Below, piece after piece: positions 1-64,000 of a DNA stretch of 64,000 nt (position 1 is the stretch's first letter; every line of letters begins with the position of its first letter). The stretch is from Halosegnis rubeus (lineage in GTDB: Archaea > Halobacteriota > Halobacteria > Halobacteriales > Haloarculaceae), in the NCBI RefSeq assembly GCF_009184545.1, contig NZ_QJOW01000002.1, positions 434,001 through 498,000 on the forward strand, in the 5' to 3' direction. Position numbers and translations under genes: made by a program. Under the pieces are notes generated by a model. It did not search any database. It saw only the letters and a program-made list of their open reading frames with translations, and was not told where the DNA came from.

Positions 1-1461
1 GGCGACGGCGAGGCAACCTACGCCGTCGGCGTCACCGACGACGGCGGTATCGCGGGCATCGACCCCGACGCCTTCTCCGAGACGATGGACGTGCTCTCGG
101 TCCTCGCCGAGGAGGCCGGCGCACACATCGACGACGTACAGACGTGGAGCGCCGGCGACGCCGACGACAGCGACACCGAGGGTCTCATCGGCGTCGCGAC
201 TCTCAAAGAAGGGGCTGTCTTCGACAGCGACGACGACCACATCGTCGTCGGGACGGCCGGCCACGTCGACCACGGGAAGTCGACGCTCGTCGGCTCGCTG
301 GTCACCGGCGACCCCGACGACGGGCAGGGCGGTACGCGGTCGTTTCTCGACGTGCAGCCCCACGAGATGGAACGCGGGCTGTCTGCGGACCTCTCGTATG
401 GCGTCTACGGCTTCGACGAGCAGGGGATGGCCGTCCGGATGGACAACCCCGACCGCAAGAGCGACCGCGCGGGCGTCGTCGAGGAGGCGGAACGGCTCGT
501 CTCCTTCGTCGACACCGTGGGCCACGAGCCGTGGCTCCGAACTACGATTCGGGGGCTCGTGGGACAGAAGCTCGACTACGGACTACTCGTGGTCGCGGCC
601 GACGACGGCCCGACCAAGACCACCCGCGAGCATCTCGGCATCCTGCTAGCCACCGACTTGCCGACGATGGTCGCGATTACGAAGACGGATATGGTGTCAG
701 ACGAGCGGGTCGCCGAGGTGGAACGCGAGGTGGAGCGACTGCTCCGCAACGCCGAGAAGACGCCGCTGTCGGTCGAGCGCCACGGCGTCGACGCCGCCGT
801 CGAGGAGATCTCTCCGCAGGTCGTCCCGGTGGTCAAAACGAGCGCCGTCACGATGGACGGACTTCCCCTGCTCGATGAGCTCTTCGAGCGACTCCCGAAG
901 ACCGTCCAAACCGCCGGCGACTTCTCGATGTACATCGACCGGAGCTACTCGGTCACGGGCGTGGGGGCCGTCGCCTCCGGCACCGTCCGCTCCGGCACCG
1001 TCGAGGTCGGCGACAAACTCCTCCTCGGGCCGATGGCCGACGGCCAGTTTCGCGAGGTCGAAGCCAGAAGCATCGAGATGCACTACCACGAGGTCGAGGA
1101 GGCGCAGGCCGGCCGCATCGTCGGCATCGCACTCTCGAACGTGAAGGAAGAAGAAATCGAGCGCGGGATGGTGCTCGTCCCCCGCGAGAGCGCGCCGACG
1201 CCCGTCCGTGAGTTCGAGGCCGACGTGATGGTGCTCAACCATCCGACGCGCATCGACGACGGCTACGAGCCGGTCGTCCACCTCGAAACCGTGAGCGAGG
1301 CCGCCTCCATCCACCCGGAAGGCGGGCAACTACTCCCCGGGGATTCCGGCGAGGCGACGGTTCGATTCAAGTTCCGCCCGTATCTGGTCGAGGAAGGCCA
1401 ACGGTTCGTCTTCCGCGAGGGGTCGAGCAAGGGCGTCGGCACCGTCACCAGCGTCGAGTGA
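1..1461 (+). CDS. GTPBP1-like translational GTPase (5' end outside window)
   Basis: The reading frame is open from base 1, so the N-terminus is missing; 486 codons are present. Counting from the window edge, the G1 loop GHVDHGKS lies at residues 87-94, G3 DTVGH at 171-175 and G4 TKTD at 227-230. A translational-GTPase beta-barrel region follows, around the segment YSVTGVGAVASGTV. This order fits the archaeal GTPBP1/GTPBP2-type elongation-factor-like GTPases, which act in the cytoplasm on ribosomes or mRNA; the substrate in archaea is not settled. The stop codon overlaps the next gene start (TGATG), so the two are probably co-transcribed. Family assignment is confident; precise function is inference. 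Confidence 0.9.
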   Translation, partial: GDGEATYAVGVTDDGGIAGIDPDAFSETMDVLSVLAEEAGAHIDDVQTWSAGDADDSDTEGLIGVATLKEGAVFDSDDDHIVVGTAGHVDHGKSTLVGSLVTGDPDDGQGGTRSFLDVQPHEMERGLSADLSYGVYGFDEQGMAVRMDNPDRKSDRAGVVEEAERLVSFVDTVGHEPWLRTTIRGLVGQKLDYGLLVVAADDGPTKTTREHLGILLATDLPTMVAITKTDMVSDERVAEVEREVERLLRNAEKTPLSVERHGVDAAVEEISPQVVPVVKTSAVTMDGLPLLDELFERLPKTVQTAGDFSMYIDRSYSVTGVGAVASGTVRSGTVEVGDKLLLGPMADGQFREVEARSIEMHYHEVEEAQAGRIVGIALSNVKEEEIERGMVLVPRESAPTPVREFEADVMVLNHPTRIDDGYEPVVHLETVSEAASIHPEGGQLLPGDSGEATVRFKFRPYLVEEGQRFVFREGSSKGVGTVTSVE

Positions 1462-2390
1462 TGGAGCGGGGTCCGGTCTGGCTGTTTGCCGCCCTCGCCA
1501 CGCTCGTGTTCTACGCGGCTGCGGCGGCGCTCGCGTGGGCTGCCCTCGCCGTGGTGTGGAGCCACCGGCCCGACCCCGTGGCGACCGTGCTCGTCGTCGC
1601 TGGCGTGACCATCGCCTTCGGCTACGGCTCCTATCGGTTCGGGACGCGCGCTATCGTGGAATCTCTCGGTGCAGAGCCGCTCGCTCCCCAATGCAGTCCC
1701 GAGCTTCACCGACGGGTCGCGCACCTCTCGAACCGACTCGACATCGAACCGCCGACGGTGTGTGTCGCCCGGATGGAGATGCCGAACGCGCTCGCGCTCG
1801 GGGGTCGACGCGACGGCGTGCTCGTCCTCGACGTGCGGCTCTTCCGGCTGCTCTCCGGGCCGGAGCTGGAGGGCATTCTCGCCCACGAACTCGCGCACCT
1901 CCGTGCCCGCGACGGACTCGTGGGGACACTCGGGGCGACGGCCACCTCGACGGTCGCCAGGCTGCTCGGACTCCTCCTGTTGCCGGCGGCCCTGCTCGCG
2001 GTCGGCGTCGCGCGGTCGCTCGCGCTCGCGCGCGGCGACTCGCCCGCGGAGATGGAGGCGACGACCGCGTGGGCACAGGCCGCGGTCGGCTCGCTCGCGG
2101 TTGTCTTGTTGTTCGGACTGACTGCCCTCTTGCGGGCGTACTCGCGCCGTCGCGAGCTCGCGGCCGATGATACCGCCGTGGAGCTGACTGGGAACCCGCG
2201 GGCGCTGGCCTCGGCGCTCGCGACGATTCGACGGGCGAGTACGCCCTCCGGCCCGCTCGCACAGCTGTACATCCACGGCGACGAGACGGGGACGCTCACC
2301 CGGCTGTTGGCGACGCATCCGCCGATGGACGAGCGTATCGAACGGCTCCGGCGGCGCGACTCAGACCCACGGCGGGGTCGTCAGGTCTGA
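1461..2390 (+). CDS. M48 family membrane metalloprotease (HtpX-like)
   Basis: A zinc metalloprotease of about 309 residues. N-terminal hydrophobic segments (about residues 8-34 and 41-58) are followed by the zinc motif HELAH at about 143-147, preceded by GILA. Two further hydrophobic stretches lie near 165-190 and 208-225. RRELAADD at about 231-238 supplies the third zinc ligand Glu, as in HtpX/Ste24 enzymes. It probably degrades or processes membrane proteins at the cytoplasmic face. I chose the ATG at 1461, which overlaps the upstream stop; an in-frame GTG at 1458 would add one residue. The gene runs convergently into the HAD gene with about 30 bases of overlap. Confidence 0.88.
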   Translation: MERGPVWLFAALATLVFYAAAAALAWAALAVVWSHRPDPVATVLVVAGVTIAFGYGSYRFGTRAIVESLGAEPLAPQCSPELHRRVAHLSNRLDIEPPTVCVARMEMPNALALGGRRDGVLVLDVRLFRLLSGPELEGILAHELAHLRARDGLVGTLGATATSTVARLLGLLLLPAALLAVGVARSLALARGDSPAEMEATTAWAQAAVGSLAVVLLFGLTALLRAYSRRRELAADDTAVELTGNPRALASALATIRRASTPSGPLAQLYIHGDETGTLTRLLATHPPMDERIERLRRRDSDPRRGRQV

Positions 2391-3023
2391 CATCGACGCG
2401 AGGGTGTGAGTCGGCGTCGGGTCGGGCGTCGTGCCGGCGTCGAGCCACGCCGAGTCGAGACCTGCCGCGTGTGCGCCGGCCACGTCAGAGGAGAGTGAGT
2501 TGCCGACGTGGACGGCCCGCGTCGGGTCGGCGTCGAGCGCATCGAGCGCCCGCTCGAACGGCTCGGGGTGCGGTTTCGCGCGCGCGTCGTAGCCGGCGTG
2601 GACAACCGTCTCGAAGGCGTCATCGAGTCCCAGGCCGCGGAGCTTGGCCTGCTGCATCTCGGGTGCGCCGTTCGTGACGACGCCGATACGGTGGTCGCGG
2701 ACGATGGTCTCGACGGCGTCGTGCACGCCGCGAAGGGGTTCGACGTCGGAGTGGTCGCGGGCGGCAGCGAAGGCGCGTGCGACCGCGCGCCCGAGGTCGG
2801 GGTCGCGGCCGGCGTCGGCGGAGATGGCGGCGAAACACTCCTCGCGGAGGTGATCGATACCGTCCGTCGAATCGACGAACTCCGGGTAGCGGTCGTGGTA
2901 GTGGTCCTGTCCGAAGTAGGGGTCGACGCCCACGTCCGTGAACGCCTCAGCGAGCACCTCGTCGGCGTCGCGCCGGTAGCGACACAGCGTGTCGTCGACA
3001 TCGAACAGGACGGCGTCGTACAT
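2361..3023 (-). CDS. HAD family hydrolase
   Basis: 220 residues with the full set of haloacid dehalogenase motifs. FDVDDT at 7-12 provides the nucleophile Asp8 and acid/base Asp10. VVTNGAP is motif II, the Lys of AKPHPEPF is motif III, and GNSLSSDV is motif IV. A helical cap lies between motifs I and II (subfamily I). These enzymes are usually small-molecule phosphatases; the substrate cannot be read from the sequence. The gene stands alone on the minus strand and its 3' end overlaps that of the protease gene on the other strand. Confidence 0.9.
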   Translation of the reverse strand: MYDAVLFDVDDTLCRYRRDADEVLAEAFTDVGVDPYFGQDHYHDRYPEFVDSTDGIDHLREECFAAISADAGRDPDLGRAVARAFAAARDHSDVEPLRGVHDAVETIVRDHRIGVVTNGAPEMQQAKLRGLGLDDAFETVVHAGYDARAKPHPEPFERALDALDADPTRAVHVGNSLSSDVAGAHAAGLDSAWLDAGTTPDPTPTHTLASMSDLTTPPWV

Positions 3024-3060
3024 GGTCGGGGGGTATCACCGAACGGTAATAACCGTTCTG

Positions 3061-3546
3061 TCAGGCTGCGCGGTAGCCGTCGCCCGCCCGTTCTGCGAAT
3101 CCGAACAACACGGCCCACTCCAGCAGGCGCTCGACGCGGCGCGTCCACGTCCCCTCCCAGTCGTTGGTTCGCGCGCGCTCCCACGCGGGGACGCGCCCGC
3201 GAAGGCGATCGAACACCACCTCGGGCGAGAGCGGTTCCTCGGCGTCGGCGAGCACGGCGAGCAGTTCCGGGACGGCGTAGACGCGCTCGCGGAAGCGCTC
3301 CGGAAACTCGGCGGGGTCGTAGCCGTCACGGATACGGGCGTAGCCGCGTGGTCCCTCCTCCACGAGTTTGAGCGCGCGACAGAAGGTGAGCCACTCCTTC
3401 GCCTCGTCCTGTGAGGGCACGTCGGCGTCGGCCATCAGCCGCTGACAACAGGAGTCCTCCGGGTCGGGGACGATGGGCACGGCCTTCCACACCGTCTCGA
3501 TGCGCGCCGGCGAGTCGGGCACCGGCGGAACGATTTTGAACCTCAC
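3061..3546 (-). CDS. conserved haloarchaeal protein, function unknown
   Basis: A 161-residue acidic soluble protein that I cannot place in a named family. The N-terminus has a short CC pair (DSCCQRL). The C-terminal half looks alpha-helical, with a tryptophan-rich stretch (NDWEGTWTRRVERLLEWAV), and could be a winged-helix-like domain. The ATG at 3546 overlaps the mch stop codon by 4 bases, so it is probably translated together with mch. No signal peptide or membrane segment is visible. Codon use and composition match the surrounding core genes. Confidence 0.7.
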   Translation of the reverse strand: MRFKIVPPVPDSPARIETVWKAVPIVPDPEDSCCQRLMADADVPSQDEAKEWLTFCRALKLVEEGPRGYARIRDGYDPAEFPERFRERVYAVPELLAVLADAEEPLSPEVVFDRLRGRVPAWERARTNDWEGTWTRRVERLLEWAVLFGFAERAGDGYRAA

Positions 3547-4475
3547 AGCCCGAACGACTCCGCGAGCAGGGCCTCGTCGGCCCGGCCGTGGCTGTACGTC
3601 TCACCGCCCAACACGTCGACCGTCACCTGTGCGGGCGCGAACACGTCCGTCGGCACGTCGTAGAAGTCCCAGTCGGCTGCCTCGAAGATGTCGGCGAAGG
3701 GGCGGCCGTACTCGTCTGCCGCCGTCGACGGGAGCTCGTCGAAGCGGTCGAAGTCGCTGTCGACGGTGACGTGGACCTTACCGCCGTACGCGAGCGCGTC
3801 GTTCGTCCGTGCGATGGCGGCCTGATACCCGTCGGCGACGGGCGCGATCGGTGCACTGGCGTGGACTGTCATGATATCCAGCGGGTCGTAGCCGAGTTCG
3901 GCAAGCCGGAAGGCGACCATCTCGCCGGCACGGGCCGCGAGCGTCACGCTCCCCGTAATCGAGTCGGTGCGGAACGTCGGCAGGAAGACGGAGCCGGGGT
4001 CGGTGTTCGTCATGTCGGCGACGTGGTCGGCGACGGCCTCGTCGGGAAGAGTGTCAGACTCCAAACACAGCGTCGCGAAGTCGGAGGCGTCGGCGTAGCC
4101 GATACGCCGGAACTCGTCTTCCTCGGCGACGAGCGCGCGGGCCGGCCCGGAGCCGAGTCCCTCGAACTCGCCGACGGAGACCTCCCAGCCGGCCTTCTGT
4201 GAACAGAGCAGCGAGATTGCGGGGTGGTCGGTGTGGAGGGTGGTGTGGGGAATCGGGACACCGTCGACTTCCCCGGATTCGGTCTGGACCGTCGCCAGCC
4301 CGCCGGTCTGGAGTTCGGCGAGCAGTAAGCCGGCCTCGTAGCCGCCGGGGGTGTCGACCCCGAAATCGAGGACGGTCGCGCCGTTGTCAAGCGTCTCGGT
4401 CTCGATAGCGAGTTCGTCAGCGAAGTCGATGGCCTCGTCGACGAGTTCGAGGGCCATCCGATTGAGACTCTCCAT
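3543..4475 (-). CDS. mch: methenyltetrahydromethanopterin cyclohydrolase
   Basis: 310 residues recognisable across their length as Mch. The start MESLNRMALELVDEAIDFAD and the later DNGATVLDFGVDTPGG are typical of the family. The enzyme interconverts methenyl- and formyl-tetrahydropterin in C1 metabolism. Haloarchaea are not methanogens and mainly use folate-type carriers, so the gene probably serves C1-folate or pterin interconversion; that is inference from physiology. The downstream unknown gene overlaps by 4 bases. No frameshift or truncation is seen. Confidence 0.93.
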   Translation of the reverse strand: MESLNRMALELVDEAIDFADELAIETETLDNGATVLDFGVDTPGGYEAGLLLAELQTGGLATVQTESGEVDGVPIPHTTLHTDHPAISLLCSQKAGWEVSVGEFEGLGSGPARALVAEEDEFRRIGYADASDFATLCLESDTLPDEAVADHVADMTNTDPGSVFLPTFRTDSITGSVTLAARAGEMVAFRLAELGYDPLDIMTVHASAPIAPVADGYQAAIARTNDALAYGGKVHVTVDSDFDRFDELPSTAADEYGRPFADIFEAADWDFYDVPTDVFAPAQVTVDVLGGETYSHGRADEALLAESFGL

Positions 4476-4514
4476 ACACCCTTCTGTGCGGGCGACAGGA
4501 AAGGAATGTCCGTT

Positions 4515-5249
4515 TCAGCCGAGACTCATCCCGCCGTCGAGTCTGAGTATCTCCCCGTGGACGTACTCGGTCTCCAACAGGAAGCGGACGCTCTCGGCGA
4601 CGGTTTCAGGCGTGCAGGCGTACGCCGGCAGGTGGGTGTCCACGTTCTCGTGGCCGCGGAACGACTCGGCTTCGAGATACTCGACGATGGCGTCGTTCAT
4701 GCTCGTATCGACCGGGCCGGGCGCGACCGCGTTCACCCGCACGTCGTCGGGACCGAGTTCGCGCGCGAGGGCGCGAGTCAACCCGTGGAGGCCGGCCTTC
4801 GAGGCGGCGTAGGCCGCATCGACCGTCCCTGCGGTCCCGCCGACCGAGGAGACGTAGACGAGCGCGCCGCCGTTCTCGCGTAGATGCGGCGTCGCGGCCC
4901 GACTCACGTAGAAGGCTCCATCGAGGTTGACGCCGAGCACGTCGCGCCACGCCTCGTCGGTCGTTTCTTCGACGCGGTTCGGCCGGACGATGCCGGCGTT
5001 CGAGACGACCGCGTCCAGCCCGCCGAGCGCGTCGGCGGTCTCGGCGACGAGTCGGTCTGCGTCGGCCGAATCGCGCATGTCACCGCCGACGGTCACGGCA
5101 GTCGCACCGCGGTCGCGAAACACCTCGACGGTTTCCTCGGCTGCCGTTTCGTTCTCGCCGTAGCCGACCGCCACGTCGTGGTCCGTTGCTAGTTCGATAG
5201 CTGTCGCTCGACCGACACCGCGACTTCCGCCCGTCACGAGCACGCACAT
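4515..5249 (-). CDS. SDR family oxidoreductase (FabG-like)
   Basis: 244 residues from the ATG at 5249. I prefer this over a start 24 bases upstream because the nucleotide-binding motif VTGGSRGVGRA then falls at the usual position near residue 5. The NAG motif (VSNAGIV) and the catalytic Ser-Tyr-Lys set (SSVGGTAG, YAASK) are all present, and the C-terminus (GEILRLDGGMSLG) is classical for FabG-type short-chain dehydrogenases. It is an NAD(P)H-dependent reductase or dehydrogenase; the substrate is not predictable. It stands alone between mch and the thiamine-binding-like gene. Confidence 0.9.
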   Translation of the reverse strand: MCVLVTGGSRGVGRATAIELATDHDVAVGYGENETAAEETVEVFRDRGATAVTVGGDMRDSADADRLVAETADALGGLDAVVSNAGIVRPNRVEETTDEAWRDVLGVNLDGAFYVSRAATPHLRENGGALVYVSSVGGTAGTVDAAYAASKAGLHGLTRALARELGPDDVRVNAVAPGPVDTSMNDAIVEYLEAESFRGHENVDTHLPAYACTPETVAESVRFLLETEYVHGEILRLDGGMSLG

Positions 5250-5291
5250 ATCAACTGGTTGTACCACCAGCAAATAACTGTGGCGACAGCG

Positions 5292-5609
5292 CTACTCGTC
5301 GGAGGCGCTTCGCGGCTCGCGGCCGAGCTCCTCGGCGACGCGGTCCACCTTCGACCCCGCCGTGGTGTCTGTGGTGCGTTTGTCGTCGATTTTGAGGAAC
5401 GTACTGACGCGGTCGCCGTCGACGGCCTTGTGTGCGGCCGTGGCCGCGAGCATCAGCTCGTCGATATCGTCGGCCTCGATGACCGTCCCCATCGGGTTGG
5501 TCTCGTACTCAACGTCGAAGCCGTCGAGCGCGGCGACGGCCTTCGCCACCTCACTCGCCATGCTTCCCTCGATAACCGGAGCCACACTCAGCAGTGCAAC
5601 GACTGTCAT
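5292..5609 (-). CDS. MTH1187 family thiamine-binding protein
   Basis: 105 residues from the internal ATG at 5609. Starting there gives MTVVALLSVAPVIEG, the usual N-terminus of the MTH1187/YqgV (formerly DUF77) family, whereas a longer frame adds an unrelated arginine-rich leader. The alpha-beta ferredoxin-like fold is suggested by the alternating strands and by the conserved YETNPMGTVIEAD segment. Family members bind thiamine or a related ligand and form tetramers; the cellular role is poorly known. The C-terminal tail is acidic and probably disordered. Confidence 0.85.
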   Translation of the reverse strand: MTVVALLSVAPVIEGSMASEVAKAVAALDGFDVEYETNPMGTVIEADDIDELMLAATAAHKAVDGDRVSTFLKIDDKRTTDTTAGSKVDRVAEELGREPRSASDE

Positions 5610-5827
5610 ACACCCAGTTCGCGCCCCGCTGGCTCGTATCTTCTGGTGGGAGCCGGCCACGTCTCCTCGTCCGGTCCCCTCCGGCTATCACATTATCGAC
5701 CTTGGCCGTGGCGCGACTGACTTCGCTACACCGCTGTGAGGACCAGTGACGGGGATGCTCGACCGCACTATATCTCGGTCCGGACCCTCGGTTTCGATGG
5801 GACCCGCAGTTCAGGCGAAATCGCGGT

Positions 5828-6634
5828 TCAGCGAGCCTCGTGGGCGTCGTCGGAGACCTTCGGCGGCTGGCGCTTGTGTGCCGTCACAGCCACCCAGTCG
5901 GCGACGCGTTCGGCCGTCGCCGAGTCGACACCCACGCGCTCGGCGACCGTCGCGGGTGATTCTCCGTCCTCCACCAGCCCGACGAGGACGGCGTCGAGCG
6001 TCGCGTGGTCGACGCCGAGTCGTTCGGCATCGGTCGGACTCGACTCGAAGCCGGCCGGTGACGACGCGGGCACGTTGAGTCGCTCGGCGATGGCCATCAC
6101 CTCGCTCCGGTAGCACGCGCCGAAGGGGAGCAGGTCAGCGCCCAAGGTCCCGTGTTTGGTCACCGTCCCGAGCAGGCGGTCGGTGCGCGTGACTGCGCCG
6201 GCGACAAGCAGGTCGGTCGTGTTCGCGACGTAGTAGCGACACACCATCCGGAACCGCGCGAGCGCATTCTCGACCGCGACGGTGTCGTCGGCGGGGACGC
6301 CCGTCTCGTCCATCGCCTCGCGGAACGCCCCCAGTAGCGGCTGGAGCTGGACGCGCTGGGGAGTCAGACCGAGCCCCTGCGCGATGATTTCGGCGTCGCG
6401 GGCGGCGGCCTCGCTCGTCAGGAACGCCGGCATGACGAGCGCGGTCACGCTGTCGGGACCGAGCGCGTCGGTCGCGACCGCGGCGAGCGTCGCCGTCTCG
6501 ACACTCCCGTCGAGGGCCAGCACCACACCCTCCGCGCTGGCTTCCGTCACGGTATCGAGGACGAGCTGCTCGGCCCGTTCGTGCAGCGTCGCCGGCGTTC
6601 GGTCGGTCGGCAGCGACGCTTCCATCTGAGTCAT
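5828..6634 (-). CDS. NAD synthetase-like protein with altered PP-loop
   Basis: 268 residues resembling NH3-dependent NAD+ synthetase (NadE) over most of the length, including ALARFRMVCRYYVANTTDLL, GTVTKHGTLGADLLPFG and a C-terminal helix bundle. The ATP pyrophosphatase loop normally reads SGGxDS. Here it is DGSVET at residues 42-47, with changes at Ser42 to Asp, Gly44 to Ser, Asp46 to Glu and Ser47 to Thr. The fold is probably kept, but normal adenylation is doubtful. I infer a paralogue that has lost or changed activity, with a true nadE expected elsewhere in the genome. An internal ATG at 6625 is an alternative start. Confidence 0.75.
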   Translation of the reverse strand: MTQMEASLPTDRTPATLHERAEQLVLDTVTEASAEGVVLALDGSVETATLAAVATDALGPDSVTALVMPAFLTSEAAARDAEIIAQGLGLTPQRVQLQPLLGAFREAMDETGVPADDTVAVENALARFRMVCRYYVANTTDLLVAGAVTRTDRLLGTVTKHGTLGADLLPFGACYRSEVMAIAERLNVPASSPAGFESSPTDAERLGVDHATLDAVLVGLVEDGESPATVAERVGVDSATAERVADWVAVTAHKRQPPKVSDDAHEAR

Positions 6635-7041
6635 CGACGACCTGCGCCGACTGCGAGACGTTTGTCACGCGAACGAGCTAGCTTTTGGACGAGTATGCAC
6701 ATACTGAATGAAATCAACTGCAAACGGTTAACTGTTGATTGGGATGTCTCCAAGCGATGGAAGGTGATTATATGCGACTAAACGCCGACAAGACGAATGC
6801 GCTCCTTGCGTGATTCCCTCTCGCCGGTGCCGACTACCGAGTAACCCAGACAGCGGCTCGCGAGTCGCGTAGGCTCCGGCTGTGGTCCGGTGGTTGCGAA
6901 GTATCGCGAAGGCCCCGGTGGTCGGCCACTGCTCGCCGCTGGCGGTCTTCTGCGTCCACGTCGAGAATCCGTACCTTGTCGGCTAGTCTGTCGTCGACGG
7001 TCTCGCTACGAGTGTTCGGAACTCACCGCAGGCAACTGTCG
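6635..7041. other. intergenic region, no gene recognised
   Basis: About 400 bases separate the NadE-like gene start from the lipoprotein gene end. Short open frames exist on both strands but none has convincing codon use or a recognisable product. The stretch from about 6680 to 6790 is AT-richer and should hold the promoter of the NadE-like gene. An imperfect palindrome with arms TCAAC/GTTGA lies near 6714-6738. No RNA gene could be folded by eye. Confidence 0.4.
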
Positions 7042-7806
7042 TTACGAGTGGCTGAACTCCTGCAGAATCACCGTGCTGCCCAGTCCCTCTTTGCTGTACC
7101 TGACGCTGATTTGATACTCGGCTTCGACCCCGATAGTCAGGGTGTCTCCCGGAACGAATTGCGACCGCTGCGTCGCCTCGGCGACTGTCACGCCGTCGGT
7201 CGAGATGTCGGGGTTGGCACCCTCGGGATCCACTATCGTCCCGCGGAACGTCAGTCCCTTCGCGGTAAGCGGTCCACCACCACTGTGTCTAACCGTCAGT
7301 ACACCGGTCTCGTCGCTGCTGGTCGGTGCCGAGTCGAACTCTGCGTCCATGAAGGCAGACGGCGGTCCCAGCGCCTCCCCATCGATGATGAGTCCACCGA
7401 CGATGAAAATCTGTCCGATGTACCACTCTTCTCTGGCCTCGGACAATCGAAAGGAGACCTCTTCCGTCCGCGACTCTCCCTGGTGCGTGATCGTAAGATC
7501 TGTCTCGAGAATCACGTACGTCCGTTCGCGAGTAGTTCGCCGCAAATCCCCGCGCTCGAACGTGTACTCTCCGATGTTGTCCGCCGTGAACGCACCGGCA
7601 GCCCACGACCCCACGGATTCGTCCACTGCGTCGGGGTCGTTCTCGTTCACGCCGGTGATGAACTGGTCGACAACTGCTTTTTGCGGCTTCAACTGGGACG
7701 ATTCTCCGCCCCCGTTGAGTCGGTTCAAACTCGCCGAGCAGCCGGCAAGCGCTACCATCGACAGACCCCCCGTGGTCGTCAGAAACTGTCGGCGTCGAGA
7801 TGGCAT
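7042..7806 (-). CDS. Tat-exported lipoprotein, function unknown
   Basis: 254 residues. The start at 7806 places a twin-arginine signal (MPSRRRQFLTTTGG) at the N-terminus, followed by the lipobox LAGC, so the mature protein should be a lipid-anchored cell-surface protein with Cys at about residue 22. An upstream in-frame ATG would put ten residues before the signal and is less likely. The mature part has an N-terminal region resembling SnoaL/NTF2-like spacing (VVDQFITGVNENDPDAVDE) and a C-terminal beta-rich segment. No enzyme motif is visible. Such proteins are abundant in haloarchaea and mostly uncharacterised. Confidence 0.8.
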   Translation of the reverse strand: MPSRRRQFLTTTGGLSMVALAGCSASLNRLNGGGESSQLKPQKAVVDQFITGVNENDPDAVDESVGSWAAGAFTADNIGEYTFERGDLRRTTRERTYVILETDLTITHQGESRTEEVSFRLSEAREEWYIGQIFIVGGLIIDGEALGPPSAFMDAEFDSAPTSSDETGVLTVRHSGGGPLTAKGLTFRGTIVDPEGANPDISTDGVTVAEATQRSQFVPGDTLTIGVEAEYQISVRYSKEGLGSTVILQEFSHS

Positions 7807-8008
7807 GACGTGTACAAGTCGGGAGTGAGGCTTCAATCCACCGGCAGATGCGGGCCGTCGTCCGTTTCTGAAAAGAGGTGGGTGCTACAGCCAGTCGATG
7901 CCCTCGATTCCGCACTCGTCGGGGGCAATACCGTCCGGAATGGCGGACGCACTTACAGTGAGTCCCCCCGAGACTTGTCAGTACACTCTGTAAAAAGTAT
8001 AAGTAGGG

Positions 8009-8068
8009 ATGCACCGACCGCGATTTGAACGCGGGTTGTGACCATGGCAAGGTCACGTGATACCACTA
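8009..8068 (-). repeat. left attachment site (partial tRNA-Gly copy)
   Basis: Identical over 60 bases to 21560-21619. It contains the anticodon arm, T arm and 3' acceptor strand of tRNA-Gly but lacks the 5' 12 bases, so it cannot fold an acceptor stem. On the coding strand, the host DNA beyond it (7981-8008) carries a T run that would have followed the tRNA before integration. Confidence 0.93.
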
Positions 8069-8086
8069 TCCCAAACGGCCGATTTT

Positions 8087-8103
8087 GCAGCACATATTGC
8101 TGC
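8087..8103. repeat. inverted repeat beside left attachment site
   Basis: GCAGCA (8087-8092) and TGCTGC (8098-8103) form a perfect 6-bp inverted repeat with a 5-base spacer, 18 bases inside the element. It could be an integrase or excisionase arm site, or a terminator for the genes arriving from the right; position is the only support. Confidence 0.35.
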
Positions 8104-8171
8104 TTCCCCGGTTTTCTGCTACCTAATTACCGATAGCACTACATCTCACATAAACCCTCGTTAGCGAAACC

Positions 8172-8197
8172 ACGTAACCGCGATGAAGATGTTACGT
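8172..8197. repeat. inverted repeat ACGTAAC/GTTACGT
   Basis: ACGTAAC (8172-8178) and GTTACGT (8191-8197) form a perfect 7-bp inverted repeat with a 12-base spacer, between the left attachment site and the first gene. The spacing resembles a dimeric regulator operator or an integrase arm site. No T run follows, which argues against a simple terminator. Confidence 0.4.
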
Positions 8198-8236
8198 AGA
8201 ACTACACAATACGTCTCTAACTGGTACACCGCTGTA

Positions 8237-8461
8237 CTATTCCGGACGTAAGTCACGCCAGCGAAAATCCATCTGACCCCCGCTATCGAGTTCTACCCGA
8301 TAGATTACTTCATCACGCGGGTCACCAGTCTCGGAATCTGCATCGTCATTCATCGCGAGAACTACTCTCCCACACTCCCCATGATATTTCTCGTGGTCGA
8401 GGTCACCCTTATCGGGAATGTCAATCCGTACACGGTCACCCTTCTCGAAGCGATTCACCAT
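8237..8461 (-). CDS. small L21e-like (SH3-fold) protein
   Basis: 74 residues from the ATG at 8461. The pattern FEKGDRVRIDIPD, then YHGECGRVVLA, then YRVEL and a final WRDLRPE matches the order seen in archaeal ribosomal protein L21e (FEEGDKVHI, FHGRTGTV, EHLRP), but the basic N-terminal extension of L21e is missing. It is therefore probably an SH3-like barrel protein that binds nucleic acid or ribosomes. It is the last gene of a minus-strand run of small proteins in the element. L21e kinship is my inference from pattern; KOW-type proteins are an alternative. Confidence 0.65.
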   Translation of the reverse strand: MVNRFEKGDRVRIDIPDKGDLDHEKYHGECGRVVLAMNDDADSETGDPRDEVIYRVELDSGGQMDFRWRDLRPE

Positions 8462-8491
8462 TCGTGAAAAGATAACCAACGGCGAATTGGC

Positions 8492-8644
8492 TTAGTCTTG
8501 TTCTACTCTGGTCCACTCACATCCGCACGCCTTGCAAGTGAACTGACGCTTCGTCACTGTCGGCTCTGACTTTGTGTGTACCCACACACTACCACTCCGC
8601 CCACACTTCGCACATGACTCGTTAGATGGGTGAGCAACCGGCAT
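8492..8644 (-). CDS. 50-residue zinc-ribbon protein (TFIIS-ribbon-like)
   Basis: The ATG at 8644 gives a compact protein of 50 residues that is almost entirely one zinc ribbon: CAKCG near residue 10 and CKACGCEW near 36. The layout C-x2-C, a central beta segment (VWVHTKSE), then F-x-C-x2-C-G-x-x-W is that of the C-terminal ribbon of archaeal TFS/eukaryotic TFIIS. The acidic Asp-Glu pair needed for RNA cleavage is absent from the hairpin. It starts a few bases after the stop of the zinc-finger gene upstream, so it probably belongs to the same transcript. It could bind RNA polymerase or simply DNA. Confidence 0.65.
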   Translation of the reverse strand: MPVAHPSNESCAKCGRSGSVWVHTKSEPTVTKRQFTCKACGCEWTRVEQD

Positions 8645-8651
8645 CAGTATC

Positions 8652-9524
8652 TTACGCTCGCTTGCGTAGTTCCTTGTGGAAGCTCCGTTCTGTCCGGTCT
8701 CCTTCCAGAACCTCAGCACCGTAGCGGTAGACCTCGATAAGCCCGCGGGCTATCTCTGGTGTCCATCCCTCAACCGCTGCTACTTGCTCCAGCCTGTCAG
8801 CCACCTCGCGAGCCTCATTTGCGGTATAGAGCGCGGACTCCCCGCGGCATGAAACCATCAGGCGCTCGCCCTCCAGTGCGGTAGTCAACCGGTGTTCTGT
8901 CACCTCCGCTCGTCCTTGTGCGAGTAGGGATTCAAACAGCGCCGGATGTGGTGGTTCGCCACGCTTCGCGGAAATCGCATTATCGACTCCGAGAAGGCCG
9001 CGGCGGACTCGGTGAGCCATCCGCGGTTCATCGTCTGCCAGCAGCGTAGCAATGAACTGATACACCCGCTGGCGAGGAATATCAGCTGAACTCTTCGTGG
9101 TCTCTTCCGTTACATCTGCCCGGTTTGGGACAACTGTGATATTGCCTTGCTCATCCAGCTCCACCTGCGGGAAGTCTGCCTCTGTGTGGTCGGCTGCCGC
9201 GTTCTCGGGGTGATTTTTTCTCCCGGCTACCTGTCCAAGATGGATGAGTACGCCATTTGCTCCTCTGAATGGCAGCGAACAGTAGGGGCACAAACGCGCC
9301 GAGTCTTCCGTCTCACGCTCTTCGGGGTAATCCATCGTTACCTCCCGCTCGCCGACTGTATCGAGGTTCTCGAAGTTGACCGAATCCGGTATCTCTCCTT
9401 GTGGACCGTGGCCGTTACCGGTCGTCTGACGAACGTGGAGATTGATGCCCCGAGCTAATGGAGTCGCATCACAGCCATCTACCGGACACCTCACAGTCCG
9501 CTCGTCGTTGCTGTGGTCCGTCAT
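8652..9524 (-). CDS. zinc-finger protein of mobile-element type
   Basis: 290 residues with two Cys/His clusters: CPVDGCDATPLARGINLHV near residue 13 and CPYCSLPFRGANGVLIHLG near 79, each followed by a further His. They resemble C2H2-like fingers. The rest is helical and carries no catalytic signature I recognise. The ATG overlaps the stop of the upstream gene by 4 bases (9521-9524), and the ribbon gene follows within 10 bases, so the three form one operon. DNA binding is the likely activity. Similar multi-finger proteins occur on haloarchaeal plasmids and proviruses; no precise function is known to me. Confidence 0.7.
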   Translation of the reverse strand: MTDHSNDERTVRCPVDGCDATPLARGINLHVRQTTGNGHGPQGEIPDSVNFENLDTVGEREVTMDYPEERETEDSARLCPYCSLPFRGANGVLIHLGQVAGRKNHPENAAADHTEADFPQVELDEQGNITVVPNRADVTEETTKSSADIPRQRVYQFIATLLADDEPRMAHRVRRGLLGVDNAISAKRGEPPHPALFESLLAQGRAEVTEHRLTTALEGERLMVSCRGESALYTANEAREVADRLEQVAAVEGWTPEIARGLIEVYRYGAEVLEGDRTERSFHKELRKRA

Positions 9525-9847
9525 TGGTTCCTCGCAGTGAAGCAGTCAAAACACGGCAGCTCATCGCTCTCTGGACCCGGACACCATGCTTCGTCGTTCA
9601 CGCAAGGCAGAGACGTTCCCTCTGTCTGCTTCGAGAACGCCGCCAGACCCCCTCCGGAACGTTTCAGTGGCGCGTGGGTTATCGCCTTCGTCATTACCCC
9701 CTCATCTGCGGTAGTCGGAACAGTACTCGCTGTCGTGACGGAAGATTCAGGTTCCGTCGATAGGTTAGCTTTCATTGGCGTTCTGCTATCCAGAAGGCCA
9801 CTCGTCCGGTGTTGTCGCACCGGGCGTTTTCGCGTATCACGCCCCAT
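9521..9847 (-). CDS. hypothetical protein with C-terminal cysteine cluster
   Basis: 108 residues if translated from the ATG at 9847; a second ATG at 9775 would remove an arginine-rich leader. The N-terminal two-thirds is Ser/Thr-rich and probably disordered. The last 30 residues hold four cysteines (C-x6-C-x9-C-x2-C in CVNDEAWC and CFDCF), which could bind one zinc ion. Its stop overlaps the start of the zinc-finger gene by 4 bases, which is the best evidence that it is real. I do not recognise a family. Confidence 0.5.
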   Translation of the reverse strand: MGRDTRKRPVRQHRTSGLLDSRTPMKANLSTEPESSVTTASTVPTTADEGVMTKAITHAPLKRSGGGLAAFSKQTEGTSLPCVNDEAWCPGPESDELPCFDCFTARNQ

Positions 9848-9951
9848 AGGGTGAGCGCCCTTCTACCAATAACTACGAGGTTAATGGAGTAAAGTCTTTC
9901 CCAGTAACCACAAGGTCAGAGGAACTTTCACACCGCGCACAAAGAGCGGGT

Positions 9952-10182
9952 ATGGGCCGCGAACGCGACGATTCTGGCAAATACACCAATGAGGTATCGC
10001 TTACCCGGGTTATCTCTGTATTTGAACGTGCCGAGATTCCCGTTTTAACGGCCAGCGAGGTCGCGGACAAGATTGACTGCTCACGGCCGACAGCATATAA
10101 CAAACTTGAGACACTGGTCAAACAGGGAGAAATTCAAAAAAAGAAGGTCGGGGCACGAGCGGTCGTGTATATCCGAATGTGA
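9952..10182 (+). CDS. winged-helix DNA-binding protein
   Basis: 76 residues. An HTH is evident in LTASEVADKIDCSRPTAYNK followed by KLETLVKQGEIQKKKVGARA, a typical winged-helix domain with a basic wing at the C-terminus. It is transcribed away from the small zinc-protein operon, and the roughly 100-base gap between them would suit an operator and divergent promoters. It is probably the regulator of the element's left genes. No ligand-binding domain is present. Confidence 0.8.
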   Translation: MGRERDDSGKYTNEVSLTRVISVFERAEIPVLTASEVADKIDCSRPTAYNKLETLVKQGEIQKKKVGARAVVYIRM

Positions 10183-10499
10183 GAGTAATCCACCAGCTGC
10201 TTGGCTTTCAAACCGGTTATTACACCAACTGGAACTTCCATCTGAATTATTAGTAACCCTCCGCGCGAAGATATGTCGAATTTGCCTGAATTTTGGGCTA
10301 TTCTGTTCTGACGTAGTTGAATCAAATTTTGGCGTTGTTACCACTGTTATTCTCGTCCTAAATCGTGCAATATATAAGCGAGCGTAATCATAGTGTAGTA
10401 GAGGCAGTTCTCAGATAGTCAACTTCTGGGAGCTACCGCTGTTCTGGCAATCATAGCATATGTATTGCCAGCCTCGGCTATGCCTCTCAATAATTAGTA
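10183..10499. other. AT-rich intergenic region upstream of helicase gene
   Basis: About 317 bases without a convincing gene, clearly AT-richer than the chromosome. A TATATAAG element at 10371-10378 is the strongest promoter candidate. Short open frames on either strand lack coding character. A replication or maintenance site could lie here, but I see no iterated repeats that would prove it. Confidence 0.4.
10371..10378 (+). promoter_or_regulatory. TATA-box-like element before helicase gene
   Basis: TATATAAG fits an archaeal TATA box. Transcription would start near 10400, leaving a leader of about 100 bases before the GTG at 10500, longer than usual for haloarchaea, so an additional small start or a different promoter is possible. 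Confidence 0.35.
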
Positions 10500-12467
10500 G
10501 TGGAAAATAACACCTGCACAAGCGATAGCAACGGACAGAATACGAACCAAGAAGTGACGAACAGTGGACCAACGACGGAAGAGATTCGTAACTCTCTGAA
10601 GTCAATTATTCACGAAACCATGCAGAACGGCGGAAACGCCGTAATTGAGGCACCGACATCCTCTGGAAAGACGTACACCGTTAGTACAACCAACTGGCGG
10701 GACCATCCTGAGATTGCTGGTGAACAGCCCGTTATCATGCTATCTGGAAGCAAGAAAGCCCGAGACAGTGCATTTGAACAGGGTAAAAGCTCATCTGCTG
10801 CCACAAAACGGCTGAGAGGACGTGAAGATACGTGTCCGCTTGCTTGGGGCGAGTATGACGAAGGAGAAAACAAAGTAATCGCTCCCGAGGGTATGGCCCC
10901 CTCTGCTTGGTTTGATGAGATGTGTAACACACGTGGCCATACATTCTCATTCGCGCACGGAGTATTTGAGAGAGCATATGACGGAGACCTACCCTGCTCT
11001 GAAGACGGAAAGTGTGCCTCTGCGGAACAGTGGGATGCCATCTCTCAGAAAGACGGAGAGGCTCATGATTACGATGTTCTCCATGCAACCCACATGTTCG
11101 CTCGGGTTCCCCAGCTGATTGTTGATTCTAACGTCGTCATTGACGAGTCTCCCGACTATTCAGTGAACCTCCCAAAGGGTCGGCTACGGGAGTCAGTTAC
11201 CAGCTACTTGGGTGAAATTGATGCGGACGTGAGCAGATGGGCAGATACAGTAACGCTACTCCGTCAAGGAGCACTACCTGAGGGATTCGCTGAGTCATTG
11301 GAAGACCCCGGTCGTGAGTGGTTCCGCGACGATTCAAATGCCCATGCACTCACGCCGGGAATCACCCGAGCGATAGCGACCGCCGAAGAGCGTTGTCACA
11401 ACCTGTGGGTTGGTGAGAGTGAATACTCGTATCCAGAACTAATACCGAACCGGGATACACCAGACAACAACATCACAATCAGAATTGTATTTGATGAGAA
11501 CAACGAAGTCCGGCTGCTGCAAGCGATTCCCGACTTCGAGAAGGCGCGGAGTATCATCGGGCTTGACGCATTTCCGACTATGCCACTGTGGGAGGGAAAT
11601 GTCCTGAAATCGCTTACATCGAAACAGGTGGTTGGTGATGAAGCCAAGCATCAGTGGCGTCGAAATACCCGCGAGCTACGAATCGTCCAAATTGGTGATA
11701 ACAAGAATACGTGGACAAGAAACGGATTCAATGAAGCGAAGGTGCGTGCTCTTGTTGAGGAACTACGCTGGCAGCACGGCGATGACTTTCAGACCGGAAT
11801 CACTTCGAAACGGTTCGAACCGCAATTACAAGAGATACTGACTGATGCCGATATAACAACCCCACAGACGCTTCACCTCGGTAATGAGAAGTCACTGAAT
11901 GACTTCGACTCCGAAGGGGTTGGATTGGTTGCAGGATGTATCAGCCCCAGTAGTGACCATATCAAAACGTGGTTAGCACTTCTTGACGGTGATGCAGCTC
12001 CGAAGCGAGAGTGCTTCAGCGATTATCAGGGGCAAGAGTGGCTTGGGCCGGGTTCATCAGTAGCCATGGAATTGCTAAACGATGTCCAACTCAACCACGT
12101 ATTGCAGTCCTGTGGACGGTATGCCCGTTCTCCAGAGAAGGACGACAGCGGCGCTACTGTCTATGTTCTATCCAATGTCCTTCCAGCTGAATGGACTGAC
12201 AAGAGCGTAGATGACGTTACTGTGCTTGGAAAGAAACAAAGAGATATTCTCGAATATCTGCGTCTCAACGAGAAAGTAGCTCCCTCCAGTATCGAGCAAC
12301 AGCTCGACGTTACCAGAAAATACGTACATGATACTTTGAATAAATACACAGACTATCCGTGGTTCAAAATGGAAGAGACAGAGGGTCACAATGAGCCGAA
12401 CTTGTACTCTACCGAACGGTGTCCGTCAGGGATTTTGGATATATCAGATACCCAAGGTGTGAACTGA
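10500..12467 (+). CDS. DinG/XPD-like SF2 helicase with putative Fe-S cysteines
   Basis: 655 residues from a GTG. Walker A APTSSGKT is at 51-58 and Walker B VIDES at 213-217. Exactly four cysteines lie between them (112, 142, 166, 172), the place where XPD/DinG/Rad3 helicases hold a 4Fe-4S cluster. A histidine-containing segment DVLHATHMF just before motif II recalls the XPD pattern. In the C-terminal half, QSCGRYARS looks like helicase motif VI. The last 90 residues (KKQRDILEYLRLNEKV and on) form a predicted winged helix. It should unwind or remodel DNA during replication or maintenance of the element. Sequence is AT-rich, consistent with horizontal origin. Fe-S assignment is inference. Confidence 0.75.
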   Translation: MENNTCTSDSNGQNTNQEVTNSGPTTEEIRNSLKSIIHETMQNGGNAVIEAPTSSGKTYTVSTTNWRDHPEIAGEQPVIMLSGSKKARDSAFEQGKSSSAATKRLRGREDTCPLAWGEYDEGENKVIAPEGMAPSAWFDEMCNTRGHTFSFAHGVFERAYDGDLPCSEDGKCASAEQWDAISQKDGEAHDYDVLHATHMFARVPQLIVDSNVVIDESPDYSVNLPKGRLRESVTSYLGEIDADVSRWADTVTLLRQGALPEGFAESLEDPGREWFRDDSNAHALTPGITRAIATAEERCHNLWVGESEYSYPELIPNRDTPDNNITIRIVFDENNEVRLLQAIPDFEKARSIIGLDAFPTMPLWEGNVLKSLTSKQVVGDEAKHQWRRNTRELRIVQIGDNKNTWTRNGFNEAKVRALVEELRWQHGDDFQTGITSKRFEPQLQEILTDADITTPQTLHLGNEKSLNDFDSEGVGLVAGCISPSSDHIKTWLALLDGDAAPKRECFSDYQGQEWLGPGSSVAMELLNDVQLNHVLQSCGRYARSPEKDDSGATVYVLSNVLPAEWTDKSVDDVTVLGKKQRDILEYLRLNEKVAPSSIEQQLDVTRKYVHDTLNKYTDYPWFKMEETEGHNEPNLYSTERCPSGILDISDTQGVN

Positions 12468-12747
12468 CCTCTACTAATGTTAATATTACAGCCAATTCAC
12501 ACCCCCCCAACAACTTAGCCGAACGTTAGCCTCGATAACCCCGCCGGTTCTATTCGAAGATTGGTAATGAGAATAGACTGCAACTGCCGGGTGTCGCTCC
12601 TCGCTCGCTCCCTCCGGTCGCTCGCTGCGGTGCGATACCGGGCCAACAACCTTCTCGCAGAGACCTATTCGCCGGCCTTCTCGCGGAGACCTTTGGTCAT
12701 GTAGACAAGCGGCTCACTAATTCAATGTCTGCCTGCAATGCTTGGTC
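12468..12747. other. convergent intergenic region with two hairpins
   Basis: 280 bases between the helicase gene and the YgjP-like gene, which converge here. A perfect 7-bp stem TCTATTC/GAATAGA is at 12549-12555 and 12571-12577. A larger imperfect hairpin with arms around CCGGGTGTCGC and GCGATACCGGG spans 12587-12642. Downstream, CCTTCTCGC-GAGACCT occurs twice (about 12651-12666 and 12677-12692) as a near-perfect direct repeat. No coding sequence is seen. The hairpins probably serve as terminators or are small repeat elements. Confidence 0.5.
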
Positions 12748-13470
12748 CTATACGTCTTGTTGCGAGAAGACCAGCCGCGTACTGTTCGAGTCAAGCCACT
12801 CAGAGTGTTCCGCGTAGTCCGGGTCGTACTCTGCAACGAGCGACCAAAACGAATCGTTATGACTTGACTCCTGAAGATGAGCCAATTCGTGAATCACGAT
12901 GTAGTCTACTATCTCTGGCGGAGCCATCATCAGCCGCCAATTGAATCCAAGCGTGCCTGTCGTGGAACAGGAACCGAACTTGGTTCGCTGGTTCCGTATC
13001 TCAATTTGTTCGTACTCTACGCCCATCCGGTCAGCAAAGTGCTTCGCTCGCTGCTCAAACACTTCACGTGCTTTGCGTTGATAGAGTGTCTCAAGAGCAC
13101 GTTTGACTGAGGTCTCCTCAACATGGTGGCGGGCCAACCGTAGGGTGTCCGTAGTAACGTCTGATGACGAACGACGTTCTACCACGACCTCGCGCTCGGA
13201 GCCGAGATACGGGAACATCGCGCCCTCTTCGTGCTTCCGGTCTGGAACCTGCTCACGGTACGTATCGTACTTCTCTTTCTTCTCTATGACCCATACCGCG
13301 TTCTGTTTGAGCAGCTCCTCAGGATGCTCTTCTGCTGTCTGTGGGACAACGACCGTGACGCCGTGAATATCCACGTCAATGCGCGGTTCAGTCGCGTCAA
13401 CACTCCGTCGGAGGTCGTACTCGATGGACTGGCCCAGTAGCTCTACAGTCCGGCGTTTGGTCTCAGCCAT
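12748..13470 (-). CDS. YgjP-like (DUF45, COG1451) metallopeptidase of RM operon
   Basis: 240 residues from the ATG at 13470. The C-terminal region holds the family signature: FGSCST near 165, NWRLMMAPP near 177, then HELAHL at 194-199 with the third ligand His at 204 (SSHNDSFW). This is the SprT/WSS-related zinc peptidase fold. Its start overlaps the hsdR stop by 8 bases, so it is translated with hsdR. COG1451 genes are known to accompany type I restriction genes in many bacteria and archaea; the function there is unproven, possibly proteolytic control of HsdR or of DNA-protein complexes. A longer upstream start lies inside hsdR and is unlikely. Confidence 0.88.
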   Translation of the reverse strand: MAETKRRTVELLGQSIEYDLRRSVDATEPRIDVDIHGVTVVVPQTAEEHPEELLKQNAVWVIEKKEKYDTYREQVPDRKHEEGAMFPYLGSEREVVVERRSSSDVTTDTLRLARHHVEETSVKRALETLYQRKAREVFEQRAKHFADRMGVEYEQIEIRNQRTKFGSCSTTGTLGFNWRLMMAPPEIVDYIVIHELAHLQESSHNDSFWSLVAEYDPDYAEHSEWLDSNSTRLVFSQQDV

Positions 13471-16423
13471 TATTCTGGATGAGATAGTTCCGTACGTCGT
13501 CAACGAATCCGTCATCATCTTGGATGAGGTGGCCGAGGTCGTGCTCTACGACTAACACATCCAGCAAGATTCGTTCAATCTCCGCGATGGTCTGCTGGTT
13601 TGTCTTCCAGCCAGAGTACCCTCGGTCAACGCGGTCACGGAACTGTGTGACAACCGCCTCTGCGACTCTCTCCGCCTGCTCATCGGACTCTATCGCCTCG
13701 GCTGTCTCCTCGGTCAAGTGCGTGTAGATGGCGAACTCGGCGGCTTCCATTCCCTCGTTATCGGCTTCTCTCTCAACGTTCAACACCTCTTTCTCAATCG
13801 ATTTGAGTGCTTCAACCGCTTCGGGGTCGCCAATCTCATCGCCCTGCCACCGTTCCACTATATCAGTCACCCGCTCACTTAGCCGCTTGTACCGGGGATT
13901 CTGATTCTCGCGTGGATGGAGATGCTCGCGGGTTGCGTGCGCTATCTGTGAAGCCTTGACGCCGGGGTTATCGAGGCCTTCAGCGTCTTCGAGAATCTCC
14001 TCGCCAAGCTTGTAGGTCGGGAAGTCACGCTTAATCTCCGAAATATCAACATGCTTGTTGATTATCTCCCGCGTCTTCTCGCGCATCTCCTTCTCGGGGT
14101 CGTCGTCGCCTGAGGTCGTACGCTTGAACGCGACGTGAATCCGGCTCAGCCACTTGTAGTCTCGTTCGATACCCTCACTTACGAGTCGCCCATCGGGTGC
14201 GACGGCTTCGTAGAGATTCTGAAGCCGGCGGAAGTTCTGCTTGAACTCGCGGCGTTCCGGGTGCGTGCTGACGCGTTCAATGGCCTCGGAGGTCGCTTCT
14301 TGCGTGTCAGTCTTCGGAATCCCATCGAAAATGCCCATTACCCGCTCAACCTGCTCAACGAGGTCATTGTAGAGTTCGTCTTTGTCGCGGGCGGCGTAGG
14401 CTTTCGTCTCGGCGTCGTAGTCAAGCGCCTCGTCGATGTTCTCGAAGACGCCTTGGAAGTCCACAATCTCGCCATTCTCTTTCCCTGCAGCAGGCCGGTT
14501 CGTCCGGGCGATAGCCTGCATTAGATTGTGATTTTTGAGATTGCGGTCAAGATACATCGTCTTGAGTATCGGCGCGTCGAAGCCTGTGAGGAGCATATTG
14601 TGGACGACGAGGAGTTTCGGGTTCCCCTGCTCTTTGAACGCCTTGACGATACTGTCACGCTCCTCAGAGTCCGTATGGAACTGCTTGATGAGGTCGGAAT
14701 CGTCCTTGGTCGAAGTATAGAGAACCTCTATCTCCTCAGCTCCCCGTCGCTCGGCTAATCGTTCTCCGTACATCGCTGCCGACCGCCGGCTCGGAGTGAC
14801 AACCATGCCCTTCCACCCGTTCGGGGAAACGTGTTCGTCGTAGTGTGCGTCGATTTCCTCGGCGGCCTTCTCGACACGTGGCTCCAGCTCGGCAAGCGTC
14901 GTCGCAGTCACGCTCTCGCGGATAGCATCGCGTTTCTCGTCCGTACTCATCCCTCGAAACTCCTGCTCAAACTCCTCATCAAGCCCTGCTTCGTCAATGT
15001 CCCACTCCATCTCATGTCGGAGCGTGAAGTACACAGGGAGGATTAGGCCGTCGTCAATCCCCTGCTTGACCGAGTACCGGTGAAGGTAGTCCTCACCCTC
15101 TGGAGAGAACTCGCGGAAGGTGTTCTTGTCCTTCTCGCGTTCTCCCTCGCGGACAGGTGTGCCGGTGAACCCGAAGTGGTAGCAGTTCGGAAGTGCGGCT
15201 TCGAGTCGGCTCCCGAGGTCAGCCTCCATGAAGCGGTGCGCCTCGTCACTCATCACGACGACCTCATCATTCCCTTGTACGTCGGGGTCAACATCCTCGA
15301 ACTTCTGGATGGTCGTGAGGACAAGCTGGCTGCTTCCCTCCTCGATGAGCTGCTGGAGGTGGTCAATGCTCTCGGCCTCCGTCCACTGCTCCAGCGAGAG
15401 ATTCGCCAGCTGGTCGCGCATCTGACTGTTGAGCTTGTCCGTATCAACGATGATGAACACCTGCGGATTCCGGGCAACGTTGGGCCTCGAAAGTAGATTC
15501 TCGGCGGCATACAACATTGTGAACGACTTGCCCGACCCCTGTGTGTGCCAGATGAGTCCGCGCTTGTGGTCGGCGGTTCTCACGCGGTCAAGGATGCGAT
15601 TCACGGCGTAATACTGCATGTAACGCGGGATGATTTTCGCGTCACCACCCGCACGCCGCTCGTAGAATACGAAGTGCTTCAGCAGGTCAAGAATCGAACC
15701 GGGGTTACACAGCGCCCGGATTGCCTGCCGCATCTCGTTCTCGTCGGCAAACTCGTCAGGGGCGTCATTCCATGGCTCATAGAACTCCGTGGGTGCGCCA
15801 ACAGCACCGTAGCGAAGTTCCATCGTATCCGCGGCGACGTTGAACAGGCCGGGCACGAACAGCCGAGACACATCCTCCTCGTAGTCCTTCAGGTCGCGGA
15901 CCGCATCGTGCCAGTCGTTGTCCTGTGCGAGACTTTTCAGCTCCATCGTCACGAGCGGAATCCCGTTCACGAACAGCGTCACGTCCGGGCGGATGGTCGT
16001 CTCGCGGGCGACGGAGAACTGATTCACCGCGTGGAAGCGGTTACTCTCGGGGTTCTCGTAGTCGATGAGGTCAACGTAGATGGTGTCGGCGGTTCCGTCG
16101 GAACGTTGGACGCTGAACGATTTGCCTTTCGTGAGCAATCGGTGGAAGGCTTGATTCCCGTCCATCAGGTTCTCGGTATCGAGGTCGCGACGAAGCGAGG
16201 AGATGAATTTATCAACGTTGTCCTCGGTCACGGCCTCGTTGAGGGCGACGACCTGCTCCGCGAGCAGTTTCCAGTAGATGACCGCGTGGCTGTCGCGCTC
16301 GTAGGCGTCATCGAGAACGTTCGCACCGCGTCCGCCGTCCTGTCCGTGTGTCTCCCACCCGACGCCGTCGAGCCACGAGAGAATAGAGCGTTCGACGCCG
16401 GCTTCCGACGGGAGACTAACCAT
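13463..16423 (-). CDS. hsdR: type I restriction enzyme, R (motor/nuclease) subunit
   Basis: 986 residues. An N-terminal PD-(D/E)xK nuclease domain carries Asp147 and Glu161-Leu-Lys163. The translocase part has Walker A TQGSGKS at 294-300, DEAH at 393-396 and TGTP at 420-423, with motif VI-like IARTNRPA further on. The C-terminal helical region contacts the methylase complex. HsdR cuts unmodified foreign DNA after ATP-driven translocation, together with HsdM and HsdS. All catalytic residues I can check are present, so it looks functional. It overlaps hsdS and the YgjP gene by 8 bases each. Confidence 0.96.
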   Translation of the reverse strand: MVSLPSEAGVERSILSWLDGVGWETHGQDGGRGANVLDDAYERDSHAVIYWKLLAEQVVALNEAVTEDNVDKFISSLRRDLDTENLMDGNQAFHRLLTKGKSFSVQRSDGTADTIYVDLIDYENPESNRFHAVNQFSVARETTIRPDVTLFVNGIPLVTMELKSLAQDNDWHDAVRDLKDYEEDVSRLFVPGLFNVAADTMELRYGAVGAPTEFYEPWNDAPDEFADENEMRQAIRALCNPGSILDLLKHFVFYERRAGGDAKIIPRYMQYYAVNRILDRVRTADHKRGLIWHTQGSGKSFTMLYAAENLLSRPNVARNPQVFIIVDTDKLNSQMRDQLANLSLEQWTEAESIDHLQQLIEEGSSQLVLTTIQKFEDVDPDVQGNDEVVVMSDEAHRFMEADLGSRLEAALPNCYHFGFTGTPVREGEREKDKNTFREFSPEGEDYLHRYSVKQGIDDGLILPVYFTLRHEMEWDIDEAGLDEEFEQEFRGMSTDEKRDAIRESVTATTLAELEPRVEKAAEEIDAHYDEHVSPNGWKGMVVTPSRRSAAMYGERLAERRGAEEIEVLYTSTKDDSDLIKQFHTDSEERDSIVKAFKEQGNPKLLVVHNMLLTGFDAPILKTMYLDRNLKNHNLMQAIARTNRPAAGKENGEIVDFQGVFENIDEALDYDAETKAYAARDKDELYNDLVEQVERVMGIFDGIPKTDTQEATSEAIERVSTHPERREFKQNFRRLQNLYEAVAPDGRLVSEGIERDYKWLSRIHVAFKRTTSGDDDPEKEMREKTREIINKHVDISEIKRDFPTYKLGEEILEDAEGLDNPGVKASQIAHATREHLHPRENQNPRYKRLSERVTDIVERWQGDEIGDPEAVEALKSIEKEVLNVEREADNEGMEAAEFAIYTHLTEETAEAIESDEQAERVAEAVVTQFRDRVDRGYSGWKTNQQTIAEIERILLDVLVVEHDLGHLIQDDDGFVDDVRNYLIQNNG

Positions 16424-17699
16424 ACTGGGCGATGTCGTCAGGCACCTCTATGGTAGTGTCGGTCGTTCGGACTGTTCCCGAGAGGAGGTCCTGCATGAGA
16501 CCGCGCTTGAGACGTTTCAACCCCGTCAAATATTCGATATTCGAATGTCTAGCTTCATCGTAAATCGAGAGCGTGTCAACAATTTCCTGTTGCTCCTCAA
16601 GTGGCGGATTGAATATCGCGAAAGATTCGAAACTGCTCTTATTCACGATTGGGGTTGCTGTTTGTCCAGCCTGAGATTTGATGAAATCAGAGAGGACTTG
16701 CAGATGGTAATACAGGAATTCCGGAAGATAGGACTCATCTTCAATAACAACAGAGTTGATTTGCTGGTTAGTCGCCACTTCGCATCCCGAAATTGCAACT
16801 TTACCCATATCACTCCCAATACAGTCCATCATTACCGACCCCTCCGGTATGGGTTTAGCCTCGTTTCGGCCTGCTTCAGATAACGTCCTGCTGGATTCAA
16901 TCACGTACTTACCCTGAGATAGAGTTGCAGGGGTGACGAATGGTAGAGTTCCTCCAAAGTTACTCTCATTATCCGTGGATGGTGTGTCTCCTGTGACAAC
17001 CTTCCCAATTGAGGATATTTCTGTTGTCTCCCAAGTTATTGGTATTTGGAACTGCTTCGGCCCAAGCCGTTCCGTTTTCGTTTCTATGTCGGGTTTTTTT
17101 CTCTGTTTCTCTTTCCCGAATAGCGAACGGAGCAAGCCCTGTTGGACAGTATGCATCTGCTCAACAGTCTCCTCAGTCTTCTCAATCGCCCGGTCAACCG
17201 TGTAGAGTACGGTGGCGATTTTGCGCTGTTCGGGGAGTGGTGGGGAGGGAACAGTAACATTCCCTATAGTTGATTGGTTTAGGAGAGGTTGGGCCGTTTT
17301 GGTCGCGAGAGAACTCAATTCTTTATTTGACAAGAAGTAATAAAGGAAGTCCGTGTTACACTTGTCGGTCACGCTGGCTTGAATCGCGTTATCGGAAACC
17401 CACGCAGGTTCTTGGACTCGTTCAACCTCACCAACTGCCCCGACACGACCGAATATTAGCCCCCCGTCGAAATTCGATTCCGAGTAAGAGCCGATAGGCC
17501 CGTTTGAACCATAGACAAGAAACTGTTGTTCCCCAATTTCTGCGTGGTTCGTTGCTTTCCCATTACGCAACGCACACAATTCATTAACGTTCTTCGTGTC
17601 CCAATCTACCGGGAGTTGCCCTGCCGCAGTTTCAACGAACTCCCCATCTACCTCTGATTCGTCTTCAACAAACTCGTCCAGCGTAGCCTCCTCACTCAT
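16416..17699 (-). CDS. hsdS: type I restriction enzyme, specificity subunit
   Basis: 427 residues with the two-part layout of HsdS. Each half is a target-recognition domain followed by a conserved helix: PLPEQRKIATVL near 155 and PPLEEQQEIVDTL near 380. The spacer helices contain TVEQMHTVQQGLLRSLFG and GLKRLKRGLMQDLLSG. HsdS sets the bipartite DNA target for both methylation and cutting; the target itself cannot be read by eye. The gene is the most AT-rich of the operon, as is common for recombining specificity genes. It overlaps hsdM and hsdR by 8 bases. Confidence 0.95.
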   Translation of the reverse strand: MSEEATLDEFVEDESEVDGEFVETAAGQLPVDWDTKNVNELCALRNGKATNHAEIGEQQFLVYGSNGPIGSYSESNFDGGLIFGRVGAVGEVERVQEPAWVSDNAIQASVTDKCNTDFLYYFLSNKELSSLATKTAQPLLNQSTIGNVTVPSPPLPEQRKIATVLYTVDRAIEKTEETVEQMHTVQQGLLRSLFGKEKQRKKPDIETKTERLGPKQFQIPITWETTEISSIGKVVTGDTPSTDNESNFGGTLPFVTPATLSQGKYVIESSRTLSEAGRNEAKPIPEGSVMMDCIGSDMGKVAISGCEVATNQQINSVVIEDESYLPEFLYYHLQVLSDFIKSQAGQTATPIVNKSSFESFAIFNPPLEEQQEIVDTLSIYDEARHSNIEYLTGLKRLKRGLMQDLLSGTVRTTDTTIEVPDDIAQYG

Positions 17700-19218
17700 A
17701 GTTCAACGCCTCCATATGCTCGTTCATCGTCGCTTCAATCTCATCTCGCTCGGCCTGCAACTCGCGGAGTTTCGCCAGTTCTTCCTCCACGTCAATCTCC
17801 TCCTCCGGCTCCGTCGTATCGACGTACAGCGCGATATTCAGATTATAGTCATTCTCACGAATCTCGTCCAGCGCCACCGTCCGACTCACGCGTTCTTCGG
17901 TCGTCCACTCAGTAAAGTTCTCAACGATGTGGTCAACTCCCGCGTCAAGAAGCTCATTCTGATTCGATAGCTCCTGATAGAAATCCTCGTCTGCGGCGTG
18001 AATGAACTGCACCTCGTCCTCACGCTCGGCTGGCTTGTCCGTGTTCAGCACGAGGATACCGGACGGAATCGAAACGTTCTGGAAGAGATTCTCGGGGAGG
18101 CCGACAATCGCCTCCACCATATCGTTCTCCAGCATTGGCTTCCGATACCGCCCCTCGTGCTTACGGAACAGCACGCCGTGAGGGATGACAATCGCAGCCT
18201 TTCCGCCCGCGCCGTCCGTATCAGGCCGCTTCAGTTGCTTGGCCATGTGCATGATGAACGCGTAGTCACCACGGTCGGCACGCGGCAGTTTCTCGTGCCA
18301 GTCGAACCGGCCATACGGGTCGTCCTGCAGGCCGTCCTTGTCCCAGTTGGCCGAGAACGGGAAGTTCGCCAGCACACGGTCGTAGCGCGTGAGTTCGTTC
18401 GCGTCGTCGTCAGTGAACGCCGGACTTGACAGGGAATCCTCGCGCCGTACCTCCCCGTTGAAGCCGTGGATGGAGAGGTTCATTTTCGCGATGGCGGCGA
18501 TATCAGGGTTCACCTCTTGGCCGGTGAAGGTGAGTTTCGTCGGGTCGCCACCCTGCTCGTCGCGGTAGTAGCGCGCGGCCTCGATGAGCATCCCACCGGA
18601 GCCAACCGTCGGGTCGTGGAACGTCATGCCGTCCTCGAAGGAATCGACCAGCCGCACGCAGAGATTGACAAGCTCCGGGGGCGTGAAGAACTGCCCGCCC
18701 TCCTTGCCTTCCTCCTCGGCGAAGTGGCTGACCAAGTCCATGTACGCCTCGCCGAGCACGTCCGGCGGGATGCTGTCGCGGTCAAGGTCGTGCGTGGAGA
18801 GATGTTCAACGAGCTTCCCGAGTCGGTCGTCGTCAAGCGCGTCGGCGGCGATATAATCCGCCCGGAAAACACCCTGTAGTTCGGGGTTCTCCTCTACCAG
18901 AGCCTCAAACGCATCGTTGAGGGTTTGGTCGATATTGTCGCTCGTCGCTCGAAGGTCGTCCCACAGATAGCCCTCGGGGACGATAGGTACGTCATAGAGA
19001 TTGTTTCGACGTGCGAAGTCCTCACCGTACTCCTCAAGATTCTCGGCATACTGCTTCTCGAACTCGTCGGAGATGGACTTGTAATAGACGAGCGGGAGAA
19101 TATACTCCTTGTAGTCCGTCGGGTCAACGGCGTCCCGAATTATATCGGCGCACTTGAACAGATGCGTTTCGAGGTCGTTCAAAGAGAGAGGCATATTGGT
19201 AGTGTTCTGTGGAGACAT
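17692..19218 (-). CDS. hsdM: type I restriction enzyme, adenine methylase subunit
   Basis: 508 residues from the ATG at 19218, which has an AGGA Shine-Dalgarno-like motif about 6 bases upstream; an ATG at 19194 would start at the usual family N-terminus (MPLSLNDLETHLF) and is an alternative. The N-terminal helical domain is followed by the SAM-binding motif DPTVGSGG at about 202 and the catalytic NFPF (N-P-P-F/Y class) at about 285. This fits N6-adenine methylases of type I systems. It is the first gene of the hsdM-hsdS-hsdR-ygjP operon; the C-terminus ends in a coiled coil that would contact HsdS. Confidence 0.95.
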   Translation of the reverse strand: MSPQNTTNMPLSLNDLETHLFKCADIIRDAVDPTDYKEYILPLVYYKSISDEFEKQYAENLEEYGEDFARRNNLYDVPIVPEGYLWDDLRATSDNIDQTLNDAFEALVEENPELQGVFRADYIAADALDDDRLGKLVEHLSTHDLDRDSIPPDVLGEAYMDLVSHFAEEEGKEGGQFFTPPELVNLCVRLVDSFEDGMTFHDPTVGSGGMLIEAARYYRDEQGGDPTKLTFTGQEVNPDIAAIAKMNLSIHGFNGEVRREDSLSSPAFTDDDANELTRYDRVLANFPFSANWDKDGLQDDPYGRFDWHEKLPRADRGDYAFIMHMAKQLKRPDTDGAGGKAAIVIPHGVLFRKHEGRYRKPMLENDMVEAIVGLPENLFQNVSIPSGILVLNTDKPAEREDEVQFIHAADEDFYQELSNQNELLDAGVDHIVENFTEWTTEERVSRTVALDEIRENDYNLNIALYVDTTEPEEEIDVEEELAKLRELQAERDEIEATMNEHMEALNYE

Positions 19219-19349
19219 CAAATGTCCTGCGATGGGGGTGGGGGAGACGCGATGGGCCGGACCCACCGCTTAGGAGTAAGAAAGCGGGCGTTCTCGGAAC
19301 ATACGTCGCAAGGCGAAAAAGCGGTGTATGGAAGCCCTACAGCTGTCCC

Positions 19350-20173
19350 TCACAACACTCCGTCAATGAGATGATTCAGATTCTCTCGTTCCTCCTCGGG
19401 CATCGCTTCGACTCCGCGTGCAGCTTGTGTCTCGCTTAATTCGGGAAGGTCTGCCGCAAGTCGCTCCATCTCTCCTCTATCGGCTGTTTTGGGTGAGCCG
19501 TTGCTCTCTCCACAGGAGCTTCCCCCGGTATGCCCGTGGAGGGCCTGCTTCGATGAGAATGACTGCCCACACGAATCACAAACATGCGTCTCGGCGTCTT
19601 GCTCTGTAGTCGTTTCACCACTACTCGTGTCTGTGTCCAAGTACTCCGAAAGTGTCTCTTTGACCGATTCGATACGTTCTCTGAGTTCGTCTCGCTCTGC
19701 CCGTAGCTGCCGATTTTCTTGCTTGAGTCTACGCACTTCTCTCTCAAGCTCTGCGTCTCCAGATTGACCTGATTCGCTATCGTCCCAAACCGCCGGCAGC
19801 TCGTACTCTGCTGGAATCCAGATAGGGTCGTCCCCGTCTCGCTGTTGAATACCCAACTCTTGCATTTCTGTTTGGGGTATCTTCCGGGTGTCCCCACGTG
19901 GAGCGTCAAACTCGTCTTTGTACTCGGGAAGGCTCCCCGGCAGCTCCCGACATTTCTCTTTGAATTCCTCCTTCTTATTGTAGAAGTGAATGTAGTGGCG
20001 GGCAAGCGGAGAACTGTCTTCTTCTTGTTTCGTCGTTCTGCGCTGTTTAGCACAGGTCCGACGTACCGGACACAATCTACGTACAGCCAGTAGGCCTCAT
20101 ACAATTCCTTCCGACTCTGGAACGTGGAACTGTCTTCTGTCGTGGTTTCATCAGCTGGTAGGTCAATTCCCAT
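19350..20173 (-). pseudogene. zinc-finger/coiled-coil protein gene, reading frame interrupted
   Basis: The 3' part (19350-20075 frame) encodes a sensible protein: a long coiled coil (ELEREVRRLKQENRQLRAER and on), a finger CDSCGQSFSSKQALHGH, and an acidic tail. The 5' part lies in another frame and begins MGIDLPADETTTEDSS at 20173, reading through KELYEAYWLYVDC and NSAERR. The two sensible parts meet at about 20030-20050, in an A-rich stretch (GAAACAAGAAGAAG on the coding strand), and require a -1 shift. It could be a frameshift mutation, a sequencing error or recoding. If only the 3' frame is used from 20075, the product has an odd basic leader. Confidence 0.6.
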
Positions 20174-20292
20174 ATGTGGCTCCCCCAAAGCTCTGAGCAG
20201 TATGTTAACACCCATCGGACAGTTGAAATAACTTTGGACGAAAGCACCGCGGTAAACACTGGAATACGAACTATCTCCTTGGGGCTTCTACG

Positions 20293-21426
20293 CTACCACT
20301 TGGAGTTCACTTTCCCAAGTCGCCCCTCAGCTCCCGAGTGAGCATATCCGAGCGTCGTCTCCACCTTCTTATGTCGTAACTGCTCGCGTGCGTCCTGAAT
20401 ATTTTCCTCGTCAGCCCACACAGTCGCTACGCCGTGTCGAATCGAGTACCACGTTAATTCACGTCCAGCAGGCTGAATCTCTGCCGACTCGATAAGCTTC
20501 TCAAGTAGGTAGTTCAGCGGACTTGAGCCGTACACGTTGCCCTTGTCGTTTAGCCACAGCGCGTTCGTCCCTTCGTACTTCTCGTACGTTGAACGCTCTC
20601 CGAGCCACTTCCGGAGTGTGCGGAGGCTCTTGTCTGATAGAACGCATCTCCAGTTCTCTACGTTCTTACTCGACTCCTCCTTTGGAATGTCAAGCGTGGC
20701 GTTATCGAGATTCACCCAGTCAACAGTCGCTCGTCCGACCTCAACTGGACGAAGGCCACAATCCAGCGCGACCGAGACAAGTGACGGTATCTTGAATGAG
20801 TTTGCACGCTGGAACGCTTCAGGTCCAATCTGTTCTTTCGGAGTTTCAAACCGCTGTGCAAGGACGCGCTTCAGTGCGTCTCGTTCAGCCGGCGTACACG
20901 AGTGGTAGTGCTTGACTGCTCCGTGCTTGAGCGCGGCCTCATACAGCGCCCGAAACTCGTCTTTCTTGAAGTAGTCTCGGTTGGTGACGTTTGGCTCGTT
21001 GAGATTTAGACGACACTCCCACTCGATGCTCCTCCGTCGTTCGTGGTTGTAAAACTGGAATACACGTTTGATGACCTTGACGAAGGTGTTGAGATTCGCG
21101 TCTCCGTACTCGCTGTACCGGCCAAGCTCCTTCATGAGTTGGTCGGCGTCTTCGGGTGTCAGCTCTGTCGTGTATCCGCGTTCGTTCCAGAGCCACCGCA
21201 TAATCTGGTCTGTTTTGTAGCTTGTATTCCGGACTGTACGGTCGGAGTATCCTCGGAGACGGTCGGGGTCTTTCCCCTCGGTCAGGAGCCATTCGAGTAG
21301 CTCCCGTTTCCAACTGTCATAATCTGTCTGCGCGCGGGCGTGCTGGTCTGCGAGAGAATCAATCGTCTCCTCGGCAACAATGGGAAAATCAAATGTCGCC
21401 TCTGCCGCTTCTCCAGCAAAGTTCAT
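20293..21426 (-). CDS. tyrosine recombinase integrase of the element
   Basis: 377 residues. The C-terminal catalytic domain has Arg226 (CGLRPVEVG), Tyr327-x-x-Arg330 (TWYSIRHGVAT), His352 (QLRHKK) and the nucleophile Tyr361 (TTLGYAHS). The N-terminal SAM-like core-binding domain occupies about 30-130. It would catalyse integration and excision at the tRNA-Gly sites. It lies 134 bases from the intact tRNA, the usual place for an integrase, and all catalytic residues look intact, so excision may still be possible. Confidence 0.94.
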   Translation of the reverse strand: MNFAGEAAEATFDFPIVAEETIDSLADQHARAQTDYDSWKRELLEWLLTEGKDPDRLRGYSDRTVRNTSYKTDQIMRWLWNERGYTTELTPEDADQLMKELGRYSEYGDANLNTFVKVIKRVFQFYNHERRRSIEWECRLNLNEPNVTNRDYFKKDEFRALYEAALKHGAVKHYHSCTPAERDALKRVLAQRFETPKEQIGPEAFQRANSFKIPSLVSVALDCGLRPVEVGRATVDWVNLDNATLDIPKEESSKNVENWRCVLSDKSLRTLRKWLGERSTYEKYEGTNALWLNDKGNVYGSSPLNYLLEKLIESAEIQPAGRELTWYSIRHGVATVWADEENIQDAREQLRHKKVETTLGYAHSGAEGRLGKVNSKW

Positions 21427-21559
21427 TCTGCGCCCCTCGCGCGGTCGTTTCGATGCTGCTGACTATGCGTTTCGTGTAGTGCTATCGGGTGAATCATATG
21501 TGCCTTCTTTCGTTGTTGAAGGCAGCGGAAAATGGGGAAAACGGCCGCGTTGGGGTCTC

Positions 21560-21619
21560 ATGCACCGACCGCGATTTGAACGCGGGTTGTGACCATGGCA
21601 AGGTCACGTGATACCACTA
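21560..21619 (-). repeat. right attachment site inside tRNA-Gly
   Basis: Sixty bases identical to 8009-8068. The match ends inside the D arm of the tRNA on its 5' side and one base past the discriminator on the 3' side, so integration rebuilt a complete tRNA. Confidence 0.93.
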
Positions 21620-21631
21620 CACTATCGGTGC
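21561..21631 (-). tRNA. tRNA-Gly (anticodon GCC)
   Basis: A 71-base cloverleaf on the minus strand. The acceptor stem GCACCGA pairs with TCGGTGC followed by discriminator A. The D arm contains AGTGGTA, the anticodon stem TGACC/GGTCA holds the loop TTGCCAT with anticodon GCC, and the T loop is TTCAAAT within GCG/CGC pairs. CCA is not encoded. This is the integration target of the neighbouring element. Its present 3' flank belongs to the element and has T runs that can end transcription. Confidence 0.96.
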
Positions 21632-21776
21632 GCGTCTGCGTTTCAAGCGAGAACGGTGATGAGTAAAAGGCTTCCGAAACGGGGGAGGGCGGGGCGGTCG
21701 ACACGCCGTACCGTGTGACGGCGACACACGTTGAAACGCCTGTGAACGGCCGACAGCCGGCGCGCAAAGCGGGCCA

Positions 21777-21784
21777 CTTTTATG
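21777..21784 (+). promoter_or_regulatory. TATA-like element of the ribosomal superoperon
   Basis: CTTTTATG about 60 bases before the ATG of the first gene would set a start near 21807 and a leader of about 33 bases. It is the only good TATA candidate between the tRNA and the operon. Confidence 0.4.
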
Positions 21785-21839
21785 TCCGGGTTCGGTATCG
21801 TTGTCACAGTCTAGTGAGCAGACACGGAAGCGATTCGGC

Positions 21840-22706
21840 ATGACACGCACCGTACTCGTGCCGTCGTCTCTGACCCGAGAGGCCGAGGACAAACGCGAGG
21901 CGACTCGCAAACTCGGTTACGTCGCACGCGCGGCGGTCATCTTTCGGGTGGACCGTCTCGTCGTCTACCCCGATTCGTCGGGCGACGACGGGCGGTTCGG
22001 CGACGGGTTCGTCGATACCGTCTTACGGTACGCGGCCACGCCCCCGGACCTCCGAAAGGAGCTGTGGGGGAGGCGTGACGAACTGGCGTACGTCGGCGTC
22101 CTGCCGCCGCTCCGCGTCGCTTCACAGACCGGCTCCGAATCCGACGATTCGGGGTCGTTAAGACAGGGAATCGTGACCGAGGTCGGATCTGACGACCGCG
22201 TTCGGGTCAATTGCGGCATGCAACACCCGGTCTCGCTGCCCGTGCCGCCGGCGATGGCGACACCACGGGAGGGAGAACGCGTCACAGTCAGGGTTACTTC
22301 GCGACGACCGGTGCGCGCACGACTGCTTGATATCCCACCGTCGGGGTATCAGGTGGAACGCGCGGACCTGCAAACCGTGCTCGCTCGTCCCGACGCCGGC
22401 GTTCGTATCGCCGCGTCGCGACACGGCGAGCCGGTCTCTCCGCGACTGCTCGAGGATATCGAGCCCGCGCGTGGAGACAGTACCGTCGTCTTCGGTGCCC
22501 CCAAGCGGGGGCTGCCGAAGATACTCGGTGTGGAACCGAGCGACGTAACCGACGGGTCGGGCGACGGGCCCGGCTCTGATTGCGACACAGACGAACCGCT
22601 CTCGCGGTTCGACCTCTGGCTCAACACGGTCCCGAATCAAGCCAGCAAGGTCGTGCGAACTGAGGAAGCGATGTTCGCCTCCCTTGCTGTCCTCACAATG
22701 GAGTGA
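21840..22706 (+). CDS. SPOUT-fold RNA methyltransferase (COG2106)
   Basis: 288 residues from the ATG at 21840. The strand-helix pattern and the C-terminal segment VVFGAPKRGLPKILG, followed by LWLNTVPNQASKVVRTEEA, fit the archaeal SPOUT-class RNA methyltransferase that regularly precedes the L3 gene. The middle part contains an OB-like insertion (GIVTEVGSDDRVRVNCG). It would methylate rRNA with SAM; the target base is inferred from family members and not visible here. It is the first gene of the superoperon and ends 7 bases before L3. Confidence 0.88.
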   Translation: MTRTVLVPSSLTREAEDKREATRKLGYVARAAVIFRVDRLVVYPDSSGDDGRFGDGFVDTVLRYAATPPDLRKELWGRRDELAYVGVLPPLRVASQTGSESDDSGSLRQGIVTEVGSDDRVRVNCGMQHPVSLPVPPAMATPREGERVTVRVTSRRPVRARLLDIPPSGYQVERADLQTVLARPDAGVRIAASRHGEPVSPRLLEDIEPARGDSTVVFGAPKRGLPKILGVEPSDVTDGSGDGPGSDCDTDEPLSRFDLWLNTVPNQASKVVRTEEAMFASLAVLTME

Positions 22707-22713
22707 GACCAGA

Positions 22714-23724
22714 ATGCCACAACCAAACAGACCACGAAAAGGCTCGATGGGCTTCGGCCCGCGCGTCCGCGCCGCCAGCGAGGTGCCGCGGTTCAATAGC
22801 TGGCCCGACGACGACGGGCAGCCGGGACTCCAGGGCTTCGCCGGATACAAGGCTGGCATGTCCCACGTCGTGGCCATCAACGACGAACCGAATTCCCCGC
22901 GCGAGGGGATGGAGGAGACGGTCCCTGTCACCGTCGTTGAGACGCCACCGATGCGCGCCGCTGCGCTTCGAGTCTACGAGGAAACGAACTACGGGCTGCA
23001 GCCGCTCACCGAGGCGTGGAGCAACGAGCTTCACGAGGACCTCGACCGAGCGCTCTCGGCCCCGGACGAACAGAGCACCGACACCGACGCGATTCACGAT
23101 GCGCTCGAAGCGGGCGACATCGATGACGTTCGCGTCGTCACGCACACCACGCCGGGCGTGCTCGGCGGTGTGCCGAAGAACAAGCCCGACGTGATGGAGA
23201 CTCGCGTCGGCGGTGGCTCCATCGCCGACCGCGTCGAGTTCGCACTCGACCTCGTTGAGGACGGCGGTGAACACGCCGCGACGGACGTGTTCCGCGCCGG
23301 CGAGTACACCGACGTTGCGGGCATCACGAAGGGGAAGGGGACGCAGGGCCCCGTCAAGCGATGGGGCGTCCAGAAGCGAAAGGGCAAACACGCACGCCAG
23401 GGATGGCGCCGACGCATCGGCAACCTCGGTCCGTGGAACCCATCGCGCGTCCGTTCGACGGTCCCGCAGCTGGGCCAGACGGGCTACCACCAGCGCACGG
23501 AGCTGAACAAGCGGCTCATCGCGCTCGGTGACGAGGACGTGACCCCCGACGGCGGCTTCGTCAACTACGGCGAGGTCGACGGTGACTACGCGCTCGTGAA
23601 AGGCTCCCTGCCGGGTCCGAACAAGCGTCTGCTCCGTCTTCGCCCCGCCGTGCGACCGAACGACCAGCCGCGTCTCGACCCCGAGGTGCGCTACGTCTCT
23701 ACGGCGTCTAACCAAGGACAATGA
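22714..23724 (+). CDS. rpl3: 50S ribosomal protein L3
   Basis: 336 residues from the ATG at 22714 (MPQPNRPRKGSMGFGPRVRA). The core segments FAGYKAGMSHV, TKGKGTQGPVKRWG and GQTGYHQRTELNK are diagnostic for archaeal/eukaryotic L3. It nucleates assembly of the large subunit and reaches toward the peptidyl transferase centre. An acidic insertion (residues about 105-125) is typical of halophile proteins. It overlaps L4 by 4 bases. Confidence 0.97.
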   Translation: MPQPNRPRKGSMGFGPRVRAASEVPRFNSWPDDDGQPGLQGFAGYKAGMSHVVAINDEPNSPREGMEETVPVTVVETPPMRAAALRVYEETNYGLQPLTEAWSNELHEDLDRALSAPDEQSTDTDAIHDALEAGDIDDVRVVTHTTPGVLGGVPKNKPDVMETRVGGGSIADRVEFALDLVEDGGEHAATDVFRAGEYTDVAGITKGKGTQGPVKRWGVQKRKGKHARQGWRRRIGNLGPWNPSRVRSTVPQLGQTGYHQRTELNKRLIALGDEDVTPDGGFVNYGEVDGDYALVKGSLPGPNKRLLRLRPAVRPNDQPRLDPEVRYVSTASNQGQ

Positions 23725-24467
23725 ACGCGACAGTACGTAATCTCGACGGCTCGGACGCTGGCGAGGTCGAGCTGCCGGAGGTCTTCGAGACCCACTACCG
23801 GCCGGACCTCATCAAGCGCGCCGTTCAGGCCGCACAGGCGAATCGACAACAGGACTACGGCGCAGACGAGTTCGCCGGGCTCCGAACGCCCGCGGAGTCG
23901 CAAGGCTCCGGTCGCGGCATGGCCCACGTCCCTCGACAGGACGGACAGGGTCGCCGCGTCCCGCAGGCGGTCAAGGGCCGTCCGGCACACCCGCCGAAGG
24001 CCGAGAAGGACCGCGGACTCGACATCAACACGAAGGAGCGAAAGCTCGCCGTCCGGTCGGCCATCGCGGCTACCACGGACGCCGAGCGCGTCGCGGAGCG
24101 CGGTCACGACTTCGACGACGACCTCGGGCTGCCACTCGTCGTGAGCGACGAGTTCGAGGACCTACTCAAGACGCAGGAAGTCGTCTCCTTCCTCGAAGCC
24201 GTCGGCGCACACGCCGACATCGAGCGCGCCGACGACGGCAAGAAAGTGCGCGCCGGACGCGGGACGACCCGTGGCCGCAAGCACAAGGAGCCATCGTCGG
24301 TCCTGTTCGTGACGAGCGAAGAACCGTCGAAGGCCGCACGCAACCTCGCGGGCGCGACGGTCGCCACCGCGGCGAACGTCTCCGCAGAGGACCTCGCGCC
24401 CGGGACGCACCCGGGGCGACTGACCGTGTGGACCGAGTCGGCCCTCGAGGAGGTGGCCGACCGATGA
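23721..24467 (+). CDS. rpl4: 50S ribosomal protein L4 (L4e/L1e)
   Basis: 248 residues. EVFETHYRPDLIKRAVQAAQ near the N-terminus and the loop GSGRGMAHVPRQDGQGRRVP, which enters the exit tunnel, are diagnostic. TVWTESALEEV closes the globular domain. It binds 23S rRNA and lines the peptide tunnel. It overlaps its neighbours on both sides by 4 bases (ATGA). Confidence 0.97.
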   Translation: MNATVRNLDGSDAGEVELPEVFETHYRPDLIKRAVQAAQANRQQDYGADEFAGLRTPAESQGSGRGMAHVPRQDGQGRRVPQAVKGRPAHPPKAEKDRGLDINTKERKLAVRSAIAATTDAERVAERGHDFDDDLGLPLVVSDEFEDLLKTQEVVSFLEAVGAHADIERADDGKKVRAGRGTTRGRKHKEPSSVLFVTSEEPSKAARNLAGATVATAANVSAEDLAPGTHPGRLTVWTESALEEVADR

Positions 24468-24712
24468 CGATCAAGTACCCGCTCGTGACGGAGAAGGCCA
24501 TGAACGACATGGACTTCAACAACACGCTCCAGTTCATCGTCGACACGGACGCCGCAAAGCCGGATGTCCGCGAAGCGGTCGAGAGCCGCTTCGAGGTCGA
24601 CGTGACGAGCGTCAACACGCAGGTAACGCCGCAAGGGACGAAGAAGGCCGTCGTCACCCTCTCTGAGGAGGACGACGCGCAGGAAGTCGCTTCGCGCATC
24701 GGGGTGTTCTAA
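24464..24712 (+). CDS. rpl23: 50S ribosomal protein L23
   Basis: 82 residues from the ATG at 24464, overlapping the L4 stop. IKYPLVTEKAMNDMDF at the start and VNTQVTPQGTKKAVV later match archaeal L23. It sits at the tunnel exit, where SRP and other factors dock. L2 starts directly after its stop codon. Confidence 0.96.
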   Translation: MTIKYPLVTEKAMNDMDFNNTLQFIVDTDAAKPDVREAVESRFEVDVTSVNTQVTPQGTKKAVVTLSEEDDAQEVASRIGVF

Positions 24713-25441
24713 ATGGGACGACGAATCCAAGGACAACGACGCGGTCGTGGTGGCCCGACGTTCCGAGCGCCGTCACACCGCTACAAGGCGAATCTGTCGC
24801 ACCGCACGGTCGAAGACGGTGACGTGGTCAGCGGGACCGTCGTCGACATCGAACACGACCCGGCTCGCTCGGCCCCGCTCGCGGCGGTCGAGTTCGAGGA
24901 CGGCGACCAGCGTCTGGTCCTCGCGTCCGAGGGCGTGGCCGTCGGTGACACCCTACAGGTGGGTGTCTCCGCGGAGATCGCGGTCGGGAACACGCTCCCG
25001 CTCGCCGAGATTCCGGAGGGCGTCCCCATCTGTAACGTCGAGCGACAGCCCGGCGACGGTGGGAAGTTCGCACGCGCATCCGGCGTGAACGCGACGCTGA
25101 TGACACATGACCGCAACGTGACGGTCGTCCAGCTCCCGTCCGGTGAGGTCCGCCGTCTCAGCCCCGAGGCACGCGCCACCATCGGCGCGGTCGCGGGCGG
25201 CGGTCGAACGGAGAAGCCGTTCGTCAAGGCCGGCAACAAGCACCACAAGATGCGCGCACGCGGCACGAAGTGGCCGAACGTGCGTGGGGTCGCGATGAAC
25301 GCCGTCGACCACCCGTTCGGTGGCGGTGGCCGCCAGCACCCCGGCAAGCCGAAGTCCGTCTCGCGTAACGCGCCACCGGGCCGCAAGGTCGGTGACATCG
25401 CGTCGCGCTCCACGGGCCGCGGCGGCAAGGGAGGTAACTAA
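24713..25441 (+). CDS. rpl2: 50S ribosomal protein L2
   Basis: 242 residues. The N-terminal [17 protein letters not shown] and the C-terminal [20 protein letters not shown], which contains the conserved histidine region near the peptidyl transferase centre, are diagnostic. It contributes to subunit joining and tRNA binding. The ATG follows the L23 stop without a gap. Confidence 0.97.
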
Positions 25442-25443
25442 CA

Positions 25444-25866
25444 ATGAGTACAGAGTACCAGACCGGCCGCGAGGGTGAGTTCACCTACCGCGGTCACACG
25501 CTCGACGAACTCCAGTCGATGGAGCTCGACGAGGTTGCTGAACTGTTCCCCGCACGTCTGCGGCGAAGTATCACCCGTGGTCTCACCGAGCAACAGCAGA
25601 AGCTGCTCGATGACGCACGCGAGAGCGGCGAGGAGGAGACGGCCAACAACCCGCTCCGCACGCACCTGCGCAACATGCCGGTGGTCCCGTCGTTCGTCGG
25701 ACTCACCTTCGCCGTCTACGACGGCCACGAGTTCGAGCGCGTCCGTGTCGAGCCGGAGATGCTGGGCCATTATCTCGGTGAGTTCGTGCTAACGCGCAAC
25801 TCCGTCGAACACGGGCAGGCCGGTATTGGGGCGACTCGGTCCTCGAAGTTCGTCCCGCTCAAATAA
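25444..25866 (+). CDS. rps19: 30S ribosomal protein S19
   Basis: 140 residues, archaeal length. [20 protein letters not shown] and [20 protein letters not shown], ending [14 protein letters not shown], identify S19. It binds the head of 16S rRNA together with S13. The acidic N-terminus is a halophile feature. The stop overlaps the L22 start (TAATG). Confidence 0.97.
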
Positions 25867-26327
25867 TGGGAATCAGCTACAGCATCGACGTAGACTCGGA
25901 CACGACGGCGAAAGCCATGCTCCGAGAGCGTCATATGAGCCACAAGCACAGCAAGGCCATCGCCCGGGAAATCAAGGGGATGACCGTCGGCGAGGCGTCC
26001 GAGTATCTCGACGCCGTCATCGCCGGTGAGCGGTCGGTTCCCTTCAAGTCCCACAACAGCGGTGTCGCACACCGGTCCGACATCGACGGCTGGGACGCTG
26101 GGCGCTTCCCGGAGAAGGCCAGCAAAGCGTTCCTCGATCTGCTCGAGAACGTGTCGAACAACGCAGACCACCAGGGCTTCGACGGCGAGTCGATGGAGAT
26201 CATCCACGTCGCCGCCCACAAGGTCGGTGAGTCGCCGGGCCGCAAGCCCCGCGCGATGGGCCGCGCGTCCGCGTGGAACACACCGCAGGTCGACGTCGAA
26301 ATCGTCACCGAGGAGGTATCCGAATAA
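25866..26327 (+). CDS. rpl22: 50S ribosomal protein L22
   Basis: 153 residues. REIKGMTVGEASEYLDAVIA and the C-terminal loop region KPRAMGRASAWNTPQVDVEI are those of archaeal L22, whose hairpin lines the exit tunnel. The stop overlaps the S3 start by one base, consistent with coupled translation. Confidence 0.97.
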   Translation: MGISYSIDVDSDTTAKAMLRERHMSHKHSKAIAREIKGMTVGEASEYLDAVIAGERSVPFKSHNSGVAHRSDIDGWDAGRFPEKASKAFLDLLENVSNNADHQGFDGESMEIIHVAAHKVGESPGRKPRAMGRASAWNTPQVDVEIVTEEVSE

Positions 26328-27256
26328 TGGCAGACGAACACCAGTTCATCGAGCAGGGGCTCGAACGAACCCAGATCGACGAGTTCCTCGCCGACGAGTT
26401 GGCGCGAGCCGGCTACGGCGGTATGGAGCTCGCACAGACGCCGATGGGGACCCAGATCGTCCTCAAAGCCGAGAAGCCAGGGATGGTCATCGGCAAGGGC
26501 GGGAAGAACATCCGGAAGCTCACCACCGAGATCGAAGAGCGGTTCGACATGGACGACCCCCAGATCGACGTTCAGGAGGTCGACGAGCCGGATCTCAACG
26601 CGCAGATCGTCGCCGACCGATTGGCGAACGCGCTCGAACGCGGCTGGTACTTCCGGAAGGCCGGCCACACCACCATCGACCGCATCATGGACGCCGGCGC
26701 ACGCGGCGCCGAGATCATCCTGAGCGGGAAGGTCACGGGTGCACGCTCGCGCGTGGAGAAGTTCAACCGTGGCTACGTGAAGCACAACGGTGAGCCGGCA
26801 GAGGAGATCGTCGACTCCGGCGTCGGAACGGCCGTGATGAAGCTCGGCACTATCGGGGTGCAGGTGAAGATCATCCCGCCGAACACCCAGCTTCCCGACG
26901 ACTTCACCATCACCGAAGATGCCGACGTGGAGTCGTTCATCGAAGAGGCGGAAGGCGACGTGGACGAGCTGCTCGCGGAGGCCGACGAGGCGATCGAGGG
27001 TGACCTCGACGAGGAGTCGGCAGCCGACGAGACAGAGGTCGAGGGAGACGCCCTCGACCTCGCCGAAGAGGAGCTCGTCGACGAGGATATCGAGTCCGAG
27101 GAGGGCGCTGCACCCTCTGCCCCGTCCGACGACGACATCGAGTCCGAAATCGACGACCTCGAAGCAGAGGTCGAAGACCTCGACGAGGAGACCGAGGCGG
27201 AAGCCGAGGAGCTGCTCGACGAGATGGACGAGGAGTCCGAGGAGGGTGACGAATAA
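26327..27256 (+). CDS. rps3: 30S ribosomal protein S3 with long acidic tail
   Basis: 309 residues from the ATG at 26327. The KH domain motif [20 protein letters not shown] is near residue 50, and the C-terminal domain includes [20 protein letters not shown]. After about residue 205 comes a tail of roughly 100 residues that is almost entirely Glu, Asp, Ala, Ser and Leu. S3 forms the mRNA entry channel. The tail is longer than in most archaeal S3 proteins but similar tails occur in haloarchaea. Confidence 0.96.
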
Positions 27257-27465
27257 TGGCCATCCTGCACGTCGAGGAGATCCGCGACATGACGCCCGCA
27301 GAGCGCGAGGCGGAAATCGAAGAGCTTCGGACGGAACTGCTGAACGCGAAGGCAGTGCAGGCCGCCGGTGGCGCCCCGGACAATCCGGGTCGCACGAAGG
27401 AGCTGCGCCGCACCATCGCCCAGATCAAGACGATCCAGGCGGAAGAAGGCGACAACGAGGAATAA
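27256..27465 (+). CDS. rpl29: 50S ribosomal protein L29
   Basis: 69 residues of two helices: [20 protein letters not shown] and [14 protein letters not shown]. This matches archaeal L29, which sits at the tunnel exit beside L23. The start overlaps the S3 stop by one base. Confidence 0.95.
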
Positions 27466-27469
27466 CGAA

Positions 27470-27745
27470 ATGAACGCCCAAACCCTGCCACGACACGAAC
27501 TCGCGGGTCTCCACGCGGAGGTCATCGAGTCGTCGAACGCCGACCTCGTCGGCATCGAGGGAGACATCGTCGATGAGACGATGCACACCCTGCTCGTGGC
27601 TGGCGACGGGACGAAACAGGTTCCGAAGGCGGCGGCGACGTTCCGTGTCACTCTTGAGGATGAGACGGTCATCATCGAGGGCGAACGGCTCGTTGCTCGT
27701 CCCGCCCGGCGAACCGAACTGACAACACCACACACATGGCGCTAG
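27470..27745 (+). CDS. rnp1: RNase P protein component 1 (Pop4/Rpp29)
   Basis: 91 residues from the ATG at 27470. The Sm-like barrel is indicated by HAEVIESSNADLVGIEGDIV, DETMHTLLV and IIEGERLVARPARR, the conserved Rpp29 layout. The protein assists the RNase P RNA in 5' maturation of tRNAs and pairs with Rpp21. Its position between L29 and S17 is the standard archaeal arrangement. The end overlaps the S17 start by 10 bases. Confidence 0.93.
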   Translation: MNAQTLPRHELAGLHAEVIESSNADLVGIEGDIVDETMHTLLVAGDGTKQVPKAAATFRVTLEDETVIIEGERLVARPARRTELTTPHTWR

Positions 27746-28065
27746 GACTGAACGTACCGGAACCGGAGGCCGGCTGCTCTGACCCGAACTGTCCGTTCCA
27801 CGGCACGCTGAGCGTGCGCGGACAGACGGTTGAGGGCGAAGTCGCCTCCACCGACATGGACAAAACCGTCGTCGTCGAGCGAGAGTACGACGTCAGAGTG
27901 CCGAAATACGACCGTCTCATGAAGCGACGGTCCCGTATCTCGGCACACCACCCTGACTGTCTCGACATCTCGGTCGGCGACACGGTTCGTATCGCAGAGA
28001 CCCGCCCACTATCGAAGACGAAGTCGCACGTCGTCGTCGCGACGGATACGGAGGGTGAGAACTAA
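27736..28065 (+). CDS. rps17: 30S ribosomal protein S17
   Basis: 109 residues. [17 protein letters not shown], then [20 protein letters not shown] and [20 protein letters not shown], are the archaeal S17 pattern with two cysteines near the N-terminus. It is a primary 16S rRNA-binding protein. It overlaps L14 by one base. Confidence 0.96.
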
Positions 28066-28463
28066 TGGAAGCGCTCAACGCAGACGTGACGCAGGGCCTC
28101 GAGAAAGGCTCGCTCATCACCTGTGCGGACAACACGGGTGCACGACAGCTGAAGGTGACCTCGGTGTCGGGGTATTCGGGAACGAAGAACCGACACCCGA
28201 AGGCCGGTCTCGGTGACAAGATCACCGTCTCGGTCACGAAGGGAACCCCGGAGATGCGACGGCAGGTGCTCGAAGCGGTCGTCATCCGACAGCGGAAATC
28301 CATCCGCCGTCCGGACGGCACCCGACTGAAGTTCGAGGACAACGCCGCCGTCATCGTCGATGAGAACGAGGACCCGCGCGGGACGGAGCTGAAAGGCCCA
28401 ATCGCGCGTGAGGTCGCCGAACGATTCGGCGCAATCGCCAGCACGGCGACGATGATAGTATGA
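28065..28463 (+). CDS. rpl14: 50S ribosomal protein L14
   Basis: 132 residues. [38 protein letters not shown] and [19 protein letters not shown] identify archaeal L14. It lies at the subunit interface and is where anti-association factor aIF6 binds. The stop overlaps L24 by 4 bases. Confidence 0.97.
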
Positions 28464-28813
28464 CACGACAGCCAGAGAAACAACGAAGCAGACAGCGACG
28501 TGCCCCGCTTCACGAGAAGCAAAAGCAGGTCCGTGCACACCTCTCGGAGGACCTCCGCGAGGAGTACGACCAGCGAAGCGTTCGCGTGAACGCGGGCGAC
28601 ACCGTCGAGGTCCAGCGCGGCGACTACGCCGGTGAGGAGGGCGAGGTCGTCAACGTCGACCTCCGCTCCACCGATATCCACGTCGAGGACGTGACCCAAG
28701 AGACGGCCGACGGCGAAGAAGTGCCACGGCCGCTCGACGCGTCCAACCTCGTCGTGACGGAGCTCGACCTCGAAGACGACCGGCGCGAAGCGCGCCTGGA
28801 GGACAACGAATGA
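28460..28813 (+). CDS. rpl24: 50S ribosomal protein L24
   Basis: 117 residues. [20 protein letters not shown] at the N-terminus and the KOW motif [20 protein letters not shown] identify archaeal L24. It initiates large-subunit assembly. It overlaps S4e by 4 bases. Confidence 0.97.
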
Positions 28814-29508
28814 CGCGACACCAGAAACGACTCTCGGTACCGAACTCGTGGCCCGTCGAGCGCAAGGAGCAGACCTACACGGTGAAGGCGGGCGCGGGCC
28901 CGCACGGCGAAGAGGGGGTTCCCCTCCTCATCGTTCTGCGCGACGTGCTCGGCTACGTCGACTCGAAGAAGGAGGCGCGCTACGCCCTCGAACAGGATTC
29001 CATCCTCGTGAACGGGAAAGCACTGAGTGACGAACAGCGCCCGATTGGCATGTTCGACATTCTCGCCTTCGTGGAACGCGAGGAGTACTACCGCGTGTTC
29101 CCCGACGAGGGTGGGCGGCTCGCGCTCACCGAAATCGACGCCGACGCCGCGGACTCGCGGCTCGGCAAGGTCGTGAAGAAACAGCAGGTCGCCGGCGGCG
29201 ACACGCAGCTCACGCTCCACGACGGAACGACGCTGCTCGCCGACGACGATACCATCACGCAAAACGACTCGATCGTCGTCTCGAACGACGACAAGTCGGT
29301 CGTCGCGCACTTCTCGTACGAGGAGGGCGCGCTCGTCACGGCCGTCGACGGCGAACACGCCGGCGAAATCGGCACCGTCGACGAGATTCAGGTGACGAAC
29401 GGCTCCTCACAGAACAACGTCCTCGTCGACCAGGACGACGGTCGCTTCGAGACGGTCGAAGGTTACGTCGTCGTCATCGACGAGAACTTCACGGGTGATG
29501 ATGCATGA
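28810..29508 (+). CDS. rps4e: 30S ribosomal protein S4e
   Basis: 232 residues. The N-terminus [20 protein letters not shown], an S4-type RNA-binding segment with [20 protein letters not shown], and a C-terminal KOW-like part ([13 protein letters not shown]) are typical. The protein has no bacterial equivalent and binds 16S rRNA. It overlaps L5 by 4 bases. Confidence 0.97.
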
Positions 29509-30023
29509 GCGTGAGTGACCTCCACGAGATGCGAACGCCGCAGGTGGAGAAGGTCGTCGTCCACATGGGCGTCGGTCGCGGTGGCCGCGAACTGGCGAAC
29601 GCCGAGGACATCCTCGCCGAAATCGCCAGCCAGACGCCGGTCCGCACGACCGCAAAGCGCACCATCCAGGAGTTCAACGTCCGCGAGGGCGACCCCATCG
29701 GCGCGAAGGTGACCCTCCGCGGTGACCTCGCCGAGGAGTTCCTCGCGACGGCGCTCTCGCTTGCAGATATCGATGCGTCGCAGTTCGACGAGACGGGCAA
29801 CTTCTCGTTTGGCGTCGAGGAACACACGGCGTTCCCGAGCCAGGAGTACGACCCCGAAATCGGTATCTACGGGCTGGACGTGACGGTCAACCTCGTGCGA
29901 CCGGGCTACCGTGTCCACAAGCGCGACAAGGCCAGTACACAGATTCCGGGGAGCCACCGACTCACCCCCGAGGACGCAGTCGCGTACCTCGAAGCTGAGT
30001 ACGACGTCGAGGTGAACGAATGA
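29505..30023 (+). CDS. rpl5: 50S ribosomal protein L5
   Basis: 172 residues. [40 protein letters not shown] and [20 protein letters not shown] are the archaeal L5 signature. It binds 5S rRNA in the central protuberance and contacts the P-site tRNA. The stop overlaps the S14 start by 4 bases. Confidence 0.97.
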
Positions 30024-30181
30024 GCGAAACTGAAACAGAGGAGTCTGTCCCGACCGGACAGACCGAAGAGTGTCAGCGGTGTGGTCGCAAGCAGGGGCTT
30101 GTCGGCAAGTACGATATCTGGCTGTGCCGACAGTGCTTCCGCGAGATCGCACGCGACATGGGCTTCGAGAAGTACAGCTAA
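30020..30181 (+). CDS. rps14: 30S ribosomal protein S14 (zinc-binding type)
   Basis: 53 residues, a short gene between L5 and S8. The zinc motif is C-x2-C in ECQRCGRK and again in LCRQCFRE, with KYDIWLC between and the terminal [13 protein letters not shown] conserved in archaeal S14. It sits in the head of the small subunit. The ATG overlaps the L5 stop, and S8 starts 3 bases after the stop. Confidence 0.95.
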
Positions 30182-30184
30182 ACC

Positions 30185-30577
30185 ATGACAGCAAACGATC
30201 CACTGGCCGCCGCGCTTTCGGGCATCGACAACGCGGAAGGCGTCGGCCATCTCGACCACACAGTAGAGCCCGCCTCGAACGAAATCGGCTCCGTGCTCGA
30301 AGTGCTCGCAGACCGCGGGTACGTCGACACCTTCCAGTTCGTTGACGACGGGAAGGCCGGCCGGTTCGAGGTCGAACTGAAAGGCTCCATCAACGCCTGT
30401 GGCGCGGTGAAGCCGCGCTACTCCGTGACCGCGGACGACTACGAGAAGTGGGAAAAACGGTTCCTCCCCGCTCGCGACTACGGGACGCTCGTCGTCACGA
30501 CGAGCCACGGCGTGATGAGCCACTACGAGGCCCGCGAACAGGGCATCGGCGGACAGGTGATTGCATATGTCTACTGA
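30185..30577 (+). CDS. rps8: 30S ribosomal protein S8
   Basis: 130 residues. DPLAAALSGIDNAEGVGHLD, FEVELKGSINACGAVKPRYS and the C-terminal TSHGVMSHYEAREQGIGGQV identify archaeal S8. It is a primary binder of 16S rRNA helix 21. The 3' end overlaps the L6 gene. Confidence 0.97.
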   Translation: MTANDPLAAALSGIDNAEGVGHLDHTVEPASNEIGSVLEVLADRGYVDTFQFVDDGKAGRFEVELKGSINACGAVKPRYSVTADDYEKWEKRFLPARDYGTLVVTTSHGVMSHYEAREQGIGGQVIAYVY

Positions 30578-31106
30578 ACGCACCATCGCCGTGCCGGACG
30601 ACGTGACCGCGAGCATCGATCATCTCGACGTGATCGTCGAGGGACCGAACGGCTCCGTCACGCGCCGGCTCTGGTATCCGAACATCAGCGTCGACATCGA
30701 AGACGGCGACGTCGTCATCGCGTCCGAAGAGTCGGACGCCAAGACGAACGCCACCGTCGGCACGTTCGAGAGCCACGTCCGGAACATGGTTCAGGGCGTT
30801 ACCGACGGCTGGGAGTACGAGATGGAGGTCTTCTACTCTCACTTCCCGATGCAGGTCTCCGTGCAGGACGAGACCGTCGTCATCGAGAACTTCATCGGCG
30901 AGCGAGAGCCGCGGCGTGTCCCCATCCACGGTGACACGCAGGTCTCCGTCGACGGTGAGGAGCTCACCATCTCCGGGCCCAGCATCGAGGACGTCGGTCA
31001 GACGGCCGCCGATATCGAACAGCGAACACGCGTCTCTGGGAAGGACACCCGCGTCTTCCAGGACGGCGTGTACATCACCAGCGAACCGGAACGAGGTAAC
31101 GCCTGA
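30567..31106 (+). CDS. rpl6: 50S ribosomal protein L6
   Basis: 179 residues from the ATG at 30567 inside the S8 3' end. Two repeats of the L6 fold are visible, with [20 protein letters not shown] in the first and [17 protein letters not shown] at the end. It contacts the sarcin-ricin loop. An in-frame TTG two codons upstream is rejected because ATG is available and fits the family start. Confidence 0.96.
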
Positions 31107-31813
31107 TGGCAGACGACGAACCACAAGAGCTGACAGACATCTCCGGTGTCGGCAACGCGAAGGCCGCGGCCCTCGAGGGCGCGGGCTTCGAGACTGTCGA
31201 GGACGTGCGACGCGCCTCGCAGTCCGAGCTTGCCGACGTCGACGGTATCGGAAACGCCCTCGCGGCCCGAATCAAGGCCGACGTCGGCGGTCTCGAAGTC
31301 GAAGAGGAGACCGAGGCGGAGGTCGAAGACGAGAGCGACTCCGAGCCGGACGAAGAGGAACGGACCGTCGAGACGGAACTCGTCGCACGCGGGCACGCGG
31401 ACAAGACGCCCGAGCTCGACGAGGAGACCGAACGACTGCTCGGCGAGCGGAGCCGCGTCTCCACGCCGCAGTTCAACCGACAGGACTACCACAAGAAAAA
31501 GCGCACCCCGACCTCGTGGCGCAAGCCCCGCGGCGCGCTGTCGAAGCAGCGCCGTGGAATCAAGGGGAAGGGACAGAAGGTCGAAGCCGGCTTCCGCTCG
31601 CCGGTCGAGGCGCGCGGACTGCACCCGTCGGGCTTCGAGGAGGTCCACGTCCACAACGTGGACGACCTCGAGGGCGTCGACGGCGACACGCAGGCCGTCC
31701 GCATCGGCTCGACGGTCGGCGGTCGCAAGCGCGAGAACATCGAGGACGTGGCGGAAGAACGCGAAATCCGCGTTCTCAACCCGACCTACGAGGAGGTGGA
31801 AGTGAATGAGTGA
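31106..31813 (+). CDS. rpl32e: 50S ribosomal protein L32e with helix-hairpin-helix extension
   Basis: 235 residues. The C-terminal half is L32e ([40 protein letters not shown]). The first 60 residues are an added helix-hairpin-helix domain ([33 protein letters not shown]) joined through an acidic linker. HhH extensions on L32e are known in haloarchaea; the domain probably makes extra rRNA contacts. The stop overlaps L19e by 8 bases. Confidence 0.95.
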
Positions 31814-32246
31814 CCTTACCGCACAGAAGCGACTCGCCGCCGACATCCTTGATGTCGGCAAGAACCGCATCTGGCTCGACCCCGGGCGACAGGAGGACCT
31901 CGCCGACGCGATTACCCGCGAGGATGTCCGTGACCTCATCGACGAGGGAGCGATTCGCGCAGAGGACGCCAAGTCCAACTCGCGCGGTCGTGCCCGCGAG
32001 CGCGCGGCAAAGCGCGCGTACGGGCACAAGAAGGGAGCCGGCTCCCGCAAAGGGAAGGCCGGCGGTCGACAGAACAAGAAGGAGGCGTGGCAGTCGAAGA
32101 TCCGCGCCCAGCGTTCCACACTCAAACAGCTCCGCGAGGACGGCGACATCGACCGTTCCACCTACCGCGACGTCTACGACATGGCGTCCGGTGGTGAGTT
32201 CGACTCCGTCGCCGACCTCGAACGATACATCGAGAACAACTACTAA
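31806..32246 (+). CDS. rpl19e: 50S ribosomal protein L19e
   Basis: 146 residues. [20 protein letters not shown], the basic linker ([20 protein letters not shown]) and the C-terminal helix [19 protein letters not shown] are diagnostic for L19e, absent from bacteria. It helps form an inter-subunit bridge and lies near the exit tunnel. L18 begins 2 bases after the stop. Confidence 0.97.
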
Positions 32247-32248
32247 CA

Positions 32249-32794
32249 ATGGCAACCGGACCACGATACAAAGTGCCGATGCGGCGTCGCCGCGAGGCAC
32301 GAACGAATTACCATCAGAGGTTGCGCCTGCTGAAATCCGGGAAACCCCGGCTGGTCGCTCGCAAGAGCAACCAGCACACCACGGCGCAGCTGGTTACGCG
32401 AGGACAGAACGGTGACGAAACGGTCGTCGAGGCGAGTTCCGAGGACCTCGACGAGTACGGCTGGGAGGCACCCACCGGCAATCTGCCGGCGGCGTACCTC
32501 ACCGGGCTCCTGCTCGGTACGCGCGCCGTCGAGGCGGGCGTCGAGGAGGCGGTGCTCGATATCGGCCTCAACACGGCGACGCCCGGTAACAAGGTGTTCG
32601 CGGTGCAGGAGGGCGCGATCGACGCCGGACTGGAGATTCCCCACAACGACGACGTGTTCGCCGAGTGGGACCGCACGCGCGGTACCCACATCGCCGACTA
32701 CGCCGAGCAGGAGGGCGGTCTCTACAGCGGCGACTTCGACGCCACCGAACTGCCCGAGCACTTCGACGAACTCCGTGAGGAACTACTAGAATGA
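32249..32794 (+). CDS. rpl18: 50S ribosomal protein L18
   Basis: 181 residues. [40 protein letters not shown] and [20 protein letters not shown] match archaeal L18 (eukaryotic L5). It binds 5S rRNA with L5. The C-terminal 40 residues are acidic, as in other halophiles. It overlaps S5 by 4 bases. Confidence 0.97.
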
Positions 32795-33426
32795 GCGATA
32801 GAGGCTGGGAGCCGCGAACGCGGCTCGGAAACAAGGTCGTAGAGGGCGAGATCACCGACATGCGGGCGGCCCTGAACAGCGGACTCCCGCTGAAGGAGCC
32901 CGAGATCGTCGACCAGCTCCTCCCGGGGATGGACGACGAGGTGCTCGATATCAACATGGTCCAGCGAATGACCGACTCCGGCCGCCGGGTGAAGTTCCGG
33001 TGTGTCGTCGTCGTGGGGAACCGCGACGGCTTCGTCGGCTACGCCGAGGGCCGCGACGAGCAGGTCGGCGGCGCAATCCAGAAGGCCATCGAGGTGGCCA
33101 AGCTGAACGTCATCGACGTGTCGCGCGGCTGCGGGTCGTGGGAGTGTGGCTGTGGGCGTCCCCACACCGTCGCGCTGCGCACGACCGGCAAGGCCGGTTC
33201 CGTCGAGGTCGAACTCCGTCCCGCACCGCGCGGGCTCGGACTCGCGGGCGGTGAGACCGTCCGCCACGTGCTCGACCTCGCCGGTATCGAGGACATCTGG
33301 ACCCGCTCGTCCGGGAACACCCGGACGACGGTCAACTTCGCGAAGGCGACGTTCAACGCCCTTCGCGCGACCAGCGAGGCCCGCGTCCCACAGCGAGCCT
33401 TCGAGAAGCGTGAGGTGATCGAGTAA
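32791..33426 (+). CDS. rps5: 30S ribosomal protein S5
   Basis: 211 residues. The double-stranded RNA-binding part has [20 protein letters not shown] and the C-terminal domain [20 protein letters not shown]. Both are diagnostic for archaeal S5 (eukaryotic S2). It affects decoding fidelity and the mRNA entry helicase activity. A cysteine pair region (CGSWECGCG) is conserved in archaea. It overlaps L30 by one base. Confidence 0.97.
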
Positions 33427-33890
33427 TGGAAGCAATCGTGCAAATCCGCGGCGAGGTGAACCAGAGCCACGCAGTTCGAGACACGCTCTCGATGCTGAAC
33501 CTGCACAAGGTGAACCACCTGACGTTCGTCCCCGAGACGGACACTTACCGCGGCATGATTACCAAGGTGAACGACTGGGTCGCACACGGGACCCCGTCCG
33601 AGGACACGGTCGCCCTGCTCATCGCGAAGCGCGCCGAGCCTGCAGAAGGCGACGCCGACATCGACGATGACTGGGTCGAAGCGAACACGGAGTACGACGA
33701 TATCGACGCGCTCGCGTCGGCCCTCTTCGAGGAGGAGACGACGCTCAAAGAGCAGGGGCTTTCCCCGACGCTCCGACTCCACCCGCCACGCGGCGGTCAC
33801 GACGGCATCAAACACCCCGGCAAGGAAGGTGGAATGCTCGGTAAACAGGAGACCGAGGCGCTCGATTCACTCCTGGAGGCGATGCGATAA
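33426..33890 (+). CDS. rpl30: 50S ribosomal protein L30
   Basis: 154 residues, the long archaeal/eukaryotic (L7) type. VQIRGEVNQSHAVRDTLSML and RLHPPRGGHDGIKHPGKEGG are characteristic. It binds 23S rRNA of the large subunit. The stop overlaps the L15 start by one base. Confidence 0.97.
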   Translation: MEAIVQIRGEVNQSHAVRDTLSMLNLHKVNHLTFVPETDTYRGMITKVNDWVAHGTPSEDTVALLIAKRAEPAEGDADIDDDWVEANTEYDDIDALASALFEEETTLKEQGLSPTLRLHPPRGGHDGIKHPGKEGGMLGKQETEALDSLLEAMR

Positions 33891-34384
33891 TGACGAGTAA
33901 GAAACGACGACAGCGTGGTTCGCGCACGCACGGCGGCGGCTCGCACAAGAAGCGACGCGGCGCAGGCCACCGCGGCGGTCGCGGTCGCGCCGGTCGCAAG
34001 AAACACGAGAAGAACCTGTATCCCCCGCGACAGAAGCACGGCTTCAAGCGGCCCCAGAAGACGGACCGTGTCGTCGAGACCATCAACCTCCGCGAACTGG
34101 ACGAGGATATCGTGCTGCTCGCAGAGGACGGTGTCGCAGAGGAGACCGACGACGGCTACGCCGTCGACGCCCGCGAGGTCGTCGAAGGGCGCAACGACAT
34201 CGACCGCGTGAAGGTGCTCGGCGGCGGGCAGTGTCACACGGCACTCACCGTCACCGCTGACGCCTTCTCGGACGACGCCGAGACCGCCCTCGACGCCGCG
34301 GGCGGTGAGGCCGTCCTGACGGAACTCGGCGAGGAACTGCTCGAAGAAGCCGAGGAAGCCGACGACGACGAGCAAGGAGAGTAA
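33890..34384 (+). CDS. rpl15: 50S ribosomal protein L15
   Basis: 164 residues. The basic glycine-rich N-terminus (THGGGSHKKRRGAGHRGGRG) and KVLGGGQCHTALTVTADAF are diagnostic. It is an assembly protein of the large subunit. The acidic C-terminal tail is halophile-typical. secY follows after one base. Confidence 0.97.
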   Translation: MTSKKRRQRGSRTHGGGSHKKRRGAGHRGGRGRAGRKKHEKNLYPPRQKHGFKRPQKTDRVVETINLRELDEDIVLLAEDGVAEETDDGYAVDAREVVEGRNDIDRVKVLGGGQCHTALTVTADAFSDDAETALDAAGGEAVLTELGEELLEEAEEADDDEQGE

Positions 34385-34385
34385 G

Positions 34386-35861
34386 ATGGGCTGGAAGGAG
34401 ACCGCAGAACCGCTGCTCACGCGAATGCCCGGCGTCACCCGGCCAGAGGGCCACGTGCCGTTCCGCCGGAAGCTCGGCTGGACAGCAGGCGTACTCGTCT
34501 TGTATTTCTTCCTGACGAACGTCTACGTCTACGGCCTCGCGGGACAGGGTTCAGACGCGTTCGGTCAGTTCCGCTCCATCCTCGCGGGTGGACAGGGAAC
34601 CATCCTGCAGTTGGGTATCGGCCCGATCGTCACGGCATCCATCGTCCTGCAGCTGCTTGGCGGTGCGAACCTGCTCGGGCTGGACACGAACGACCCGCGC
34701 GACCAGGTGTTGTATCAGGGCCTCCAGAAGCTGCTGGTGGTCGTGATGATCTGTCTGACCGGGCTGCCGATGGTGTTCGCCGGCAACTTCCTGCCGGCCA
34801 GCGACGCCGTCGCGAACAGTCTCAACATCGGCACCGGCGGCGTCAAGTGGCTGATGTTCGCCCAGATCTTCGTCGGCGGTCTCCTCATCCTGTTCATGGA
34901 CGAGGTCATCTCGAAGTGGGGCGTCGGCTCCGGTGTCGGGCTGTTCATCATCGCCGGCATCAGCCAGCGACTCGTCGGTGGCTTCTTCGGCGTTCCCGAC
35001 ATCACCGGCCAGAGCGGCTTCCTCTTCGGCTGGTATCAGATAATCTTCACCAACGCGAACCTCGGGTCGGTACTCGGCGGCGCTGGACTACAGGGACTCC
35101 TCCTCGAACAGGGGCAGCTGCTATTCCTGTTCACGACGGTGTTCATCTTCGTCGTTGTCGTCTACGCCGAGTCCGTCCGCGTCGAGATTCCGCTCTCGCA
35201 CGCGCGAGTCAAGGGCGCACGCGGTCGCTTCCCGGTGAAGCTCATCTACGCGTCCGTCCTGCCGATGATTCTCGTCCGCGCGCTCCAGACGAACCTGCAG
35301 TTCCTCGGTCGCATCATCCACTCTCAGATGGGAGACGGAATGCCGGCCTGGCTCGGGGACTTCAACTCCAACGGCCAGGCGATTGATGGGTTCTTCTACT
35401 ACGTCGCGCCCATCTACAACTACAAGGACTGGATGTTCTTCATCACCGACCTGCCGGTTGAGCTGTGGCAGGTGTTCCTGCGTATCAGTATCGACCTGAC
35501 GTTCATGGTCATCGGCGGCGCGATATTCGCCATCTTCTGGGTGGAGACCACCGGCATGGGGCCGGAGGCGACCGCCCAACAGATTCAGAACTCGGGGATG
35601 CAGATTCCCGGCTTCCGGCAGTCGCCTGGCGTCATCGAGAAGGTGCTCGAGCGCTACATCCCGCAGGTCACCGTCATCGGCGGTGCGCTCGTCGGCGCAC
35701 TCGCCGTGATGGCAAACATGCTCGGGACCATCGGTAACGTCTCCGGCACGGGACTGCTGCTCACCGTCTCCATCACGTACAAGCTGTACGAGGAGATCGC
35801 CGAAGAGCAGATGATGGAGATGCACCCGATGATGCGCCAGATGTTCGGCGGCGGCTCCTGA
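34386..35861 (+). CDS. secY: preprotein translocase subunit SecY
   Basis: 491 residues with ten predicted transmembrane helices. PEGHVPFRRKLGWTAGVLVL marks the first helix, LQLGIGPIVTASIVLQLLGG the plug/second helix region, and ESVRVEIPLSHARVKGARGR the cytosolic loop that docks the ribosome. SecY forms the membrane channel with SecE and Sbh. It closes the spc part of the superoperon as in other archaea. Extra soluble loops (about residues 315-350) are typical for halophiles. Confidence 0.97.
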   Translation: MGWKETAEPLLTRMPGVTRPEGHVPFRRKLGWTAGVLVLYFFLTNVYVYGLAGQGSDAFGQFRSILAGGQGTILQLGIGPIVTASIVLQLLGGANLLGLDTNDPRDQVLYQGLQKLLVVVMICLTGLPMVFAGNFLPASDAVANSLNIGTGGVKWLMFAQIFVGGLLILFMDEVISKWGVGSGVGLFIIAGISQRLVGGFFGVPDITGQSGFLFGWYQIIFTNANLGSVLGGAGLQGLLLEQGQLLFLFTTVFIFVVVVYAESVRVEIPLSHARVKGARGRFPVKLIYASVLPMILVRALQTNLQFLGRIIHSQMGDGMPAWLGDFNSNGQAIDGFFYYVAPIYNYKDWMFFITDLPVELWQVFLRISIDLTFMVIGGAIFAIFWVETTGMGPEATAQQIQNSGMQIPGFRQSPGVIEKVLERYIPQVTVIGGALVGALAVMANMLGTIGNVSGTGLLLTVSITYKLYEEIAEEQMMEMHPMMRQMFGGGS

Positions 35862-35942
35862 CCCTCAGACGCTCTTTCCGATTCGGCCGTCACTGACCGC
35901 GCTGTCTCCTCCCCGGTTCGGAGCCTGAAACGCCACCCACTG

Positions 35943-35948
35943 TTTTAG
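35943..35948 (+). promoter_or_regulatory. TATA-like element before small membrane protein gene
   Basis: TTTTAG lies 28 bases upstream of the ATG at 35976, the spacing expected for a nearly leaderless haloarchaeal transcript. Confidence 0.35.
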
Positions 35949-35975
35949 TAGCCGTCGCTGTCTCCTCACGCGAGT

Positions 35976-36176
35976 ATGGCACGCGACACCGAGTGGCCCG
36001 ACACGACGAACCGGTGGCCCGTCGGGCCACTCTCGTTCGTCGCCATCGCGACTGGGACTATCGGACTCGGCGTTTCGCTGTCTGCGGGTAGTCCAGTCGC
36101 GACGGCATGTAGCCTCGCTGTGCTCGCCGCTGGTACTACGGCCGCAGTGCTCGACAGCACTGAGTCACCGTCATAA
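35976..36176 (+). CDS. small membrane protein, function unknown
   Basis: 66 residues with two hydrophobic segments (about 17-36 and 40-58), separated by a short turn (SAGSP). The charged N-terminus is probably cytoplasmic. No family is recognised, but small two-helix membrane proteins of this sort are common in haloarchaea. The TATA-like element at the right distance supports it. It stands between secY and the TFB gene with no partner. Confidence 0.55.
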   Translation: MARDTEWPDTTNRWPVGPLSFVAIATGTIGLGVSLSAGSPVATACSLAVLAAGTTAAVLDSTESPS

Positions 36177-36404
36177 AAACCGGTCGCGTGTCCAGCGGCC
36201 GTCCCGCGACCGCCGGCGTCCAGCCCACATCGAGGTGCGAGCCGCAACGACCGCCGCACTCGCGGGGTGTGGGCCGTGACGACGTGGTCGGACTGTCTCT
36301 GACACAGCCGTCGATTCGCCGTCCGGCTATCTCGCTGAACTATCGGATACGTCTTAATACTGCGGGGCGGCTCCCTCGCGACGACTACAGAAGCGTCGGG
36401 GAGA

Positions 36405-37337
36405 TCAGTGGGTGATACTCACGTCGAGCGCGTCCATCTGCTCCTGATACCGGTTGCGAATCGTCACGACGGTCACGTCTGCCACGTCGGCGACTGCACG
36501 CTGTGTCAGCTTCGGGCCGACGATACGCGAGGCGGCATACAGCGCGGCGGCCGCGTACCCGGACGGTGACTTGCCGGAGTGGAGTCCAAGCTCCGTCGTC
36601 TTCTCGACGATTCGGGCCGCTTCCTGTTGGACCTCGTCGCTGGTCTCGAGCTTGCTCGCGAGCTGTGGGAGATACGACTTGGGGTCGACCGGCTCTAACG
36701 CCAGCTCCAATTCCTGTGAGATGTACCGGTAGGTCCGGCCGATTTCCCGCCGTTCGACGCGTGAGACTTCCGTGATGTCGTCGAGCGAGCGGGGAATCGA
36801 TTCCTGTCGGCACGCGGCGTGCAGCGACGCCGTCGCCACGCCTTCGATGGACCGGCCACGGATGAGGTCGCGGTCGAGCGCCTGCCGGTAGATGACCGAG
36901 GCGACCTCGCGAATCGACCGCGGGACGCCGAGGGCGCTCGCCATGCGGTCGATTTCGCTCAGCGCGAACTGGAGATTCCGCTCGCCGCTCTCCTGGGTTC
37001 GGATTCGCTCTTGCCACGTTCGGAGCCGCTGCATCTGGCTGCGCTTCTCCTGTGAGAGCGTGTGGCCCGAGGCGTCTTTGTTCTGCCAGTCGATGTTCGT
37101 GGTCAGCCCCTTGTCGTGCATCGTGCGCGTCGTCGGCGCGCCGACGCGGGACTTCTGTTGTTGCTCTTGATGGGAGAACGCGCGCCACTCCGGTCCGTGG
37201 TCGATGTTGTCCTCGTCGACGATGAGACCAGTCTCTTCGTCCATCAACTCGCCGTTGGCCGTACGAACGAGGTTCTCCGGGTCGACGTCGTCCGTCTGTG
37301 CGTCTGTTCTGTCCTGCCCTTTTGAGATTCGTGTCAT
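36405..37337 (-). CDS. transcription initiation factor TFB lacking zinc-ribbon cysteines
   Basis: 310 residues from the ATG at 37337. The two cyclin folds are clear (EIDRMASALGVPRSIREVAS and LHSGKSPSGYAAAALYAAS), as are the B-finger-like stretch IDHGPEWRAFSHQEQ and the linker SRVGAPTTRTMHDKGL. In ordinary TFB the first 30 residues hold a four-cysteine zinc ribbon. Here the corresponding segment (DPENLVRTANGELMDEETG) has none. TFB recruits RNA polymerase to TBP-bound promoters, the ribbon contacting the polymerase dock. Haloarchaea carry several TFBs, so this may be a specialised or modulatory one. Confidence 0.93.
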   Translation of the reverse strand: MTRISKGQDRTDAQTDDVDPENLVRTANGELMDEETGLIVDEDNIDHGPEWRAFSHQEQQQKSRVGAPTTRTMHDKGLTTNIDWQNKDASGHTLSQEKRSQMQRLRTWQERIRTQESGERNLQFALSEIDRMASALGVPRSIREVASVIYRQALDRDLIRGRSIEGVATASLHAACRQESIPRSLDDITEVSRVERREIGRTYRYISQELELALEPVDPKSYLPQLASKLETSDEVQQEAARIVEKTTELGLHSGKSPSGYAAAALYAASRIVGPKLTQRAVADVADVTVVTIRNRYQEQMDALDVSITH

Positions 37338-37505
37338 TGGGCCCGGTCGAGACTGAGGGGTGGTAGCGACGACACACAGCGGTCGTAGTCGACTCGGACC
37401 CTGACCCCGAGCCGGAACGCCGCGTGTCGTATCGACGCGTCGGGGGGGACAACTCGACACGACGCCTGACTGTCCGACTGTACCTAACGTAGTTAGCCCA
37501 CACTC

Positions 37506-37513
37506 TTATATAA
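37506..37513. promoter_or_regulatory. symmetrical TATA-like element between TFB and trkA
   Basis: TTATATAA lies in the 275-base divergent spacer. It reads the same on both strands, so it could serve either gene; leaders would be about 80 bases for trkA and about 140 for the TFB gene. Nothing else resembling a promoter is as clear. Confidence 0.35.
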
Positions 37514-37612
37514 TTTGTCTGTGGTCCCGACAAATCCGGTGGTCTCCCGTTCTCGGATGAAAATCCACTTACCGCGGGCGGGCGAGTGGGAAGTAATGAG
37601 AGGTCCGGACAG

Positions 37613-38944
37613 ATGCGCGTAATCGTCGTCGGAGCGGGGGAGGTCGGTTCCAGTATCGCTGCCGATCTGTCCAGCGACCACGAGGTCACGGTCGTCGATA
37701 TCGACGGTGGACAGGTCGAGTCGATCAGCTACGGCGAAGACGTGCTCGGGGTCGAGGGCGACGGGAGCGACGTCGAGACGCTCGAGGAAGCGGGCATCGA
37801 GGAGACGGACATGCTCATCGCCTCGACGAACGATGACCGGACGAACATCGTCACCTGTGGGACGGCGAGCGTCTTCGACGACGTGTTCACTATCGCCCGC
37901 GTGAAGAGCCCGCAGTACCTCCGTACGTGGGAGCGCGGCTCCCGCGTCTTCGGCGCGGATTTCATGGTGTGTACCGATCTGCTCGCCGCCGAGACCATCA
38001 CCGGGGTCATCGGGCTCGCCACCGCACAAGACGTCGACACCTTTGCCGACGGTGCCGTCCAGATGGCCGAGTTCGAGATTCCGGCCGAAAGCCCCGTCGC
38101 GGGCCAAACCGTCGAGGAGGCAGACCGGTTCGACTCGCTCACCTTCGCGGCGATTCTCCGTGGCGATTCCATCATCATCCCGCGGGGAGAGACACGCATC
38201 GAGGCCGACGACGACGTCATCGTCATCGGGAGTCCGGAGTCGACCCGCGCGTTCAGCGCCGCCATCGCGCCCGAACAGTCGGGCCCGAAAGACATCGTCA
38301 TCGTCGGCGGAAGCGAGGTCGGCTACCAGACGGCGAAGCTGCTCGAGGCTCGCGGCTTCTCGCCGCGCTTTGTGGAACACGACCCAGACCGCGCGCGCTG
38401 GCTCGCTGAGAAGCTTCCGAAGACGACCGTGATGCAAAACGACGCGACCGACCGCGAGTTCCTCGACCGTGAGCACGTCGGGACCGCCGACGTACTCATC
38501 TCGACGCTGGAGAACGACCAACAGAACCTCCTCGCGTGTCTCCTCGCCGAACAGCTCGGTGTCGACCGCACCATCGCGGTCGTCGACACCGTCCAGTTTG
38601 CGGACATCTTCGAAGCCGTCGGAGTCGACGTGGCGGTCTCTCCACGCGAAGCGACGGCGGGTGAGATCACTCGGTTCACCCGCGGTCGTCGTGCCGAGAA
38701 CGTTGCACTCATCGAAGGAAACCGCGCGGAGGTGCTCGAGTTCGAAGTCGACGAAGACAGCGATGCGGTCGGGTGCACGATCCGTGCACTCGCCGGTGAG
38801 CTCCCCGATGATGTTGTCTTCGGTGCAATCACGCGCGAAGAGACCCTCATCACGCCTCGGGGCGACACGATGCTTGCGGCCGGCGACCACGTCGTCGTGT
38901 TTGCCAGCGCGAGCGCCATCGACGCCGTCACCGGCGTCTTGTGA
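37613..38944 (+). CDS. trkA: Trk potassium uptake regulator TrkA
   Basis: 443 residues from the ATG at 37613. There are two RCK_N Rossmann domains, beginning MRVIVVGAGEVGSSIAADLS and IVIVGGSEVGYQTAKLLE, each followed by an RCK_C domain (EFEIPAESPVAGQTVEEAD, EFEVDEDSDAVGCTIRALA). TrkA binds NAD(H)/nucleotides on the cytoplasmic side and gates TrkH. The trkH gene follows 41 bases downstream in the same direction. Potassium uptake is central for salt-in osmoadaptation of haloarchaea. Confidence 0.94.
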   Translation: MRVIVVGAGEVGSSIAADLSSDHEVTVVDIDGGQVESISYGEDVLGVEGDGSDVETLEEAGIEETDMLIASTNDDRTNIVTCGTASVFDDVFTIARVKSPQYLRTWERGSRVFGADFMVCTDLLAAETITGVIGLATAQDVDTFADGAVQMAEFEIPAESPVAGQTVEEADRFDSLTFAAILRGDSIIIPRGETRIEADDDVIVIGSPESTRAFSAAIAPEQSGPKDIVIVGGSEVGYQTAKLLEARGFSPRFVEHDPDRARWLAEKLPKTTVMQNDATDREFLDREHVGTADVLISTLENDQQNLLACLLAEQLGVDRTIAVVDTVQFADIFEAVGVDVAVSPREATAGEITRFTRGRRAENVALIEGNRAEVLEFEVDEDSDAVGCTIRALAGELPDDVVFGAITREETLITPRGDTMLAAGDHVVVFASASAIDAVTGVL

Positions 38945-38985
38945 GAGACGATGGATTCTTGCTCTCGCCGCAAGTTTGACTCGCC

Positions 38986-40593
38986 GTGTCACTCCTGAGT
39001 CTCGGCTCCGGTGGGGGCATCCGCGTCGAGTGGCGGACGAGTGTCGCCCTGACCGGTCGGGTTCTCAAGTACCTCGCCGTCCCGCTGTGTGTCCCCCTCG
39101 TCGTCGCTCTCCTCTACGGCGACGACATCCTCACGTTCGCCGTCGCCGTCGTCGCGACTTTCCTCCTCGGATTTGCCCTCGAACAGCTCGACCCCGACCC
39201 CGATCTCGGGGCGCGCGAGGCGCTGCTCATGGTCGCGCTCACGTGGCTGGCCGTCGCCGTCGTCGGCACCCTCCCGTATCTCATCGCCGGGATGGGAACC
39301 GATAGCACGCTCGCCCAGCCGGTGAACGCGCTGTTCGAGTCGATGTCCGGCTTCACGACGACCGGGGCGACCGTCATGGGGAACATCTCCTTCGAGCAAC
39401 ACTCTCACGCGCTGTTGCTGTGGCGACAGCTCACCCAGTGGCTCGGCGGGATGGGTATCGTCGTGCTCGCTATCGCCATCCTCCCTGAGCTCTCCGTCGG
39501 CGGTGCCCAGCTGATGGACGCCGAGGCCCCTGGTCCCGGCATCGAGAAGCTCACGCCCCGTATCGCTGAGACCGCCCGCGTCCTCTGGCTCGTCTACGCC
39601 GGCATTACCGCCCTCGAAATCGTCCTACTCTTCGTCTTTCACCTCGTCGGGCTTGCGCCCGCGATGGACAACCTCGTGGCCGGCACCGACCACGCCGCGG
39701 CCGCCTACAACGCCGTCGCCCACGGGCTGACGACCATGCCGACCGGCGGGTTCTCGCCAGAGGCGCGGTCTATCGAGGCGTTCTCCGCGGCAGTCCAGTG
39801 GCTCATCATCCCGTTCATGTTCGCAGCGGGTGTGAATTTCGCGTTGACGTGGCGGCTCCTCTCCGGTGAGCCGCGCGCACTACTGGACGATATCGAGTTC
39901 CGCGCCTACTCGGGTATCGTTGGGGTGTTCTCGGTAGTGCTTGCGACCCTGCTGTTCACCGGTGGTGCGGACGTTGGGCCGGGTGCCCTCGACTTCTACT
40001 CCGGCATCGCCGGCGATATCGAGGCGTCGCTGCGCCACGCCGTCTTCCAGACGCTCGCGATGGTGACGACGACCGGCTACGCGAGCATCGACTTCAACGC
40101 GTGGTCACAGCCGCTGAAGTATCTCCTCTTGTTTGCGATGTTCATCGGCGGCTCGGCCGGCTCGACCGGTGGGGGTATCAAGATCGTCCGATGGATTGTC
40201 ATCATCAAGAGCGTCAAACGAGAGCTGTTCACATCCATCCATCCCGAGGCTGTTTCGCCCGTCCGGCTCGGCGGGAACGCAATCGACGAGCGCGCGGTCC
40301 GTGGCATTCAGGCGTTCACCCTCGTCTACATGCTCTGTTTCGGCTTCGGCGCGGCGCTGTTAATGCTTGATGCGGCGCGCGTCGGCCTGGATTTGAGCGC
40401 ATTCGAGGGGATCGCCGCTGCCGCCTCCACCGTCGGTAACGTCGGACCGGGCTTCGGTCGGCTCGGACCGATGGGGTTCTACGAGTTCTTCCCGGTACCT
40501 TCGAAACTACTCATGACGTTTCTCATGTGGATCGGGCGATTAGAGATTATCCCCGTGCTCGTGTTGCTCACCTCCTCCTACTGGCGGTCGTAA
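38986..40593 (+). CDS. trkH: Trk-type potassium transporter, TrkH family
   Basis: 535 residues with about ten transmembrane segments from a GTG start. Selectivity-filter-like loops appear as SMSGFTTTGATV, GLTTMPTGGF, TTTGYASID and AASTVGNVGPG, each with the glycine expected in the four-fold repeat. The start is set by the gap to trkA; no ATG lies closer to the first hydrophobic helix. TrkH forms the membrane channel and works with the TrkA ring encoded upstream. Confidence 0.94.
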   Translation: MSLLSLGSGGGIRVEWRTSVALTGRVLKYLAVPLCVPLVVALLYGDDILTFAVAVVATFLLGFALEQLDPDPDLGAREALLMVALTWLAVAVVGTLPYLIAGMGTDSTLAQPVNALFESMSGFTTTGATVMGNISFEQHSHALLLWRQLTQWLGGMGIVVLAIAILPELSVGGAQLMDAEAPGPGIEKLTPRIAETARVLWLVYAGITALEIVLLFVFHLVGLAPAMDNLVAGTDHAAAAYNAVAHGLTTMPTGGFSPEARSIEAFSAAVQWLIIPFMFAAGVNFALTWRLLSGEPRALLDDIEFRAYSGIVGVFSVVLATLLFTGGADVGPGALDFYSGIAGDIEASLRHAVFQTLAMVTTTGYASIDFNAWSQPLKYLLLFAMFIGGSAGSTGGGIKIVRWIVIIKSVKRELFTSIHPEAVSPVRLGGNAIDERAVRGIQAFTLVYMLCFGFGAALLMLDAARVGLDLSAFEGIAAAASTVGNVGPGFGRLGPMGFYEFFPVPSKLLMTFLMWIGRLEIIPVLVLLTSSYWRS

Positions 40594-40608
40594 CGGTCGG
40601 TGCTGAGG

Positions 40609-40615
40609 ATTTTAG
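40609..40615 (+). promoter_or_regulatory. TATA-like element of pspA
   Basis: ATTTTAG about 24-29 bases before the ATG at 40638 points to a leaderless transcript. Confidence 0.35.
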
Positions 40616-40637
40616 TCGTCGGACACATAGGGGTAGT

Positions 40638-41468
40638 ATGGGAATCCTCTCGCGAGCGTCGTACGTCATCCGGTCGAAGCTCAACACGCTCATCTCGAGC
40701 GCGGAAGACCCCAGCGAACAGCTCGATTACTCCTACGAGCAGATGCGCGACGAGCTGCAGGACGTGAAACAGGGTATCGCCGACCTGACGACACAGAAAA
40801 AACGACTCGAAATCCAGAAGCGCCGACTCGAAGAGAACGTCGAGAAACACAACGAGCAGGCGCGTGAGGCCGTCCGCCAGGACCGCGAGGACCTCGCGCG
40901 GCGCGCACTGGAGAAAAAGAAGAGCAAGATGAGCCAAATCGAGGACCTGGAGACGCAGATCGCCGACCTCCAACAGACGCAGGACAATCTCGTCTCAAAG
41001 AAGGACGAGCTTCAACAGCAGATCGAGCAGTTCAAGACCGAAAAGGAGACGATGAAGGCGCGCTACGAGGCCGCGGAGGCCAGCACGCGCGTCTCGGAGG
41101 CGATGACCGGCGCGGGCGACGAGATGGAAGACGTGTCTCGCTCCATCGAGCGAGCGCGCGAACAGACCCAGGACATGGAGGCTCGCGCAGAGGCGATGGA
41201 CGAACTCGAAGGCTCCGGCGCGCTGGAGAACGCGATGGACGACCGCTCGGACATCGAGAAGGAACTCGACAGCGGGCGTGCGGACGCCGAAATCGAGTCC
41301 GAACTCGATACGCTCCGCCAGCAGGAGGGCGTGGAGACGGAAAGCGAGTCGACGGCCGAGACGACGGACGCCGAAGACGACACGCTGGAGGACCTCGACG
41401 CGACGGAATCGTCGGACCCTGACGTGGAGACCGAACTCGCTGAGCTTCAGGACGACGAATCGAACTAG
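40638..41468 (+). CDS. pspA: PspA/IM30 family protein
   Basis: 276 residues. MGILSRASYVIRSKLNTLIS, then SAEDPSEQLDYSYEQMRDEL, is the standard PspA start. A long coiled coil covers residues 30-185, followed by an acidic, probably disordered tail of about 80 residues ending in ELAELQDDESN. PspA/Vipp1 proteins are ESCRT-III relatives that bind stressed membranes. A longer open frame upstream lacks family similarity. It stands alone but near two membrane protein genes. Confidence 0.92.
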   Translation: MGILSRASYVIRSKLNTLISSAEDPSEQLDYSYEQMRDELQDVKQGIADLTTQKKRLEIQKRRLEENVEKHNEQAREAVRQDREDLARRALEKKKSKMSQIEDLETQIADLQQTQDNLVSKKDELQQQIEQFKTEKETMKARYEAAEASTRVSEAMTGAGDEMEDVSRSIERAREQTQDMEARAEAMDELEGSGALENAMDDRSDIEKELDSGRADAEIESELDTLRQQEGVETESESTAETTDAEDDTLEDLDATESSDPDVETELAELQDDESN

Positions 41469-41576
41469 GCGGGCTTTTTTCTCGGCGGCTGGAGTCGCGG
41501 TATAGACGAGGAGAACCGACCGGACGACACGCTTCGCGAATGTGCAGACGAGGGGAAGTGGCGACTGTGGCTGGTG

Positions 41577-42479
41577 ATGAACGCCGACCGTCGGGTCGTC
41601 GCCGTCGTCCTGCTGTTGTCGGTGTTTCTGACGCTGCTCGTCGCCGGTGGAGCGTATCCGGGCGCGGAGGTGACGCTCCGCGAGACCGACTCCGTCGACA
41701 CGATGTTTCAAGGGCTGCTCACGGCCACTATCACCGGTGTGACGCTCGTGTTGACGCTGAACCAGCTCGTCTTGTCACAGGAGCTGGGTGCTGTCGGCGA
41801 CCAGCGCGACCGGATGGACGGTGCCGTCACCTTCCACCGCGACGCCGCCGACGTGCTCGATACCACCGTCGCGCCCGCCCAGCCCGCGCAGTTTCTCGGC
41901 TCGTTCGTCCGCATGGCCGGCGAACAGGCCGAAGCGCTCCGCGAGAACGCGCCCGACGGCGAGGCGGGCGAAGCAATCGAGTCGCTCACCGAGAGCATCA
42001 TCGGCAACGCGGACTCCGTCGCCGAGGACTTAGACGGGGCCTCCTTCGGTGAGTTCGACGTGGTGTCGGGGGCACTGGACTTCAACTACTCGTGGAAGGT
42101 GTACGAGACGCAGCGTATCGACGCCGAGTTCGGCGACCAACTCGACTCGCTGCGGCGCACGCTGACGCTGTTCGGTCCCGCGCGTGAACACTTCAAGACG
42201 CTCTACTTCCAGTGGGAACTCACGGCGCTGTCGCGGACGATTCTCACGGCCGCGATTCCAGCCCTCGTCGTCTCGCTGTTCATAGTGGCGTACTTCAACG
42301 TCGCGACCTTCGAGGCTACCGTGTTCGGCTTCGACGGGCTGGTATTCGTCTTCGCGCTCGGCGCGACGATCGGACTTGTCCCCTTCGCCATCCTGCTGTC
42401 GTACGTGCTCCGCATCGCGACGGTGACGAAACACACCCTCTCGATTGGCCCGTTCATCCTCCGGGGCACCGACGACTGA
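41577..42479 (+). CDS. haloarchaeal integral membrane protein
   Basis: 300 residues. N-terminal helices lie at about 7-28 and 48-68 (TITGVTLVLTLNQLVLSQEL). A central soluble helical region covers about 75-205, and two C-terminal helices lie at about 219-240 and 253-278. The family is common in haloarchaea but has no known function that I can name. The start at 41577 is the second of two adjacent ATGs. The following gene is a shortened relative of the N-terminal part. Confidence 0.8.
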   Translation: MNADRRVVAVVLLLSVFLTLLVAGGAYPGAEVTLRETDSVDTMFQGLLTATITGVTLVLTLNQLVLSQELGAVGDQRDRMDGAVTFHRDAADVLDTTVAPAQPAQFLGSFVRMAGEQAEALRENAPDGEAGEAIESLTESIIGNADSVAEDLDGASFGEFDVVSGALDFNYSWKVYETQRIDAEFGDQLDSLRRTLTLFGPAREHFKTLYFQWELTALSRTILTAAIPALVVSLFIVAYFNVATFEATVFGFDGLVFVFALGATIGLVPFAILLSYVLRIATVTKHTLSIGPFILRGTDD

Positions 42480-42525
42480 CGCCGGGCCACCCCGCTTTTT
42501 CGCGCCCGCTTCCGAACGGACTCAC

Positions 42526-42831
42526 GTGACCGCGGCCTCGAACGGGACGGCCCGAACCGACGGACAGACGCGGCTGCGCCGCTGGCTCCTGCTCGCCGGG
42601 AACCGGTGGGCAGTCGCCGGCCTACTCGCCGTCTGTCTGTTTGCCTTCTTACTCCTCGTCGGCACGCTCGACCCCTCGCCGCTCGGTGCGGTGATGTCCG
42701 GCTCCGACCCCGTCGAGACGATGTTCGAGGGTCTCACCACCGGTATCATCACCGGCGTGACGCTCGTCGTCACCATCGACCAGCTCGTCCTGTCCCAGCA
42801 GCTCGGGACGCTTGACGACCCCGAGGCGTAA
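42526..42831 (+). CDS. truncated paralogue of the preceding membrane protein
   Basis: 101 residues from a GTG. One helix (AVAGLLAVCLFAFLLLVGTL) and a second one (TGIITGVTLVVTIDQLVL) are followed by the end SQQLGTLDDPEA. It aligns with the first third of the upstream gene: SVDTMFQGLLTATITGVTL against PVETMFEGLTTGIITGVTL, and NQLVLSQELG against DQLVLSQQLG. The soluble domain and last two helices are missing. It is either a remnant of tandem duplication or a short partner. Confidence 0.65.
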   Translation: MTAASNGTARTDGQTRLRRWLLLAGNRWAVAGLLAVCLFAFLLLVGTLDPSPLGAVMSGSDPVETMFEGLTTGIITGVTLVVTIDQLVLSQQLGTLDDPEA

Positions 42832-42832
42832 C

Positions 42833-44965
42833 CTATCCTTCGGTCTCGTCGTCGCTCAGCCGGTCGTAGAGATACGCTCCGCCGGCGGCACCGCCGACTG
42901 CGGCGGTCGCACCGAATCCGGGCTGGCTCCCGCTCGTCTCGGTCCCGCTCGTCTCGGTCTCGGTTTCCGTCGGCGTGGCCGTGGCCGTCGCCGCGAGCAC
43001 AGTCTCGGCGTCGACGCTGGCTTTCAGCTGGTGGTAGCTGTAGCCGCTCGACGGCGGTAGCTCGACGAGGCCGCCCTCGTCGTTCGTGTAGCCGTAGTGC
43101 TCTTCGTCCGGGTCGAAGCCGCCGACGAGCCGCAGGGTCGGGTCGTCCATGGAGGCGAGCTCGGTGAGTTCCGCCGCGTCGAACGTCGCGGTCACCATGC
43201 CGTCGCTCGCGCTCGCGCTCTCGGGAGTGACCGACTCGCCAGTGCGCGGGACGACGCGGTAGGTGTCGAGCGTGAAGCCCTCAGACGCCTCGGTCGGGAG
43301 CGAGGCGGTCAGCGTAATCGTCTCGCCGTCGCCCTCGACGGTCGCGGGGTCGACCGTCTCGTCGACGCGAATCATACGGTGTCCGCGGGTCGGTGAGATG
43401 GTGTCGCGGCCTTCGAGCTGGTCGATCATGAACGGCCCTTGGAACTGCCCGGAACTGAGGATGCGTTCGCCCTCGCCGATGACGCTGCGGCCGGCCACGT
43501 AGTCGTTCGTGGAGACGAGATACGTCTCCGACTCGTCGAGCGGCTCGCCGCCGACGAAGACGTTCTCGACGTTCGTCTCGCCGTCGTGGCCCCACCACTC
43601 GTAGCTGATGCCCGACACCTGAATCGCGGGCTGTGAGCCGAAGTCGCCCGGCATCGGCCGGACCGACCCCTCGATGTACTCGCGGAGCTTCGCGCCCGAC
43701 AGCTCGTACACCTCGATTTCGTTCGGGAACGGGAGGATGTCCATCACGTTGATGCCCGTAATTGCCCCCGGTCCGTACATCGTGTTCGACCGGATGCCGC
43801 CGGCGTTCTGGACCGCCACGTCGATTCCCGGTTCGAAGTCACCCACCTCGCGCATCAGGTCCGTGATGAGGTTGCCGAGACCGGTCTCGACGGCGTAGTT
43901 GTCGTACGTCGCGTTCAGCTCCACCTCGCTCTCGACGATGGGCTGGCCGAGCTGCTCTTCGAGTTCCGCGGTGTACGCTTGCGCCATGCTCGCGAGCTCC
44001 TCGTCGCCCGCAATCTCCTGTACGTCACGCGGGACGTGGTTCTCGCTGTCGCCGCCCGGCGGGCTGTCGCCGTCCCCGAGCGCCGCGGAGTTGTAGAAGT
44101 CGAGCCGCTCCCACTCGCTCAACTCGCCCGTCTCGAGGTCGAAGGTGAGCCGACCGAGGTGGCCGAACTCGTCGCCGAACTCCGCGACTGTCGTCCCGTT
44201 GAACGTCTTGGGTGCGTCGAAGACGACACCGGAGTGTGAGCCGACGATGGCGTCGAGTCCGTCGACGTTGTTGGCGACGCGCTCCTGTGCGCCCGTCGAG
44301 ATGTGACTCGCACAGATGATGAAGTCCACGTCGCCCTCGAGTGCGGCGACGGCCTCGCGGGCGGCCGCCACGTTGTCGAGCACCTGCCAGTCGTCCGGGT
44401 AGGAGGTAATGGTGTGGAAGCTCTCGGTGCCGAGCCCGAAGACGCCGACCGTCGCGCTGCCGGTCTCGAACGTCGTCCACCGCTGAGTGCCCGGCACCGG
44501 CTCGCCGTCGGGGGTGAGCAGATTCGCGATGACCCACGGGAACTCCGAGGTCTGGAACCGCTCTTGGGCGACCTCGATGCCGAAGTCGAACTCGTGGTTG
44601 CCAGCGCCGACGGCCGCAGGCTGCATGTAGTTGAGCGCCTCAATCATGTGGCTTCCCTCGTACTCCAGGCCGAGCAGCGAGGGCGCGAGGTCGTCGCCGT
44701 TGCCGATGAAGGCGGCGTTGTCGTACTCGCTTCGCAGTTGGTCCGCGACCGCGAAGTACCGTTGAAGATTCAGCTCTGCGTCACCCGCGTCCTCGAAGCG
44801 CCCGTGGAAGTGGGTGTCGTGGATGAGCGTCACCGTGTTCGACGGCTGGGTCGCGCTCGCGACACCGCCCGTCGCGCTCGCGGCCGCAAGCCCCCCCGCG
44901 GCGGCCAGCAGGCTACGGCGATTCAGTGTGTAGTCGGTTCCGTCGGCGTCTGGCGTCTCTGCCAT
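42833..44965 (-). CDS. Tat-exported, membrane-anchored UshA-type nucleotidase
   Basis: 710 residues from the ATG at 44965. A Tat signal (RRSLLAAAGGLAAA) is followed by the calcineurin-like phosphoesterase domain with IHDTHFHG, NGDDLAPSL, GNHEFDFG, CASHIST and GSHSG. The 5'-nucleotidase C domain (VQNAGGIRSNTM, ITGINVMDILPFPNEI) follows. The end has a Thr/Glu/Ser-rich spacer and one hydrophobic helix (FGATAAVGGAAGGAYLYD), so the enzyme should be held on the outer face of the membrane. It would hydrolyse extracellular nucleotides or cyclic nucleotides to scavenge phosphate and nucleosides. Motif I reads DTH where DxH with a preceding Asn is usual. Confidence 0.93.
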   Translation of the reverse strand: MAETPDADGTDYTLNRRSLLAAAGGLAAASATGGVASATQPSNTVTLIHDTHFHGRFEDAGDAELNLQRYFAVADQLRSEYDNAAFIGNGDDLAPSLLGLEYEGSHMIEALNYMQPAAVGAGNHEFDFGIEVAQERFQTSEFPWVIANLLTPDGEPVPGTQRWTTFETGSATVGVFGLGTESFHTITSYPDDWQVLDNVAAAREAVAALEGDVDFIICASHISTGAQERVANNVDGLDAIVGSHSGVVFDAPKTFNGTTVAEFGDEFGHLGRLTFDLETGELSEWERLDFYNSAALGDGDSPPGGDSENHVPRDVQEIAGDEELASMAQAYTAELEEQLGQPIVESEVELNATYDNYAVETGLGNLITDLMREVGDFEPGIDVAVQNAGGIRSNTMYGPGAITGINVMDILPFPNEIEVYELSGAKLREYIEGSVRPMPGDFGSQPAIQVSGISYEWWGHDGETNVENVFVGGEPLDESETYLVSTNDYVAGRSVIGEGERILSSGQFQGPFMIDQLEGRDTISPTRGHRMIRVDETVDPATVEGDGETITLTASLPTEASEGFTLDTYRVVPRTGESVTPESASASDGMVTATFDAAELTELASMDDPTLRLVGGFDPDEEHYGYTNDEGGLVELPPSSGYSYHQLKASVDAETVLAATATATPTETETETSGTETSGSQPGFGATAAVGGAAGGAYLYDRLSDDETEG

Positions 44966-45053
44966 GTACACGGACGTGGCAGTATTCGGAAGTTAAACGT
45001 TATCAAATATTCACACTCGTGCTATATTCCCAAACAAAGGGGTATCGAGCGTG

Positions 45054-46982
45054 TTACTCCCCGATGAAGTCCGGCTCGATGGTCCGCGACTCGATTTCGG
45101 TCTCGAGGTGGGCGGCAAAGTCGTCGGTCGCCACGTCGTCGCGCTCGTTCTCGAAGCGGTCGCGCACCGAGACAGTGCCGGCCTCGGCCTCGTCGCCCCC
45201 GACGATGAGCATGTACGGCACGCGGTCGTCGTGGGCGGCGCGAATCTTCCGGCCGATGGTCCAGTCGTGGTCGTCCACTTCGACGCGGTGGTCGCCGAGT
45301 TCGTTCTTCACGCGGTGGGCGTAGCCGAGCTGGTCCTCCGAGATGGGGAGAATCCGGACCTGCTCGGGTGCGAGCCACGTCGGGAAGTTCCCCTTGAAGT
45401 GCTCGATTAACACGCCCATGAACCGCTCGAAGGAGCCGAGCAGCGCCCGGTGCACCATCACCGGGTGGTGTTCGTCGTTGTCCTCGCCGACGTACGTCAA
45501 GTCGAGTTCGCGGGGGATGTTGAAATCGAGCTGGATGGTGCCGACGGTCCACTCGCGCCCGATGGCGTCGTGCACGTCGATACCGATTTTCGGCCCGTAG
45601 AAGGCGGCCTCGCCGTCCTCGATGTCGTAGTCGAGACTCTCCGTCTCCATCGCGGCCTTCAGCGCGTCCGTCGCGTTGTTCCACACGTCCTCGCTGCCGA
45701 CGGCTCCCTCGCCGCGGGTCTCCAGCTTGTAGCTGATGTCGAAGCCGAAGTCGCCGTAGATGGTCTGAACGATGCGGAGCGCGTCGCGAATTTCGCCTTC
45801 GATTTGGTCCGTGCGGATGAACGCGTGGCCGTCGTCCTGCGTGAACCCACGCACGCGGAGCAGCCCCGACAGCTCGCCCGACTGTTCGTTGCGGTAGCAG
45901 GTGCCGAACTCCGAGAGCCGAATCGGGAGGTCACGATAGGAGTGGGTGGTGTCGTCGTAGATGTGCGCGTGGTTCGCGCAGTTCATCGGCTTCAGGCCGT
46001 ACTCGGTGTCGTCCTGCTCCCAGTTGAACATCTCGCCGTTCTCGGTGAAGTTCTCGTAGTGGCCCGTCGGCTTCCACAGCTCCGCTTTGTTGAGTTCGGG
46101 CGTCCACACCTCCTCGTAGCCGAGTTCGTCGTTTTTGCCGCGGATGTACTCCTCGAGCTCGCGGCGAATCGCCATCCCCGGGGGGTGGAAGTGGACACAG
46201 CCGGGCGAGTGGTCCGGAATCGAAAACAGGTCCATCTCCGAGCCGATCTTCCGGTGGTCGCGCTCTTCGGCTTCCTCGCGCATCTGGATGAACTCCTCCA
46301 AGTCGGCTTCCGACTCGAAGGCCGTCCCGTGGACCCGCGTGAGGGTGTCGTTGTCCTCGTCGCCCCGCCAGTACGACGAGGAGACGTTGAGCAGCTTCAC
46401 CGCGCCGATTTCGCCCGTCGACTCGATGTGTGGTCCCTGACAGAGGTCCTCCCAGTCGTCCTGCACGTAGAAGGAGACCGTCTCTTCGCCCGCGGCCTCC
46501 TCGGTGAGAATCTCGCGTTTGTACTCGTTGTCCTCGAAGGTCGCGAGCGCGTCCTCGCGAGAGCGCTCGACGCGCTCGATGTCGTAGTCGGCCTCGATGA
46601 TCTCCTCCATCTCGGCTTCGATTTCCTCCAGGCCGTCCTCGTCGAGGTCGACGTTCGTCACGTCGTAGTAGAAGCCGTCGTCGGTCGGCGGCCCGATGGT
46701 GAGTTTCGCCTCGGGATGGAGCCGCTGGAGGGCCTGCGCGAAGACGTGGGCCGCCGAGTGGCGCAACACCTGTCGATACTCGTCGCTCTGGTCGGTGACG
46801 ATGACGAGTCGGTCGCCGTCTTCGACCTCGTCGTGTCTGTCGGCGAGGTCACCGTTGATGACACCCGCCACCGTGTCGGCCCCGAGTCCGGGGCCGATCT
46901 CGTATGCTACGTCCTCGACACTCGACCCCTCGGGCACCGTCAGCTCGGAGCCGTCGGGAAGCGTGACCGTCACGTCGCTCAT
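45054..46982 (-). CDS. thrS: threonyl-tRNA synthetase
   Basis: 642 residues, bacterial-type architecture. The order is an N-terminal TGS domain (VTLPDGSELTVPEGSSVEDV), the SAD editing domain with HSAAH (about residue 75), a class II core with YGLKPMNCANHA and TCYRNEQSGELSGLLRVRGF, and the anticodon-binding domain (VRILPISEDQLGYAHRV). It charges tRNA-Thr in the cytoplasm. The full length and all zinc/threonine-binding residues are kept. It stands alone. Confidence 0.97.
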   Translation of the reverse strand: MSDVTVTLPDGSELTVPEGSSVEDVAYEIGPGLGADTVAGVINGDLADRHDEVEDGDRLVIVTDQSDEYRQVLRHSAAHVFAQALQRLHPEAKLTIGPPTDDGFYYDVTNVDLDEDGLEEIEAEMEEIIEADYDIERVERSREDALATFEDNEYKREILTEEAAGEETVSFYVQDDWEDLCQGPHIESTGEIGAVKLLNVSSSYWRGDEDNDTLTRVHGTAFESEADLEEFIQMREEAEERDHRKIGSEMDLFSIPDHSPGCVHFHPPGMAIRRELEEYIRGKNDELGYEEVWTPELNKAELWKPTGHYENFTENGEMFNWEQDDTEYGLKPMNCANHAHIYDDTTHSYRDLPIRLSEFGTCYRNEQSGELSGLLRVRGFTQDDGHAFIRTDQIEGEIRDALRIVQTIYGDFGFDISYKLETRGEGAVGSEDVWNNATDALKAAMETESLDYDIEDGEAAFYGPKIGIDVHDAIGREWTVGTIQLDFNIPRELDLTYVGEDNDEHHPVMVHRALLGSFERFMGVLIEHFKGNFPTWLAPEQVRILPISEDQLGYAHRVKNELGDHRVEVDDHDWTIGRKIRAAHDDRVPYMLIVGGDEAEAGTVSVRDRFENERDDVATDDFAAHLETEIESRTIEPDFIGE

Positions 46983-47129
46983 GTGTTCGTGAAGCCGGAC
47001 GCGCCGTATAAGCGTTTAGAGACGCTCGCCCGCTCACAGCCGTTGTCTTACCCGGCGACCGACCGTCGTTGAGCCGTTCGACGCGCGCAACCCGCCCGCG
47101 GCGACTCTACGCCCTTCGCAGTCGACTGC

Positions 47130-47555
47130 TCACTCGTAGCCGATCTCTGGTCGCAACTCCGAGTTCGACTTCGCGAACGTCCCCGACCCGCGGGCAACCT
47201 GGTTGCCGTCGTCGTCGTACGCGACCGCCTCGCCGATGAGTTGACGCGGATTCTCGTTGACGACCCGCCCCTCGGCGCGAATCTCGCCCTCCGAGACGGG
47301 CCGCGTCAGGTGGATGTTGAAGTTGGTCGTCAACACGAACACGTCCTCGATGAGTGAGTTCACGGCGAAGAAGGCCGCGTCGTCGAGCAGCTTGAAGTAG
47401 ACCGAGCCGTGGACGCCGCCGGCGGCGTGGAACTGCTTTTCCTGTACCGGGACGGTCACGGTCGCTTCTCCCTCGCTAATCGAAATATCGGCGTCGTAGT
47501 CTTCGCTGGTCGGCGAGGAGAGATACATCCGTTCGAGCTTCTCGTAGTGGCCCAT
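47130..47555 (-). CDS. PaaI family (hotdog-fold) thioesterase
   Basis: 141 residues. HAAGGVHGSVYFKLLDDAAF matches the hotdog helix, with the conserved His/Gly and Asp of PaaI-type thioesterases. TTNFNIHLTRPVSEGEIRAE is the following strand. It probably hydrolyses acyl-CoA thioesters in the cytoplasm; the substrate is unknown. It is followed by the dgcA gene 27 bases away in the same orientation, but a shared function is not evident. Confidence 0.88.
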   Translation of the reverse strand: MGHYEKLERMYLSSPTSEDYDADISISEGEATVTVPVQEKQFHAAGGVHGSVYFKLLDDAAFFAVNSLIEDVFVLTTNFNIHLTRPVSEGEIRAEGRVVNENPRQLIGEAVAYDDDGNQVARGSGTFAKSNSELRPEIGYE

Positions 47556-47582
47556 ACGGGTGACACCGACGACCGGTAAAAA

Positions 47583-48599
47583 TCAGTTCCGGCGCGCGCC
47601 TGTGCCGACGACGCCAGTCGGGTCCAGCGACGGGACCGGCGGGCCGGCGAACGGGTCGGCCCCCTCGGCGAGCAGGAGCGAGCCGTCGAGGTCGGCGTAA
47701 TCGAGCAGCGGAGAGAGCTGGACGCCCGCCGCGATAGCAGCGTTCGACTCGATCATGCAGCCGAGCATCGTCTCCAGTCCGTGTGCGCGGGCGGCGTGGA
47801 GCGTCTCGACGGCCGGACGAATCCCCCCGCATTTCATCAGCTTCACGTTCGCGATATCGGCGATACCGGCGACTGCGGGCACATCCGAGGGGTCGACGAG
47901 CGACTCGTCGGCGGCAATCGGAACCGGGGACTGCTCGGTCACCCGTCTCATCCCCTCTGGGTTCTCGGCCGGGACCGGCTGTTCGACGAACTCGACGAGT
48001 CCGTCCAGTTCGCGACACAGCCGAACCGCCTGCTTGGGCGTCCACGCCTCGTTCGCGTCGACTCGGAGCCGCACGTCTGGAGCCGCCTCGCGGAGCGTCT
48101 CGACGATTTCGCGGTCGCGGTCCGTGCCGAGCTTCAGCTTCAACACGTCGTGGCCGGCGTCGCTCGCTGCCTCGGCCTTCCGTGCCATCTCTGCTGTCGA
48201 CGCGAGTCCGACCGTGAACGAGGAGGTCGGCGTCGAACTCGGGTCGAGCCCGAGATGCCGGTACAGAGGCAGGTCGTGTCGCTTCGCGGCGAGGTCGTGC
48301 ATCGCGATGTCGACTGCCGCCTTCGCCGCTGGATTGTCCCGGACGGCTCGGTCCATCGCCGCGTGTGCGGCGTCGATGTCGTGTGGGTCCCCTGGCAGTA
48401 CGTCGAACAGCCGGGGCAACACCGCCTCGACCGTGGCAGCCGTCTCGCCGTAGTGGGTCGACGGTGCGGCCGCACCGACGCCCGTCTCTCCCTCGTGGGT
48501 GAGTTCGACGACGACGTTCTCGCTTTCCGTCTGGACGCCACGGGCGATTTCGAACGGCTCGGCAAGCGCCATCGAGACGCGCTCGAAGCTGGCGTTCAC
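47583..48599 (-). CDS. dgcA: N-acetyl-D-glutamate racemase-like enolase superfamily enzyme
   Basis: 338 residues from a GTG that overlaps the upstream stop (GTGA). It has the enolase superfamily set: KLKLG with the catalytic lysine, RVDANEAW, EFVEQPVP, AADESL and KLMKCGGIR. General tools name such proteins dipeptide (L-Ala-D/L-Glu) epimerase. Its direct coupling to a DUF1611 gene matches the reported dgcN-dgcA pair of marine proteobacteria and haloarchaea, in which DgcN N-acetylates D-glutamate and DgcA epimerises the product to N-acetyl-L-glutamate. The pathway assignment is inference from that published context. Confidence 0.85.
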   Translation of the reverse strand: MNASFERVSMALAEPFEIARGVQTESENVVVELTHEGETGVGAAAPSTHYGETAATVEAVLPRLFDVLPGDPHDIDAAHAAMDRAVRDNPAAKAAVDIAMHDLAAKRHDLPLYRHLGLDPSSTPTSSFTVGLASTAEMARKAEAASDAGHDVLKLKLGTDRDREIVETLREAAPDVRLRVDANEAWTPKQAVRLCRELDGLVEFVEQPVPAENPEGMRRVTEQSPVPIAADESLVDPSDVPAVAGIADIANVKLMKCGGIRPAVETLHAARAHGLETMLGCMIESNAAIAAGVQLSPLLDYADLDGSLLLAEGADPFAGPPVPSLDPTGVVGTGARRN

Positions 48600-49621
48600 A
48601 GCACGGCCTCCAGAAGTTCGCCCACGCCGTCGCGAATCGGGTCCGTCACGGGGGCGGTGAGCTGTGACTGGTATCGCGTCTTCGCGTCGCTCGCCTCCGT
48701 CTCGTCGAGGTGGGCGGTGTTGAGTGCGCCGGCGACGACCTCCGTGGGTGCGACCGACTCCGCGAGCGACTCGTACAGTTCGGCGACGTAGCCAGGGTTC
48801 GGTATCTCGAAGTCCTCGTAGCCGTGAATCGCCTCCCGGCCGGCCTCGTGGCACAACACGAGCGAGTCGGGCATCGACCCGTGGAGGATGCCGAGCGTCA
48901 CCGGCGAGTACGCCGGATGGATGATACTACCTTGCCCCTCCACGAAGAGGTAGTCGTGGTCGCTGCGCTCGCGCACCATGCGCTCGACCGCGCCGGCGGT
49001 GAAATCACTCACCGTTCGGTCGACGGGAATTCCCCAGCCCTCGATGACGATACCGGTCTGTCCAGTGGGGATGAAGCCGGCGTCGACGCCGCGGTCGAGG
49101 GCCGCCTCGTACAGCTCCCGCGTGGTCGTCATCTTTCCCGTCGAGCAGTCCGTGCCGACGGTCGTGATTATCTCGGCGTCGAGGTCGCGAGCGACACCCT
49201 CCGCGACGGTCAAATCCTCTGGCGGGCGGCGCACGTCCCGCAGCTCCACGTCGTGTTCGCCGGCGAGGCGGGCGAACTCCGGGTCGTCGGCGAGGAAGTA
49301 ATGTAGTCCGGACACCACGTCAGCGCCGGACTCGATGGCGTGAGTCACGTCACCGCGCCACGTCTCGTCGAAGCTGCCGCCGATGGGCGCGATACCGATG
49401 ACGAGCGCATCGAAGTCGGGAGATTCGGAGCTGTTGGCGACGATTGGCGCGTCTGTCACGTCCGGGAGATAATCCGTGACGCGGGCGTCCGGGTCGTCGG
49501 CTGCGATGTCGCGGTCGAGCACGGCGACCACCTCGGCGTCGGCGTACCGGAGGATACCGGTAGCCGTCTTCGCGCCGTCGGGAAAGCCGCCGTGTGCGAG
49601 TACCGCAATCCGTCGTGTCAT
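48596..49621 (-). CDS. dgcN: DUF1611 protein, predicted D-glutamate N-acetyltransferase
   Basis: 341 residues from the ATG at 49621. The N-terminal Rossmann part (MTRRIAVLAHGGFPDGAKTA) is followed by a P-loop-like GTDCSTGKMTTT near residue 160 and the C-terminal conserved HPAYSPVTLGILHGSMPDSL. This is the DUF1611 layout. A DUF1611 member, DgcN, was shown to act on D-glutamate upstream of DgcA; here the two genes overlap by 4 bases. I rely on that context for the function. A more distant upstream start would add unrelated residues. Confidence 0.85.
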   Translation of the reverse strand: MTRRIAVLAHGGFPDGAKTATGILRYADAEVVAVLDRDIAADDPDARVTDYLPDVTDAPIVANSSESPDFDALVIGIAPIGGSFDETWRGDVTHAIESGADVVSGLHYFLADDPEFARLAGEHDVELRDVRRPPEDLTVAEGVARDLDAEIITTVGTDCSTGKMTTTRELYEAALDRGVDAGFIPTGQTGIVIEGWGIPVDRTVSDFTAGAVERMVRERSDHDYLFVEGQGSIIHPAYSPVTLGILHGSMPDSLVLCHEAGREAIHGYEDFEIPNPGYVAELYESLAESVAPTEVVAGALNTAHLDETEASDAKTRYQSQLTAPVTDPIRDGVGELLEAVL

Positions 49622-49663
49622 GCGGTTACAGACCGGAGCGGCGGACAAAAATCCCGCTATCGC

Positions 49664-50545
49664 TCACAGCGCGAACAGCCGCGTGCTCCAGAAGTCACGG
49701 ACGGCGCTGTCGAGTGCCGCCTCCGGGTCGCCCGTCGCGTCGACGCTCGCAGTCGCGTCGGCGTCGAACTCGCCCAACAGCGTCGACTCGCCGGCGACGT
49801 AGAGCCGATCGGCGTCGGCGTCGGCAATCGCGTCGCGACACCGGCTGACGTGGTCGCGAATCTGTCCGTCGCGGATGCGCTCGAACCGGCCCTGTGAGAA
49901 GCCGCCCTTCGAGTGGTCGGATTTCACGTCCGTCGTGAAGCCGGTCAGCGAGACGCGCTCGCTGGCTTCGTACACGCCGAGCGCGAACACGTCAGCGCGA
50001 ACGAGCGCGAACGCGAACTGACCGGTCGGCCGGAACCACGACTCGTCCACGTCGAACGAATCGGCCCACGCGACGCGCTCGTCGGGGACGAGTGCCGGCC
50101 GAAGCGCGACGCTCACGAGGTCGGCGTCGTCGGCGTAGACGACACACGGAGCGGCGCGCGCGACGAGCGTCGCGCGGTCGCCGAACTGCGCGCGAACCTG
50201 CTCGGGCAGGTCGTGTTCGTTCGTCACGACGGCGGTGAATGCGCCTTCCGGTCCCGTCTCGAGGCTCTGGAGCCGCGCGAGTACATCGTCGCGGCGGTCG
50301 CCGGTGAGCGTCTCCGTCCGGCGAAACTCCCGTTCGTCGTCGTCGCGCTCCTCGACGCGCCCCTCGAGGTCGGCGATGCGGTCGCGCAGGCGATTCAGTT
50401 CGCGCTCTGCCTCCTGTTTGGCGGCGACGGCGTCGCTGCGGCGTTCGCTTTCGGCGTCGCGCTCGCGTTCGAGGTGGTGGACCTGCTCTTCGAGTTCCTC
50501 GATGCGTTCTTTCAGCTTCGTGCGGCCGAGCAGGTCATCAAGCAT
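49664..50545 (-). CDS. archaeal Vms1-like peptidyl-tRNA release factor
   Basis: 293 residues from the ATG at 50545. An N-terminal coiled coil (about residues 5-75) precedes an eRF1 domain-2-like (VLRF1) region. The key loop is KGGFSQGRFERIRDGQIRDH, where GGFSQ resembles the release loop of Vms1 (GSxQ) and the GGQ of eRF1; the Gln would place water for cleavage of peptidyl-tRNA. Eukaryotic Vms1/ANKZF1 acts on stalled 60S ribosomes. The archaeal protein probably does a similar job. It lies divergent from the cis-prenyltransferase-like gene. Confidence 0.82.
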   Translation of the reverse strand: MLDDLLGRTKLKERIEELEEQVHHLERERDAESERRSDAVAAKQEAERELNRLRDRIADLEGRVEERDDDEREFRRTETLTGDRRDDVLARLQSLETGPEGAFTAVVTNEHDLPEQVRAQFGDRATLVARAAPCVVYADDADLVSVALRPALVPDERVAWADSFDVDESWFRPTGQFAFALVRADVFALGVYEASERVSLTGFTTDVKSDHSKGGFSQGRFERIRDGQIRDHVSRCRDAIADADADRLYVAGESTLLGEFDADATASVDATGDPEAALDSAVRDFWSTRLFAL

Positions 50546-50624
50546 ACTCGACGTTTGCCCGCTCTGGGTCAAAATCCTGGTGGGAGACCACGAGACTTAC
50601 GCCACCCGACGCGGGAGTACGGCC

Positions 50625-51233
50625 GTGGGACTGTACGACCGGTATCTCTCGGCGCGGCTCAGACTCGCGGACGCGCCGCTGCCCGAGCAGATCGCGCTCG
50701 TCATCACGGAACGGGACCTGCTGGAGCCCGGCGCGTACGACACGCTCACCGACCTGTTCACGTGGGCGTTCGACTACGGGGCTGCCCGCGTCACCGTCTC
50801 GGTCAGCGTGCTCGACGCCGACGCGATTCCGACCCTCCGCACGTCACTCGAATCGCTCGACACGCCCCGCGAGATGGCGATTCGCGGCCCAGACGACGAC
50901 ACGCCGGCCGACACGCCCGTGCAGGTCGCAATCGGTCTCGGCGGTCGCGAGGAGTTCGCAACGGCGGTTCGGGGTGTTGCGGAGGCCGTCGAAGCCGGCG
51001 ACCTCGCGCCCGAAGATATCGACGAGGGGACCATCGAGGACCGACTGCTGTTTCCCGAGGCCCCCGACCTGCTCATCAAGACCGGGGCCGAACGGCTCTC
51101 TGATTTCATGATTTGGCAGTCGGTGTACTCGGAGCTTTACTTCACCGACGTGAACTGGCGTGATTTCCGGAAACGGGAGTATCTGCGTGCGCTCCGAGAG
51201 TATCAGGACCGCCAGCGGAGGTTCGGGCGCTAG
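50625..51233 (+). CDS. cis-prenyltransferase-like protein lacking catalytic half
   Basis: 202 residues from a GTG. The C-terminal third, DLLIKTGAERLSDFMIWQ and VYSELYFTDVNWRDFRK, keeps the UppS dimer-interface and substrate motif very well. The N-terminal catalytic motif (DGNRR with the essential Asp) is absent; the protein begins GLYDRYLSARLRLADAPLPE instead. It is like the non-catalytic subunit of heteromeric cis-prenyltransferases (NgBR/Nus1 type). A complete UppS gene lies 1.6 kb downstream on the other strand. Function as a partner is my inference. Confidence 0.82.
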   Translation: MGLYDRYLSARLRLADAPLPEQIALVITERDLLEPGAYDTLTDLFTWAFDYGAARVTVSVSVLDADAIPTLRTSLESLDTPREMAIRGPDDDTPADTPVQVAIGLGGREEFATAVRGVAEAVEAGDLAPEDIDEGTIEDRLLFPEAPDLLIKTGAERLSDFMIWQSVYSELYFTDVNWRDFRKREYLRALREYQDRQRRFGR

Positions 51234-51365
51234 CCCGAACCCTGCCAGATGCGGGTGCGAATCTGGCTCTGGTTTGGCCGGTAGCTCGCCCCGGCGTGTT
51301 GCTCATCTCCGTTGGAGTCGACGGATGCGTGCGACGATTTTCCGACGCTGCCGGTCGCGCTGGGC

Positions 51366-52682
51366 CTAGCGCTCTTGCGTCTCTGTTTCCACGACGTGTC
51401 GGTCGGGGACGGCAAAATCTGGCTCTCGACCGATGGTCAGGAGACGTTCAGTGAGCGTCAGCTCTTCGGCTGCCGGACTCGGCTTTGTTATCGTCTGATA
51501 CTCGACGGAGACGCCCTCGGATTCGCTGGCGATGCGGACTGCCGTCAGCTGGTACGACGGATAGAAGACCGGTGGCAGAAGACCGATTATCCCATCACGT
51601 CGGTGGAGTCGCTTGAGCCACGTACCGGTGTTGACCAGCAGCCCTCCATCGACCTCCCGAATCGACGGTCGGTGGGTGTGACCATAGCAAAACACCGTCG
51701 TCTCCGGTTGTTCGGCGAAGACCTCGCGGGCGGCCTCCTCGTACGGCGTCTCAGTGTCAACAGTCAGTGCGGTCTCGAAAACGCCAAACCGACTGATGGT
51801 CTTGCGAACGTCCCTGCGGAGGAAGTACAACGGAACACCGACTAGTAGCAGAAGGCCGGTAACTGCCACGTTAACGACGAACAGGGACCAAATCGCAGTC
51901 CCGGTCCATCCGAACTGTCCGAGAAATTCGCTGGCCTGTGTAACTGGCATCGACCAGACGCCCGTCAAATCAAGGGCGGCGAGCACTGCCAAGACGGCAC
52001 TCACATTAAACAGCAGCAGAAACGGCACGAGCGAGTACCGAATGAGTGGGTTCATCTCGCGATAGAAGTACTTCGAGAACAGCCAGATCGGCATTCGCTC
52101 GGTGGGCGTGACCGTCTGGACATCCCGCAGCCAGTTGTACTTCCCGCGGTCGGAAAGTTGGCCGGCACGGCTGGTGATAAGCGTATTGTAGAAATATCCG
52201 AGCGGCGTCGCGTGCGGATTCCCCCAGTCATCAATCTGATTGTTGGGGTCCTGCTGGTGACCGTGCTCGAAGTGAATCGCCTGCGTGCCGACGCGCCGCG
52301 AAATCGACTCGTCTTGGACGAGGTCGACGTTGTACTCACCGAACCGTTCGACGTACTCATCGTACGCAGCCAGTTCGTGATCGTGGTTGCCCGGAATCAG
52401 CGTAATCTGGACGTTCGTTCCCGTCCGACGGAACTGCTCGAACAACGTCGGATACGTCTCCTCCAGTGTGTCGAACTTCTCGATTCCGTCGACAGTCGTG
52501 AACTCCCACAGCCCGAACGCGTCGCCGTTAATCACCAGCTCGGCGTTCTCATCGGTGTCCTCTAGCCGTCGTAAAAACCCCAGCAGCTCCTCGCGAAATT
52601 CGATCTCCTCCAGCTGTTCGTCGCCGCCGATGTGGAGGTCGCTGATGACGTAATAGACCCGATCATCGGCCACATCACTCAT
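51366..52682 (-). CDS. membrane-bound metallophosphoesterase
   Basis: 438 residues from the ATG at 52682. The N-terminal calcineurin-like domain has ISDLHIGGDEQ, NGDAFGLWEF, PGNHDHEL, HFEHGHQQDP and later YGHTHRPSI. Two or three hydrophobic helices (about residues 220-310) interrupt the domain before the last metal motif. It may act on a lipid or membrane-linked phosphate; the neighbouring UppS genes make a polyprenyl-phosphate link tempting but unproven. An open frame extends upstream without similarity. Confidence 0.85.
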   Translation of the reverse strand: MSDVADDRVYYVISDLHIGGDEQLEEIEFREELLGFLRRLEDTDENAELVINGDAFGLWEFTTVDGIEKFDTLEETYPTLFEQFRRTGTNVQITLIPGNHDHELAAYDEYVERFGEYNVDLVQDESISRRVGTQAIHFEHGHQQDPNNQIDDWGNPHATPLGYFYNTLITSRAGQLSDRGKYNWLRDVQTVTPTERMPIWLFSKYFYREMNPLIRYSLVPFLLLFNVSAVLAVLAALDLTGVWSMPVTQASEFLGQFGWTGTAIWSLFVVNVAVTGLLLLVGVPLYFLRRDVRKTISRFGVFETALTVDTETPYEEAAREVFAEQPETTVFCYGHTHRPSIREVDGGLLVNTGTWLKRLHRRDGIIGLLPPVFYPSYQLTAVRIASESEGVSVEYQTITKPSPAAEELTLTERLLTIGREPDFAVPDRHVVETETQER

Positions 52683-52850
52683 TCGTTGAATAACCGCGTC
52701 CGAGACTGAAATTGTTTCCGTCCGTCCGGACAGACCGGAGCGTCGCCGAGTCGCCCCCGAGCAGTGTGACGTGTACGCACCGAGATTCTGCGGTACGTGC
52801 ACCCGACGCTGAGCGACCGACGGACCCGACGCGGCGGGCGATGGACGCTG

Positions 52851-53759
52851 TCAGTCGGCGGTCGGCTCTACGTCTGTGTCAACGTCGAGCTCTGGGTCCT
52901 CTTGGTCTCCGACCCGGAGGACCCGGTTCGCTTCCCGAAGCTCGCTGTCGCGCAGCGACTCCACGAGCGTCCGGGCGCGCTGCGTTCGCGTCGTCCGCCA
53001 CGAGGCCTCCCGAGACTCGTAGGTGCGAATCGCGCGCAGGAAGTCGATGCGGCGAAACTCCGGCCAGAACGGGGTACAGAAGAAGACGGCCGCCTCGTTG
53101 CCGTTGGCGTGCCACGGCAGGAAGTTCGAGGTGCGCTCGTCGCCGCCCGTCCGGATGATGAGGTCCACGTCGCGGGTCGGCTGGGTGGTGAGCCGTCGGT
53201 TGAGCTCCGCGGCGTCGATGTCCTCGGTCGCAAGCGCGCCCGCCTGCACGTCGCGTGCGACCTCGCGGGCGGCTCCGAGCAGTTCCGCGCGGCCGCCGTA
53301 CGCGAGGGCGATGTTCAACTGCAGGCCGTCGTAGCTGGCGGTGCGGTCGTGGGCGTACCGGACGGCTTCACGCACCCGCGGCGGCAGTTCCTCCATCTCG
53401 CCGATGGCGCGAATCCGCACCTCGTCGGCGTGAATCTCGTCGCTGTCGGCGAACTCGTACAGCTTCGTCTCGATGAGGTCAAACAGCGATTCGAGTTCCT
53501 CGTCCGGTCGCTCGAAGTTCTCCGTCGAGAACGCGTACAGGGTGAGTTCCTCGACCCCGAGGTCGCGACACCACCGGAGCACGGACTCGGTCGTCTCGGC
53601 GCCCGCGTGGTGGCCTTGCGTCTCGTCGTCGCCCTGCTCGCGGGCGTAGCGGCGGTTGCCGTCTTGGATGACGGCGACGTGACTCGGCGTCGCCTCGATA
53701 CCGTGTGCTAGGAGCCGCTCGTACAGCGAGGTCGCGACGCGACGCAGCGGCGTCGTCAT
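52851..53759 (-). CDS. uppS: cis-prenyltransferase, UppS family (complete)
   Basis: 302 residues. HVAVIQDGNRRYAREQG holds the catalytic Asp near residue 33, TLYAFSTENFERP is the allylic substrate region, and DLIIRTGGDERTSNFLPWHA is the second substrate motif. The following segment (EAAVFFCTPFWPEF) diverges from the usual SELYFTDVLWPDF. It makes long-chain cis-polyprenyl phosphate used as a glycan carrier for N-glycosylation in archaea. The C-terminal 20 residues are acidic. Together with the shorter relative at 50625 it could form a heteromer. Confidence 0.93.
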   Translation of the reverse strand: MTTPLRRVATSLYERLLAHGIEATPSHVAVIQDGNRRYAREQGDDETQGHHAGAETTESVLRWCRDLGVEELTLYAFSTENFERPDEELESLFDLIETKLYEFADSDEIHADEVRIRAIGEMEELPPRVREAVRYAHDRTASYDGLQLNIALAYGGRAELLGAAREVARDVQAGALATEDIDAAELNRRLTTQPTRDVDLIIRTGGDERTSNFLPWHANGNEAAVFFCTPFWPEFRRIDFLRAIRTYESREASWRTTRTQRARTLVESLRDSELREANRVLRVGDQEDPELDVDTDVEPTAD

Positions 53760-53825
53760 TGGATTTACTCTACCGCGTACCGGTATCAGTCTTGTGACCC
53801 CCCGTCGGCGAGTGTAGCCGGTGGG

Positions 53826-53832
53826 TTTTTAC
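53826..53832 (+). promoter_or_regulatory. TATA-like element of cold-shock gene
   Basis: TTTTTAC lies 27-33 bases before the ATG at 53859, so the transcript is expected to be leaderless. Confidence 0.4.
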
Positions 53833-53858
53833 CTACGTCCACTCTTCGTCAAGACGCA

Positions 53859-54053
53859 ATGGCGACAGGAACTGTTGATTTCTTCAACGACACTGGCGGT
53901 TACGGCTTTATTGACACCGAGGACGCAGACGAGGACGTGTTCTTCCACATGGAAGACGTCGGCGGTCCGGACCTCGAAGAGGGACAGGAAGTGGAGTTCG
54001 ACATCGAGCAGGCCGAGAAGGGCCCGCGCGCGACGAACGTCACCCGACTGTAA
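53859..54053 (+). CDS. cspA: cold-shock domain protein
   Basis: 64 residues. The motifs GTVDFFNDTGGYGFID (RNP1-like) and DVFFHMEDV (RNP2-like) define the five-stranded cold-shock OB fold. It is strongly acidic as in other haloarchaea. It binds single-stranded RNA or DNA and may act as an RNA chaperone. Monocistronic with its own promoter. Confidence 0.95.
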   Translation: MATGTVDFFNDTGGYGFIDTEDADEDVFFHMEDVGGPDLEEGQEVEFDIEQAEKGPRATNVTRL

Positions 54054-54184
54054 CTCGGTAGTGTCACGGTAGCGGTTTCAGACTGCGGCGGCGTGTTTCT
54101 ACGGCGTCGATACAACGCTTTCCAGCCACCGCACCGTCTCTCGCGTATCGGTGGCTGTTTAGTGGCGACGCTCCTGATTCGTGT

Positions 54185-54589
54185 ATGAGCGACGTGACCG
54201 ACCGCGACCTCTATCAGCGAGCGAAGGCCCTGCTCGAACCCGGCGACATCGAGTTGAACGGTCTCATCGTCCACACCGACCTCACCGGCGAGGAGGAGCC
54301 GACCCTCCACCAACTCACCCTGGATGTGGGCGAGACCATCACAGAGCACGCGGGCCTTGACCCCGCCGACACGTACGTCTACTCGGGCAACGACGACCCC
54401 GACTTCGGCGTCAATCAGCACCAGGGGCGCACCCTCGACGGCGACGAGTTCGTCTGGGAGTGTCAACAGCTGATGCGCGAGCAACACTACGAGGTCGTCT
54501 TCTACTACGAGGCCAGCGCCGACCAGGACGGCATCATCTCCGACCTCGACGACGACGGGCGCGACGTGACGAGCGTCCCCGGCGAGTAG
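54185..54589 (+). CDS. conserved haloarchaeal protein (possibly DUF5778)
   Basis: 134 residues, acidic, without signal or membrane segment. Segments such as VTDRDLYQRAKALLEPGDIE, LNGLIVHTD and YVYSGNDDPDFGVNQHQGRT are well formed and the gene has strong haloarchaeal codon use. I believe it belongs to DUF5778, but this is from memory. No catalytic pattern is seen. It precedes the haem gene cluster by about 40 bases in the same direction. Confidence 0.7.
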   Translation: MSDVTDRDLYQRAKALLEPGDIELNGLIVHTDLTGEEEPTLHQLTLDVGETITEHAGLDPADTYVYSGNDDPDFGVNQHQGRTLDGDEFVWECQQLMREQHYEVVFYYEASADQDGIISDLDDDGRDVTSVPGE

Positions 54590-54633
54590 CCGACGGCGAG
54601 GGGCTTATGACCCGGTAGCCCCGAGTTGTGGCA

Positions 54634-55719
54634 ATGACTCGCGGCCCCGTCGATTACGAGTTCGACCGTCTCGACCGCGCAATCGTGAACGCCTTCCAGG
54701 GCGGCTTCCCGGTCGTCGAAGATCCCTTCGAGCTGGCCGCCGGCGCGCTCCGTGAGCGTGGCGTCGACATCGGCGCGGCCGACCTCCACGCCCGTCTCAC
54801 TGAGATGGTGGACGCCGGCGCGCTCTCGCGGTACGGCGCGCTCGTCAACGCCGAGGAGATCGGCGGTGCGGCCTCACTCGTCGCGCTCCATGCTCCGGAA
54901 GACCGCTACGATGAGATTGCCGAACAGGTGAACGACTTCCGCGAAGTCGCCCACAACTACGAGCGCGAACACCCGCATCTGAACATGTGGTTCGTCGTCT
55001 CCGTCGCCGACAGCGACGGCGTGGCGACTGTGCTCGACCGCATCGAGGAGGCGACCGGGCAGGAGACGTACGATATGCCGAAGCTGCGCGAGTTCCACGT
55101 CGGCGCGAAGTTCCTGCTCGACGGACCGATACCCGACGGCGACGTTGACCTCTCGCATCTCGGCCCGTCGGTGACGCCGACGGACCGCCGGTCGCTTTCC
55201 CCCGACGAGTACGACCTCGTGATGGCGATTCAGGGCGGCTTCCCGACGACGCGGACGCCCTACGCAGACATCGCGGCCGAACTCGACAAATCCGTCTCGT
55301 GGGTTCTCGAGACGATCAAACGGTTCAACGAGGAAGGGAAGGTGCGCCGGGTCGGCGTCATCCCGAACCACTACGCGCTCGGCTACACGGAAAATGGGAT
55401 GACAGTCTGGAACGTCCCCGACGACCTCGTTGACGAGGTCGGGCCGGCGGTCGCCGAACTGGAGTTCGTCACCCACTGTTACCGTCGCCCGCGCCACGAA
55501 GGCGTGTGGCCGTACAACTTCTTCGCGATGACACACGGGCGCGACGAGGCGGAAAGCGAGCGCCGCATCCAGCAGGTGCGCGACGTGATGGCACAGTACT
55601 GGGACGTGGACGACGACGAGTGGGACTCGCTGTTCTCGACGCGCATCCTGAAGAAGACCGGTATCCGGCTGGACGAGCGGGCGAAAGCGAACACAGTCGA
55701 GACAGAGGAGACGGCGTGA
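54634..55719 (+). CDS. ahbAB: siroheme decarboxylase, AhbA-AhbB fusion
   Basis: 361 residues from the ATG at 54634 (a GTG two codons upstream is possible). Two Lrp/AsnC-like halves are visible: DRLDRAIVNAFQGGFPVVED to about 165, and SPDEYDLVMAIQGGFPTTRT to the end. Each has an HTH-like part followed by an alpha-beta domain (HNYEREHPHLNMWFVVSV; HCYRRPRHEGVWPYNFFAMT). The tandem arrangement fits AhbA and AhbB, which convert siroheme to didecarboxysiroheme in the alternative haem pathway. The gene overlaps the Met8-like gene by 4 bases. Confidence 0.9.
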   Translation: MTRGPVDYEFDRLDRAIVNAFQGGFPVVEDPFELAAGALRERGVDIGAADLHARLTEMVDAGALSRYGALVNAEEIGGAASLVALHAPEDRYDEIAEQVNDFREVAHNYEREHPHLNMWFVVSVADSDGVATVLDRIEEATGQETYDMPKLREFHVGAKFLLDGPIPDGDVDLSHLGPSVTPTDRRSLSPDEYDLVMAIQGGFPTTRTPYADIAAELDKSVSWVLETIKRFNEEGKVRRVGVIPNHYALGYTENGMTVWNVPDDLVDEVGPAVAELEFVTHCYRRPRHEGVWPYNFFAMTHGRDEAESERRIQQVRDVMAQYWDVDDDEWDSLFSTRILKKTGIRLDERAKANTVETEETA

Positions 55720-56363
55720 TTCCGCTGTTGCACGACTTCGCCGGTGAGACGGTGCTCGTCTTCGGCGGCGGTGGCGTCGGCGCGCGCAAGGCCAGACGCT
55801 TCACCCGGGAGGCGAGAGTCGTCGTCGTCGCGCCCGACTTTGCAGACACCGACTTCGGCGGCGCGGAGTTCGTCCGCGAGGCTCCCGCACCCGAAGACGT
55901 GGCAGAGTGGCTCGATCGGACGGAGCCGGCACTCGTCGTCGCGGCGACCGACGACACAGCGCTGAACGCCCGCATCGAGGCCGACGCACGCGAACGGAAC
56001 GTCCTCGTCAATCGGACCGACACCCACGGTGAGCGCGACCCCGGGAGCGTGGTCGTCCCAGCGACCGTGCGCGACGGCGACGTGGTCGTCTCGATTTCGA
56101 CGGGTGGGAGCGCACCGGCGCTCTCGAAACACCTGCGCGAGCAGATTGAGGCGGACATCGAGCACGCGGGCGAGATGGCGGCGCTCGTGGGCGAGATCCG
56201 CGGCGAGCTACAGGCTGACGGCGTCGACCCATCGCGCCGCCGGGATGCGGTTCGGGCGGTGGTGCGAGACGATGGGGTTTGGAAGCATTTAGGTACAGGA
56301 GGAACTAACGCACGGCAACGAGCCGACCGCGTCGTTCGTGACACAGTAGGTGACAATACATGA
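55716..56363 (+). CDS. precorrin-2 dehydrogenase (Met8/CysG-N-like)
   Basis: 215 residues from a GTG in the GTGA overlap. FGGGGVGARKARRFT is the NAD-binding loop near 16-30, and STGGSAPALSKHLREQIEAD is the C-terminal motif of the Met8/CysG-N/SirC family. The enzyme oxidises precorrin-2 to sirohydrochlorin; ferrochelation may be done here or by another enzyme. It sits between ahbAB and hemA, so the three make a siroheme-haem operon. Confidence 0.92.
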   Translation: MIPLLHDFAGETVLVFGGGGVGARKARRFTREARVVVVAPDFADTDFGGAEFVREAPAPEDVAEWLDRTEPALVVAATDDTALNARIEADARERNVLVNRTDTHGERDPGSVVVPATVRDGDVVVSISTGGSAPALSKHLREQIEADIEHAGEMAALVGEIRGELQADGVDPSRRRDAVRAVVRDDGVWKHLGTGGTNARQRADRVVRDTVGDNT

Positions 56364-57700
56364 CTGACTCCGCTCTCATCTCCGGTGTTAGCATCTCTCA
56401 CACCAGCGCCTCCGTCGACGATATCGAGACCGTCTGTTCGCTGAGCGAGCGCGAGGCCGTCGAACACCTCGCCGCCCAGCAGGACGTGAAAGAGGCGTTC
56501 GTCCTCCAGACGTGTAACCGCGCCGAGGCGTACGTCGTGACCGAGGAGGAAGCCCGCGGCCGCGAGGTGCTTGCCGACTACGCCGCCGCCGCCCCGGATG
56601 AGGTCGCCCGCGACCTCGACCACGAGGAATCGCTCGAACAGCTGCTTCGGGTCGCGTGTGGGCTCGAATCGCTCATCGTCGGGGAAGACCAGATTCTCGG
56701 CCAGCTCCGCAGCGCCTACGACACTGCCAGAACCGCCGGTGCCGTCGGCCCGGTGCTCGACGACGGCCTCCTGAAGGCGCTCCACGTCGGCGAGCGCGCC
56801 CGCACCGAGACGGCGATCAACGACGGCGTTGTCTCGCTCGGCTCCGCCGCCGCGCGCCTCGCCGGCACGGAGTGTGCCCTCGCGAACGCGACCGCGCTCG
56901 TCGTCGGAGCCGGCGAGATGGGGACGCTCGCCGCCCAGTCGTTCACCGACTCCGCGGCCGAGGTCGTCATCGCGAACCGGACGCGAGAGCGTGCCGACCA
57001 CGTCGCCGAGACGCTCGACGGGAACGTCTCGGCCGTCGGACTGGGCGCGCTCCCCGTCGCCGTCACCGAGGCCGACGTGATCGTCACCGCGACCGGCTCC
57101 TCGACGCCAGTACTCGACGGCGAGACGCTGCTCAACGCCGGCGAGACGTTCATCATCGACATCGCCCAGCCGCGTGACGTGGCCCCGAGTGCAGCCGGGG
57201 TCACCGGCGTCGACGTGCGCGACCTCGACGACCTGCGGTCGCTGACCGACGCCACACTCGCCTCCCGGCAGGCAGCCGCCCGCGAGGTGGAAGAGATTAT
57301 CCAGACGGAACTCGACCACCTGCTCGCCCAGTACAAGCGCAAGCGGGCCGACGAGGTCATCTCCGCGATGTACGAGGGCGCAGAGCGCATGAAAGAGCGC
57401 GAACTCTCGACGGCGCTTTCGAAGCTGGAGGAAGACGGACTGACCGACGACCAGCGTGCCACCATCGAGGCGATGGCCGACACTCTCGTCTCACAACTGC
57501 TCGCTGCGCCGACACAGAGTCTCCGTGCGGCCGCAGAGGAGGACGACTGGACTACCATCCACACCGCCCTCCAGCTGTTCGATCCGACCGGCGGCGCGCC
57601 GAGTCAGCTCTCCGACGCCAAGCCAGACGAGATACCCGACGCGGTCCGCCAGCAGATGCCTCCCGCGGTGTTGGAGAAACTCGGCGCGACCGACGACTGA
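56360..57700 (+). CDS. hemA: glutamyl-tRNA reductase
   Basis: 446 residues. Catalytic Cys52 is in LQTCNRAEAYVV. The Rossmann part has VVGAGEMGTLAAQSF, and the C-terminal dimerisation helices cover about 290-400. It reduces Glu-tRNA to glutamate-1-semialdehyde, the first committed step of tetrapyrrole synthesis. The start overlaps the Met8-like gene by 4 bases and the stop overlaps the SprT-like gene by one base. Confidence 0.96.
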   Translation: MTDSALISGVSISHTSASVDDIETVCSLSEREAVEHLAAQQDVKEAFVLQTCNRAEAYVVTEEEARGREVLADYAAAAPDEVARDLDHEESLEQLLRVACGLESLIVGEDQILGQLRSAYDTARTAGAVGPVLDDGLLKALHVGERARTETAINDGVVSLGSAAARLAGTECALANATALVVGAGEMGTLAAQSFTDSAAEVVIANRTRERADHVAETLDGNVSAVGLGALPVAVTEADVIVTATGSSTPVLDGETLLNAGETFIIDIAQPRDVAPSAAGVTGVDVRDLDDLRSLTDATLASRQAAAREVEEIIQTELDHLLAQYKRKRADEVISAMYEGAERMKERELSTALSKLEEDGLTDDQRATIEAMADTLVSQLLAAPTQSLRAAAEEDDWTTIHTALQLFDPTGGAPSQLSDAKPDEIPDAVRQQMPPAVLEKLGATDD

Positions 57701-58236
57701 TGTGGCCGCCGGCGAGCCACGACGCCCTTCTCGACCACGCGCGTTCCTACGCCGACAGCGTCCCGCTTGCCGTCGACACCGACGGTCTCGACTGGGAGGT
57801 GTCGACGCGCGCCAAGCGGCGGGCCGGCGTGTGTCGGTACGACGGCGACGGGATTACGATTCGGCTGGCGTGGCGGGCGGCCGAGCGGTTCGACCGCGCG
57901 CAGTTCGAGCGCGTGATTCGCCACGAACTCATTCACGCGTGGGAGTACCAGACGGCCGGCGAGGCGGGCCACGGCGCGCGCTTTCGCGAGCAGGCGAGTC
58001 GACTCGGCGTGAGCGTCACCTGTCCGACGTTCGCGACGCCGCGACTCCGGCTCGAGTGTACGAACTGCGCGTGGACGGCCGACAGACACCGCGCCTCGGC
58101 GGTCGTGACCAGTCCCGACGCTCGCCGCTGTGGGGACTGTGGCGCACGCTACGAGGTGGAACATCTCGCCTCCAGCGAGCGGTGGCGGACCGCGGCCGGC
58201 TACCGCGGTGCACGCGAGCGCATCGATGTCTGGTGA
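57700..58236 (+). CDS. SprT-like zinc metallopeptidase
   Basis: 178 residues. The zinc motif RHELIHAWEY at about 74-83 and the following GHGARFREQASRLG are typical of SprT/Spartan-like domains. A zinc ribbon (LECTNCAW, RRCGDCGARYEVEH) closes the protein. Spartan homologues act on DNA-protein cross-links; the archaeal role is not settled. It is translated directly after hemA but no haem link is known. Confidence 0.88.
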   Translation: MWPPASHDALLDHARSYADSVPLAVDTDGLDWEVSTRAKRRAGVCRYDGDGITIRLAWRAAERFDRAQFERVIRHELIHAWEYQTAGEAGHGARFREQASRLGVSVTCPTFATPRLRLECTNCAWTADRHRASAVVTSPDARRCGDCGARYEVEHLASSERWRTAAGYRGARERIDVW

Positions 58237-58237
58237 C

Positions 58238-59326
58238 TCAGAAGCCGCGGTGGTACTGGCGCGGCACGGGCGGTTCGACGCCCAACTCCTCGGCCGCATG
58301 GAGCGGGAAGTTCGGGTTGTACAGACTCTGGCGCGCTTGTAGGACGAGATCGGCGCGTTCGTTGCGCACGAGCGCGTCGGCACCCTCCGCGCTGTTGATT
58401 GCGCCGACGGCACCGACGACACAGTCCGTGTCGACGAGCGCCTCGCGCACCTCTTCGGCGTACGGCACCTGATAATGCGGGCCGGTGTGTGGAATCTTCT
58501 GGTCCGGGTGATTCGCCCCGCCGGAGATATCGAGCATGTCGGCACCGTCCTCGGCGAGGAGGGGGGCGAGCCGCGCCGTGTCCTCGACGGTCCAGTTCTC
58601 CTCGCCCATCCAGTCGGTCGCGGAGAGCCGGACGAAGACGGGCTTGTCGTCGGGCCACACCTCCCGCACCGCACGGGTCACCTCGCGGACGAGTCGCGTG
58701 CGTCCCTCGAAGTCGCCGCCGTACTTGTCGTCGCGCGTGTTCGTGAGCGGCGAGTAGAACTCGTGTAACAGGTAGCCGTGGGCGGCGTGGACCTCGGCGG
58801 CCTCGAAGCCGGCGTCGAGAGCGTGTTCGGCCCCCTCGCGGAACGACTCGACGACGCCCTCGACCTCTTCGGTCGTGAGCTTGTGCGTGTCGAGCGGCTG
58901 CTCGTAGGGGTACGGCTCCTCGGTCGGGCCAACGGGCGTCCAGCCGTCCTCGTTCGCGACGGTGACGCGGTCCTCGCGGTCGCCCGGGCGATAGGTCGAC
59001 GCCTTCCGACCCGCGTGGGCAAGTTGGATGGCCGGCACCGCGCCGTGTTTCTTCATGAACGCGGTGGTGTCCGCGAGCGCGTCGGCGTGTTCTGCCGACC
59101 AGATACCCAAGTCCTGTGGAGAGATGCGCCCGCGCGGCTCGACGGCGGTCGCCTCGCTGATGATGAGTCCCGCGCCGCCGGTCGCGCGCGAGCCGAGGTG
59201 GACCGTGTGCCAGTCGGTCGCCAGCCCGTCCATGTCGTCACAGGAGTACTGGCACATCGGGGAGACGGCGATGCGGTTGCGGAGCGTCGTGTCACGGAGT
59301 TCGAGTTCGTCGAAGAGATGCGACAT
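58238..59326 (-). CDS. old yellow enzyme family NADH:flavin oxidoreductase
   Basis: 362 residues. RIAVSPMCQYSCDDMDG at the start, AIQLAHAGRK, FEAAEVHAAHGYLLHEFYSP and the phosphate-binding VGAVGAINSAEGADALV fit YqjM-type ene-reductases. FMN would bind in the TIM barrel and NADPH reduce alpha,beta-unsaturated carbonyls. The gene is convergent with the SprT-like gene. Confidence 0.93.
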   Translation of the reverse strand: MSHLFDELELRDTTLRNRIAVSPMCQYSCDDMDGLATDWHTVHLGSRATGGAGLIISEATAVEPRGRISPQDLGIWSAEHADALADTTAFMKKHGAVPAIQLAHAGRKASTYRPGDREDRVTVANEDGWTPVGPTEEPYPYEQPLDTHKLTTEEVEGVVESFREGAEHALDAGFEAAEVHAAHGYLLHEFYSPLTNTRDDKYGGDFEGRTRLVREVTRAVREVWPDDKPVFVRLSATDWMGEENWTVEDTARLAPLLAEDGADMLDISGGANHPDQKIPHTGPHYQVPYAEEVREALVDTDCVVGAVGAINSAEGADALVRNERADLVLQARQSLYNPNFPLHAAEELGVEPPVPRQYHRGF

Positions 59327-59427
59327 ACAGACGGTTCACGGGGGACGGAGAAAAGCCGGCCGGGTTCGGTCGATACTGCCGGCGGCGCAAACGGACCACT
59401 CTTTGTCCACCGTCGAGAGACGCGCGT

Positions 59428-60153
59428 ATGGGAAAACAGCCGCACCTGCTCGTCGAGGAAGGAGACGTGAACGACATCGCGCTCGTCCCCGGCGACCCGG
59501 GCCGCGTCGAGCGCATCGCCACACAGTGTGAAAACGTCGAGACCGTCGCCGAAAACCGCGAGTACAAACTCGTCAATGCGACCTACGAGGGTCGCGAGCT
59601 TACCATCTGCTCGACCGGTATCGGCTGTCCGTCTGCGGCCATCGCCGTCGAGGAGCTGGCGCGGGTCGGCGTCGAGACGTTCATCCGCGTCGGCACCATC
59701 GGCGCGCTCCAGTCGGATATCGAGGTCGGTGACATGATCGTCGCGACCGGCGCAGCGAAGGAGGAAGGCACCTCCAAGCGCTACGAGTCGGAGACCTACC
59801 CCGCCGTCCCGGACTACCAGACGCTGACGGCGCTCGTCCAGTCGGCCGAAGCCAACGACGAGGAGATTCACGTCGGTCCCATCGTCTCGGACGACGCCTT
59901 CTACAACGAGTCCGACGAGTACGTCGCCGACTGGAACGAGGCGAATCTGCTCGCCATCGAGATGGAGGCCGCGACTGTGTTCTCGCTCGCACGCCGCCGC
60001 GGGCTCGCCGCCGGCGCAATCTGTACCGTCGACGGCAACCTCGTCGCCGGCACCCAGAAGGGAGCCGACTCCGACGAGGAGCTGCCGGAGAAGGCGAAGA
60101 ACAACGTCGAGCGCGCCATCGCCATCGCCCTCGACGCAGCGAGCGACCTGTGA
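59428..60153 (+). CDS. udp: nucleoside phosphorylase (uridine phosphorylase-like)
   Basis: 241 residues. DIALVPGDPGRVERIATQC binds phosphate, TGIGCPSAAIAVEEL and RVGTIGALQSDIEVGDMI are the core, and AIEMEAATVFSLARRRGL is the nucleoside site. This is the PNP/Udp family; uridine phosphorylase is the closest by pattern, with other nucleosides possible. The stop codon lies 2 bases from the TnpB stop on the other strand, so the IS element abuts the gene. Confidence 0.92.
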   Translation: MGKQPHLLVEEGDVNDIALVPGDPGRVERIATQCENVETVAENREYKLVNATYEGRELTICSTGIGCPSAAIAVEELARVGVETFIRVGTIGALQSDIEVGDMIVATGAAKEEGTSKRYESETYPAVPDYQTLTALVQSAEANDEEIHVGPIVSDDAFYNESDEYVADWNEANLLAIEMEAATVFSLARRRGLAAGAICTVDGNLVAGTQKGADSDEELPEKAKNNVERAIAIALDAASDL

Positions 60154-60230
60154 ACTACCCCACCCTGCTCGCGCTGACGCGCTCGCTGAGGGTGGGGCTT
60201 CCTGCTTCCACGACGCGCTTTGCAGGAACA
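60154..60230 (-). ncRNA. putative omega RNA at the tnpB 3' end
   Basis: TnpB guide RNAs come from the 3' end of tnpB and continue past the element edge. A perfect 9-bp stem at 60158-60166/60189-60197 with a GC-rich loop lies exactly there. The guide part would continue into the nucleoside phosphorylase gene. No direct evidence of transcription exists in the sequence. Confidence 0.4.
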
Positions 60231-61414
60231 ACCGCAGTTCCCACAGGGAGCGCAGTCTCCACAGGCGTTGATTCGGAGTAACCCACTCCTAGTTCGGTGA
60301 GTCCGCGAGAAAGAATGTTCCACGCTGCGTTTGCGTCTCTGTCTGCCTCGAAGCTACAGGCAGGACAGGAGTGTTCACGCACCCACAGCGGTTTGTCGGT
60401 TTCGACACCACACTGAGCGCACTCTTTGGTAGTTCCTTCAGGTCCAACTTCGACGAAGTGCGTGCCTTCACGCTCACACTTCGTTTCGAGCATATCGGTG
60501 AAGGTATTCCACGCCGCTGACGCCGTATTGCGGCTGTTTCGCTGTGATTCGAGCATCCCTTTCACGTCAAGGTCTTCGACGGCCACCAGTTCGTACTCCC
60601 GAGCGTAGTAGTTCGAAAGTTTGTGCAGGAAGTCACGCCGCTTGCGCTTGATGTCGAGATGGCACTCAGCGACACGCCGACGTTGCTTCTGCCAGTTGTT
60701 CGACTCGTATGCTTTCTGGGAGAGCTTCTGTTGCTCTCGTTCGAGCCTGTCGCGTTCTTCTGAGAGGGCGAGTGATTCGACCGCTGTGCCGTCTGTATCG
60801 TGGGCATACTTCAGAATACCCACGTCGATGCCAACCATGTCGTCAGTGTCAATATCCGCCAGCGGTGGCTTGGCTGGCGGTTCTGTGTCCATCTCAATAC
60901 CGAAGATAGCGAACCACTCGCCGGGTTTCTCTTTTTTCAGTGTGACTTCTTTGATTGTCGCATCCTCGGGTAGCGGTCGGTGGAGTTCGATGGGGATGTC
61001 TGCGAGTTTCGACAGCGACAACACGGTCTGCCCACCCTTCTTGTCGAGTTCGAAGCCAGACTGGTTGTAGGTGAAACTGCGAAACTCGCGTGGTGACTTC
61101 CACCGGAGTTCACCAACCTTGTAGCCCTGCTCTTTGAGTTGTCCGAGGCGTTTGATATTCTTGGCAATCCGCATGACAGTGGGCTGAAGCACCTTTGAGT
61201 ACACATCGGTAAGTGCGTCCCACCAGTCTTTGAGATCGGGAAGCTCGTCACGGATTTTACGGACACGCTGTTTGACGGTGCCCTCGTCTTCTGGAATCTG
61301 GTTGAAACGATACAGGGTGTGGTTGTAGAGCTGTCTACAGGTATCGCGGTGGTAGTCCAGCGTCTCACGCTGGCTTTCGGTCGGCGTGAGGCGATACCTG
61401 TAGTTGTAGTTCAT
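60155..61414 (-). CDS. tnpB: RNA-guided nuclease TnpB (OrfB family)
   Basis: 419 residues. The N-terminal helical domain starts MNYNYRYRLTPTESQRETLD. The RuvC core has Asp197 (VGIDVGILKYA), Glu280 (LVAVEDLDVKG) and Asp360 (DRDANAAWNIL), all catalytic. The zinc ribbon uses Cys332, 335, 350 and 353 (CAQCG, CPAC). Nothing is truncated, so it should be an active omega-RNA-guided DNA nuclease. It follows a 40-residue gene with 3 bases between stop and start. Confidence 0.95.
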   Translation of the reverse strand: MNYNYRYRLTPTESQRETLDYHRDTCRQLYNHTLYRFNQIPEDEGTVKQRVRKIRDELPDLKDWWDALTDVYSKVLQPTVMRIAKNIKRLGQLKEQGYKVGELRWKSPREFRSFTYNQSGFELDKKGGQTVLSLSKLADIPIELHRPLPEDATIKEVTLKKEKPGEWFAIFGIEMDTEPPAKPPLADIDTDDMVGIDVGILKYAHDTDGTAVESLALSEERDRLEREQQKLSQKAYESNNWQKQRRRVAECHLDIKRKRRDFLHKLSNYYAREYELVAVEDLDVKGMLESQRNSRNTASAAWNTFTDMLETKCEREGTHFVEVGPEGTTKECAQCGVETDKPLWVREHSCPACSFEADRDANAAWNILSRGLTELGVGYSESTPVETALPVGTAVVPAKRVVEAGSPTLSERVSASRVG

Positions 61415-61417
61415 GGG

Positions 61418-61540
61418 CTATGAGTCGCGTTCTTCGATTAGCTCGTCTAGTTTCTCTTGAACGAACGAGGAGAGATTCAGGTGGTTCTCCTGAATCCATT
61501 CTTCTTGGTCTTCACGGATGGTGATTGTCTTCCGTTTCAC
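61418..61540 (-). CDS. 40-residue ribbon-helix-helix-like protein upstream of tnpB
   Basis: A short gene with a GTG start. Translation gives MKRKTITIREDQEEWIQENH and then LNLSSFVQEKLDELIEERDS, with a beta-strand, turn and two helices: the CopG/MetJ/Arc-type RHH pattern. It ends 3 bases before the tnpB ATG, which supports co-translation. It could repress the IS promoter. Similar tiny genes precede some haloarchaeal tnpB genes. The start is uncertain by a few codons. Confidence 0.7.
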   Translation of the reverse strand: MKRKTITIREDQEEWIQENHLNLSSFVQEKLDELIEERDS

Positions 61541-61640
61541 CGTATGAATACTATATGCTTAATGCATAATATATGCTTGGATTACGTGGACCTGTGGGAC
61601 TGCAAAAATCATGTGTCGGAAAATGATGACGGCGGTGTAT

Positions 61641-61696
61641 CCCCTTCCTACTGCGCTACTCGGCCTTCGGCCTGCGTTGCTCCTTGAGGAAGGGGG
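61641..61696. repeat. large hairpin at the left end of the IS element
   Basis: CCCCTTCCT (61641-61649) pairs with AGGAAGGGG (61687-61695), and GGCCTTCGGCC folds inside. Subterminal hairpins of this type are the recognition sites of IS200/IS605 transposases. Confidence 0.55.
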
Positions 61697-61735
61697 CTTA
61701 CCGCCTGCATTCAGCTAAAACGAGACTGCCAGCCG

Positions 61736-62050
61736 TTACGTTTCGTCGGCGTGCATCGCCGCCAGCACGTCGACCTCCTCGATCTTCGGCTCGCCCGCGA
61801 GCAGGTCGTCCTCGTCGGCCATCAGCGCGGCCGCGATCTCACCTTCGAGGTGAGCCTGTCGGCCCTCCTGGTCCGGGAACGTATCGAAGATGCCGAACCT
61901 CGACTCGTCGAAGCGGAGCGCGAACCACGTCGTCATCCCCGGCTCCTCGCGTGCCATCGCGAGCGCGTCGGTCAGGAAGCCCGCGAGCGCTTCCTCGCTC
62001 CCGTCGTTCGCCTCGAACCGTGCAAGGAGTGCATACTCGGAGTCCTCCAT
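61736..62050 (-). CDS. antibiotic biosynthesis monooxygenase (ABM) domain protein
   Basis: 104 residues from the ATG at 62050. ALLARFEANDGSEEALAGFL, EEPGMTTWFALRFDESRFGI and FDTFPDQEGRQAHLEG are the pattern of the small dimeric ferredoxin-like ABM/quinol monooxygenase family. Function in haloarchaea is not known; putative quinol monooxygenase is the usual name. Residues before position 13 of the longer frame look non-coding. Confidence 0.85.
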   Translation of the reverse strand: MEDSEYALLARFEANDGSEEALAGFLTDALAMAREEPGMTTWFALRFDESRFGIFDTFPDQEGRQAHLEGEIAAALMADEDDLLAGEPKIEEVDVLAAMHADET

Positions 62051-62151
62051 TGCACTCACAGAAACGGGCGAACGGGGTATAAACACTGACCGATCATATG
62101 CTACAGCCGACGCCGAGAGCGTTTAGTCTGCGGCAGCCGTCGGTACCAGCG

Positions 62152-63675
62152 ATGGGTATCCGCGACCGCGTGCGCCGACTGCTCGACAGAGTACGCCGGG
62201 TCGAGCGGCGCGAACTCGCGGAGTTCACCGCGTGGCTGGAGACGACGACCAATTTCGTTCACCTGACGGGACTGGTCGCCGTTCCTGTTCTCATCGTCCT
62301 CGTGACGGCAGCCTCAAACAGCGTCAACCTGCTTCCGTTCGTGTTGTTTCCGCCGCTCGCCTCGGGGACGTTCACGCTCTTTTCCGACCCGGAGGGGCAG
62401 TACGCGGACCCGTGGCGGTTCACGCTCGGCTTGACCGTCGGCGCGCTGTGTGGCTCACTCGCGGTCGTGGCCGCCATCGCGACCGGTCTCACAACCCCCG
62501 GGGCGCGGGAGATCCTCTCGGTCGTCTCGCCGTTGGCCGCCGGCTTCGCGGTCTTTCTCACCGCCGCGGTCACGTGGGCGTTCGACATCGAGGAGCCGTC
62601 GGCGTTTTCGACAGCGCTGCTCGCGCTGTTGATACCGACGGCCGCCAGCGCTCCCTACCGCCCGCTCGCGTTGTACGTGATCTTCACCGCCGCCGCCAGC
62701 GGGACCGTCGCCGGCGCGTTCGTCTTCTGGCGCGACACCGTCTACGAGCGACGGGCCGACATCCTCTATCGCTCGACCGAGAGCGCGAACCGCGTCCTCG
62801 TCCCGAGTCTCGGCGACGAGACGACCGTCACCGCGATGCTTGCGGGTCGTATCGCCGGCGAGACGGGTACCGTCGTGTTGGCCGACGTGGTCGACTCGGA
62901 GACGGTGGCCGCCGCCGAGCGCGACCTCCTCCAGGACTCCGCCCCGAGTGCCGCGGCCGCGCCCGACGACGCGGCTACTCGACAGGACGCGGTCTCGGTC
63001 GGACTCGATACGCCCGAGACGGACGAGCGCGACCCCGCTGCCGTCGCCGCTCCGAGCGCCGCACGCCTCGAAGGTCTCGCCGAGCGCGTCACCGCTACGA
63101 CCGGCGCACAGTGTGAACAGGTCGTCGCGACCGGCGACGTGCCCGCGGAGGTCATCGACGCAACGGCGCTCGAACTCGACTGTGACCTCATCGCGACGGC
63201 CTACGAGGGAACCGACGGCCAGCTCTCGCCGTTTATTACGTCTCTGTTTCGCGGCTCCGTCGACGTGCTCGCACACGAACCGGTCGACCGCCACCGCAGC
63301 GAGTGGTCGACGGTGCTCGTCCCGGTCCGGCGCGCGAGCGACGTAGCCCACGAGATGCTCGCCTTCGCCGGCCGGCTCGCCGGGCCGGGCGGCGTGACGC
63401 TGGCGACCTGTATCGGCCCGGAGGGCGACCGCCGGCGCGCGGAGTCGATGCTCGCGAACCTGGCAGAGACGTGCGAGTTCGACGTAGAGACCCGCGTCTC
63501 CAGACTGGAAGTGGAGCCGTTCATCGAACGTACGGCTCCGCGGTTCGACCTCGTGTTGATGGGTGCCTCACGCGACCGGTCGACGGCTTCCCGTATCGTC
63601 TCGCCGCCGACCTTCGAGCGCGTCGGCGAACTGGAGACGGATATGGCCGTCGTAGACAGAAACGTGCGCTACTAG
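62152..63675 (+). CDS. HPP family membrane protein fused to UspA-like domain
   Basis: 507 residues from the ATG at 62152. Four to five hydrophobic helices (about 35-200) form an HPP-type domain ([20 protein letters not shown] contains the PP motif). The remaining 300 residues hold two UspA-like parts ([40 protein letters not shown]) ending in [20 protein letters not shown], a nucleotide-binding loop. Such fusions link a membrane part, perhaps for nitrite or another anion, with nucleotide sensing. The true substrate is not known. Confidence 0.85.
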
Positions 63676-64000
63676 ACGCCGCGACCCTGCAGCTTCTCGT
63701 CTTCGTCGAGTAAGGCGTTTGCCTGTCCGCTCATGCCCTTCCCCGGCGACTTCGCGATCTCCTTCAGCGTCTCGGGGTCGTCGTAGTTGTTGACCGCCGC
63801 GACGATTGCCTCGCCCATCGCCTCTGGGTTCTCTGCGCCGAAGATGCCCGAGCCGACGAAGATGCCGTCACAGCCGTGGTGCATCATGAGTGCCGCGTCG
63901 GCGGGGGTGGCGATGCCGCCCGCGGCGAAGTTGACGACCGGGAGCCGGCCGCGGTCTGCGGTCTCGTGGACGAGGTGACGCGGGGCCTCGTGTTCGCGCG
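63672..64000 (-). CDS. pdxS: pyridoxal 5'-phosphate synthase subunit PdxS (5' end outside window)
   Basis: The 109 C-terminal residues are present; the gene continues past base 64000. [20 protein letters not shown], then [20 protein letters not shown], and the closing [20 protein letters not shown] are diagnostic for PdxS (SNZ). With PdxT it makes PLP from ribose 5-phosphate, glyceraldehyde 3-phosphate and glutamine. The stop overlaps the HPP-UspA stop region by 4 bases on the opposite strand. Confidence 0.96.

What the first reader, a model, noticed from the sequence alone, without database searches (positions are those of the whole stretch)
8009..21619. Integrated element in tRNA-Gly(GCC) upstream of the ribosomal superoperon
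A 60-bp perfect repeat, an intact integrase with R, H and Y catalytic residues, and an AT-shifted interior show a recent integration event about 220 bases upstream of the most conserved operon in the genome. The tRNA was rebuilt with an element-derived 3' part. The old T-rich tRNA terminator (about 7985-8002, minus sense) is now 13.6 kb away and has been replaced by T runs carried by the element.
Basis: partly seen in the sequence, partly recalled or inferred. Interest (0 to 1): 0.7.

Follow-up and report, generated by a model that had tools for sequence, protein, structure and literature searches.

The report
tRNA-Gly island carrying restriction-modification genes
A salt-loving archaeon carries a 13.5-kb mobile DNA element that its own integrase inserted into the glycine-tRNA gene next to the ribosomal protein genes; it brought in a complete restriction-modification defence system, and both the site and the kind of element are of a known type.

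Summary
A 60-bp exact direct repeat (8009-8068, 21560-21619) bounds 13,491 bp of AT-shifted DNA (54% versus 65-68% GC). Congeneric genomes lack the insert and keep the old tRNA tail (window 7965-8008) joined to tRNA-Gly(GCC), so they are natural empty sites. The right copy is an intact tRNA (7/7 acceptor pairs); the left is the displaced 3' fragment fused to element DNA (2/7 pairs). The integrase is intact and belongs by sequence to the haloarchaeal HSTV-2/HF2 group. Halobacterium salinarum DSM 3754 has a different, about 7.5-kb element at the same tRNA with a 73% identical integrase, and there the two copies differ by a compensatory T-stem pair, consistent with a swapped-in 3' half. Cargo: hsdM-hsdS-hsdR-ygjP (the only copy of this HsdR family in the genome, absent from five congeners), an Fe-S-helicase-like ATPase, and three small genes shared with hafunaviruses; no virion genes recognised. 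This is a virus-related genomic island, a new member of a known kind. Closeness to the ribosomal operon is ancestral. 'Recent' is weakly supported, and the His of HxxR is Tyr (pNOB8-type). One possible novelty: inverted arm-type sites flanking attP.

The parts
8009..8068 (-). attR core: displaced 3' part of tRNA-Gly(GCC), chromosomal tail at its 3' side, element DNA at its 5' side
   Evidence: exact 60-bp repeat; acceptor stem 2/7 pairs
7965..8008 (-). original 3' flank of tRNA-Gly, with the old T-rich tail (about 7985-8002)
   Evidence: joined directly to the intact tRNA in G004 and G002
8106..8123 (.). putative attP 5' arm site, CCCCGGTTTTCTGCTACC
   Evidence: imperfect inverted partner of 21518-21537 (14/18 by eye from the sequences; not tested alone)
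8130..8143 (.). putative attP outer 5' arm site CCGATAGCACTACA, exact inverted copy at 21475-21488
8237..8479 (-). orf80, L21e/SH3-like; 60% identical to HRTV-15 gp41, which lies near that virus's attP
8492..8719 (-). orf75, CxxC zinc-ribbon-like; 48% identical to HRTV-15 gp42
8652..9524 (-). orf290, phrog_14797 (3e-50); homologues in 49 records of HF2-like viruses
9952..10182 (+). small winged-helix protein (76 aa), candidate regulator
10500..12467 (+). hel655: helicase-like ATPase with Walker A (PTSSGK), DExP, four invariant Cys, Q..GRYAR; DinG-like, wHTH-like C terminus
12748..13518 (-). YgjP-like metallopeptidase, overlaps hsdR by 56 bp
   Evidence: PF01863 8e-54
13463..16423 (-). hsdR, type I restriction subunit, 986 aa
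   Evidence: TIGR00348 2e-147; absent from five congeners
16416..17699 (-). hsdS, specificity subunit, two recognition domains
   Evidence: PF01420 2e-46
17692..19266 (-). hsdM, N6-adenine methyltransferase subunit
   Evidence: PF02384 1e-78, PF12161
19350..20075 (-). coiled-coil and C2H2-zinc-finger-like protein, 241 aa; 46% identical homologue in the G245 sister element
20293..21426 (-). tyrosine integrase, 377 aa, R226/Y327xxR330/H352/Y361
21475..21488 (.). putative attP outer 3' arm site
21518..21537 (-). putative attP 3' arm site / T-rich tRNA terminator CCCCATTTTCCGCTGCCTTC; comparable best match at +24 in HF2, H. salinarum, L002
21560..21619 (-). attL core: 3' part of the rebuilt tRNA-Gly
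21561..21631 (-). intact tRNA-Gly(GCC); the only complete copy found in the genome search

Best explanation
It is an integrated mobile element (genomic island) of about 13.55 kb. Shown: in the circular form it would carry a 60-nt copy of the 3' part of tRNA-Gly(GCC) (attP core) just upstream of its integrase gene; the same 60 nt occur in the chromosomal tRNA gene of uninserted relatives. Inferred: the integrase recombined the two, so that the 5' part of the chromosomal tRNA joined the element's identical 3' part (working tRNA, attL) and the old 3' part was pushed 13.5 kb away (fragment, attR). After integration the integrase gene lies 134 nt downstream of the tRNA on the same strand, while the DNA upstream of attP in the circle now lies at the far end; in HF2 the integrase promoter lies there, so integration probably cuts integrase off from its own promoter (inferred by analogy). 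The element has no recognised virion or conjugation genes; it shares integrase and three small genes with HF2-like haloviruses, so it is probably a virus-derived or virus-mobilised island. Its payload, a complete-looking type I restriction-modification operon, most likely protects the host, and so the element, from other incoming DNA.
For: Exact repeat and boundaries; intact versus broken tRNA; empty sites in congeners, with G004 and G002 showing window 7965/7951-8068 and 21560 onward collinear; only two copies in the genome; the integrase family sits 3' of, and on the strand of, tRNAs Thr, Glu, Arg, Leu, Gly(CCC) in nearly all loci; H. salinarum DSM 3754 element at the same tRNA, with 56/58 repeat and compensatory T-stem difference; HF2 tRNA-Thr attP beside a 43% identical integrase (PMC8707807); GC shift; RM subunits matching family models and overlapping reading frames; HsdR absent from five congeners; sister element with the same cargo but another integrase in G245.
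Against: No reads, so no excised circle or present-day activity could be shown. The 60-bp cores are identical, so the crossover point and the origin of the tRNA 3' half are not visible here, only in the H. salinarum analogue. No replication or transfer function was recognised; mobility may depend on a helper or be lost. Restriction activity is inferred from family membership. The promoter point rests on HF2 alone. The genome is a 12-contig assembly, so a collapsed circular form cannot be fully excluded.
Confidence: 0.93

Rival explanations
1. It is a decayed provirus of an HF2-like tailed virus (Hafunaviridae) that lost its virion genes and picked up a restriction system.
For: Integrase 43% identical to those of 49 HF2-like virus records; orf290 homologues in 49 such records with the same organism tallies; orf80 and orf75 match HRTV-15 gp41 and gp42, a neighbouring gene pair near its attP; viral contigs with 69% and 62% identical integrases.
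Against: No terminase, portal, capsid, tail or polymerase gene among the ORFs searched; hel655 has no match in phage records; the G245 sister has the same backbone with a different integrase, arguing for a stable island rather than random decay; integrase kinship alone is weak because integrases are exchanged.
Confidence: 0.25
2. It is a stably fixed chromosomal defence island whose integrase no longer works.
For: The tRNA site holds different material in each congener, so old insertions do decay there; the same genome holds two short integrase fragments next to tRNA-Arg and tRNA-Thr.
Against: Here the integrase ORF is full length with family-conserved catalytic residues, and the cores are 60/60 identical.
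Confidence: 0.2
3. The arrangement is an assembly artefact: a free circular plasmid joined into the chromosome through the 60-bp repeat.
For: The join lies exactly in a repeat; no reads could be checked.
Against: 60 bp is shorter than common short reads (general knowledge); contig C7 is 554 kb and continuous; the same event is seen independently in H. salinarum DSM 3754.
Confidence: 0.03

Closest known systems
Hafunaviridae (HF2, HSTV-4, HRTV-15) integrase-attP module
   Same: Integrase 43-44% identical; attP is a 57-nt 3' piece of a tRNA gene just upstream of, and co-directional with, the integrase (PMC8707807); shared orf290, orf80 and orf75 homologues.
   Different: They use tRNA-Thr(GGT), not Gly(GCC); they are complete 68-78-kb tailed viruses, whereas no virion genes were recognised here.
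Halobacterium salinarum DSM 3754 (91-R6) element at tRNA-Gly(GCC)
   Same: Same tRNA, same position upstream of the ribosomal operon, integrase 73% identical, 58-nt repeat.
   Different: About 7.5 kb; primase-like and membrane-protein-like cargo, no restriction system; no homologue of the other window element ORFs detected.
Element in G245:C24 (same family, another genus)
   Same: Shares hsdR C-terminus 82%, YgjP 72%, hel655 49%, orf290 52%, orf75 49%, cc241 46%.
   Different: Carries a different integrase (PF00589 plus SAM-like domain), no tRNA-Gly repeat found, and is cut by the contig end.
tRNA-integrated genomic islands in general (Islander class)
   Same: Regenerated tRNA plus displaced fragment mark both ends (PMC4383910 abstract).
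   Different: None of principle.

Membership tests
tRNA-integrated genomic island | direct repeat of a tRNA end at both borders | tested here: met
   60/60 identical
tRNA-integrated genomic island | uninserted relatives | tested here: met
   G004, G002 with direct continuity; other congeners also lack the insert
tRNA-integrated genomic island | integrase next to the intact tRNA | tested here: met
   int 134 nt from tRNA, same strand
tRNA-integrated genomic island | excision as a circle | not testable with these tools
   no reads
HSTV2-like archaeal integrase family (PMC8371274) | at least 30% identity over at least 60% of length to a member | tested here: met
   34.9% over residues 16-369 to HSTV-2 gp75
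HSTV2-like archaeal integrase family (PMC8371274) | PF00589 as the single Pfam domain | tested here: met
   only PF00589 above cut-off
pNOB8-type residue signature | R...YxxR...Y, gene not split on integration | tested here: met
   R226, Y327-S-I-R330, Y361; intact ORF
SNJ2-type integrase system | very short (13-14 bp) att core, CDS spanning attP | tested here: not met
   60-bp core; no CDS spans attP in the circle
Hafunaviridae provirus | terminase, portal, capsid, tail genes | tested here: not met
   no such match among the ORFs searched
Type I restriction-modification system | HsdM, HsdS, HsdR adjacent and full length | tested here: met
   overlapping frames
Type I restriction-modification system | methylation and restriction activity | not testable with these tools
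   needs methylome or assay
DinG/XPD-like Fe-S helicase (hel655) | helicase motifs and four-Cys cluster | tested here: inconclusive
   Walker A, DExP, QxxGRxxR and invariant Cys in 14 homologues; weak DinG profile hit 4e-6; no helicase chain found in PDB search

The most novel reading that the evidence does not exclude
The attP of this haloarchaeal integrase family has a lambda-like layout: a 57-60-nt tRNA core flanked by inverted arm-type sites (window: exact 14-bp pair; H. salinarum: exact 13-bp pair; HF2-like viruses: imperfect pairs at similar distances) that are independent of which tRNA is the target. Integration splits these arms and removes the upstream promoter, giving a built-in switch for direction and for integrase expression.
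Probability: 0.35. Interest if true: 0.5.

Novelty: new member of a known kind. Interest (0 to 1): 0.3.

Why it matters
It shows cleanly, with empty sites and an independent second element at the same tRNA, how an HF2-type haloarchaeal integrase uses a tRNA-Gly gene and brings a restriction-modification system into a Halobacterium-lineage genome. The inverted arm sites, if they bind integrase, would give archaeal integrases an arm-binding layout not described in the review consulted (PMC8371274) and could be tested directly. Otherwise it is an ordinary genomic island.

Tried and rejected
A CDS spanning attP in the circular form, as in pleolipoviruses (PMC7911831): none in this element. attP core in the two viral contigs with close integrases: none found in those records, nor in their fetched ends. 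hel655 in phages: no match; in PDB: only weak wHTH-like matches at its C terminus. Integrase in PDB: none. Sequence conservation of the 3' arm site alone is not significant per sequence; what recurs is its position (+23 to +26), and a T-run there may simply be the tRNA terminator. The idea that the insertion threatens the ribosomal operon was rejected: the operon side is collinear with G004 (97% over 3.5 kb), and tRNA-Gly lies within a few kb of rpl3 in most relatives examined (counted by eye). Structure prediction and Rfam were not run; they would not change the verdict.

Full report
Setting. The window lies in contig C7 of a 2.66-Mb haloarchaeal genome. Its kin include Halobacterium salinarum; the exact species is not told. 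The ribosomal superoperon starts at about 21801 on the + strand.

Repeat and tRNA. A 60-bp exact direct repeat is at 8009-8068 and 21560-21619. ARAGORN reports tRNA-Gly(GCC) at both. The right copy (21561-21631, minus) forms all seven acceptor pairs and a full cloverleaf; the left copy forms two of seven because its first bases are element DNA. A search of the whole genome with the repeat finds only these two copies, so this is the only complete tRNA-Gly(GCC) found by that search.

Empty sites. In G004, window 7965-8068 and window 21560-25104 are collinear across one intact tRNA, at 94% and 97% identity; G002 gives the same picture at 88% and 92%. G003, G005 and G001 (the last with the operon on another contig) also have a single tRNA-Gly without the insert. 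The sequence 3' of the tRNA in G004 and G002 corresponds to the T-rich tail that now lies at 7985-8002.

Integrase. The 377-aa product has PF00589 as its only significant domain. Aligned with relatives it keeps R226, Y327xxR330, H352 and Y361. The His of HxxR is Tyr throughout the family, which is the pNOB8-type signature described in PMC8371274. It is 34.9% identical over 94% of its length to the HSTV-2 integrase and 43-44% to HF2 and HSTV-4, so it meets the pairwise criterion for the HSTV2-like family. In genomes across the order the family lies beside tRNA genes: Thr(GGT), Glu, Arg(GCG), Leu, Gly(CCC), nearly always 3' of the tRNA and on its strand (exception L017). HF2-like viruses carry a 57-nt tRNA-Thr piece as probable attP at the same place (PMC8707807).

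Second element at the same tRNA. H. salinarum DSM 3754 has the same tRNA-Gly upstream of the ribosomal operon, a 73% identical integrase, and a tRNA fragment about 7.5 kb further on. The intact tRNA and the fragment match at 56 of 58 positions; the two differences are the two sides of one T-stem pair, each internally paired. The simplest reading is that the element brought its own 3' half, placing the crossover upstream of the T arm. Its other genes share nothing detectable with the window's.

Cargo. hsdM, hsdS, hsdR and a YgjP-like metallopeptidase gene form one overlapping operon. HsdR has no relative in five congeners or elsewhere in this genome. hel655 has Walker A, DExP, four invariant cysteines and a Q..GRYAR motif in an alignment of 14, suggesting a DinG/XPD-like Fe-S helicase; this remains inconclusive. 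Relatives occur in 116 of 391 haloarchaeal genomes sampled. orf290, orf75 and orf80 have homologues in HF2-like viruses, and in HRTV-15 the orf80 and orf75 homologues are neighbours near attP. A sister element in G245 carries the same backbone (hsdR end, YgjP, cc241, hel655, orf290, orf75) with a different integrase. So integrase and cargo appear to exchange as modules.

How it likely works. Shown: borders, empty sites, intact integrase ORF, complete-looking RM genes. Inferred: integrase-mediated recombination at tRNA-Gly, regeneration of the tRNA, and separation of the integrase from DNA upstream of attP. In HF2 the attP-integrase module is transcribed from one promoter upstream of attP (PMC8707807); if the same holds here, integration leaves that promoter at the far end of the element, and integrase would then rely on read-through from the tRNA. 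State-dependent integrase transcription is known in a bacterial element (abstract of PMC13023037). The restriction system would protect the host against other DNA, which is inference from family function.

Arm sites. The element DNA flanking the core contains an exact 14-bp inverted pair (8130-8143, 21475-21488), the only occurrences in the window even with two mismatches. H. salinarum has an exact 13-bp pair and HF2-like viruses mostly imperfect pairs, with local-alignment p between 0 and 0.04 on dinucleotide shuffles. In H. salinarum and the two viruses with exact 10-11-bp pairs the 3' member lies 30-42 nt from the core; the window's exact pair lies further out (62-75 and 72-85), with a second imperfect pair nearer the core found by eye. 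These may be integrase arm sites, an operator, or partly the tRNA terminator; the evidence does not decide.

Hot spot. The DNA 3' of tRNA-Gly differs in each congener: virus-like genes in G002 (a packaging-ATPase-like protein), an apparently related first gene in G004 (both match phrog_22961), other content or short gaps in the rest.

Verdict. Real, well bounded, and of a known kind. Interest is modest and lies in the clean comparative case and the untested arm sites.

Noticed in passing
L096:4234-15001 (G002): Downstream of the same tRNA-Gly, G002 holds virus-like genes including a packaging-ATPase/terminase-like protein (phrog_2666), so the site hosts unrelated elements.
   Followed up: partly
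L095:3592-7715 (G004): About 4.1 kb without counterpart in the window follows tRNA-Gly in G004, including a 352-aa protein matching phrog_22961 as in G002; looks like a remnant of another element.
   Followed up: partly
window 6783-7964: The stretch with a lipoprotein-like gene (7042-7836) left of the element has no counterpart in G004, suggesting further turnover beside the tRNA.
   Followed up: no
L140, L141 (G000 C8:251392-251664, C6:128940-129161): Two short integrase N-terminal fragments of the same family lie near tRNA-Arg(GCG) and tRNA-Thr(GGT) in this genome; probably remains of old insertions.
   Followed up: partly
window 9521-9847: Short ORF ending CPGPESDELPCFDCF resembles the C-terminal end of a SWIM-type zinc-finger protein found whole in the G245 and H. 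salinarum elements; probably a truncated gene.
   Followed up: no
window 60155-61414: A 419-aa ORF resembling an IS200/IS605-type TnpB (by eye) coincides with a local GC dip.
   Followed up: no
L103 (2860-2931, 4554-4624), L105 (2835-2906, 3166-3237): In two relatives tRNA-Gly(GCC) occurs twice, 0.3-1.7 kb apart, upstream of rpl3; duplication or small insertion not resolved.
   Followed up: no

Follow-up and report, generated by a model that had tools for sequence, protein, structure and literature searches.

The window studied here is a stretch of 64,000 nucleotides from Halosegnis rubeus, and the question it raises concerns one gene: what does a helicase resembling XPD and DinG do for the mobile element that carries it? 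An earlier note on this DNA had described the gene as a mobile helicase with an XPD/DinG-like four-cysteine insert and a C-terminal DNA-binding domain. The open reading frame begins with a GTG codon, and because in-frame stops lie upstream of it, a longer N-terminus was ruled out. Searches of Pfam, NCBIfam and the PDB sequences with the single window protein returned almost nothing. Neither DEAD_2 nor Helicase_C_2 of Pfam matched it at E 1, and both were absent among the 25 of 32 families listed for 40 family members at E 0.01. PHROGs gave a match to phrog_27506 (E 3e-27), which has no assigned function. The coordinates of the gene, its motifs and its neighbours are collected in Table 1.

The helicase motifs were clear in an alignment of 103 family members. 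Lys57, Asp215, Glu216, Gln536, Arg540 and Arg543 were present in all 103 rows and Gly56 in 102. Motif VI of the window protein showed the QxxGRxxR pattern of XPD and DinG; its Gly539 was a glycine in only 47 rows. The C-terminal region matched the profiles of MarR, ZitR and TFE winged-helix (wHTH) structures, and HTH families were matched in many relatives, which bears out the proposed DNA-binding domain.

An AlphaFold2 model was built with 40 family sequences (mean pLDDT 88.1, pTM 0.87). Foldseek against the PDB placed XPD (8rev, E 1e-11) at the top, followed by the XPD chains of TFIIH and, further down, S. aureus DinG (E 9e-9), CasDinG (E 5e-8) and DdmD (E 6e-7), with moderate TM-scores of 0.4-0.5. 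Hna was also among the fold matches. In a viral structure library the matches were archaeal and phage helicases, including SSVK1 B494 and a phage DinG-like protein. The family sequence profile matched XPD 2vl7 (E 2e-4), and hhalign matched a haloarchaeal XPD at 95% probability. The window protein is thus predicted to be an SF2 helicase of XPD/DinG-like fold, as the earlier note had proposed.

Between Walker A and Walker B the window protein has exactly four cysteines (112, 142, 166 and 172), just as the earlier note had counted, and they had been taken for the ligands of an Fe-S cluster. Among the 103 diverged homologues aligned, three of the four were conserved: Cys112 in 100 rows, Cys166 in 99 and Cys172 in 100 (96-97%). 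Cys142 was a cysteine in only 47 of the 103, and the 55 sequences lacking it had any other cysteine there in only 9 cases, so the four-cysteine ligand set was rejected. The earlier note had named a lack of conservation in homologues as grounds for refutation; judged in that way, three of the four cysteines hold up and Cys142 does not. The residue overlooked earlier was His153, present in 101 rows (98%). Only Cys112, His153, Cys166 and Cys172, together with Pro165, formed columns conserved to at least 95% between the two motifs. Some members have lost the ligands jointly. The near-identical L062 and L141 lost Cys112, Cys166 and Cys172 together, and L052, on a contig of 9,051 bp, lost all four ligands; Cys142 was kept in each case, as were the helicase motifs. 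Ligands were thus lost jointly on two independent occasions, which is few but points to one shared metal. Because the four residues are conserved and lost in a coupled manner while Cys142 is dispensable, the pattern of conservation predicts a single metal site of C-H-C-C type, for Fe-S or Zn, that lies between motifs Ia and II. The Fe-S idea holds for the position and for three of the four ligands; as for the metal, Fe-S is one of two candidates.

There is a substantial chance, somewhat short of even, that the site is a structural zinc, in which case the resemblance to XPD would lie only in fold and position. The conserved set of three cysteines and one histidine fits zinc, the spacings between the ligands vary widely among family members, and two lineages lost the site and retained the helicase motifs. 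On the other hand, the site occupies the Fe-S position of XPD, and Cys112 pairs with the first Fe-S cysteine of XPD in both the sequence profile and hhalign alignments. DinG-like proteins with one cysteine replaced by histidine (e.g. CCHC) are also on record and may still bind Fe-S (PMC11981726). The lineages with joint ligand loss are natural experiments on the purpose of an XPD-type metal site.

Table 1. Features of the integrated element and of its helicase gene (window coordinates).
Feature	Coordinates	Strand	Basis
att repeat, left copy; 3' part of tRNA-Gly(GCC), truncated	8009-8068	-	60-bp perfect direct repeat with 21560-21619
Zinc-finger-like protein, 290 aa	8652-9524	-	phrog_14797, E 3e-50; adjoins helicase in L037, L061
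Small Cys-rich protein, 108 aa, divergent from helicase	9521-9847	-	Homologues near helicase in L036, L037
Small winged-helix protein, 76 aa, upstream of helicase	9952-10182	+	HTH_20, E 1e-5; TrmB, E 3e-5
Predicted XPD/DinG-like SF2 helicase, 655 aa, C-terminal winged helix	10500-12467	+	ORF, AlphaFold model, Foldseek, alignment
Walker A (motif I), APTSSGKT, residues 51-58	10650-10673	+	Motif and family alignment
Predicted metal-site region; C112/H153/C166/C172 conserved, C142 (10923-10925) not	10833-11015	+	103-row alignment
Walker B (motif II), invariant D215-E216	11130-11153	+	Motif and family alignment
Motif VI, QSCGRYAR, residues 536-543	12105-12128	+	Q536, R540, R543 invariant
Winged-helix domain, about residues 575-640	12222-12419	+	wHTH structure profile matches; helices and strands of model
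YgjP-like metallopeptidase (cargo)	12748-13518	-	PF01863, E 8e-54
Type I restriction subunit HsdR (cargo)	13463-16423	-	Profile and PADLOC matches
Type I specificity subunit HsdS (cargo)	16416-17699	-	Profile and PADLOC matches
Type I methyltransferase HsdM (cargo)	17692-19266	-	Profile and PADLOC matches
Coiled-coil and C2H2-like zinc-finger protein	19350-20075	-	zf-C2H2_6, E 2e-4, below cut-off; homologue in L037
Tyrosine integrase, adjoining intact tRNA	20293-21426	-	PF00589, E 2.5e-13
att repeat, right copy; within intact tRNA-Gly(GCC) gene 21561-21631	21560-21619	-	Repeat, ARAGORN and empty sites

The description of the gene as mobile was confirmed. It sits in an integrative element of 13,551 bp (spacing from repeat to repeat) inserted in tRNA-Gly(GCC), with a perfect 60-bp direct repeat at its ends and an integrase beside the intact tRNA. 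The empty site was found in four congeneric genomes (G002-G005), where a single tRNA-Gly joins the left and right flanks. ARAGORN also calls a tRNA-Gly(gcc) at 8011-8080; its acceptor stem is unpaired, which marks it as the truncated copy and makes it a trap for annotation. The DNA to the left of the element is variable as well, as about 6783-7964 gave no alignment to the congener G004 and the preceding DNA was 91% identical. Elsewhere in the window, at 60001-62000, G+C falls to 0.57 from about 0.65 in the surroundings, possibly another island.

Several neighbours of the helicase recur with it. Both members of the divergent Cys-rich gene pair lie beside the helicase in L037, and single members do so in L036 and L061; a small HTH-like gene comparable to that of the window also precedes the helicase in L036. 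The YgjP-hsdR-hsdS-hsdM cassette (12748-19266) was also found beside a solo helicase of the distant clade (L067:1304-7264), with identities of 84% for HsdR, 78% for HsdM and only 35% for HsdS, and a partial copy lies beside a helicase of the close group (L037:1008-1872). This restriction-modification (R-M) cargo moves between elements with different helicases.

Given this cargo, the element might be a mobile defence island whose helicase opposes incoming DNA, either together with the Type I R-M system or alongside it, much as CasDinG, DdmD or Hna would. Those three proteins are among the fold matches of the helicase, PADLOC gave a weak, partial typeIV_DinG match (E 4e-6), and some relatives also carry R-M or methyltransferase cargo. 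We consider this role quite unlikely. The helicase is constant and the R-M cargo variable, several elements (L036, L048) being without R-M; no CRISPR or DdmE-like partner was present, and PADLOC showed no partner genes. The primase fusions of its relatives, described below, fit replication and not interference. The earlier note had named replication or anti-defence as the role, and the second of these is very improbable: only the presence of the gene on a mobile element speaks for an anti-defence helicase, neither anti-defence neighbours nor a match to known anti-defence proteins were found, and the primase fusions again point elsewhere.

That the gene sits on a haloarchaeal mobile element, as had been suggested, was supported by its setting, and relatives of it are common. 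With the protein as query, 79 of 293 relatives' genomes, the window's own among them, had a homologue; with a profile search 132 of the 391 genomes sampled from the class did, about a third. Identity to the window protein over the helicase core was about 33-57% in a close group and about 21-24% in a distant one. Public plasmid records label the members hypothetical or winged-helix/MarR proteins. For ten solo-type relatives the surrounding element is bounded by tRNA att repeats of 24-54 bp and spans 6.0-14.5 kb; the tRNAs used are Leu, Ser, Lys, Arg, Val, Thr, Pro and Phe. In the two smallest of these elements (L048 and L051) the integrase and the helicase are the only large genes by the gene calls of a simple script. 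At 40 of 100 loci the helicase has a tRNA within 2.5 kb, mostly a short way upstream and on the same strand; if 50 tRNAs in 3.5 Mb are assumed, chance alone would give roughly one locus in ten. The helicase is a backbone gene of small tRNA-inserted mobile elements of haloarchaea.

Members also occur on plasmids and on provirus-like contigs. Tblastn with the window protein found no homologue in named phage records; when a fused relative served as query, the matches were weak and confined to its primase part. A single-sequence scan of IMG/VR found no homologue, and an alignment scan of it found 13 loci. On the IMG/VR contigs L213, L216 and L220 a family member lies upstream of the terminase large subunit, with a portal gene in L213 and L220; because these genes lie near family members, tailed proviruses appear to use the helicase family too.

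The architecture of the relatives bears most directly on function. An N-terminal primase domain is present in about 40 of 107 homologues (about 40%, with one plasmid entered twice), and it is of NrS-1-like AEP, Prim-Pol or DnaG-like TOPRIM type. The pooled N-termini matched 6a9w/6k9a, which we take to be the primase of phage NrS-1, at E 2e-16, and 7ola, presumably the primase of SaPI5, at 1e-10. Other fused N-termini matched Prim-Pol (PF09250) or DnaG-type domains (DNAG_N; phrog_849, E 5e-11). The window protein falls together with L036 and L037 in a tree of the helicases (100% SH-aLRT), and all three are solo. At least 17 changes of architecture are required on this tree, including switches between near neighbours such as L040 (Prim-Pol) and L044 (AEP); since the tree was built quickly and has some long branches, the exact counts of changes are soft. 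Fusions to three primase types point to a little-studied family of replication proteins, as judged from domain matches. Such swaps offer a direct way to test how primer synthesis is coupled to unwinding.

Two circular plasmids of 8.9 and 10.8 kb have the fused form as their only recognisable replication gene; several of their genes are without assigned function. The window element likewise has several genes without assigned function, and no replication gene besides the helicase was recognised in it. No primase was detected in the window protein or in its element, fused or nearby, and no separate primase gene of the three types was found near the solo helicases. This lack of a primase near solo forms would suit an accessory DNA-processing helicase, serving excision, repair or transfer of the element while the host does all replication. 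XPD and DinG are repair helicases, and the gene often adjoins the integrase (L047, L050, L065). Such a role is nevertheless unlikely, as the fused cousins carry primases and are the sole recognisable replication genes of the small circular plasmids.

Replication is the likelier role, because relatives are fused to three primase types and the family supplies the sole recognisable replication gene of small elements. The window protein and its closest relatives are without a primase, so this role is carried over from fused cousins of 30-40% identity. In our view the protein probably belongs to a family of primase-helicase replication proteins of haloarchaeal mobile elements and is its stand-alone version, which has no primase and would act as an ATP-dependent SF2 helicase. 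In the proposed course of events, the integrase would first cut the element out of tRNA-Gly, yielding a circle. The winged helix may then bind an origin, plausibly in the AT-richer intergenic region (about 10.2-10.5 kb) before its own gene; neither iterons nor a clear origin were found in 9848-10520. The motor would load on single-stranded DNA and unwind the duplex. The primase-less form would use the host primase and polymerase, and in the fused relatives the fused domain would prime.

The wider proposal, to which we give even chances, is a haloarchaea-wide replication family: a replicative helicase of XPD/DinG type with a C-H-C-C (possibly Fe-S) site would serve plasmids, integrative elements and tailed proviruses, swapping AEP, Prim-Pol and TOPRIM primases and, in the solo form, relying on the host primase. 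In many small archaeal elements the XPD/DinG fold seems to have been adopted as the core of the replication proteins, and the family offers a handle for locating the replicon of many cryptic haloarchaeal elements.

Among known systems, XPD/Rad3 and DinG, including CasDinG, are the nearest in the motor. They share the fold detected by Foldseek, motif VI and the metal-site insert between motifs Ia and II with its first cysteine aligned to XPD. Research on XPD and DinG helicases treats them as enzymes of repair and as CRISPR effectors. The family differs from them in its C-H-C-C ligands, in contrast to the four cysteines of the 4Fe-4S cluster, and in having a C-terminal wHTH and, among the Pfam families listed, no match to DEAD_2 or Helicase_C_2. 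The primase fusions of the relatives are not among the ten subgroups of bacterial DinG (PMC11981726). In the literature searched, which leaves out most subscription journals, no XPD/DinG-like helicase fused to primases was described.

Betapleolipovirus/SNJ2 Rep (HRPV-3 ORF9) is likewise a replication protein of haloarchaeal mobile elements with a wHTH region. Kinship with HRPV-3 ORF9 was ruled out by profile comparison (6% probability, wHTH only), and RepSNJ2 is a rolling-circle endonuclease (PMC13107129).

In domain order, the fused relatives resemble pRN1 ORF904, NrS-1 PrimPol, the SaPI5 primase-helicase and Mpal_2033, having an N-terminal primase, a helicase and a C-terminal wHTH, and their carriers are also small plasmids and integrated elements. 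The window protein has the C-terminal wHTH of these primase-helicases and lacks the fused primase. The nearest analogues are pRN1 ORF904 (AEP-SF3-wHTH) and Mpal_2033 (primase-SF1-HTH-Zn), and Mpal_2033 has primase-less homologues too (PMC4158269). What sets the present family apart is its motor, predicted to be an XPD/DinG-like SF2 helicase, whereas that of ORF904 is SF3 and that of Mpal_2033 is SF1 (PMC4158269).
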